Assembly: GCA_023260435.1 (NCBI GenBank)
Contig: JALQVG010000055.1
Span: 1 to 34,098 of the forward strand
DNA from: Flavobacteriaceae bacterium
GTDB lineage: Bacteria > Bacteroidota > Bacteroidia > Flavobacteriales > Flavobacteriaceae
DNA length: 34,098 nt
Direction: 5' to 3'
Part shown: positions 1-34,098 of the stretch, piece after piece
How the letters are laid out: each line of letters starts with the position of its first letter
Position numbering within the stretch: position 1 is the first letter of the stretch
Translations under genes and position numbers: made by a program
The notes under the pieces: generated by a model
Databases searched by the model: none
Seen by the model: only the letters and a program-made list of their open reading frames with translations
Told to the model about the DNA's origin: nothing

Positions 1-120
1 CAGGCCGCCGACCGAGGCGTCGAACACCGCCACGCCCAGCTCCAGCGACGCGTAGACGTTGGCCACCGCCATACCGTAGGTGTCGTGGTAATGGCCGGCG
101 AGCCTGTCCACCGGCACACG
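1..120 (-). CDS. Hydroxymethylglutaryl-CoA lyase, internal fragment (foreign DNA)
   Basis: Read on the minus strand, the first 120 bases give an uninterrupted 40-codon frame. It contains HYHDTYGMAVANVYASLELG followed by VAVFDASVGGL. This matches the HMG-CoA lyase core, where the H-x-HDTYG-x-A-x-AN segment carries metal and substrate ligands and the V-x-D-x-S-x-x-GL strand precedes the catalytic GGCP loop. The enzyme cleaves HMG-CoA to acetoacetate and acetyl-CoA in leucine degradation. The fragment lacks both ends of the protein. By hand count 83 of 120 bases are G or C, with GC-rich third positions typical of a high-GC proteobacterium or actinobacterium and unlike everything after position 121. 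It stops where adenylate kinase begins, so it is probably not part of this chromosome. Confidence 0.8.
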
Positions 121-125
121 TTTCG
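117..125. other. Chimeric junction between high-GC DNA and Bacteroidota adk
   Basis: Left of about position 120 the DNA is about 69% G+C and reads as HMG-CoA lyase on the minus strand. From position 121 it reads as the interior of adenylate kinase on the plus strand (TTT CGC CAC CAC ATA, giving FRHHI). The adk P-loop region that should precede this is missing, and the codon just before (ACG) does not fit the expected hydrophobic residue of the TGD-x-FR motif. A join of two gene interiors in opposite orientation, at the contig end and with a composition step, points to an assembly or amplification artefact rather than natural insertion. Confidence 0.75.
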
Positions 126-591
126 CCACCACATAAAAAACGGCACCTCTTTGGGGTTGCTGGCTCAATCATATATGGATCAAGGTGCTTTGGTGCCCGA
201 CCAGGTAACCATCGATATGTTGGAAGAAGCAGTAGACCAGACTCCTGAGGCCAAAGGATTTATTTTTGATGGCTTTCCCAGAACAACCGCACAGGCCGAG
301 GCGTTGGATGCTTTTCTTGCCAGTAAAAACATGGAGGTTTCTGCTACCATAGCTTTAGAGGCCCATGATGAGGAATTATTGGTGCGTCTGTTGGAACGCG
401 GTAAAATAAGTGGACGTCCTGATGATCAAGACGAGACAAAAATCCGCACAAGATTTGATGAGTACAACCAAAAAACAGCCCCGCTTAGGAACTACTACCA
501 GGCGCAAAATAAATTTTATTCGGTAGATGGCATAGGAGCCATTGAAGAAGTCAAACAGCGCATTGCCGAGGTGATCGCCAACCTAGGATAG
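121..591 (+). CDS. adk: Adenylate kinase, 5'-truncated
   Basis: Adenylate kinase converts ATP plus AMP to two ADP in the cytoplasm. The visible 156 codons start at FRHHIKNGTSLG, part of the AMP-binding region. They include GFIFDGFPRTTAQAEAL (the conserved DGFPR AMP and phosphate contact), LLERGKISGRPDDQDETKIR (the short LID with its Arg) and the C-terminal helix. The first roughly 36 residues, including the GxPGSGKGTQ P-loop, are absent because the sequence is cut at the chimeric junction. A GTG at 85 opens the same frame, but its first 12 codons are foreign and should not be annotated. The gene ends with TAG immediately before the obgE ATG. In many Bacteroidota the order is hpt-adk-obgE, so a hypoxanthine phosphoribosyltransferase gene would be expected upstream in the real genome. 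Confidence 0.93.
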   Translation, partial: FRHHIKNGTSLGLLAQSYMDQGALVPDQVTIDMLEEAVDQTPEAKGFIFDGFPRTTAQAEALDAFLASKNMEVSATIALEAHDEELLVRLLERGKISGRPDDQDETKIRTRFDEYNQKTAPLRNYYQAQNKFYSVDGIGAIEEVKQRIAEVIANLG

Positions 592-1605
592 ATGACAGAC
601 GGAAATTTTGTTGATTACGTAAAAGTGTATATGTCCTCTGGAAACGGAGGAAAAGGATCTATGCACCTGCATAGAGAAAAATTTGTAGCCAAGGGAGGCC
701 CTGATGGGGGAGATGGCGGTCGCGGAGGACATGTCATTCTCCGGGGAGACAAGAACTTATGGACTTTACTGCACTACAAATACACCAAACACATGAGTGC
801 TACCCATGGCGAGCACGGGAGTAAAAACAGAAGTTTTGGTGCTGATGGAAAAGACGTCTATGTCGACGTGCCGCTGGGTACCGTTGTCAAAGATGCAGAA
901 ACCGGAGAGTTTGTCTGTGAAATAACGGAGCACGGTCAAGAAATCATTCTACTCGAAGGAGGTATGGGTGGTCTAGGCAACTGGCATTTTCGTACATCCA
1001 CGAACCAAACTCCTCGATATGCCCAGCCGGGAATTCCTGGAAAGGAGGGATACTATACGTTAGAACTCAAGGTATTGGCCGATGTCGGTTTAGTGGGTTA
1101 TCCCAATGCAGGCAAATCGACCTTATTGTCCGTAATCACCGCAGCTAAGCCCAAAATTGCCGACTATGAATTCACTACTCTAAAGCCCAACTTAGGGATT
1201 GTGGGGTACCGAGATTTTCAAAGTTTTGTTATGGCAGACATCCCAGGTATCATCGAAGGTGCTGCAGAGGGAAAGGGGTTAGGTCACTACTTTTTACGCC
1301 ATATAGAACGCAATGCTACCTTGCTTTTTTTGATCCCAGCGGATGCTAAAGACATCGCGAAAGATTATCATATTTTATTGGATGAATTGCGCCGATACAA
1401 CCCTGAACTTTTAGACAAAGATCGAGTCATCGGAATTTCTAAATCAGATATGTTGGATCAAGAGCTTCAAGAGGCGTTGACCGCTGAATTAGACGGTGTT
1501 TTTGGCGATACTCCCTACGTATTTTTCTCTTCCGTAGCAGAAACAGGGTTGATGGCCTTGAAAGACCTGTTGTGGAAGACCATTCACCTAAGTAAGCACC
1601 AGTGA
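592..1605 (+). CDS. obgE: Obg-family GTPase ObgE
   Basis: This is an essential ribosome-associated GTPase that acts in 50S subunit assembly and stress control. The 337 residues show the glycine-rich Obg fold at about 1-160 ([18 protein letters not shown]), then the G domain. G1 is GYPNAGKS at 169-176, the switch I region is TTLKPNLG near 195-202, and G3 is DIPG at 216-219. The G4 motif is SKSD at 283-286 rather than the textbook NKxD. I recall this as usual for Bacteroidota Obg proteins and do not regard it as a defect. The C-terminus is short, with no long acidic OCT domain, again normal for the phylum. The ATG directly abuts the adk stop and the stop codon overlaps the GTG of the next gene, so translation is probably coupled. 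Confidence 0.96.
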
Positions 1606-2954
1606 AAAAAGTCCATTTTATTGCCATTGGAGGCAGTGCCATGCACAATTTAGCCTTGGCCTTGGCCCATCAAGGAATTGAAGTGTCGGGAAGCGATGAC
1701 GTGATTTTTGAGCCTTCCAAAACCCGACTTAAAGCACAGGGAATACTTCCCGCAGAGATGGGGTGGTTTCCTGAGCGATTGACCTCTGATATAGATGCCG
1801 TGATTTTGGGGATGCACGCCAAACCCGATAACCCTGAACTATTACGCGCCCAGGAGATGGGTCTAAACGTACTTTCATATCCGGAATATATTTACCACCA
1901 CGCACAACACAAAACACGAGTGGTCATCGCAGGTAGTCATGGAAAGACCACCATCACCTCTATGGTTTTGCACGTTTTGCATCAATGTGGTATGGAGGTT
2001 GACTATTTGGTGGGTGCTCAGCTGGAAGGTTTTGACCGTATGGTTCACTTGACTACAGAAAATGCATTTATGCTGATTGAAGGGGACGAGTATCTGTCTT
2101 CGCCCATTGATCGCCGGCCCAAATTTCATTGGTATCAGGCCAATATTGCCCTGATCAGCGGTATCGCTTGGGACCACATCAATGTGTTTCCTACCCAAGA
2201 ATCTTACGACGATCAGTTTAGGCAGTTCATCGATTTAATGGTTCCAGGAGGCAGTTTGGTGTATTGTCAAGATGACGCCAAAGTAGTGGCTCTAGCAGAG
2301 CAAACGGACCGACACCTCAAAAGAATACCGTACACCCTACCTGAGCATGAAGTAGTCGATGGAGTAACGTATTTAGAGACCCCAGAAGGCATGATGCCTC
2401 TATCTGTTTTTGGACCGCATAACCTCAGCAATTTGGCAGGTGCCCGTTGGGTGTGTCAGTTGATGGGAATCGACGAATTAGATTTCTACAACGCTATAGC
2501 CAGTTTTAAGGGTGCAGCTAAACGACTTGAGTTGGTCAAACGACAAGGCTCTGGATTTGTGTACAAAGACTTTGCTCATGCACCTAGTAAAGTGCTCGCT
2601 ACGACGGCAGCAGTACGCGCCCAGTTTCCACAACATAAATTGGTGGTAGCCTTGGAGTTACATACCTACAGCAGCCTAAACCCCGCTTTTCTTCCGGAGT
2701 ACCGCCATACATTGGCAGGTGCAGATCAAGCAGTAGTGTTTTATGATCCAGAGGCATTGGCCATTAAACGAATGGATGAGGTGGCACCAAGTGCCGTGGC
2801 AGAGGCATTCGATCATCCAGGACTTAGGGTCTTTACCACCCCCCAACAAGTAGCGGAGTTGTTTTATGGGATCGATTTAGCGCAAACCGTCGTTTTGATG
2901 ATGAGTTCTGGACACTTTGGCGGTCTTGATCTGTCCTTAATCGGAACAAAATAA
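1602..2954 (+). CDS. mpl: Mpl-type UDP-N-acetylmuramate:murein-tripeptide ligase (Mur ligase family)
   Basis: It belongs to the Mur ligase superfamily. The best match is Mpl, which re-attaches recycled L-Ala-gamma-D-Glu-meso-DAP tripeptide to UDP-MurNAc in the cytoplasm for peptidoglycan recycling. The 450 residues begin with the Rossmann-like MurC/Mpl motif [12 protein letters not shown] (HFIAIGG at about 5-11). The ATP P-loop GSHGKTT is at 111-117, an EGDEY segment is near 160, and an FGPHNLSN motif opens the third domain. MurC is the alternative, but MurC normally lies in the dcw cluster and has a slightly different N-terminal motif. The start is GTG, overlapping the obgE TGA by four bases (GTGA); no better start is nearby. 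Confidence 0.85.
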
Positions 2955-2984
2955 TCGTTATTTAAAGAGGCTTACTTTTAGGGG

Positions 2985-3668
2985 ATGAGTCAAGCTATGT
3001 CCCTGTGGTCTGCAGAAGATCAACCCCGTGAGCGATTGATGTCCCAATCGCCACAAGCCTTGAGCAATGCCGAGTTGATCGCTTTGATATTAGGCACAGG
3101 GGTGCAACATCAGTCCGCACTAGCTGTGGCCCAATCCATACTCGCCTTGGCAGATCACCAACTGGCCAGTTTGGCTACTCAACCCTGGAATGACTGGGTC
3201 TGCCTTAAAGGTGTGGGTACAGTTAAAGCAGTGCGTCTAGCTGCGGCTATCGAACTAAGTCGCCGTATCCCTTTAGATCCATCCATTAGTCGTTGTGCGT
3301 TAACGAGCAGCCAGGACGTGTATCAGTTGCTCAAGCCGAAGCTAGCCCACCTTCCTCACGAAGAGTTTTGGGTGCTTTACCTCAACAATGCCCACAAGTT
3401 ATTGTATATGCACCGATTGAGTCAAGGAGGTATTACCGCTACTTATGTGGATATTCGATTGTTGCTCAAAGAGGCGCTACAGAGGCGCGCCGTGGCTATT
3501 GTGGTGGCCCACAACCACCCTTCAGGTCAGTTGCAGCCTTCGAGTCAAGACAGAGAACTCACAGAAAAAATTAAAAAAGCTGTCGAGTTGATCGATATAA
3601 AGTTGTTGGATCACTTGGTGATTGCCCAGCAGGAATACTTGAGTTTTGCCGATCAGCATTGGTTGTAA
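2985..3668 (+). CDS. radC: RadC-family JAB/MPN-domain protein
   Basis: The protein has 227 residues. An N-terminal helix-hairpin-helix-like region (about 25-95, including LKGVGTVKAVRLAAAIEL) is followed by a JAB/MPN metalloprotein domain. The JAMM-type zinc-binding signature is visible: H176-N-H178-P-S and D189, with an acidic EE pair near 126-127. The family is widely called a DNA repair protein, but that assignment is weak; its biochemical role is unsettled and a metal-dependent hydrolase activity is inferred from the motif. The ATG at 2985 is chosen because RERLMSQSPQALSNAELIALILGTG matches the family N-terminus shortly after it; a second in-frame ATG at 2997 is possible. It lies 30 bases after mpl on the same strand and 18 bases before the next gene. 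Confidence 0.92.
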   Translation: MSQAMSLWSAEDQPRERLMSQSPQALSNAELIALILGTGVQHQSALAVAQSILALADHQLASLATQPWNDWVCLKGVGTVKAVRLAAAIELSRRIPLDPSISRCALTSSQDVYQLLKPKLAHLPHEEFWVLYLNNAHKLLYMHRLSQGGITATYVDIRLLLKEALQRRAVAIVVAHNHPSGQLQPSSQDRELTEKIKKAVELIDIKLLDHLVIAQQEYLSFADQHWL

Positions 3669-3673
3669 ATCCC

Positions 3674-3681
3674 TATTTTTG
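3674..3681 (+). promoter_or_regulatory. Possible Bacteroidota -7 box (TATTTTTG)
   Basis: TATTTTTG matches the phylum -7 consensus TAnnTTTG exactly and lies five bases before the ATG of the deacetylase-like gene, in an 18-base gap. The nearest upstream TTTTG (3644-3648, inside radC) is 25 bases away, longer than the usual spacing. If the box is used, the transcript would have almost no 5' leader. It could equally be chance in a T-rich gap. Confidence 0.3.
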
Positions 3682-3686
3682 GGTCC

Positions 3687-4997
3687 ATGGCAGAGGATCT
3701 ACTCGTTTACACCCCTGAAATCACCATGAGGCTGCGCTATGTAGCCCAACAGTTCTTTGGACGTATTCTTGGGATTAAATTTACCCTAACCACAGACCGA
3801 GTAGCTTTTGTGGAACATTCAGGACCAAAACTCGCCTATACGAAACAGACTTTAGGTACTGGGTTATGGATGAAGTGTCACGATTTGCTTTTTGATGGAG
3901 GTATTGAGGATTACCCTATTGCTGTAGTAGATTGGGGTGGGCTCCCTTGTTTTTTTCAAACCGCGGAGCAAGAACCTATATCCTGTGACTTACTGGCCGC
4001 TTCATTTTATTTGTTGACCCGATATGAGGAGTATTTGCCTCACGTGAGCGATGAGCATGGTCGTTTTCCCGCAGCTCAAAGTTTGGGGGCGCGCTACGGA
4101 TTTTTAACCCTCCCGGTGGTAGACTTATGGGCCCAGAGATTTCAGGATACGTTGCATGAAATGTACGGGGTAGTTAAAACCAACAAAAGAGTGTATCAGT
4201 ACTGCTCGATGCTCAATGTATCTGCTTCTCATGAGTTTTTATATCGAGGTTTCCTTCGACAGATTTCTGGGATAGCTATGGATTTGTTAGGGTTTAAAAT
4301 GCGCCGATTAGGTTATAGGGTTCTGGTAGGTTTGGGCCTAAAAAAAGATCCCTACGACTTGTATGAGGAAGTGCTTAAAGCCCACAAGAAATTGGGACAA
4401 GTCCCTAAAGTTTTCTTTCAATTGGCCAAGTATGGCCCCTACGATAAAAATGTTTCGCCGTACAACCGTCATTTTCAGCATTTGATCAAGTCAGTAGGGG
4501 ATTATGCCCAGATCGCATTAGCGGCTTCCTATGCTTCTTTTGATGATCCTGAGACGTTGCTTGAAGAGAAAAAAGTGCTTTCAGATATTGTTCATAGACC
4601 TATCGACTCCTGTAAAACTAGGTATAATCGTTTAAACATTCCATTGACCTATAGAGACATGGTCGATGCTGGATTCACCGAAGATTACTCTATGGGATAT
4701 ACCCATGATTTGGGATTCCGCGCGGGTACGTGTACTCCATTTCATTTTTATGATTTGTATTTAGAGATGCAACAGCCTATTGTGGTTTATCCTTTTGCGG
4801 TACAAGATTACGCCTTGCTTAAAGAAAAAAGTATGGCAGACGCCATGCTTAAAATGAAAGCGATGTATGCCCATGTCCATCAAGTAGGGGGTTGGATGGG
4901 GGTGATCTTTTCCATGGAACTTTTGGGGAGTCCCCAAAAGTATGATTGGAAAAAACTTTATGTAGCACAGTTAAAAGCCTTTTATGCTGCGTCCTGA
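3687..4997 (+). CDS. Polysaccharide-deacetylase-like protein, probably catalytically degenerate
   Basis: The 436 residues resemble a flavobacterial family annotated as polysaccharide deacetylase, with an N-terminal alpha/beta region (YTPEITMRLRYVAQQFFGRILG, TRYEEYLPH) and a C-terminal NodB-like barrel (TEDYSMGYTHDLGFRAGTCTPFHFYDL at about 331-357). As I recall the family, the barrel carries a D-x-D pair, a G-I/L-HPSY motif and an RQH motif for metal binding and catalysis. At the matching places this protein has N177-V-S179, A279-A280-SY and K310-T-R312. The fold therefore appears kept while the metal ligands are gone. No signal peptide is seen, so it is probably cytoplasmic. It overlaps the downstream HAD phosphatase gene by 14 bases. 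The loss of activity is inferred from remembered homologues, not from an alignment. Confidence 0.75.
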   Translation: MAEDLLVYTPEITMRLRYVAQQFFGRILGIKFTLTTDRVAFVEHSGPKLAYTKQTLGTGLWMKCHDLLFDGGIEDYPIAVVDWGGLPCFFQTAEQEPISCDLLAASFYLLTRYEEYLPHVSDEHGRFPAAQSLGARYGFLTLPVVDLWAQRFQDTLHEMYGVVKTNKRVYQYCSMLNVSASHEFLYRGFLRQISGIAMDLLGFKMRRLGYRVLVGLGLKKDPYDLYEEVLKAHKKLGQVPKVFFQLAKYGPYDKNVSPYNRHFQHLIKSVGDYAQIALAASYASFDDPETLLEEKKVLSDIVHRPIDSCKTRYNRLNIPLTYRDMVDAGFTEDYSMGYTHDLGFRAGTCTPFHFYDLYLEMQQPIVVYPFAVQDYALLKEKSMADAMLKMKAMYAHVHQVGGWMGVIFSMELLGSPQKYDWKKLYVAQLKAFYAAS

Positions 4998-5673
4998 AGT
5001 CGAACATATTTTTTTTGATTTAGACCATACCCTATGGGACTTTGAACGCAACTCTGCAGCCGCGTTTGAAGTGCTTTTGGCTGATATGGCCATTCCGATA
5101 GATGTTCAGGTGTTTCATGGGGTTTACTCTCCGATAAACGAAGCATATTGGGAGTTGTATCGTCAGGGCTTGATAAGTCAACAAGAGCTTCGCCTAGGGC
5201 GGTTGAGGGATAGTTTTCATCAACTCGATGTTTCTGTGGAGGAATCGGTCATTCAACAGGCTTCAGAGGGCTACATCGACTTGTTAACCACGTTTACGCA
5301 TTTAATGCCGGGTACTGTGGAGTTGTTGGACTACCTAAAGCCAAATTATACCCTACATATTATCACGAATGGTTTTCGGGAGGCACAAGCTAGAAAGTTG
5401 GCTCATTCATCCTTAGCTCCCTACTTTGATCAAGTGATCGATTCTGAAAGTGTCGGTGTAAAAAAACCTCATCCCCTTATTTTTGAAAGTGCGCTACAGC
5501 GTGCTGCAGCCAAGAAAGAATCTGCTTTGATGGTAGGGGATCATCTTGAAGCAGATGTGTTAGGAGCATTATCCTTGGGCTGGCAGGCGGTACACTATGA
5601 CCCTTTGGGTAAACAGGTACATACCCATTGTCCCATTATTCATGATCTGAGGACCCTAAAGGATTGGCTTTAG
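4984..5673 (+). CDS. HAD-superfamily phosphatase, YjjG/YfnB type
   Basis: This is a haloacid-dehalogenase-like hydrolase of 229 residues with all four motifs: motif I DLDHT with nucleophile D12 and D14, motif II T128-N129-G, motif III Lys at K160 in GVKKP, and motif IV GD186-x4-D191. The helical cap at about 20-105 and the FFDLDHTLWDFERNS start match the YjjG group, which includes noncanonical pyrimidine nucleotide 5'-nucleotidases; the exact substrate cannot be told from sequence. The ATG at 4984 lies inside the end of the upstream gene (14-base overlap), which suggests translational coupling. Its stop is one base from the stop of the convergent rarA. Confidence 0.88.
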   Translation: MLRPEVEHIFFDLDHTLWDFERNSAAAFEVLLADMAIPIDVQVFHGVYSPINEAYWELYRQGLISQQELRLGRLRDSFHQLDVSVEESVIQQASEGYIDLLTTFTHLMPGTVELLDYLKPNYTLHIITNGFREAQARKLAHSSLAPYFDQVIDSESVGVKKPHPLIFESALQRAAAKKESALMVGDHLEADVLGALSLGWQAVHYDPLGKQVHTHCPIIHDLRTLKDWL

Positions 5674-5674
5674 G

Positions 5675-6946
5675 TTATTTACCTCCCCAAAGCTTTTTCA
5701 TCTGCTGGTCGATTTGCTGCTCCTTGGTATTTTCCCTTGGGGTATATAGTTGGGTTCCTTTAATTTCCTCTGGCATAAAATCCATACGGGCAAATGACTC
5801 AGGATTGTTGTGCGCATAATGATATTCTTTCCCATAACCCAGCTCTTTCATCAGTTTAGTCGGTGCATTGCGCAAGGCTAAAGGAACGGGTAGGTCTCCT
5901 GTTTTTCGCACTAATTCCTGTGCATCATTGATCGCTTGATACGCACTATTGCTCTTGGGCGAAGTAGCCAGGTAAAGCACACATTGACTGAGAATGATCC
6001 TGGATTCCGGATATCCGATGGATGTTACCGCTTCGAAGGTGGTTTGTGCCATCACCAAGGCAGTTGGTTGTGCCAGCCCAATATCTTCTGCTGCCAAGAT
6101 CACCAATCTGCGCGCAATAAATTTTAGGTCCTCTCCAGACTCAATCATTCTGGCCAGCCAGTACACAGAGGCATTTGGATCGGATCCTCGGATCGACTTG
6201 ATCAGGGCAGAAGCTATATCGTAGTGTTGTTCCCCAGATTTGTCGTAATGCAGTGGCATCGCTTTGAGTTGAGAGGAGACATACTCATCGGTCAATTCAA
6301 GTCCTGGCTGTCCATAACTTTGAACCAAAAGCTCTAACAGATTGAGTAATTTCCTTCCGTCCCCTGAACTCGCTCGGTACAAAGATTTTTTTTCTTTAAT
6401 CACCACCTGTTGGTTTTTGAGCCAGGTGTCTTGAGTCACAGCCCGCTCTACTAGGGCGTCTAGGTCGGCTACGCCTAAAGTATCCAATACATATACTTGA
6501 CACCGCGACAAAAGGGCACTATTTACCTCAAAACTTGGGTTTTCTGTAGTAGCGCCGATCAAGGTGACTGTCCCTTTTTCTACAGCCTGGAGTAGTGAAT
6601 CCTGTTGGGATTTGCTAAAACGGTGAATCTCATCGATAAACAGAATAGGATTTTTGGCCGTAAAAAGCCCAGGACTTTTTTGTGCGCGGTCAATGACGTC
6701 ACGCACTTCTTTCACTCCGCTGTGTATGGCGCTTAAAGCAAAGAACGAACGCTTGGTGGTTTGGGCTATGATTTGCGCTATGCTGGTTTTTCCCGTACCC
6801 GGAGGTCCCCATAAAATCATGGAGGGAATATGATCTCTCAGAATATGTCCCGTCAAGGCACCGTTGGGGCCTAGCAAATGATCCTGACCCACTAAATCTT
6901 CTATATTTTGTGGTCTGAGACGTTCTGCTAGTGGTGTGCTATTCAT
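5675..6946 (-). CDS. rarA: Replication-associated recombination protein A (RarA/MgsA)
   Basis: RarA is a clamp-loader-like AAA+ ATPase that acts at stalled replication forks. The 423 residues start with the family signature [22 protein letters not shown]. Walker A GPPGTGKT is at 47-54, Walker [10 protein letters not shown] begins at 102, and sensor 1 [19 protein letters not shown] follows. The C-terminal part has the RarA-specific helical domain ([20 protein letters not shown], then [18 protein letters not shown]) and tetramerisation region. Length and motifs are those of an intact protein. The ATG overlaps the rlmB TGA by four bases (ATGA), so the two genes form one operon. No terminator is visible between it and the convergent HAD gene. 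Confidence 0.96.
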
Positions 6947-7689
6947 CCTTTAGGCATTCTTTGACGTACTACTTCATATAGAATGACCCCACAGGCTACC
7001 GACACATTTAAAGAGGCTATTTCACCCAGAATAGGTAGTGAAGCCTGGTGATCTGTTATTTTTAATACAGCAGGAGAGATTCCGGTATCTTCAGCGCCCA
7101 TGACTAAGGCAATTCCTGGGGTTAAATCTGTCTGGTAAATAGTGTTTGTCGCTTTTTCAGTAGCGGAGACTACTTGTATGCCCGAGGATTGAAGATAATA
7201 CACCGCGTCTTTGATATGATCCACCTTAGCGATAGGTACGGTATATACAGCTCCCGCTGAGGTTTTTACAGTATCTGCATTGACCGGTGCCGCTCCTTTG
7301 GACTGGATGATGATTCCATCGACGCCTGTGCATGAGGCTGTGCGGATCATGGCACCGAAGTTGCGCACATCGGATACCTGATCGAGTACTAAAAACAATG
7401 GAGTTTCTTTCTCAGCACATACTCGATCCACTAAAGATTCCATGGAGACAAACCCAACAGGTGCGACGGTAGCTATGGCTCCTTGATGATTGCCCTGGCC
7501 TAATTTATTTAGTTTTTCTATGGGAACAAATACAGTGCTGATTCCCTTCTGAGCAGCGAGTTTTTTTAAGGAAATCATCAACGGACCCTCAGCTCCATTT
7601 TGGAGGTAGATCTTATCGATGGACTGTCCTGCCTCAATAGCTTCAATGATGGCGCGAATACCGTAAACGGAGTTTTGTTTAGTTTCGAT
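6943..7689 (-). CDS. rlmB: 23S rRNA (guanosine-2'-O-)-methyltransferase RlmB, noncanonical start
   Basis: RlmB is a SPOUT/TrmH methyltransferase that modifies G2251 of 23S rRNA. All three SPOUT motifs are present: DQVSDVRNFGAMIRTA, LVMGAEDTGIS and the knot strand IASLNVSVACGVILYE. The N-terminal substrate-binding domain is encoded upstream of the first canonical in-frame start (TTG at 7581): the frame continues as NSVYGIRAIIEAIEAG then QSIDKIYLQNGAEGPL, clearly homologous sequence. No ATG, GTG or TTG exists in that extension. The codon at the expected family start is ATC (7687-7689), giving 248 residues beginning I-E-T-K-Q-N. Either ATC is used, or it is an ATG with a one-base change or error. 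A -7-like box lies 17 bases upstream. The gene overlaps rarA by four bases. Confidence 0.85.
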   Translation of the reverse strand: METKQNSVYGIRAIIEAIEAGQSIDKIYLQNGAEGPLMISLKKLAAQKGISTVFVPIEKLNKLGQGNHQGAIATVAPVGFVSMESLVDRVCAEKETPLFLVLDQVSDVRNFGAMIRTASCTGVDGIIIQSKGAAPVNADTVKTSAGAVYTVPIAKVDHIKDAVYYLQSSGIQVVSATEKATNTIYQTDLTPGIALVMGAEDTGISPAVLKITDHQASLPILGEIASLNVSVACGVILYEVVRQRMPKG

Positions 7690-7706
7690 GGCTTTATTCT
7701 TTGGGG

Positions 7707-7714
7707 CGAAGGTA
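7707..7714 (-). promoter_or_regulatory. Candidate -7 box for rlmB-rarA
   Basis: The minus strand reads TACCTTCG, one mismatch from TAnnTTTG and with the same TTCG ending as the boxes before two of the SusC genes here. It begins at the end of the T-tract of the preceding terminator and lies 17 bases before the inferred ATC start. No convincing -33 TTTG was found; that region is occupied by the terminator stem. Confidence 0.45.
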
Positions 7715-7740
7715 AAAAAAAACCACCCAATTGGGTGGTT
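7714..7740 (-). terminator. Rho-independent terminator of the first SusC-SusD operon
   Basis: The perfect 20-base palindrome AACCACCCAATTGGGTGGTT (7721-7740) is followed, in minus-strand direction, by seven further T residues (7714-7720). It lies 21 bases after the SusD stop. It separates this operon from rlmB-rarA, which is transcribed in the same direction. Confidence 0.88.
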
Positions 7741-7761
7741 TTCTCTTCTGTAGCCTACAGA

Positions 7762-9276
7762 TTAGTTTTGATCAGTGATGTTTGGGTTGAACAACAACTC
7801 GTTGGTTGGTAGTTCATAAGTCAAACGCTCATCGTTGTGGCTAAAGGTTTCTCCTTTGTAGTCCAACCAGTTAGCACCACGAGTTCTGCTTTGTCTTTGT
7901 CTCTTCATCAAGAAATAAGATTTTCCTTCTCCAAAAAGCTCCAAACGAGTTTGTGTAGAAATCTCTTCCTGTAAAGCAGCGCCACTCAAAGCATCGATGT
8001 ATGATACATCTGTGATACGATCTGATAGGTAGTTCTTAAGAGTAGTTTTGGCAGTAGCCTCATCTCCTAGTTCCGCAGCAGCTTCCGCTTTTAATAAGTA
8101 GAATTCATCAGAACGCATGTAGTGCGCATCAGAATCTACGTTAACCTGAGGTCCGCTGAAAAATCTAAATCCTTTAGCTTGTGCTGTGGTATTGTAGAAT
8201 TTGTATGCGGCTACTAATCCTCTACCAAGGTTAGGGAATTGTGTCTTTCTGATGTCATCATCTCTGAATTTGCTAAACAAACCTGCATCCATTCCTTTGT
8301 GATTTCCTACAGCTGCATAGCTATAACTAAAAGGATCCATAAAGCCCCACCAAGTGAACAATGAAGCTAATTCTTGAGAAGATGTTACGGTAACTCCCCA
8401 CATAATAGCTTGGTGAGCATTTACATCATTGAACCCTCCTACGGTGTCATCTGGACCCAAAACAGTAATCTCTGCAGGGCTCATTTTACCGTAACCTGCA
8501 TTCACTACTTTGTCAGCATACTCATAAGTTTTCGTCCAGTTGTTCATGGCTCCATAAGTATACGCTAATACCCCACGAACTACATCTTGGTTGAATTCAA
8601 TTTTGTCTGAACGAACAAATCCTTCCAATAGCACTTCTGCTTTTTCTAAATCTGCAACAGCTTGGTTAAATACCTCACCTACAGTACTTTTTGGTTGTTC
8701 TAGTTGATCAGATGCTGTGTAGATAGGCACTGATGGCCCAGTTAGATTTGAAATGTCGTTGACAAACAAATGGTTCAAATAGAAGTAAGCCCATCCACGA
8801 GCGGCTAAAGCCTGACCCATGGTATGTTTTTGTACGTTGGTAGTTAATTGTGCTTGATCACCACCTAAACCGTCAATTACAAGGTTTGAGAGGTTGATGA
8901 TGCGGTACAAGAACCTCCATGGCATGTAGTTAAAGTTATCATCTGGATTAACTGTAGCAGTCATTTCAGAAATAGAACGCTGTCTGTTGTAACTTTTACC
9001 CAAGTGTGCCATGTCCTGAGATAGTATATCTAGGTTCATGTGTTGCAAGTGTACACCAAAGTCTTCTTGGGCAGTTGTACCACCGCTACCTCTTGCATAC
9101 AATTGTTGATAGATCCCTAATAGGGTTCCTTTTGCTGCATCAGGGTTAACTGCAACAGCTGCGGAAACCTGCTCTTGCGATAGAGAAGCGGTAGGGTAGG
9201 TCTCCAAAAATTCCTCTTGACATGATGCCAATAGCACCAAAGAAGAAACTAAGCCAAATATTTTTATGTTTTTCAT
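7762..9276 (-). CDS. SusD/RagB-family outer-membrane lipoprotein (pair 1)
   Basis: This is a surface glycan- or nutrient-binding lipoprotein that caps the SusC channel encoded just upstream. The start is taken at MKNIKIFGLVSSLVLLASC, giving 504 residues with lipobox LASC (C19) and acidic residues after the cysteine (QEEF). An ATG six codons upstream would place extra residues before the signal and overlap the SusC stop. Family features include the TPR-like helices (ARGWAYFYLNHLF; RGVLAYTYGAMNNWTKTYEYADKVV), the YMRSDEFYLLKAEAAAELGD helix and the C-terminal TQTRLELFGEGKSYFLMKRQ segment of the classical SusD fold. The ATG is four bases after the SusC stop. No degradative enzyme lies nearby, so the ligand cannot be named. 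Confidence 0.93.
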   Translation of the reverse strand: MKNIKIFGLVSSLVLLASCQEEFLETYPTASLSQEQVSAAVAVNPDAAKGTLLGIYQQLYARGSGGTTAQEDFGVHLQHMNLDILSQDMAHLGKSYNRQRSISEMTATVNPDDNFNYMPWRFLYRIINLSNLVIDGLGGDQAQLTTNVQKHTMGQALAARGWAYFYLNHLFVNDISNLTGPSVPIYTASDQLEQPKSTVGEVFNQAVADLEKAEVLLEGFVRSDKIEFNQDVVRGVLAYTYGAMNNWTKTYEYADKVVNAGYGKMSPAEITVLGPDDTVGGFNDVNAHQAIMWGVTVTSSQELASLFTWWGFMDPFSYSYAAVGNHKGMDAGLFSKFRDDDIRKTQFPNLGRGLVAAYKFYNTTAQAKGFRFFSGPQVNVDSDAHYMRSDEFYLLKAEAAAELGDEATAKTTLKNYLSDRITDVSYIDALSGAALQEEISTQTRLELFGEGKSYFLMKRQRQSRTRGANWLDYKGETFSHNDERLTYELPTNELLFNPNITDQN

Positions 9277-9280
9277 TGGA

Positions 9281-12200
9281 TTATAATTTAACATTTAAAC
9301 CAAATACAAGTGTAGATAGTGGGTTATAGGTATAGATACCTGTTCCTCCAGTGATAGATGTAGAAGGATTGAATCCTTTTCTTTTTGAAGCCAACCAAAG
9401 GTTGTCACCAGTGATGTATAAATCAGCTGTGTCCAAACCTAGTTTGTTGGCTAGGGATTTTGGTACGTTATACCCAAGACGTACGTTGTTTAGGGCGATA
9501 AAGTCTGATCTAGTCAAGAATCTTGAAGATGAAGCATTTTGTTGAATTTGCAAAGCAGCATCTTGTCTTGGAACATCAGTTACATCACCTTCTTGTCTCC
9601 AACGGTTTCTGATGTCTACGTGGAAGTTGTTGGTACCAGCGTATCCATTACCCATTAGAGTAGCGTAGGCACTGTCGTAGGCCCATCCACCCAATTGATA
9701 GTTGAATAGGGTAGACAAATTGAAATTTTTGTATGATGCATTCAATCTAAATGCTCCGCGAACGTCAGGAATGATGCTCTTGTTTAAGAACTTGTTGGTA
9801 GCGTTAGCATACACATCAGTTTTTTCAGACTGAATATTAGCGTCAGGATTGTCATTAACGTACGGAGTCAAAGAGTTGATGCGGACATCACCTGTGTTGA
9901 ATTTGCCATCGTTGTTTTTGTCTTCAAAATAGGCAGTCCATTCAGCAGCACCAGTGGTTGGGTTCACTCCGGTGTATTCTTTGGTGTAATAGTCGAAGAG
10001 TGATCTACCTGACTCGTTTCCGTAAAGTCCACTTACACTGAACTTTTGTTGTTCACCAGTAACTGGATCAATCGGAAGTGCCATCAATTTGTTGCTGAAT
10101 TTCTCTCCGTTGATGCCAGCACTTAGTTTGAAATCACCTTTGTTCAAAATCTTGAAGTCAAAGTCAAATTCAATCCCTTGGTTAATCAACTCTCCGTCGT
10201 TTACTTTAAGTGAAGCATAACCTACAGATGGTCCAACTTGTCTGTCGTAGAACATGTCGTTGGTAACTTTTTTGTAAGCTTCCAATGATCCAGAGAAGAA
10301 TCCTCCAATTTCAAAATCTACACCCGCATTAAACTGGTTTGATTTTTCCCAAGTCAAATCTTTATTTCCTTTAGTGGTGAAGGCCAAAGAAATATTGTCA
10401 GAAAGGTTGTTGATGGAATACAAGTTGTACCCTGGATATAATCCAATACCTCCTGAGTTACCAATGGTTCCATAACTAGCTTTAACTTTCAAGAAGTCAA
10501 AGAATTTAGAATCTTTCATGAAATCTTCTTCAGTCAAAGCCCAAGCTCCACCTACGGAGTAGAAATCACCCCAACGGTTGTTGATAAATCTAGAAGAAGC
10601 ATCTTTGTTGTAAGATAACGTCAAGAAATATTTGTTTTGGTAGTCGGTATTTACGTTGGCAATGTAGCTTTCAGTGCGCTCATTGTCTGTGTATCCATAT
10701 CCTGGAGCATTAACCACCCCATTGGCGATATCAATACCGTCAGGTAAAACCAATTTACTTCTTTCAGCAGATAAGTAGTTGTACTCGTAAGCAGTCGCTA
10801 CGTGCGATAAAAACGCAGATACATTGAACTCATCGATTTGCTTTTTAAAACGCAAACCTGTTCTGATGGAGTAGTTTTTAGTTTCAGCACGATCTCTAGT
10901 AACCAAACCACCTTGACCTTTAGCAGGGCTATAGAAAGGCTCGTACAAGCTGATACCATCATTCATATAATACTGGTAAGCAAAATTGTTCTCCAAAGTT
11001 ACCCCATCAGTAATGTTCATGGTGGTGTTATTGTTGAAGTTAACAGAGTTTGCTTTCGCGCGGCTCACGTTGATTTTAGCATCAGCCACACCGTTGGTCG
11101 CAAATCCAAAACCTCTTCCTTGTTCTAAACCGTAATCATAAAGATATCCTCCATAAATAGGGTCGTCAATTTTATTGCCATCAGCATCTCTTCTGAATAA
11201 TGGGTAAACAGTTGGGATGTTATCTACCCACCAGAACTGAGATGATGAAGATGAACCGGTACCATTGTTGTTTGATTCACTTTGAGTATAGTTCAATGTG
11301 GTGTTTACATCGATAAAATCTTTGATTTTGTGGGTAGCAGCAACACGTCCGTTCAAACGGTTAAAGTTTGTGTTGGTAGCGTATCCGATATCATCGATAA
11401 ATCCAAATGAAGTATACACAGAAGAGTTTTCACCTACGTTAGAAATAGTCATGATGACTTCATTTCTGTTGGCATCCTGGAAAGTGTAGTCACCCCAGCT
11501 TTCTGGTGTATATTTTCTGGTCACACCTGGGCGTACAGTTCCAGTTGCTGGATCAATCAACGCCGCTACATCCACGTTGCCGTTGGCTAGTGAAGGAACG
11601 TTCCACATGTTGTAAATGGTAGGTAAGTCAGATACGGCTCCACCACCTGGGATTTCAAACAAGTTAGCATTGGCATAAGCAACAGCAGATTCTGTGGTTG
11701 CGTTTGCAGCTCTTAAGCCTCTTTGGTATACACCGTCCCAAGCAATTCCGATATACTCTTCTGGAGATCGTATTGTTTCATAACGGGCAATACCTTGGTA
11801 GTTAGTACCTGTTTTTACTTGAACGTTGATGCTGTTGCCAGCGTCTTTACCTCTTTTGGTGGTGATTACAATTACCCCGTTAGCACCACGAGCACCGTAC
11901 AAAGAAGTAGCAGAAGCATCCTTAAGAACAGTAATCGATTTGATGTCATTTGGGTTAATGTCATTCAAACTTCCACCAAATGGAGCATCATCTACAATGT
12001 ACAAAGGAGCTTGGCTTCCACTTACGGAACCAAAACCTCTAATACGCACGGTAGATGTAGATCCTGGCTGACCAGAAGTGTTGAATACAGCCACACCAGC
12101 AACCTCACCGGCTAAAGCCTGAGATACGTTGGTAAATGATTTTTGTGATACGTTTTCACCAGCAACTACTTTCGCAGATCCGGCAAACGACTTTTTAGAC

Positions 12201-12538
12201 ACATCACCAAAACCTGTTACGATCACTTCTTCAAGAGCCTGAGCGTCTTGAGCTAGTGAAACATTAAGTTGGCTAGAGTTTCCTACAGAGACTTCTTTGG
12301 TTACATACCCGATAAAACTAAACACCAAGACATCGCCCTGTGCTGCACTAATCGAGAAGTTACCATCGAAATCTGAAGTGGTTCCTTTGTTGGTTCCTTT
12401 TACCAATACAGTAGCACCTGGTAAGGGAGCGCCATCTTGGTCAGATACCAATCCGGAAACCGTTTTGGTTTGTGCAAAGGCTATTTGCACAGCAAATACC
12501 AGCAAAAACGCCAGCAATCCTTTAACTTTTGTTTTCAT
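9281..12538 (-). CDS. SusC/RagA-family TonB-dependent transporter (pair 1)
   Basis: This is an outer-membrane TonB-dependent channel of 1085 residues. In order: signal peptide 1-22 (cleaved after AFA), a carboxypeptidase-regulatory-like domain at about 24-100 (VSGLVSDQDGAPLPGATVLV, FDGNFSI), a TonB-box-like segment EEVIVTGFG near 104-112, a plug domain at about 115-230 with VRIRGFGSVSG, APLYIVDDAPF and LYGARGANGVIVITTKRGK, then the 22-strand barrel. It ends in FGLNVKL, without the terminal Phe common in outer-membrane barrels. The partner SusD gene starts four bases after its stop. The first 100 residues are almost the same as in the other two SusC proteins here. Substrate unknown. Confidence 0.95.
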   Translation of the reverse strand: MKTKVKGLLAFLLVFAVQIAFAQTKTVSGLVSDQDGAPLPGATVLVKGTNKGTTSDFDGNFSISAAQGDVLVFSFIGYVTKEVSVGNSSQLNVSLAQDAQALEEVIVTGFGDVSKKSFAGSAKVVAGENVSQKSFTNVSQALAGEVAGVAVFNTSGQPGSTSTVRIRGFGSVSGSQAPLYIVDDAPFGGSLNDINPNDIKSITVLKDASATSLYGARGANGVIVITTKRGKDAGNSINVQVKTGTNYQGIARYETIRSPEEYIGIAWDGVYQRGLRAANATTESAVAYANANLFEIPGGGAVSDLPTIYNMWNVPSLANGNVDVAALIDPATGTVRPGVTRKYTPESWGDYTFQDANRNEVIMTISNVGENSSVYTSFGFIDDIGYATNTNFNRLNGRVAATHKIKDFIDVNTTLNYTQSESNNNGTGSSSSSQFWWVDNIPTVYPLFRRDADGNKIDDPIYGGYLYDYGLEQGRGFGFATNGVADAKINVSRAKANSVNFNNNTTMNITDGVTLENNFAYQYYMNDGISLYEPFYSPAKGQGGLVTRDRAETKNYSIRTGLRFKKQIDEFNVSAFLSHVATAYEYNYLSAERSKLVLPDGIDIANGVVNAPGYGYTDNERTESYIANVNTDYQNKYFLTLSYNKDASSRFINNRWGDFYSVGGAWALTEEDFMKDSKFFDFLKVKASYGTIGNSGGIGLYPGYNLYSINNLSDNISLAFTTKGNKDLTWEKSNQFNAGVDFEIGGFFSGSLEAYKKVTNDMFYDRQVGPSVGYASLKVNDGELINQGIEFDFDFKILNKGDFKLSAGINGEKFSNKLMALPIDPVTGEQQKFSVSGLYGNESGRSLFDYYTKEYTGVNPTTGAAEWTAYFEDKNNDGKFNTGDVRINSLTPYVNDNPDANIQSEKTDVYANATNKFLNKSIIPDVRGAFRLNASYKNFNLSTLFNYQLGGWAYDSAYATLMGNGYAGTNNFHVDIRNRWRQEGDVTDVPRQDAALQIQQNASSSRFLTRSDFIALNNVRLGYNVPKSLANKLGLDTADLYITGDNLWLASKRKGFNPSTSITGGTGIYTYNPLSTLVFGLNVKL

Positions 12539-12568
12539 TTGAGTGGGTTTAGTTAAACAAAATCATCG

Positions 12569-12576
12569 CAAACTTA
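12569..12576 (-). promoter_or_regulatory. Promoter -7 box of SusC pair 1
   Basis: The minus strand reads TAAGTTTG, an exact match to TAnnTTTG, 30 bases before the ATG. No clear -33 TTTG is seen at the expected distance. The 110-base gap 12539-12648 contains only this promoter, the A-rich leader with AACTAAA, and AT-rich sequence without a clear terminator for the preceding gene. Confidence 0.6.
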
Positions 12577-12648
12577 ACACATATTATGATAAATAATACG
12601 TTTTAAAGTGTTTTTTAGTTAATTATTCTGTGTTAAAATGTGTAACTG

Positions 12649-13323
12649 TTACTGTATATTTAATTCCGATATCCAGTCAAATATCTCTGTTTCATTTTTT
12701 AATTTTCGTTTGTTTTTTGGATTTCTGTGTTCTGGCAAAAGAAGATCGCTCTCCCACAAGTTTCTCAAGTTTCCCTCCAATAAATAGTGTTTGTTATTTC
12801 TAGAAATAATATAGCTAGATGCATCCACCCACTTTGGGTTTTTTGGGTCTGAAAATCCAGAACTCGGCATGGAGATACTCTCTTTTCGTGGTTCTTCTAT
12901 TTTTTTTCTAGAATGAAGCAGTAAGCCGTAAGGTTTTTCCGGTATGATTTCTGATACCAAAACTGTTTGAGGGGTAGAATTTAATGGGGTAATATCTATT
13001 GTCGAGTATTTTTTACCCATGTATTCAACAATTGCCCCTTTATCTGGCGTGTATTTTAGTAGTTCTTGGCTGTTCCCTTTTATTTCAAAGTAACTCGCAC
13101 CGATGTGAAGTCTCGCCATAACCTTTACTCTGTTACCATCTCTCATCTCAATAATGGTCTCGCTGTACGATTTGTCTAGATAAGGATTCCCATCAATTTC
13201 TTTGTTTTCTGCAATTTGTTTAAGTAACTCTACATTACCCATATTACTTAAGCTTCTAGCATCGATGGAGAAATTTTGTCCCCAAGCCATTATGGGTACC
13301 AGTATTAATAGTAATTTTTTCAT
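12649..13323 (-). CDS. Secreted or periplasmic protein of unknown function
   Basis: I do not recognise a named function. The 224-residue protein has a signal peptide (MKKLLLILVPIMAWGQ, with likely cleavage near G-Q) and no lipobox. The middle part (GNPYLDKSYSETIIEMRDGN, then VKVMARLHIGASYFEIKGN and GAIVEYMGKKYSTID) resembles a beta-rich repeat in Bacteroidota secreted proteins of the form GxPYLxxxFxxGxVxxxDG. The C-terminus is basic (HRNPKNKRKLKNE). It lies just after a strong terminator that closes the SusC-SusD pair 2 operon, on the same strand, with only about 10 bases between the T-tract and its ATG. It may be expressed by read-through or from a promoter overlapping the hairpin. Its base composition is lower in G+C than its neighbours. 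Confidence 0.75.
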   Translation of the reverse strand: MKKLLLILVPIMAWGQNFSIDARSLSNMGNVELLKQIAENKEIDGNPYLDKSYSETIIEMRDGNRVKVMARLHIGASYFEIKGNSQELLKYTPDKGAIVEYMGKKYSTIDITPLNSTPQTVLVSEIIPEKPYGLLLHSRKKIEEPRKESISMPSSGFSDPKNPKWVDASSYIISRNNKHYLLEGNLRNLWESDLLLPEHRNPKNKRKLKNETEIFDWISELNIQ

Positions 13324-13333
13324 AGTTTTTATT

Positions 13334-13370
13334 TTAAAAAAAAAGCGCCTATCAAAGATAGACGCTTTTT
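13334..13370 (-). terminator. Rho-independent terminator of SusC-SusD pair 2
   Basis: On the minus strand a stem AAAGCGTCTATC / GATAGGCGCTTT (one T-G wobble) with a TTT loop is followed by a T-run. It begins about 20 bases after the SusD stop at 13389. Confidence 0.85.
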
Positions 13371-13388
13371 GTTGTCAATGTAGTGCGT

Positions 13389-14810
13389 TTATTTAACGTC
13401 CCACCATAGTTTAGTATCTTGTGTGTCTGCGCCTTGAGCAGCAACAGCAGCATTGTAGTTTGCTTCGTTGAGTGCAGCTACGTTAGCAGAGTATCCATAA
13501 CGTACAGGGATCCCTGTACCAGATTCTGCGTCTGGAGCTGGAGAAAGTACTGGAAAATCTAGTCTTCTCCATTCTGCCCATGCCTCAGCACCTTGAAGGT
13601 AAAGAGCAACCCATTTTTGGGTAGCAATTTGTTCCATAGCTTTTGCAGAGTTGAAAACTACTTCAGCACCAGCTTTATAAGCAGTTGCATCTGCAGAAGA
13701 AACACCCCATTGCTCCATTGAAGCATCAATTCCTTTGTAGTACCATGTAGCTACATCATCAGTAATCCATCCTCTTTCAGCAGCTTCGGCCATAGAAAAA
13801 GCAACTTGTGCATAAGAGAAAATCATACCTCCAGCTGTAGTACCGTCATAGATTACTTCATCAGCAATAAAGGAAATATTGGCTTGAAGCACATTTGGGT
13901 TGGCTACACCATAAGGCACACCTACATAGTTCCCACCTGCAGCAGGTAATTCAGCATAGGAAGCAACACGTGGATCATTGTGGGCCAAAAGATGGTCTAC
14001 AAATACATCACTTAATGCATAGTCTTCACGAGTTTCAAATCGATCTTGCCAAGGATTGTCGTTGGTGTCCTCGGTAAGGTATGGATAATGCATGTTGTCT
14101 GCAGAGCTGGCCAATGCGCCAGACATAGCTTCTTTAAATTTAGTTTGAGCTGTAGCGGGAGCAACATCAGAAATTCTCAAAGCCATAACCATTTTTAAGG
14201 TGTTGGCAAATTTCTTCCATTTGTTCATATCACCACTGAACAAAATATCTCCTTTTAGTGCTCCTGCAGTTTCGATAGAAGCCAAAGCTTCATCGATTAA
14301 ATCAAAGCTAGCCATATAGACGGCTTCCTGAGTGTCAAAAGCAGGAGTGATGTTTTCTACACCCTTAAGGGCTTCAGAAAATGGAATCATTCCCCAAGAA
14401 TCTGTTAAATGCTTAAAGTAGTAAGCCTTTAAGATTTTAGCGACAGCTAGTTGATTATTAGTTGATCCAGAACCTGTATATGCTTCAGGATTTGCTATGT
14501 TTAGGTCGATGATCTCTTGAAGGTCTTTCAAGGCTCCAGCGTACCATCCATCGTAGGATCTTTGAGTTGTCGCATAGCGAGACTCTTCGGTATAGGTTAC
14601 TTGAGCGATATATTGAACCCACATATTTCCCTCTACCTCACTTACTTTAGCGGGCATAGATCTAAGTGCGTTGGTCAATAGTGCTTGAGTTGAAGCAGCA
14701 GAAGGTTGATTTGGGTTTACATTTTCGTTTCCGAAATCAACGGTTTCGCATGATCCCAACAAGCCTAATGAAAGCGCTACAATTCCAAAAAATTTAATAT
14801 TCTTTTTCAT
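13389..14810 (-). CDS. SusD-like lipoprotein, SusD-like_2 type (pair 2)
   Basis: This is an outer-membrane lipoprotein partner of the SusC upstream. The start is taken at MKKNIKFFGIVALSLGLLGSC, giving 473 residues with lipobox LGSC (C21); an in-frame ATG three codons earlier (14819) is possible. The NVNPNQPSAASTQALLTNALRS start after the signal, the AVAKILKAYYFKHLTDSWGMIPFSEALKG helix and the C-terminal QKWVALYLQGAEAWAEWRRL segment are typical of the SusD-like_2 group rather than of classical SusD. The W-G-x-x-P-F/Y-S-E-A motif is shared with the SusD of pair 3. It begins 12 bases after the SusC stop. Ligand unknown. Confidence 0.92.
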   Translation of the reverse strand: MKKNIKFFGIVALSLGLLGSCETVDFGNENVNPNQPSAASTQALLTNALRSMPAKVSEVEGNMWVQYIAQVTYTEESRYATTQRSYDGWYAGALKDLQEIIDLNIANPEAYTGSGSTNNQLAVAKILKAYYFKHLTDSWGMIPFSEALKGVENITPAFDTQEAVYMASFDLIDEALASIETAGALKGDILFSGDMNKWKKFANTLKMVMALRISDVAPATAQTKFKEAMSGALASSADNMHYPYLTEDTNDNPWQDRFETREDYALSDVFVDHLLAHNDPRVASYAELPAAGGNYVGVPYGVANPNVLQANISFIADEVIYDGTTAGGMIFSYAQVAFSMAEAAERGWITDDVATWYYKGIDASMEQWGVSSADATAYKAGAEVVFNSAKAMEQIATQKWVALYLQGAEAWAEWRRLDFPVLSPAPDAESGTGIPVRYGYSANVAALNEANYNAAVAAQGADTQDTKLWWDVK

Positions 14811-14822
14811 GGTTATCATGGC

Positions 14823-17800
14823 TTAAAAGTTAATTTTTACATTCAGACCTATGCTGCGTGCTGGAGGTAATTGACCACCTTCTACAGCTCTGTATGGACT
14901 GGTCAAACTTCCTTGTCCCTCAATTTCGCTTGGGTCAAGTCCATCGACTTTTGAATACAATAGGAACAAGTTGTTTCCAATGACAGAAACGTCTACAGTT
15001 TTGAAAGGAGTGTTGGCAATAAGTTGTTGTGGTAGAGTATACCCAACGCGTAATTGACGAAGTTTGATGTATGAAGCATCGTATAACCAAGCATCGTGAA
15101 TACCAAATAGTCCGCCGAAGTATTCTTGAGCTTCTACATAAGTATCTACACTTGCACCGTTAGCATCCACACCTACTACATGGACACCACCACCATCGTC
15201 TACTGGATCTCTTAATGGTTTCCCAGCATCGTTTAGACCAGCTGTTGACGCGTGAAGACCAGAGTATGAAGAGAACATATTGGTAGTTGAATAGAATAGT
15301 CCGCCTTTTTGGAAATCAAGACCTAAGTTTAAGTAGGCATTTTTGTAGCGTAAGGTCGAAGAAAAACCTCCAGTGAAATCAGGTAAAATATTACCTAGTT
15401 TTTGATTAGTCTCAACAACATATGATCCATCACTGTTCAGGATGTAATTTCCATTGGCATCAGTTTTTCTCTTTCTTCCAACAAAAGTACCCCATTCTTC
15501 ACCTGGGATTTCTTGTAATTGTAGTGAGTACCAGCTTAAGTTACCACCCAATACATTTTTCTCTATACCAGGGTAGATATTGTCTACTCTTTTTTCAAGG
15601 GTACCAAAGTTAACAGACATATCCCAAGTCCAGTTATCAGACTGTACAGGAGTTCCTGAAATAGCTAATTCAATACCATTAGAAGAAGTTTGTCCTGAGT
15701 TGATAGACAATCCTGTGTAGCCAGTTTCCGCAGTAACAGGAATGGCCACTGGAAGCTGAGAGTCTTTTCTGTCAAAATAGGTAAAATCTAAACCTACTCT
15801 ATTTTTCAAAAACTTCATTTCCAATCCAATTTCAGTCTCATTACGAGTTCCACCTAATAGGTTAGGGTTTGACTGAGTATTAGGTACAGAGAAAGAGGCA
15901 TTTGAGCCATAAGGACTTCCTACGTTGTACACAGAAGTTGTTTGATATGCTCCTGGGAAAATAGGTGCTTGTGCCACACCCGCTCTAACTTTTGCGAATG
16001 AGATTACATCTACATTCAATAAGCTGTTAAAGATGAATGAACCGGAGAATCCGTAGGTGTCCAATCGGTTATCATTAACGTTAGCTGTTGATCCCCAGTC
16101 TAAACGGTATGAACCGTCTAAATAGAACATAGAGTTGTATCCAATAGATACAGAAGCAAAGTTTGATTGAACTTTACTGTTGACAAATGTATTGCTGTAA
16201 GAGGGTCTATCTACTGAAGTAGCTATGCTGTAAAAGTTAGGAACAGAAAGTCCGCCAACAGTACTAGCCGATGTGCTTGTCTCTTTGTTCTGTTGCATTT
16301 GATAACCAACTTTTACGTCTAAATCCAAAGCATCATTCAAGAAACGATCGGTATATGACAAGAATCCAAAGATTTCGTTTTGCTCATATCTGCTTCTGCT
16401 TTCGCTATATCTAGGAACATCAAGTCCACCAAAAGCGATGCGAGAATTGCTGAAGTAGCCATTATATCTTCTTCTAACCTCAAGGTTTGCTTTGAATTTG
16501 TCATTGAATTTATAGTTGGCACCAAAATTTCCGAACAACACATCCTTTTCCTGGTTAGTATTGTTGTTGTCAGGACCGAAGTGTGGCGCATCCCAGTAAA
16601 GTGGTCTTGAATTTCTTGGAGATCTTATGTTCCAAGAATAGTAATTTCCTTCAAAGAAGTACAAGTCTTTTAGGCGATCGATATCCAATTGACGTTGCCA
16701 CCATTGGTTAAAGTTAGACCCTATTCCACCGTAACCCTGTGCAGGTTCGTTTTTGGTGTTTCTAACTTGGTAGTTTAAAGATGTGTACACATTTAATTTT
16801 TCACTAAAATCAAATGATGCATTCACGTTCATGTCAATTTGCTTTCTTGAAGCTCCTGGCATGATTAATTCTTGATCTAGGTTTCTCAAAGTAGCAGAGA
16901 CTTTGTAGTCTTCTCCTCCTTTAGCCCAGCTTACCGAGGTATTGTTGTTGATCGCTTTATTGTAAAAATCTCGGATGTTGTTTGGATTGGCTGACCATGG
17001 TCTTAATTCTCCAAAAGTAGGACTTCCAGGAATCCATGAATCCCAATGACGCACAAGGGTTCCGTCCAAACGTGGTCCCCATGATTCATCAGCAGCATAG
17101 TAAGGAATCTTTTGTCCGTCAAATGCAGCCCAATCAGCTGGATCTGTGGCTGGATTAAAGGTGAATGTATCCCATTCTTGATAGTATCCACCTCCGTATT
17201 CGTTTTGGTAATCTGGCAATAGAGACACTGAAGTCATTGTAGTTGTATGATCTACAGTTAAAGCAGCTTGTCCATTTTTAGCTGATTTAGAGGTAATAAC
17301 AACCACACCATTTCTTGCATCAACACCAAAAAGAGCCGTTGCGGCAGCACCCTTTAACACAGAAATATTTCCAATGTTGTCGGTGTTAATATCCGATTGA
17401 GAGTAAACTTTAATACCGTCAACTACATAAAGAACCCCAGTTTCACCACGCAAACGCAACAAACCTGCATCAAAAGTTGAACTTGGAGCTCCAACCATTT
17501 GTACCCCGGATACTTTTCCGGAAAGTGCTGTGTTCAAATCCACGTCTTTGGCTTGAACCAATACATCTCCTTGTACAGTTTGTTGAGAGTAACCAATAGC
17601 TTTCTTTGATCGGGTAATTCCCAATGCAGATACTACTACTTCTTCAAGCGCTTGAGCATCTTGGCTTAATGTAGCATTCACTTGATCAGAAGCTCCGATT
17701 CTAATTTCTAAGTTATTGTAGCCCACAAAGCTGAAGACCAACACGTCTCCTTGTTTGGCCGTAATTGAATAATTACCGTCAAAATCTGTGGTTGCTCCAG

Positions 17801-17951
17801 TGTTACTTCCTTTAACCAATACAGTCGCCCCTGGAAGAGGTAGACCATCTTGGTCAGAAACAACCCCTGAAACGGTTTTGTTTTGTGCAAAAGCAAACTG
17901 CACAACCAACGCCAACAAGAGCGTCAGAATTCCATTTAGTTTTGTTTTCAT
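14823..17951 (-). CDS. SusC/RagA-family TonB-dependent transporter (pair 2)
   Basis: This outer-membrane transporter has 1042 residues from the ATG at 17951. That start is chosen because MKTKLNGILTLLLALVVQFA is a signal peptide matching the other two SusC starts, with the same leader before it; an ATG 16 codons upstream lies before the promoter box. Domains: signal peptide 1-22, carboxypeptidase-regulatory-like domain (VSGVVSDQDGLPLPGATVLV), TonB-box-like LEEVVVSALG, plug (LRLRGETGVLYVVDGIKVYS; ATALFGVDARNGVVVITSKS) and barrel ending in GLNVKINF with a terminal Phe. The plug loop between the conserved blocks is shorter than in pairs 1 and 3 (LRLRGETGVLYVVDG without the usual insertion). It is divergent from the redoxin gene. 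Substrate unknown. Confidence 0.94.
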   Translation of the reverse strand: MKTKLNGILTLLLALVVQFAFAQNKTVSGVVSDQDGLPLPGATVLVKGSNTGATTDFDGNYSITAKQGDVLVFSFVGYNNLEIRIGASDQVNATLSQDAQALEEVVVSALGITRSKKAIGYSQQTVQGDVLVQAKDVDLNTALSGKVSGVQMVGAPSSTFDAGLLRLRGETGVLYVVDGIKVYSQSDINTDNIGNISVLKGAAATALFGVDARNGVVVITSKSAKNGQAALTVDHTTTMTSVSLLPDYQNEYGGGYYQEWDTFTFNPATDPADWAAFDGQKIPYYAADESWGPRLDGTLVRHWDSWIPGSPTFGELRPWSANPNNIRDFYNKAINNNTSVSWAKGGEDYKVSATLRNLDQELIMPGASRKQIDMNVNASFDFSEKLNVYTSLNYQVRNTKNEPAQGYGGIGSNFNQWWQRQLDIDRLKDLYFFEGNYYSWNIRSPRNSRPLYWDAPHFGPDNNNTNQEKDVLFGNFGANYKFNDKFKANLEVRRRYNGYFSNSRIAFGGLDVPRYSESRSRYEQNEIFGFLSYTDRFLNDALDLDVKVGYQMQQNKETSTSASTVGGLSVPNFYSIATSVDRPSYSNTFVNSKVQSNFASVSIGYNSMFYLDGSYRLDWGSTANVNDNRLDTYGFSGSFIFNSLLNVDVISFAKVRAGVAQAPIFPGAYQTTSVYNVGSPYGSNASFSVPNTQSNPNLLGGTRNETEIGLEMKFLKNRVGLDFTYFDRKDSQLPVAIPVTAETGYTGLSINSGQTSSNGIELAISGTPVQSDNWTWDMSVNFGTLEKRVDNIYPGIEKNVLGGNLSWYSLQLQEIPGEEWGTFVGRKRKTDANGNYILNSDGSYVVETNQKLGNILPDFTGGFSSTLRYKNAYLNLGLDFQKGGLFYSTTNMFSSYSGLHASTAGLNDAGKPLRDPVDDGGGVHVVGVDANGASVDTYVEAQEYFGGLFGIHDAWLYDASYIKLRQLRVGYTLPQQLIANTPFKTVDVSVIGNNLFLLYSKVDGLDPSEIEGQGSLTSPYRAVEGGQLPPARSIGLNVKINF

Positions 17952-17978
17952 TTGTTTGTATTTAGTTAAATTGAGGTG

Positions 17979-18011
17979 CGAATTTAACTTTATTTTCACG
18001 TTTTAAGGCAA
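17979..18011 (-). promoter_or_regulatory. Promoter of SusC pair 2
   Basis: The minus strand reads TTG (18009-18011), 22 bases, then TAAATTCG (17979-17986), which is 27 bases before the ATG. The -7 box differs from TAnnTTTG in one base and matches the TTCG form before SusC 3. The 83-base gap between the divergent SusC and redoxin genes holds this promoter; no clear plus-strand promoter was found there. Confidence 0.5.
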
Positions 18012-18034
18012 CATAAGTAACTTAATGTTCAATC

Positions 18035-18604
18035 ATGAACTTTAAACTATTGATTATTAGCGTTATAAGTTTTTGGTTTCACCTTGGTTTATCTGTGATT
18101 TCACCTCAGATTTTAGAGGTCAATAAATCATACGACTATAAAAAACCTGCTGAAAAATTAATTACCTATGTCTTTATGGCAGTTGAATGTCCTATATCTC
18201 AAAAGTATATTTACAGACTTAATGAGCTCAACAAACGCTATCCTGAGATGAATATTATTGGCGTCTTTCAAGAAAACACTTCCAAAGAGGAATTGTCAGA
18301 TTTTAAAGAGCGGTTTAGTGTTGATTTTCCTTTAGTATTTGACAAAGGTCATCGATGGGCACTCGAATACAAGGTGGAGATTACTCCTGAAGTTTTTTTA
18401 ATCGATCGCTTTAACAGGGTACTATATTCTGGCGCTATAGATAACTGGTTTATCAGTTTGGGTAGAAATAGAAAAGCCCCTAGTGAACACTATCTTTTGG
18501 ATGCTTTTTTAGCGACGAAACAAGGAGAGGAAGTCAAGATTAAGAAAACCAAAGCCGTTGGTTGCTTCCTTGAACTAAATACTTCACACCATCATGGTCA
18601 ATAG
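18035..18604 (+). CDS. Secreted redoxin/thioredoxin-fold protein
   Basis: The protein has 189 residues, with an N-terminal hydrophobic segment (about 3-22, FKLLIISVISFWFHLGLSVI) acting as signal peptide or anchor, then a thioredoxin-like fold of the redoxin/AhpC-TSA class. The active-site region is VECPISQKY, with a single cysteine C52 in place of CxxC, followed by IIGVFQEN, FPLVFDKG and the cis-Pro strand EITPEVFLID. A second cysteine, C177, lies in AVGCFLE near the C-terminus, a pattern I recall in redoxins encoded next to copper-monooxygenase-like cytochromes. The tail ends in HHHGQ. Its last 11 bases overlap the start of the cytochrome-monooxygenase gene. Likely extracytoplasmic and redox-linked to that partner; reaction unknown. 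Confidence 0.85.
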   Translation: MNFKLLIISVISFWFHLGLSVISPQILEVNKSYDYKKPAEKLITYVFMAVECPISQKYIYRLNELNKRYPEMNIIGVFQENTSKEELSDFKERFSVDFPLVFDKGHRWALEYKVEITPEVFLIDRFNRVLYSGAIDNWFISLGRNRKAPSEHYLLDAFLATKQGEEVKIKKTKAVGCFLELNTSHHHGQ

Positions 18605-19817
18605 ATATTTACCCGCTTTTTTCTTCTGTTTTATTCTGAGCTTCACTCATGCTCAAGATGTGAACTATGAACAACACATTGCGCCCATTATTCAAAAAAA
18701 CTGTGTTTCCTGCCACCGCAGCGGTGGATACGGTCCTTTCCCGCTCGCGACGTACTCCGAGGTTCAAAAACGGGGAAAGTTTATTGCCCACGTGACCAAA
18801 ACAAAATACATGCCTCCCTGGAAGGCAGATCCCTCTTTTAGTCATTTTAAGAATGAGCGAATTCTTACAGATAAGGAGATTGATCAAATTCAACTTTGGG
18901 TGGCGCAAGGAATGAAAAGGGGAGAGGTGTCCTCCCAGAGCCCTATTGATAGGCATTCAACAGAGTATTCAAAACCTGATCTAGTACTTCGCATGAATAG
19001 TGCTTTTCAGTTGTCAGCTAAGGGTATTGAGGATTACCGTTTTTTTCACGTTCCTACGAATTTGGACCGAGATGTATATGTTTCTGCGATCGGTTTTATG
19101 GCAGGTAACAAACGATATGTCCACCACAGTAGAATTATGGTAGATACTTCTGGGCAAACTTTAGGAATAGATGGGCTTTCCGAGTTTGATCCCAGATCAT
19201 TAGCTTTTCAGACTAAACCGCTCATGGATGAGTTTTTATACGGGTGGGTTCCGGGAAATATCCCTGTTGCTTATCCGTCAGGAACGGCCAAGCTAATTCC
19301 CAAAGGTTCGGATCTGATATTCAATATACATTACGCACCTTCCTCAGAAGTAGCAACAGATCTCTCTGAGGTACATCTATATTTTTCTGATGTTCCTGTG
19401 AAACATATGATTAAGAGTCTGTCTATTCGCGAAGAGGATATAGCCAATCAACCTTTTGTGATTCGCTCCGAAACTTCTCCTACTTTTTATGTAAGTAAAG
19501 TTTTAGAAGAAGATATGAATGTTGTTTCACTTTTGCCTCACATGCATTTTTTGGGTAAGAGCATGACTGCATTGGCTATTTTACCGGACCAAACGCAGGT
19601 GCCACTAATCAGTATTCCTGAATGGGATTACAATTGGCAAAGCACTTATATGTTTGAATCCCCTGTTTTCTTACCTAAGGGTACATTGTTGTTGATGACG
19701 GCTACATTCGACAACACCTCATCCAATTCATTGAACCCAACATCACCTCCCAAAGATGTTACTTACGGTTGGAATTCCACGGATGAAATGATGAACCTAG
19801 TCATGTATTACTATTGA
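18594..19817 (+). CDS. Cytochrome c - PHM-like copper monooxygenase fusion
   Basis: This 407-residue exported protein has a signal peptide at 1-20 (ending THAQ). A small c-type cytochrome domain at about 22-110 has the heme-attachment motif C37-V-S-C40-H41 and a likely axial Met in KYMPPW (M73). The remainder resembles the two-domain catalytic core of peptidylglycine alpha-hydroxylating and dopamine beta monooxygenases (copper type II, ascorbate-dependent). The ligand pattern is present in order: H177-H178 (VHHSR) and H246 (NIHYAP) for the first copper, then H316-x-H318 (LPHMHFLG) and M399 in TDEMMNLVMYYY for the second. The last motif closely parallels DEMCNLYIMYY of animal PHM. The heme could supply electrons in place of ascorbate (inference). 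It overlaps the redoxin gene by 11 bases. Substrate unknown. Confidence 0.88.
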   Translation: MVNRYLPAFFFCFILSFTHAQDVNYEQHIAPIIQKNCVSCHRSGGYGPFPLATYSEVQKRGKFIAHVTKTKYMPPWKADPSFSHFKNERILTDKEIDQIQLWVAQGMKRGEVSSQSPIDRHSTEYSKPDLVLRMNSAFQLSAKGIEDYRFFHVPTNLDRDVYVSAIGFMAGNKRYVHHSRIMVDTSGQTLGIDGLSEFDPRSLAFQTKPLMDEFLYGWVPGNIPVAYPSGTAKLIPKGSDLIFNIHYAPSSEVATDLSEVHLYFSDVPVKHMIKSLSIREEDIANQPFVIRSETSPTFYVSKVLEEDMNVVSLLPHMHFLGKSMTALAILPDQTQVPLISIPEWDYNWQSTYMFESPVFLPKGTLLLMTATFDNTSSNSLNPTSPPKDVTYGWNSTDEMMNLVMYYY

Positions 19818-19834
19818 TGTACATGATATAAAAC

Positions 19835-19865
19835 AAAAAGACCACCCTATGGGTGGCCTTTTTTT
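19835..19865. terminator. Bidirectional terminator between convergent genes
   Basis: A-run, GACCACCC, TAT loop, GGGTGGCC, T-run: the stem has one A-C mismatch, with A/T tracts on both sides, so it can work in both directions. It sits between the cytochrome-monooxygenase stop (19817) and the lipoprotein stop (19883). Its ACCACCC/GGGTGG core is the same as in the terminator at 7721-7740. Confidence 0.88.
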
Positions 19866-19882
19866 AGTCAATTTGTCTTTGA

Positions 19883-20839
19883 TTACTCGTTGCAAAGATC
19901 AAGTTTGATTTCACCATTAGATTTCACATCGGAAGCAACTACGTTGGCCAATGTGTTTCCATTTGGATTTTTGATTTGATAGATAACTTCACTATCCCAA
20001 GCACCCTTGGTGTATTTAAAGTACATACTTGTTGATCCTGCAGGTACAGTAAATGTTTGGGTTACAGGTCCAGCACCGTCAGCCATGGTAAAAGTTCCAA
20101 TCACAACGTCGTCAACAACGACATCAATTGAAGCTCCATTCCATCCATCACCGTAGTCATCAGCACCGATTATTGTCCAAACACCAGTTCTCTGCTCAAT
20201 CGATTTAGCACAAACTACCGTCCAATCTTTTTGACAGTTGGCTTCAGGGAATTCTGTACATACCGATGGTGACCACGAATCAAATACGCGACCATCTTCC
20301 GTGGTGAAAATCCATTTAAGGGTAAATGTATCACCAGGGATGAATTTGTTGGTAGTTGCGTTTCTTGATGGTTTTAATGGGTTGGCAAATACAGAAACTG
20401 TACCGCTACCAAAACCATAATCATAACTAGCACTGGAGTAGGCGGCATAAACATCCTCTTGAGTAATAGAGAACGTTTTCACTGTGTTTTCAGCAGGCAC
20501 ATCTCCACCGGTAAAGGTTTTTACCAATTTTCCTGCATCACCGCCGTGTTTTACAGTTTTGTTGTTACCATCAATATCTTTGTAGCTTTCATTGAATAGC
20601 ACATACAAATCAATTTTGGTAACTGTATTCTTCTGATCTATAGATTTCCATTTTAGATCAAAAGATACATTTACAGAAGCGTCTCCTCTTTTAAAGTCGG
20701 TAACTTCTCCATTAACTACGGCATAACCGTGAACTGCTGATTCCCATTCTGGCAGGATCACCAAATCTTCGTCCTTACACGATTGAAGGGTAATTCCAAC
20801 CGCCATTAAGGATAATAGATATTTAGTATATTTTTTCAT
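19883..20839 (-). CDS. Surface lipoprotein with C-terminal GDGWNG-type domain (SusCD pair 3 operon)
   Basis: The protein has 318 residues with lipobox LQSC (C21). The cysteine is followed by KDED, an acidic pattern like the lipoprotein export signal that sends Bacteroidota lipoproteins to the cell surface. Residues 30-210 are a beta-rich region I do not recognise (VNVSFDLKWKSIDQ; TFTLKWIFTTEDGRVFDSW). From about 227 comes a domain with DDYGDGWNGASIDVVVDD, a WDSEVIYQIKNPNG core and a final DLCNE. This motif recurs in secreted Bacteroidota proteins and may bind ligand or metal, but its function is not established. It is third in the operon, 21 bases after SusD, the position where other systems place SusE/SusF-like accessory binding lipoproteins. 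That role is inferred from position only. Confidence 0.82.
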   Translation of the reverse strand: MKKYTKYLLSLMAVGITLQSCKDEDLVILPEWESAVHGYAVVNGEVTDFKRGDASVNVSFDLKWKSIDQKNTVTKIDLYVLFNESYKDIDGNNKTVKHGGDAGKLVKTFTGGDVPAENTVKTFSITQEDVYAAYSSASYDYGFGSGTVSVFANPLKPSRNATTNKFIPGDTFTLKWIFTTEDGRVFDSWSPSVCTEFPEANCQKDWTVVCAKSIEQRTGVWTIIGADDYGDGWNGASIDVVVDDVVIGTFTMADGAGPVTQTFTVPAGSTSMYFKYTKGAWDSEVIYQIKNPNGNTLANVVASDVKSNGEIKLDLCNE

Positions 20840-20860
20840 GTCTATTAGCTTTTAGTATAA

Positions 20861-22600
20861 TTAAAATTGGAATTTAAGTGTATCCCAGAAAATGGCAGCA
20901 CTTGGTGAGTCATACACTTTTGAAGGTGTGTTGCTGTTCAAATTCACTTCGTCTTGTGCATAAGGGAAGCTCAATGCATACTGTCTTGGGATTTGAAGTG
21001 GCGCTTGAATATCTGCAGGTAATCCAGTTCTTCTAAAAGAATTGTATCCCTCAAATCCATTTCCAAAGTTAGCAAACCATGCTTGTTTTAAGACGTATCC
21101 TAATCTCTGTGTGTCAGTTCCTGTAGTTGGATATTCAGCAGTTACATCAGCAAGGAAGGCAGTTTTGTTTTTAAACACCAATGTTGATGGCCATTGTGTG
21201 TATGTGGCATTCCATGTGTCAATGTTACTCGATGCAGCAGGGTCGGCAGCAGTACCAACTGAAATAACTTTGTTCATTTGATCGCTCAAGGCGCTTTCTA
21301 ATAAAGCTGATTCTGTCATACCGGTATTAACTCCTAAGGCAATCTGTGCTTCTAGCATGTAAAATTTCACCATCCATGAGGTAATGATTGGGAAGATTCC
21401 ATCACCCTTACCAAATTTGTTTCCTCCTGTAGTGCTTGCAGTGGTATCAAATAAACCAGCTGCTGGATAAGCACCGACTGTTGTTCTCAATGGGTTATCA
21501 TTTGGAATACCAGATGGGTCAGAGCGATCTCTACCAAAGTATCCTGCTAAGTAAGCTTTTTCCTTGTCAGAAAGTTGAGCAGGAGTTTTGCCAAATACTC
21601 CATCGGTCACTAAAGCGCTTAACACGAAGTAACCATAAGTGCAATCAGCTCTTTGAGAACATGGCATAGTTTGTTTATCAGTAGGCTCTTCTGGATCAAG
21701 AATTGTAGTAGTTTGTCTCTTGAAGTAGAAGGGAGCTCTTGGATCGCGGTTCTTGAGCATTTCGTACATAATTTGATGCCCAAAATAGGAGTAACCCGCT
21801 TCACCACCTGCATAACCTGATTGGTACATTGGGTGACGGTTATCAGGGTTGGCTAGATTACCGAAACGCAATTGAAAATCATCCGCGGCTGAAGTGATTA
21901 ATCCACCAGCTGTGATCAATTCTTGAATGGCAGCTGTATTGTTTTGCACATTTCTTGTGTTGATCAAGAGCTTCAACTTAAGTGATTTGGCCATTTTGAT
22001 CCACTTGGTATTACTACCTCCATAGATAATATCCCCTTTTACAGAAGCCGCTTGAGTTTTACCCAAGTTAACAATCGCTTCATCGATTAATCTAAAGGCA
22101 TCGGCATAGATATCAGCACCTTTGTCATAAACAGGTTGTGTATTTTGACCGTTTGGATCATTACCCTTGAATGCTTCACTGTAGGGAACGTCACCCCACA
22201 AGTCAACCATAGTGGTAAAATAGTAAGCTTTCATCAACTGAGCTATACCTAAGTATCTTGGGTTGAGTTCAGGGTCAGCTGCATTAATCATTTCTTCAAG
22301 ATCCTTAAGTGGTCCTGAATACAGATAGTTCCAAGTACCATTCCAGCTAGAGTTAGTGAAATTGAAATCATCACTGCTGGTATTGATGGCCTGGAATCCC
22401 ATAGTGGTGTTGTTTAACCCTCCAGCAAATGTATTCAACCCTTCGAATTGAGCATTGGTCAATAAAAGGTTAAGTGAGGCTTTACTTGCACTATTTGGAT
22501 CGGTATTGATGTCAAGGTCGTTCAGCTCGCAAGACACCATTCCTACTGCTACAAGTGAGCTCAGCAGGAACTTTCCTAATTTTTGTGTATATATTTTCAT
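20861..22600 (-). CDS. SusD-like lipoprotein, SusD-like_2 type (pair 3)
   Basis: The protein has 579 residues, starting MKIYTQKLGKFLLSSLVAVG with lipobox MVSC (C24). After the cysteine, LNDLDINTDPNSASKASLNL and LLTNAQ match the SusD-like_2 N-terminus, followed by the IAQLMKAYYFTTMVDLWGDVPYSEAFKG helix pair and the KWIKMAKSLKLKLLINTRNV helix. It is about 100 residues longer than the pair 2 SusD; the extra length falls mainly in the middle (about 290-400, including a CSQRADCTYGYFV segment with two Cys) and near the C-terminus. Near the end, FGNGFEGYNSFRRTGLPADI is the conserved SusD C-terminal segment. It lies 25 bases after the SusC stop. Ligand unknown. Confidence 0.92.
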   Translation of the reverse strand: MKIYTQKLGKFLLSSLVAVGMVSCELNDLDINTDPNSASKASLNLLLTNAQFEGLNTFAGGLNNTTMGFQAINTSSDDFNFTNSSWNGTWNYLYSGPLKDLEEMINAADPELNPRYLGIAQLMKAYYFTTMVDLWGDVPYSEAFKGNDPNGQNTQPVYDKGADIYADAFRLIDEAIVNLGKTQAASVKGDIIYGGSNTKWIKMAKSLKLKLLINTRNVQNNTAAIQELITAGGLITSAADDFQLRFGNLANPDNRHPMYQSGYAGGEAGYSYFGHQIMYEMLKNRDPRAPFYFKRQTTTILDPEEPTDKQTMPCSQRADCTYGYFVLSALVTDGVFGKTPAQLSDKEKAYLAGYFGRDRSDPSGIPNDNPLRTTVGAYPAAGLFDTTASTTGGNKFGKGDGIFPIITSWMVKFYMLEAQIALGVNTGMTESALLESALSDQMNKVISVGTAADPAASSNIDTWNATYTQWPSTLVFKNKTAFLADVTAEYPTTGTDTQRLGYVLKQAWFANFGNGFEGYNSFRRTGLPADIQAPLQIPRQYALSFPYAQDEVNLNSNTPSKVYDSPSAAIFWDTLKFQF

Positions 22601-22625
22601 TGTTCTTATTTTTTGGATCTAAAAA

Positions 22626-25600
22626 TTAGAAAGTAAGGCTTAAGTTAAAGCTATAACTTTTCGTAGTTGGTGTAGCTCCGTATTCAAAACCTTGTACGTT
22701 TGAAGCAGCACTTTCTGCAAGTACCTCTGGGTCTAAGTTAAGGCCTTCCAACATGTTTGGTGCATTCCACCATAGGTTACGTCCACTAAATGATAGTGTT
22801 CCAGTTCCAAAAGGTGTTTTCTTTAACAGGCTTTTTGGTAGATTGTAGCTCATACCTACTTCACGTAATCTGATAGTTGTTCCATCGTAGATGTTTACCT
22901 CATCCTGACCGTAAGCTCCCCATCCGTTTGAGAAGTGCGAGTCGAATGCTGTCACAGCTGTAGTGTTCTGGATTTTATTTCCATTGGCGTCTAATGTTGC
23001 TTCAAAGGTTTGGTTGCTTCCATAAACACCTGGAACTACTCTCAATTGCTCACGCTCCACTGAATTTGCTAACTGACCTCTTAGCATCAAAGATGCTGCA
23101 GAGAACGAGTATAGATCTCCACCTTGTTTCCAATCGATCAATGCGCGGAACGTAAAGTTTTTGTAGGTGAAGCTATTGGTAACACCAAGCGTAAAGTCTG
23201 GGTTTGGATCTCCGATGATGGTCGATGTTGCAGCTGCAAAAGGCATACCTGTTGCTTTATCAATCAATAAATTACCTTCATCGTCTTTCGCGTTCTCAGT
23301 ACCAAATATTTGTCCATAAGCAAAACCATTTCTGTGGATTGTTCCAAGTGAAGATCCTGGACCTCCGACAAAGATTTCTCCGTTTGGTCCTGCATCCACG
23401 ATTAATGATTTGATTTTAGTGAAGGCAAAATAAGTATTCCATTTAAAGTTGTCATTGGCGATTGGATACACATCCAATCCTAATTCCCATCCTTTGTTGG
23501 TCAATTCACCGATGTTCACTACTTGGCTGGTAAAACCGCTTGATCTTGCAACAGATGCTGTAGCGATTTGTTCAGTAGAAGAACGGCTGAAGTAAGTAAC
23601 GTCAAAGCTTAGTCGATCATTGAACATAGTAGCTGCAATACCAGTTTCAAATTCTGTAGTGAATTCTGGTTTTAATGAAGCATTTCCTAAAACATTTCCA
23701 AGCGAAGCTCTGTTTTGTGCGCCATAGATTGGAGAGGTAAAAGGAGTAGAGATGTTGAAGTTGGTCATCGTTCTGTATGGTGAAGCATCATTACCTACTT
23801 TGGTATTAGCTACACGTACTTTTACACTGCCAAACATTTCAGGTAACTCAACTGCTTCTGACAATAAGAAAGACACACTTGCTCCTGGGTAGAAGTAACT
23901 GTTGTTGTCTAAAGGAAGTGTTGAAGAGTGGTCTTGACGTCCTACCAGTCCTAAGTAGAGCATGTCTTTGTATCCCAAAGATACGTCAGCAAACACACCC
24001 CAAAGTCTTCTCATGTTTAGGTAATCATAATCTACAATTTGAGTGGATGTAGCATCAGTGATATTTAATCCTCTCGAGATGATGACGTTACCAGTAACAC
24101 TTCTTTGGGTCAATTTACGCTCATTGGCATTGATACCTACTACTGCTTTAACAGAAAGATCATCATTAATTGACTTGTCGATGTTCAATAATCCTGTAAA
24201 GTCGCGTTCAGTATTTACTAGGTCTACTGTATTTACAGAACCTGCAGGGGTGTTAATACCACCAGCCACAATGTTGCTTCTTCTCGCTTCATTGTAGGTG
24301 TTGATACCTGCTTTAACGGTGACATTTATACCCTCCGCTAAGTCATATCCTGCAGAAAGGTTACCATAGACACGGTTAACTTCTGACTTATACAAGTTGT
24401 TTTTGGCAATCCAAATAGGGTTATCCAAAGCTCTGTAGAAAATGTTTGATCCATCGGCTGGGTTTTCCCATGGCAATCCATTCAAGTCAAAGTTTCTAGG
24501 TAAATAGAACAAACGAGAGTAGATGGATCCACCACCACCACCGTAGTAATCGTTAAATGCAGATGCACCAGAACGAGGTGATTTTTGCACGGTATTTACA
24601 TAGTTCAATGTACCGGCTATGATCATGCCATTGTCTAGGGTAGCATTTCCACCTGTAAATATGTTGGTTCTTTTAGCTCCTTGATTTGGAACGATACCGC
24701 TTTGGTTCATGTTAGAGAAACCAGCGTTGATGTTGGCTTTTTCACTACCACCACTCATGCTTACCGCATGGTCAACTGTTTGTCCTTTTTGAAAAAATCC
24801 TCCGATGATGTCGTGGGCTTTGATTTCATAGGGCGCAGACACATTTCTAACTGTTCCATCAGGCATGGTGTATGCTTGAACGAATTCTGGGAATACGTTA
24901 GGGAATCTGTTGTTGATTGGGTTAGAGGCAGTTCCTTCAGGATAAGGTTGGCCGTCAGGGTAGTTGGAGTACACTTTGGTGTAGTTGGTTCCGTACTGAG
25001 CGTTGATGCGGTCTACGTGGTTAGGCATAGGAGCTCCCCAGTTACCGATAAATCCTCCGTTGTACACTTGGTTTGAACCTTGGGTATACACATCTTGGTA
25101 ATCAGGAATACCAGATAATTGGGTTGTAGCTAGAGAAGTGTTGTAGCTAACCTCTAGACCTTTTCTAGATTTACCTTTAGAGGCTTTAGTGGTGATTACG
25201 ATTACCCCGTTGGTGGCTCGTGAACCATACAATGCAGATGCAGCAGCACCTTTAAGTACAGAAATGCTTTCAATTGCATTAGGATCTAAGTCAAATCCAC
25301 GGTTGGAGAACACAGTGTTTTGCGCTGCACCTTGGCTGGCGTTTACACTGTTGTCAAAAGGAATACCGTCCACAATAAACAAAGGCTGAGTGTTTCCAGT
25401 CATAGAAGAAATACCGCGGATGTTGATTTTGGTGGATTGGCCTGGCGCTCCTCCGGCTCCGGTGATGTTTACCCCAGTCATTTTACCTTGCATAGCACGT
25501 AAAAGGTCTGGCTCAGCACGTCCTGCCACATCGTCACCGGATACTTTGGCTACTGAGTATCCAATCGATCTGGATTCTCTTTTGATACCCAAAGAGGTAA

Positions 25601-25919
25601 CCACAACTTCTTCAAGTTGTTGGGCATCTCCAGAGAGGATTACATTGATTTGATCAGAGGCACCCACGCTTACTTCTTTGTTGACATAGCCAACAAAGCT
25701 GAAAACCAATACATCTCCTTGTTTTGCGGAGATGGTAAAGTTTCCGTCGAAGTCAGTGGTGGTTCCATTATTGGTTCCCTTGACCAACACAGTTGCGCCA
25801 GGTAGTGGCAAACCGTCTTGATCTGAAACCAAACCAGAAACCGACTTTGTTTGTGCAAAGGCTATTTGCACCACAAACGCTAGCAATAGCGTCAGCATTC
25901 CATTAATTTTTGTTTTCAT
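22626..25919 (-). CDS. SusC/RagA-family TonB-dependent transporter (pair 3)
   Basis: This outer-membrane transporter of 1097 residues has a signal peptide at 1-22 and a carboxypeptidase-regulatory-like domain at about 24-100 (VSGLVSDQDGLPLPGATVLV, FDGNFTI). A TonB-box-like LEEVVVTSLG precedes a plug with INIRGISSMTGNTQPLFIVD and ASALYGSRATNGVIVITTKA. The barrel ends in SFNLSLTF with a terminal Phe. Of the first 60 residues, 49 are identical to SusC 1 by eye alignment. It heads a three-gene operon (SusC-SusD-lipoprotein) that ends at the bidirectional terminator at 19835-19865. A promoter with both -33 and -7 elements lies 30 bases upstream. Substrate unknown. Confidence 0.95.
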   Translation of the reverse strand: MKTKINGMLTLLLAFVVQIAFAQTKSVSGLVSDQDGLPLPGATVLVKGTNNGTTTDFDGNFTISAKQGDVLVFSFVGYVNKEVSVGASDQINVILSGDAQQLEEVVVTSLGIKRESRSIGYSVAKVSGDDVAGRAEPDLLRAMQGKMTGVNITGAGGAPGQSTKINIRGISSMTGNTQPLFIVDGIPFDNSVNASQGAAQNTVFSNRGFDLDPNAIESISVLKGAAASALYGSRATNGVIVITTKASKGKSRKGLEVSYNTSLATTQLSGIPDYQDVYTQGSNQVYNGGFIGNWGAPMPNHVDRINAQYGTNYTKVYSNYPDGQPYPEGTASNPINNRFPNVFPEFVQAYTMPDGTVRNVSAPYEIKAHDIIGGFFQKGQTVDHAVSMSGGSEKANINAGFSNMNQSGIVPNQGAKRTNIFTGGNATLDNGMIIAGTLNYVNTVQKSPRSGASAFNDYYGGGGGSIYSRLFYLPRNFDLNGLPWENPADGSNIFYRALDNPIWIAKNNLYKSEVNRVYGNLSAGYDLAEGINVTVKAGINTYNEARRSNIVAGGINTPAGSVNTVDLVNTERDFTGLLNIDKSINDDLSVKAVVGINANERKLTQRSVTGNVIISRGLNITDATSTQIVDYDYLNMRRLWGVFADVSLGYKDMLYLGLVGRQDHSSTLPLDNNSYFYPGASVSFLLSEAVELPEMFGSVKVRVANTKVGNDASPYRTMTNFNISTPFTSPIYGAQNRASLGNVLGNASLKPEFTTEFETGIAATMFNDRLSFDVTYFSRSSTEQIATASVARSSGFTSQVVNIGELTNKGWELGLDVYPIANDNFKWNTYFAFTKIKSLIVDAGPNGEIFVGGPGSSLGTIHRNGFAYGQIFGTENAKDDEGNLLIDKATGMPFAAATSTIIGDPNPDFTLGVTNSFTYKNFTFRALIDWKQGGDLYSFSAASLMLRGQLANSVEREQLRVVPGVYGSNQTFEATLDANGNKIQNTTAVTAFDSHFSNGWGAYGQDEVNIYDGTTIRLREVGMSYNLPKSLLKKTPFGTGTLSFSGRNLWWNAPNMLEGLNLDPEVLAESAASNVQGFEYGATPTTKSYSFNLSLTF

Positions 25920-25949
25920 CTGAGTTAGTTTAGTTACAGTTTTAAGTAA

Positions 25950-25982
25950 CGAATGTAATAATTTAATGTTTATTTAACAAAA
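25950..25982 (-). promoter_or_regulatory. Promoter of SusC pair 3 operon
   Basis: The minus strand reads TTTTG (25978-25982), 20 bases, then TACATTCG (25950-25957), with the ATG 30 bases further on. This is the best -33/-7 pair among the three SusC genes; the -7 differs from consensus only in the C of TTCG. Confidence 0.6.
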
Positions 25983-26200
25983 TGGTTTTTTCTTTTTTCG
26001 TCAAATGGTCAATTATTTTATTGATGGATGAATTCTCAACTATTTATTCATTTATTCATTTTTATGCCTGTTATTTTGTGACAATCTCAAAGAAGTTGTC
26101 ATTTTTTGATCAAAAGTTGTAGTACGATTTTCTGGCTGTTGTCATCAGAGTGTTAAATTCTTAACACATTAATTGAATTGCCTGTCCTTTGATTTTAACA
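25983..26200. other. AT-rich intergenic region with inverted repeats upstream of SusC 3
   Basis: No gene is visible in this gap between the SusC 3 promoter and pabC. It holds a short tandem repeat of ATTTATTC (two and a half copies from 26042), the inverted pair TGACAA (26079-26084) / TTGTCA (26096-26101) with an 11-base spacer, a further TTGTCA at 26139-26144, and the perfect inverted repeat GTGTTAA-ATTC-TTAACAC (26150-26167). They could be operator sites for the SusC operon, or the last could be a weak stop for pabBC, although no T-tract follows it. Confidence 0.35.
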
Positions 26201-26791
26201 TTATCTCAACAAGTCCATGGATAAGTTTGGAGCTTCTTCCCAAGTCATCAAGGCGTTAATTCTTTTGAAGTACTGGTATTGGCCTAGATCATCGATGCGG
26301 ATGTTTTTTCTTTTCAATAGGGATAAGTCAATCAGTTTAGCGCGTTGGGTGCCTTCGAGCATGGGTATTTCAGGAGTGTGCCATTCGATTCCGTTGTAAA
26401 ATGCTACATTGGCGTATGAGGCGTCAGTGATCAACCCTTGCTGAATCATTATGATGTCATCCGACATGCTATTGGTTAGCAACTCATTTATGGCTGATCT
26501 ATTTTCGTGTTTATACCTATATAATATATGGTCTGCGGTTACGAGTTTGACGGATTCGGGTTTTGTGGCTGTATAGGGCACTAATTCAGAAAAGATTTCT
26601 CTGCGTGTATTGTAGCTTATGCGCCACTTGTATAGTCCTTTGTTGGGAAATTTTTCTCCAAAAGCTAGTAGGTTTAAGTCTATAGCCAAACCGTGGTGGT
26701 CTGCTAGGGATTTATTGACCCGGGCTTGGTGGTAGGATAGGTTTTCTGGAACGCCATCCAGTAGTCGTATGGATTCAAAGAATAGGTACAT
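26201..26791 (-). CDS. pabC: Aminodeoxychorismate lyase (class IV aminotransferase fold)
   Basis: PabC is a PLP enzyme that releases pyruvate from 4-amino-4-deoxychorismate to give 4-aminobenzoate for folate. The 196 residues show the fold-type IV pattern: the PLP lysine in YRYKHENRS (K94, like KHLNR in E. coli PabC), GLITDASYANVAFY for cofactor phosphate binding (Asp where many relatives have Glu), and IPMLEGTQRAKLI. It is shorter than the E. coli enzyme (about 270), but short forms are usual in Bacteroidota. Pairing with pabB supports this role over a branched-chain aminotransferase. It overlaps pabB by 17 bases, so the two are co-translated. Confidence 0.88.
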   Translation of the reverse strand: MYLFFESIRLLDGVPENLSYHQARVNKSLADHHGLAIDLNLLAFGEKFPNKGLYKWRISYNTRREIFSELVPYTATKPESVKLVTADHILYRYKHENRSAINELLTNSMSDDIIMIQQGLITDASYANVAFYNGIEWHTPEIPMLEGTQRAKLIDLSLLKRKNIRIDDLGQYQYFKRINALMTWEEAPNLSMDLLR

Positions 26792-27725
26792 AAATTTTTT
26801 GAATCAGTTCGTTGTATTCTTCCTCAAAGTCGCTCAAGTGAGTAATTCCTCCTCCGCAGCGGTAGGTGCCGTCTTCACAGAGGAATCGTATCATGACACA
26901 TGAATCTAGATCTGTCCCGTCAAAGATCCCGGTAACACCTGTGTAAAATCCCCTGGGAGATTCTTCGATGTCTTGTATCAGTTCTTTGGTTTTTGCTTTC
27001 GGGGCGCCCGAGATTGAGCCTGCGGGTAGCAATCGCTGGAGGATTTGCCCTATTTTTTCAGGGTAATTGTCCGGTAACCTTCCTTCGATACAGCTGCTCA
27101 GTTGACCGGTCGTTTTTCGATGGGCTTTGATTTCTTCGTAATATTTATATCGAATTACTCTCACTTGTTTAGCCACCAGACTCAGGTCATTGCGCAGAAG
27201 ATCTACTACGGTAGCGTGTTCGGCATTTTCTTTGACGTTGTTTTGCAATTTTTCTTCAGCGTCAATTTCACTGGCGTCAATGGTGCCCTTCATCGGTCGA
27301 GTGCTTATGACACCATCCTTAATTTGAATGAAGGTTTCTGGAGAAAAGCAGGCAAATCCCCCCTGGCGCCAAATCTTGTACTTAGCAGTTGCTTCATTGA
27401 ATACTTCCTCCAAACTCCGGTTGATCGTTAATCGACCATGAGTCGTCAAGTTCATTAGGAAGGTATCTCCTCGCTGAATGGCCTCTATGGTTTGATCAAA
27501 TTGCCTTTGGTAAACACTTCTCTGTGGCGGAATTACCTCAGCGATTAATTCTTTTTGCTCGCTAGTGTAGTAGGTGTGGTTGGTGAGGCCTTGAAAGTCG
27601 TACTTCCAATGCTCCGGACATTCATGGAGGGGGTATGCTTCGGGGTGGGCCATTTCAAAATCGACAAAAAACACAAAGGGCACCTTGTTTTGTCCCCATT
27701 GGTCTAGTTGATCGAAGAAGTTCAT
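26775..27725 (-). CDS. pabB: Aminodeoxychorismate synthase component I
   Basis: PabB aminates chorismate to 4-amino-4-deoxychorismate. The 316 residues comprise little beyond the chorismate-binding domain; the N-terminal half seen in E. coli PabB is missing, as is common in Bacteroidota. Visible motifs are STRPMKGT with the PabB-type lysine K146 (anthranilate synthases have Ala there), ENAEHATVVDLLRNDLS, LLPAGSISGAPKAKT and RGFYTGVTGIFDG, plus CGGGITHLSDFEEEYNEL at the end. The lysine favours PabB over TrpE. No glutamine amidotransferase partner (pabA/trpG) is in the window; it may be shared with tryptophan synthesis elsewhere. It is divergent from rpsL. Confidence 0.92.
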   Translation of the reverse strand: MNFFDQLDQWGQNKVPFVFFVDFEMAHPEAYPLHECPEHWKYDFQGLTNHTYYTSEQKELIAEVIPPQRSVYQRQFDQTIEAIQRGDTFLMNLTTHGRLTINRSLEEVFNEATAKYKIWRQGGFACFSPETFIQIKDGVISTRPMKGTIDASEIDAEEKLQNNVKENAEHATVVDLLRNDLSLVAKQVRVIRYKYYEEIKAHRKTTGQLSSCIEGRLPDNYPEKIGQILQRLLPAGSISGAPKAKTKELIQDIEESPRGFYTGVTGIFDGTDLDSCVMIRFLCEDGTYRCGGGITHLSDFEEEYNELIQKIYVPIL

Positions 27726-27750
27726 GGTATGTATTTGCGGGCTGAGGAAA

Positions 27751-27758
27751 CAAATTTA
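27751..27758 (-). promoter_or_regulatory. Candidate -7 box for pabB-pabC
   Basis: The minus strand reads TAAATTTG, an exact TAnnTTTG match, 25 bases before the pabB ATG. No good -33 element was found. It sits 20 bases from the -33 element of the divergent rpsL promoter, so the two promoters share a 60-base region. Confidence 0.5.
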
Positions 27759-27777
27759 AAAATATAATCCCCTCTGC

Positions 27778-27809
27778 TTTTGAATAATGAAAAAAGATTT
27801 TTACATTTG
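27778..27809 (+). promoter_or_regulatory. Promoter of the str ribosomal operon
   Basis: TTTTG (27778-27782), 19 bases, then TACATTTG (27802-27809): an exact Bacteroidota -33/-7 promoter. It is 42 bases upstream of the rpsL ATG. It rules out the in-frame upstream ATG at 27780-27790 as the start, since that would lie inside the promoter. Confidence 0.78.
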
Positions 27810-27851
27810 CGCCCCTTAAAGAGGGTAATTTATAGTTATATAAACAGATCT

Positions 27852-28226
27852 ATGCCAACAATTTCACAATTAGTAAGAACAGGAAGAGAGACCATTACTA
27901 AGAAGAGTAAATCGGCTGCTTTGGATTCTTGTCCACAACGACGAGGTGTTTGTACACGTGTGTACACCACGACTCCTAAGAAACCAAACTCTGCGATGCG
28001 TAAAGTAGCCAGGGTTAGGTTGACCAACGGAAAAGAGGTGAACGCGTACATCCCCGGAGAAGGACACAACCTCCAAGAGCACTCGATAGTATTAGTAAGA
28101 GGCGGAAGGGTGAAAGATTTGCCAGGCGTGCGTTATCACATTGTGAGGGGAGCCTTAGACACCGCTGGTGTTGCAGGAAGAACTCAGAGGAGATCAAAGT
28201 ACGGTGCAAAACGCCCTAAAAAGTAA
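27852..28226 (+). CDS. rpsL: 30S ribosomal protein S12
   Basis: S12 is a decoding-centre protein of the small subunit. It has 124 residues from [13 protein letters not shown], the universal S12 start. The frame is open further upstream, but that part is promoter and leader. [10 protein letters not shown] and [13 protein letters not shown], the two loops where streptomycin-resistance changes occur, have the wild-type lysines. First gene of the str operon, followed by rpsG after 19 bases. Confidence 0.98.
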
Positions 28227-28245
28227 TCATTAAGATTCAAGAGAA

Positions 28246-28722
28246 ATGAGAAAAAAGCAGGCCAAAAAGCGTCCCTTATTGCCGGATCCAAAGTTTAATG
28301 ACCAATTGGTCACTCGCTTTGTGAACATGTTGATGTGGGATGGTAAAAAATCAATCGCTTTCAAAGTGTTTTACGATGCTTTAGAAATCGTTAAAGAAAA
28401 GAAGACTGACGAGGAGAAAACTGAGTTGGAAATCTGGAAAGATGCGCTTTCAAACATCATGCCCCACGTTGAGGTTCGCTCAAGAAGGGTTGGTGGAGCT
28501 ACCTTCCAAATTCCTATGCAGATCCGTCCCGATCGCAAAATTTCTACAGCCATTAAGTGGATGATCTTGTATGCACGCAAGCGCAACGAGAAGTCTATGG
28601 CGGCTAAATTGGCAGGAGAAATCCTTGCTGCATACAAAGAAGAAGGAGCAGCAGTTAAAAAACGTGTGGATACACACAGAATGGCAGAAGCCAACAAAGC
28701 ATTCTCTCATTTTAGATTTTAA
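28246..28722 (+). CDS. rpsG: 30S ribosomal protein S7
   Basis: S7 is a primary 16S rRNA binder that nucleates the small-subunit head. It has 158 residues. The N-terminal [15 protein letters not shown] and the [20 protein letters not shown] loop, with [15 protein letters not shown] and [16 protein letters not shown] at the end, are family landmarks. The length is typical for Bacteroidota. It sits between rpsL and fusA with gaps of 19 and 7 bases. Confidence 0.98.
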
Positions 28723-28729
28723 TTAAGCC

Positions 28730-30850
28730 ATGTCTAGAGATTTAAGATTAACCAGAAACATTGGTATCGCGGCCCACATTGATGCGGGTAAAACCACAAC
28801 CACGGAGCGTATTCTATTTTATACAGGAGTAAGTCACAAGATTGGTGAGGTGCACGATGGTGCAGCTACTATGGACTGGATGGAGCAAGAGCAAGAGCGT
28901 GGTATTACCATTACCTCTGCTGCAACAACCTGTACTTGGAATTTCCCTACGGAAAATGGAAAACCTACCGCAGAGGCGCAGAACTACCATTTCAACATTA
29001 TTGACACCCCAGGCCACGTTGACTTTACTGTAGAAGTAAACCGTTCATTGCGTGTTCTTGATGGTTTGGTGTTTTTGTTTTCTGCTGTAGACGGGGTAGA
29101 GCCTCAGTCTGAGACCAACTGGCGTCTAGCGGACAACTACAAAGTTCCACGTATGGGCTTTGTCAACAAAATGGACCGTCAGGGTGCAAACTTTTTGAAT
29201 GTTTGCAAACAAGTACGTGAGATGTTGAAGTCTAACGCTGTGCCCATCGTTTTGCCGATAGGTGATGAAGCTGATTTCAAGGGTATTGTTGACTTAGTGA
29301 AGAACCGTGCGATTGTATGGCACGAAGACAACTTCGGAGCAACTTTTGATGTAGTTGAAATTCCTGCTGACATGAAAGATGAAGTGCGTCAATACCGCGC
29401 TGAGTTGATCGAAGCAGTAGCTGAATATGATGAAAATTTGATGGCCAAGTTCTTTGAGGATGAGGATTCCATAACAGAAGATGAAGTACACGCTGCATTG
29501 CGCGCTGCTGTTATGGATATGAGCATCATTCCTATGGTTTGTGGTTCATCATTTAAAAACAAAGGTGTTCAGTTCCTTTTGGATGCGGTTTGTCGTTATT
29601 TGCCTTCTCCTATAGATAAGGATGATATCGTCGGTACTGATCCTAAGACTGATTTGCCTGTGTCGCGTAAGCCAGATGCAAAACAACCTTTTGCTGCGCT
29701 TGCCTTTAAGATCGCTACGGATCCTTTCGTAGGACGTCTAGCGTTTTTCAGAGCGTACTCAGGTCGTTTGGATGCTGGTTCTTATGTATTAAACAACAGA
29801 ACGGGTAACAAAGAGCGTATTTCACGTATCTACCAAATGCACTCTAACAAACAGAACCCAATCGAATATATCGAGGCAGGTGATATTGGAGCTGCTGTTG
29901 GTTTTAAAGACATCAAAACAGGGGACACCTTGTCAGATGAGAAGAACCCAATTGTTTTGGAAAGTATGGTATTCCCAGATCCAGTAATCGGTATCGCGGT
30001 AGAGCCAAAAACCAAAGCAGACGTGGATAAAATGGGTATGGCTTTAGCTAAACTAGCCGAAGAAGATCCAACGTTTGTGGTAAAAACTGATGAAGCTTCA
30101 GGACAAACCATTATCTCCGGAATGGGAGAGCTTCACTTAGATATCATCGTCGATCGTATGCGTCGCGAGTTCAAAGTTGAGTTAAACCAAGGTCAACCAC
30201 AGGTTGAGTACAAAGAGGCTTTGACAGCCCGTGCCAGCCACAGAGAGGTATACAAAAAGCAATCTGGTGGACGCGGTAAATTTGCGGACATTGTTTTCGA
30301 GATGATGCCTGCAGAAGAAGGTAAGTCTGGACTTGAGTTTGTCAACGAAATCAAGGGGGGTAACGTACCTAAAGAATATGTTCCTGCGATTGAAAAAGGA
30401 TTTAGAGAAGCCATGAAAAATGGACCTCTTGCTGGTTTCGAAATGGACTCCATGAAAATCATCCTTAAGGACGGTTCTTTCCACCCAGTGGATTCTGATT
30501 CACTTTCATTTGAATTAGCTGCTAAAATGGGCTATAAAGCTGCGGCTAAAGCGGCTAAAGCGATCATTATGGAGCCTATTATGAAATTGGAAGTTCTAAC
30601 TCCAGAGGAAAACATGGGGGATATCGTAGGTGACTTGAACCGCAGAAGAGGTCAAGTAAACGAGATGTCTGACCGTGCAGGTGCTAAAGTAATTCGCGCC
30701 CACGTTCCTCTTTCAGAAATGTTTGGTTATGTGACTTCCTTGAGAACTCTTTCTTCAGGTCGTGCAACATCAACAATGGAGTTTGATCACTACGCAGAAA
30801 CACCATCCAACGTTTCTGAATCTGTAATCAAAGCCGCTAAAGGATTATAA
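28730..30850 (+). CDS. fusA: Elongation factor G
   Basis: EF-G is a translocation GTPase that moves tRNAs and mRNA through the ribosome and helps recycle it. It has 706 residues. The G domain has AHIDAGKT at 15-22, [11 protein letters not shown] (switch I), DTPGHVDF and NKMD. Later blocks are [15 protein letters not shown] (domain III), [21 protein letters not shown] (domain IV), and [21 protein letters not shown] with a domain V end at [15 protein letters not shown]. All are consistent with a canonical housekeeping EF-G. It starts seven bases after rpsG; rpsJ follows after 19 bases. tuf does not follow, as is usual in Bacteroidota. Confidence 0.98.
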
Positions 30851-30869
30851 ATCTCATATCAGCGATATC

Positions 30870-31175
30870 ATGAGCCAAAAAATTAGAATTAAACTTAAAT
30901 CTTACGACTACAACTTGGTTGACAAGTCAGCTGATAAGATCGTAAAAACTGTAAAGACTACAGGTGCGGTGGTTACTGGACCTATTCCTTTGCCAACGAA
31001 CAAAAAAATATTTACTGTATTGCGTTCTCCACACGTTAATAAGAAATCAAGAGAGCAGTTTGAGCTTTCTTCTTACAAGCGTTTGTTGGACATCTACAGC
31101 TCTTCGTCAAAAACCATCGATGCGCTCATGAAGCTTGAGTTGCCATCGGGTGTTGAAGTAGAGATCAAAGTGTGA
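30870..31175 (+). CDS. rpsJ: 30S ribosomal protein S10
   Basis: S10 is a small-subunit head protein that also binds NusB (NusE) in transcription antitermination. Its 101 residues begin [20 protein letters not shown] and contain [21 protein letters not shown] (the tRNA- and NusB-side loop) and [12 protein letters not shown]. It is attached to fusA, and the 140-base structured spacer lies after it. In E. coli, by contrast, the regulatory leader precedes rpsJ. Confidence 0.98.
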
Positions 31176-31186
31176 TCGTAAACCAA

Positions 31187-31202
31187 TAGGGGATATCCCC
31201 TA
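31187..31202. repeat. Perfect 16-base palindrome after rpsJ
   Basis: TAGGGGATATCCCCTA begins 12 bases after the rpsJ stop. In RNA it can form a GC-rich six-pair hairpin with a tight ATAT loop. No T-tract follows, so it is not a plain terminator. It may be part of a ribosomal-protein leader or an mRNA-stabilising or processing element for the str transcript. Confidence 0.6.
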
Positions 31203-31249
31203 AACATGTCCTGAGCTTGAATGCAAGGGAAAAACGGAAAAAAAATAAT

Positions 31250-31284
31250 TCAGGGTTGAATCGTTTTTTGACCCTGATTTTTTT
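31250..31284 (+). terminator. Terminator- or attenuator-like hairpin before rplC
   Basis: TCAGGGT (31250-31256), a 14-base loop, ACCCTGA (31271-31277), then seven T residues (31278-31284). It lies 31 bases before the rplC ATG, inside what is normally one ribosomal operon. No TAnnTTTG box was found between it and rplC, so it is more likely an attenuator or partial terminator than the end of an independent unit. Confidence 0.6.
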
Positions 31285-31315
31285 AAATAGAGTAATTAAT
31301 TAATAATTAAATTTT

Positions 31316-31933
31316 ATGTCTGGGTTAATTGGAAAAAAGATCGGCATGACCAGCATCTTTGACGAGCAAGGTAAGAACATTCCTTGTACCGTTATTGAGA
31401 CTGGCCCATGTGTCGTTACCCAAGTCAGAACCGAAGAGGTAGACGGGTACAGTGCCCTTCAACTCGGTTTCGATGACAAGACAGAGAAACACGTCAATAA
31501 AGCGGCTGCTGGCCACTTTAAAAAGGCGGGTGTATCTGCTAAAAAGCAAGTCATTGAATTCAGAGATTTTGAAGGTAATTATCAACTAGGAGATACGATT
31601 GGTGTCGATTTATTTGTCGAAGGCGAATACGTCGATGTAATCGCAGATTCTAAAGGAAAAGGTTTTCAAGGTGTCGTGAAAAGACATGGTTTTGCTGGGG
31701 TTGGTCAATCTACCCACGGACAGCACAACCGTCTGAGAGCACCTGGATCTATCGGTGCTTCTTCATATCCTTCACGTGTATTTAAAGGTATGCGTATGGC
31801 TGGAAGAATGGGTGGAAAACAGGTAACCGTTCAAAACTTGTTGGTTTTGAAAGTGGTTCCTGAGAAAAACCTTTTAGTAGTTAAAGGATGTGTTCCAGGA
31901 CACAAGAATGCTTACGTAAGGATCATAAAGTAA
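31316..31933 (+). CDS. rplC: 50S ribosomal protein L3
   Basis: L3 is an early-assembly protein whose loop reaches the peptidyl-transferase centre. It has 205 residues, beginning [66 protein letters not shown] carries the central loop, and [13 protein letters not shown] holds the glutamine that PrmB methylates in other bacteria. It is the first gene after the structured spacer and overlaps rplD by one base (TAATG). Confidence 0.98.
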
Positions 31934-32559
31934 TGAAAGTATCTGTTGTAGATTATACCGGTAAGGAAACAGGGAGAAAGGCAGACCTTTCTGATGCTGT
32001 TTTCGCTATTGAGCCAAACAATCACGCTCTATATTTGGACGTGAAGCAATATTTGGCTAACCAGAGACAAGGAACCCACAAAGCTAAAGAGCGTGGTGAA
32101 ATTGCTGGGAGCACCCGAAAAATTAAAAAACAAAAAGGTACAGGTACTGCTCGTGCAGGTAGCATTAAGTCTCCTGTGTTTAAAGGTGGTGGTCGAGTTT
32201 TTGGTCCAAGACCAAAAGATTACTCCTTTAAGTTGAACAAAAACTTGAAGCGTTTGGCTAGAAAATCTGCCTTATCCTTGAAGTCTCAAGAGCAATCAAT
32301 CATCGTTGTAGAAGATTTTAACTTCGAAGCTCCAAAGACCAAACAATTCATTGATGTGTTGAAGTCATTGGGCATTCAAGGGAAAAAATCCTTATTCGTG
32401 TTGGGTGATTCAAATAATAATGTATATTTGTCGTCACGCAATTTAGCCGAGTCTAGCGTTGTAACTAGTTCAGAATTAAGCACTTACAAAATTCTAAACG
32501 CTCAAAGTTTAGTAATTTTTGAAAGCTCAATTGCTGGAATTGAATCTAATTTAATTTAA
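31933..32559 (+). CDS. rplD: 50S ribosomal protein L4
   Basis: L4 lines the exit tunnel; in E. coli it represses its own S10 operon through the leader RNA. The ATG at 31933, overlapping the rplC stop by one base, gives 208 residues starting [20 protein letters not shown]. An earlier in-frame ATG at 31888 lies inside rplC and is rejected. The extended tunnel loop [16 protein letters not shown] and [20 protein letters not shown] is intact. Given the hairpins upstream of rplC, autoregulation by L4 is conceivable here, but that is inference. Confidence 0.97.
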
Positions 32560-32569
32560 TCAAGGGATC

Positions 32570-32860
32570 ATGAGTGTCATTATTAAACCCATCATCACGG
32601 AAAAAATGACTGCCGACAGCGAGTTGTTTAATCGCTACGGTTTTATCGTGCATCCTAAGGCCAACAAGTTGCAAATCAAAGAGGCGGTTCAGGCTGCTTA
32701 CGGAGTAAATGTGACTGCTGTGCGCACCATGAACTATGGTCCTACACGCAGCACCAAGTACACCAAAACTGGTTTACAACACGGTAAGGTCAGTGGATAC
32801 AAGAAGGCGATTGTTGCCATTGCAGATGGGGAAACCATCGATTTTTATAACAATCTATAA
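32570..32860 (+). CDS. rplW: 50S ribosomal protein L23
   Basis: L23 is a tunnel-exit protein that docks trigger factor and the signal recognition particle. It has 96 residues: IIKPIITEKMT start, YGFIVHPKANKLQIKEAVQA core, and VRTMNYGPTRSTKYTKTG basic loop. Standard length. It follows rplD after 10 bases and precedes rplB by nine. Confidence 0.97.
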   Translation: MSVIIKPIITEKMTADSELFNRYGFIVHPKANKLQIKEAVQAAYGVNVTAVRTMNYGPTRSTKYTKTGLQHGKVSGYKKAIVAIADGETIDFYNNL

Positions 32861-32869
32861 AGACCAACG

Positions 32870-33691
32870 ATGTCAGTTAGAAAATTAAAACCAATCACTC
32901 CTGGTCAGCGTTTTAGAGTAGTAAACGGATTTGACGCGATTACTACTGATAAGCCGGAAAAGAGCTTGCTCGAACCGATCAAAAGAACTGGAGGTAGAAA
33001 CAGTCAAGGAAAAATGACCGTACGCCAATTAGGTGGAGGTCACAAGAGAAAATATCGTGTCATTGATTTCAAACGCAACAAGCCTGAGGCTGCTGTGGTT
33101 ACCTCAATCGAGTACGATCCAAACAGAACTGCATTCATTGCGCTATTAACTTTTACCGACGGAGAGAAACGCTATGTGGTTGCTCAGAACGGTTTAAAAG
33201 TGGGACAAACCATCGAAACTGGTGCACAAGCTGCTCCTGAGGTGGGTAACGCCATGCCATTAAGTGCTATTCCATTAGGTACCATAATCTCTTGTATTGA
33301 GTTGCGTCCTGGTCAAGGAGCAGTGATGGCTCGCTCTGCGGGTACATTTGCTCAGTTGATGGCACGTGACGGTAAGTTTGCCACAGTAAAGTTACCTTCT
33401 GGTGAAACCCGTATGGTTTTGGTGGATTGTATCGCAACTATTGGGGCGGTTTCTAACTCTGATCATCAGTTGATCGTTTCAGGTAAAGCTGGTCGAACCA
33501 GATGGTTGGGCAGAAGACCTCGCGTTCGTCCTGTGGTGATGAACCCAGTGGATCACCCGATGGGTGGTGGTGAAGGAAGAGCTTCCGGAGGTCACCCAAG
33601 GTCTAGAAAAGGTATTCCTGCTAAAGGATATAGAACTCGTTCTAAGACTAAGAGCACCAACAAGTACATCATCGAACGCAGAAAGAAATAA
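32870..33691 (+). CDS. rplB: 50S ribosomal protein L2
   Basis: L2 is a core large-subunit protein needed for subunit association and peptidyl-transferase assembly. It has 273 residues. [23 protein letters not shown] is the N-terminal RNA-binding block, and [24 protein letters not shown] the C-terminal block with the conserved histidine near the catalytic centre. Full length, next to rpsS as in most bacteria. Confidence 0.98.
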
Positions 33692-33701
33692 TTAAAGCGC
33701 T

Positions 33702-33980
33702 ATGGCACGTTCATTAAAAAAAGGGCCTTTTGTACACCACAGTTTGGTGAAGAAAGTCCAAGACAACATAGAGACAGGTAAAAAGACCGTGGTGAAAACC
33801 TGGTCTAGAGCCTCCATGATCACTCCAGATTTCGTTGGACAGACCATCGCAGTTCACAATGGGAAACAATTTGTTCCTGTTTATGTTACTGAGAACATGG
33901 TAGGACACAAATTAGGAGAATTTTCACCCACTCGTTCCTTTAGGGGCCATGCTGGTGCTAAAAACAAAGGTAAAAAGTAA
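33702..33980 (+). CDS. rpsS: 30S ribosomal protein S19
   Basis: S19 is a small-subunit head protein contacting S13 and the A-site finger. It has 92 residues, [19 protein letters not shown] start, [23 protein letters not shown] core, and [21 protein letters not shown] end. The next gene, rplV, starts three bases after its stop. Confidence 0.98.
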
Positions 33981-33983
33981 GCT

Positions 33984-34098
33984 ATGGGAGTTCGTAAAAA
34001 AGAAATGGCTGAACGCATTAAGGCCGAGAAGAAAACGACTGCATTTGCCAAGTTGAACAATTGCCCTACCTCTCCAAGAAAAATGAGGTTAGTAGCAG
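33984..34098 (+). CDS. rplV: 50S ribosomal protein L22, 3'-truncated by window end
   Basis: The first 38 codons read [20 protein letters not shown] followed by [18 protein letters not shown]. The SPRKMRLVA motif is the start of the L22 globular domain, which binds domains of 23S rRNA near the exit tunnel. The rest of the gene is outside the window. Its place after rpsS is the standard S10-operon order. Too short for the conserved tunnel hairpin to be checked. Confidence 0.95.

Follow-up and report, generated by a model that had tools for sequence, protein, structure and literature searches.

A cytochrome c and PHM/DBH-fold dicopper monooxygenase-like protein with a redoxin partner beside a SusC-SusD operon in Flavobacteriaceae

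The window, a 34,098-nucleotide stretch of Flavobacteriaceae DNA from a genome of 1.75 Mb and 92% completeness, encodes a protein in which a c-type cytochrome domain is joined to a copper domain with the two-domain jelly-roll fold of PHM and DBH and with both of their copper ligand sets. Judged by its sequence, this as yet uncharacterised protein is a bacterial relative of the animal copper enzymes responsible for peptide amidation and noradrenaline synthesis; it is a variant of a known superfamily (copper type II monooxygenases, PF01082/PF03712) and not a new fold. On balance we favour its reading as an exported PHM/DBH-type dicopper monooxygenase, which would be fed by its own heme, accompanied by a thiol-disulfide redoxin partner and directed at a substrate handled by a SusC-SusD (SusCD) system.

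By the usual view, PHM and DBH are eukaryotic enzymes driven by ascorbate. In a 2020 metalloprotein review PHM and DBM were listed only among eukaryotic copper proteins (PMC7435645), and no paper describing the bacterial cytochrome-PHM/redoxin architecture was found in the open-access literature, which is weak evidence of absence. The partnership kept across several phyla suggests a different way of powering PHM/DBH-type oxygen chemistry. More tentatively, the family may form a widespread prokaryotic PHM/DBH branch that is ascorbate-free, relays electrons through heme, relies on a dedicated redoxin and in Bacteroidota oxidises SusCD-captured substrates at the cell surface. If true, such a conserved family of bacterial enzymes, with a built-in heme and a thiol partner, would provide soluble models for electron delivery to CuH and CuM, which is hard to dissect with ascorbate as donor, and an oxidative enzyme class would be added to Bacteroidota uptake loci.

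The gene pair is arranged as follows.

18035..18604, + strand: redoxin (AhpC/TSA-like, thioredoxin fold) of 189 residues with a hydrophobic N-terminal signal; AhpC-TSA match 2.3e-8, solved relatives 2cvb, 2ywi and 3u5r
18594..19817, + strand: cytochrome c and PHM/DBH-fold dicopper monooxygenase-like protein (the enzyme) of 407 residues, signal peptide at about residues 1-20; assigned by profile, fold and ligands
18594..18604, + strand: 11-base overlap of the redoxin and enzyme genes, from the ORF coordinates

The 11-base overlap given in the preliminary description is confirmed by the open reading frames, and all of its residue positions proved correct (C37-V-S-C40-H41, M73, HH177-178, H246, H316-x-H318 and M399, the first Met of DEMM, in the enzyme; C52 and C177 in the redoxin). 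These features are no product of chance: Pfam models match both proteins, every named heme and copper residue is invariant in the family, and the redoxin cysteines are kept almost throughout. Translation of the two genes is likely coupled through this overlap, which also measures 11 bases in a Flavobacteriaceae UBA3440 relative (L016; enzyme 92% identical to the window protein) and 14 bases in two further relatives (L017 and L018). A genome of the same genus as the window genome (G166) carries the pair with an enzyme of 93% identity. No relatives were found in plasmid records, phage records or viral contigs, and a mobile-element origin is therefore unsupported.

Fold and metal sites of the enzyme

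The enzyme consists of a c-type cytochrome (residues 25-110) and a copper domain (residues 125-407). The Pfam model Cu2_monoox_C (PF03712) matches it weakly but above cut-off (5.7e-6; 26.3 versus 23 bits), PF01082 gives no match in the window enzyme and a match in 12 of 83 relatives, no NCBIfam model matches, and a PDB search with the single window sequence returned nothing relevant. When a profile of the 83 relatives was compared with the PDB, rat PHM (E 1.6e-8) and human DBH (4.1e-8) were retrieved, and the alignment to rat PHM placed HH177-178 on H107-108, H246 on H172, H316 and H318 on H242 and H244, and M399 on M314.

The structural model was obtained with AlphaFold2 from the family alignment (pLDDT 91.6, pTM 0.86), the single-sequence model having been set aside at a pLDDT of only 30.6. 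As the preliminary description had proposed, the model was superposed on known structures, and the PHM/DBH fold emerged at Z 18-24: the best match was human DBH (4zel chain A; Z 24.0, 275 residues, 2.9 A), PHM chains scored Z 18-23 over residues 125-407, and the next-best folds, including PNGase F, reached only about 8 (8.2). Foldseek matched the model to the PHM/DBH-type fold at 5.8e-14. Besides 4zel chain A, the best structural matches were the citrate-bound mutants 5wja and 6ala; closed forms are described among these structures, 4zel chain A being the closed form of DBH (PMC6123673), so the model may represent a closed state.

Ten metal-site residues, four for heme and six for copper, were located in the enzyme.

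18702..18716, + strand: heme c motif C37-V-S-C40-H41; C37, C40 and H41 invariant (83/83)
18810..18812, + strand: M73, predicted distal heme ligand in an MPPWKAD motif; invariant (83/83)
19122..19127, + strand: H177 and H178, CuH ligands (rat PHM H107 and H108); invariant, in PHM register
19329..19331, + strand: H246, CuH ligand (rat PHM H172); invariant, in PHM register
19539..19547, + strand: H316-M-H318, CuM ligands (rat PHM H242 and H244); invariant, in PHM register
19788..19790, + strand: M399, CuM ligand (rat PHM M314); invariant, in PHM register

All ten are invariant in the 83 family members scored, which come from several phyla. The full two-copper ligand order proposed earlier (HH, H, HxH, M) thus stands in PHM register, and because all ligands are invariant the reading of the family as a non-catalytic cytochrome, named earlier as the outcome that would overturn the proposal, is disfavoured. 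The cytochrome part has both the CxxCH motif and the distal ligand of a c-type cytochrome in every member, and its sequence matches to hydrazine synthase and to a one-heme cytochrome are short, about 25 residues. We infer that copper and heme occupy these sites; heme maturation would be possible through the cytochrome c assembly gene which is present in the window genome.

Rat PHM (1phm, 1sdw) shares with the window enzyme the two-domain jelly-roll copper fold, both ligand sets in register and the glutamine at Q272 (Q349 here), at about 20% identity. It differs in that the window enzyme adds the c-type cytochrome domain and the redoxin partner, and in that the copper domain of the window enzyme is free of cysteines, whereas rat PHM has five disulfides. 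DBH carries an extra N-terminal DOMON domain, while the extra N-terminal domain of the window enzyme is the cytochrome. The bacterial family has signatures of its own, a WDxNWQxxY stretch (W344, W348, Q349, Y352) and N374/N378.

The redoxin and its partnership with the enzyme

Two conserved cysteines characterise the redoxin.

18188..18190, + strand: C52, at the place of the first cysteine in the thioredoxin CxxC; conserved in 71 of 72 relatives
18563..18565, + strand: C177, in a C-terminal GC motif; kept in 72 of 72 relatives

They are the sole cysteines of the window redoxin and had been described as lone ones; the positions hold, but the residues are not stray: a known redoxin subfamily conserves them as a pair. 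The closest solved redoxins (2cvb, 2ywi, 3u5r) have the same pair, and the profile alignment (2cvb, 3.6e-30) spans both cysteines; their names give no tie to a copper enzyme. The window redoxin thus combines the Cys at the first CxxC position with the C-terminal GC of the 2cvb type, which we take to be the PRX_like1 subfamily of CDD. The CxxC of thioredoxin and ResA is absent from the window redoxin, which reads C52-P-I-S55, and is present (Cys at 52 and 55) in 19 of 71 redoxin relatives; NCBIfam matches to ResA and DsbE are weak. The peroxiredoxin motif PxxxT/SxxC is also absent, the window reading YVFMAVEC and family column 45 having no Pro among its common residues, and assignment as a canonical peroxiredoxin was rejected on these key residues. 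Among the roles first offered for the redoxin, thiol-disulfide chemistry is accordingly favoured over peroxide handling, since the canonical motif is missing.

The survey of redoxin-cytochrome-PHM co-occurrence suggested in the preliminary description showed the association to be real. Among 99 untruncated family ORFs the redoxin is fused to the enzyme in 21 and adjacent in 51 (directly upstream in 49, directly downstream in 2), together 72 of 99, and the fusions occur in four phyla: Bacteroidota (Flavobacteriaceae), Planctomycetota, Armatimonadota and Hydrogenedentota. Where the redoxin gene does not adjoin that of the enzyme, 17 of the 18 genomes checked encode a close redoxin at another site; in two Dyadobacter genomes this site is on the same contig, about 11 kb from the enzyme gene. 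The enzyme is rare in 296 Bacteroidota genomes (21 strong cases), and a close redoxin accompanies it in 13 of these 21 versus 22 of the other 275 genomes (Fisher p 1e-8, kinship ignored). At the threshold applied, no close redoxin turned up in the other 8 enzyme-bearing genomes; the enzyme may therefore be able to do without it or to use a substitute.

The fused redoxin-cytochrome-PHM proteins of Flavobacteriaceae (L005-L012 and L015, with L099-L107) start with lipoprotein-like signals, and the members from Saprospiraceae and Hymenobacter bear C-terminal type IX secretion tails, both of which point to an enzyme acting outside the cytoplasm. Most of the fused Flavobacteriaceae forms occupy a stable site by clpB-like and histidine-phosphatase-like genes. 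One Flavobacteriaceae genome (G078) has both an unfused window-like pair (L003) and a fused form (L015). The enzymes of Acidobacteriota and Latescibacterota carry C-terminal TPR repeats (L063, 7905-9971; L073, 7923-9605).

The SusC-SusD neighbourhood

Downstream of the pair lies a convergent SusCD operon.

19835..19863, no single strand: bidirectional terminator-like hairpin separating the pair from the convergent SusCD operon; 13-pair stem with T run (- strand), 6-pair form (+ strand)
19883..20839, - strand: SusCD-associated lipoprotein, accompanying the pair in ten loci; without a match in Pfam or NCBIfam
20861..22600, - strand: SusD-like outer-membrane lipoprotein (PF12771, 1.4e-48)
22626..25919, - strand: SusC/RagA TonB-dependent transporter (TIGR04056, 6.9e-181)

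Within 18 kb (window 7762-25919) the redoxin-PHM pair lies among three SusC-SusD pairs, and 2 of the 3 PF12771 SusD genes of the window genome lie in this interval. The pair had been described as sitting between two SusC-SusD operons, which is right as to position; only the right-hand operon (19883-25919), however, is conserved with the pair and functionally suggestive, the left one being a local insert. In G166 (L096) window positions 12592 and 18164 are only about 230 bases apart, the left operon (13389-17999) and a 224-residue gene, about 5.3 kb within 12593-18100, being absent there, and the L016 locus likewise lacks the left operon on that side. The left block is most simply read, from this comparison of sequences, as a lineage-specific insertion, and it was rejected as a functional partner on these absences.

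The right-hand type of trio (SusC, SusD, lipoprotein) remains linked to the pair across the range from Flavobacteriaceae to Runella despite a change of orientation, being convergent with the pair in the window, L016, L017 and L018 and collinear in L019, L020, L027, L028 and L030. The SusD relatives that adjoin the pair in L017-L020, L027, L028 and L030 are 36-78% identical, and the adjoining SusC proteins of L017-L020, L028 and L030 are 49-78% identical versus about 30% (at most 38%) for other full-length SusC. All 10 PHM-linked SusD proteins tested match PF12771, a minority type: in six Bacteroidota genomes it was matched 103 times and PF07980 397 times. SusCD linkage is confined to one large Bacteroidota clade; in the tree both SusCD-linked groups fall inside this single 44-row clade, so they may not count as independent links.

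In Pedobacter, Chitinophaga and relatives the gene order is ROK regulator, SusC, SusD, redoxin, enzyme, FG-GAP/UnbV_ASPIC and PAP2 (presumably a haloperoxidase-like protein), sometimes with a GH29 fucosidase. The order from SusC to PAP2 was seen in L050, L056, L068, L069, L079, L084 and L093, most with ROK in front and some with GH29 behind, and looks like an oxidative uptake locus, as yet uncharacterised.

Proposed mechanism and alternative readings

By analogy with PHM, CuM (H316, H318, M399) would bind and activate O2 and CuH (H177, H178, H246) would supply the second electron. The in-chain heme is predicted to pass electrons to the coppers one at a time in place of ascorbate, a plausible route for which an analogous case is known: the c-type cytochrome domain of Cellvibrio Cbp2D/CjX183 can reduce LPMOs in place of ascorbate (PMC8981238). 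Taken as an analogy, this is a direct precedent for electron supply from a c-type cytochrome to a copper monooxygenase in bacteria, although LPMOs have a different fold with a single copper and the cytochrome there is on a separate protein. The redoxin, through C52 and C177, would most likely pass reducing equivalents to the enzyme, perhaps to its heme or coppers, or maintain its thiols and metals in a suitable redox state.

The exact role of the redoxin is where a reasonable, if unlikely, rival arises: it may be a maturation factor of the ResA/CcmG/Sco kind, which reduces the apocytochrome CxxCH thiols or helps copper loading and takes no part in catalysis. Such a role would suit a target with both a heme motif and copper sites, and it agrees with the weak ResA and DsbE matches and with the CxxC of a minority of redoxin relatives. 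The window redoxin itself, however, has no CxxC, its second invariant Cys is C-terminal, unlike that of ResA, and the genome has a cytochrome c assembly gene of its own; permanent fusion to the enzyme in 21 members speaks for a lasting partner and against a transient chaperone. We consider it improbable that the dicopper-heme protein is no monooxygenase but a reductase of O2, peroxide or nitrogen oxides, or else serves as an electron sink, and that peroxide is dealt with by the redoxin. A heme that feeds a copper site could equally reduce O2 or H2O2, and the redoxin does match the AhpC/TSA family; yet the ligands are precisely those of PHM/DBH, the CuM methionine included, no other PDB fold scores close, and the redoxin is without the PxxxTxxC motif of peroxiredoxins.

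For the favoured reading, an exported PHM/DBH-type monooxygenase, the nature of the substrate admits further alternatives. PHM is among the two closest folds, but a bacterial peptidylglycine hydroxylase making C-terminal amides is very improbable. Rat PHM R240, which we take to be the substrate-carboxylate arginine, corresponds to L314 here (mostly W, L, M, T, A or Q in relatives), and Y318, which we likewise assume to mark the substrate site, corresponds to V403; both positions are variable in the family. The substrate pocket thus looks diversified, and because these residues differ from those of PHM a peptidylglycine role is unlikely; peptidylglycine amidation was rejected on them. It is also rather unlikely that the SusCD link is accidental and uninformative on the substrate. 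Large Bacteroidota genomes are rich in SusCD genes, and Cyclobacteriaceae and fused Flavobacteriaceae forms have none nearby; against this, the matching trio is kept with the pair across the orientation change, and every PHM-linked SusD tested belongs to the minority PF12771 type.

In the window clade the enzyme would probably act on a molecule that the adjoining SusC-SusD-lipoprotein system binds or imports. Nothing pointed to dopamine-like substrates for the window enzyme. In two window-clade relatives arylsulfotransferase-like (ASST) genes adjoin the pair (L019, 9203-10570; L030, 6154-7419), which may hint that the substrates are phenolic or sulfated.
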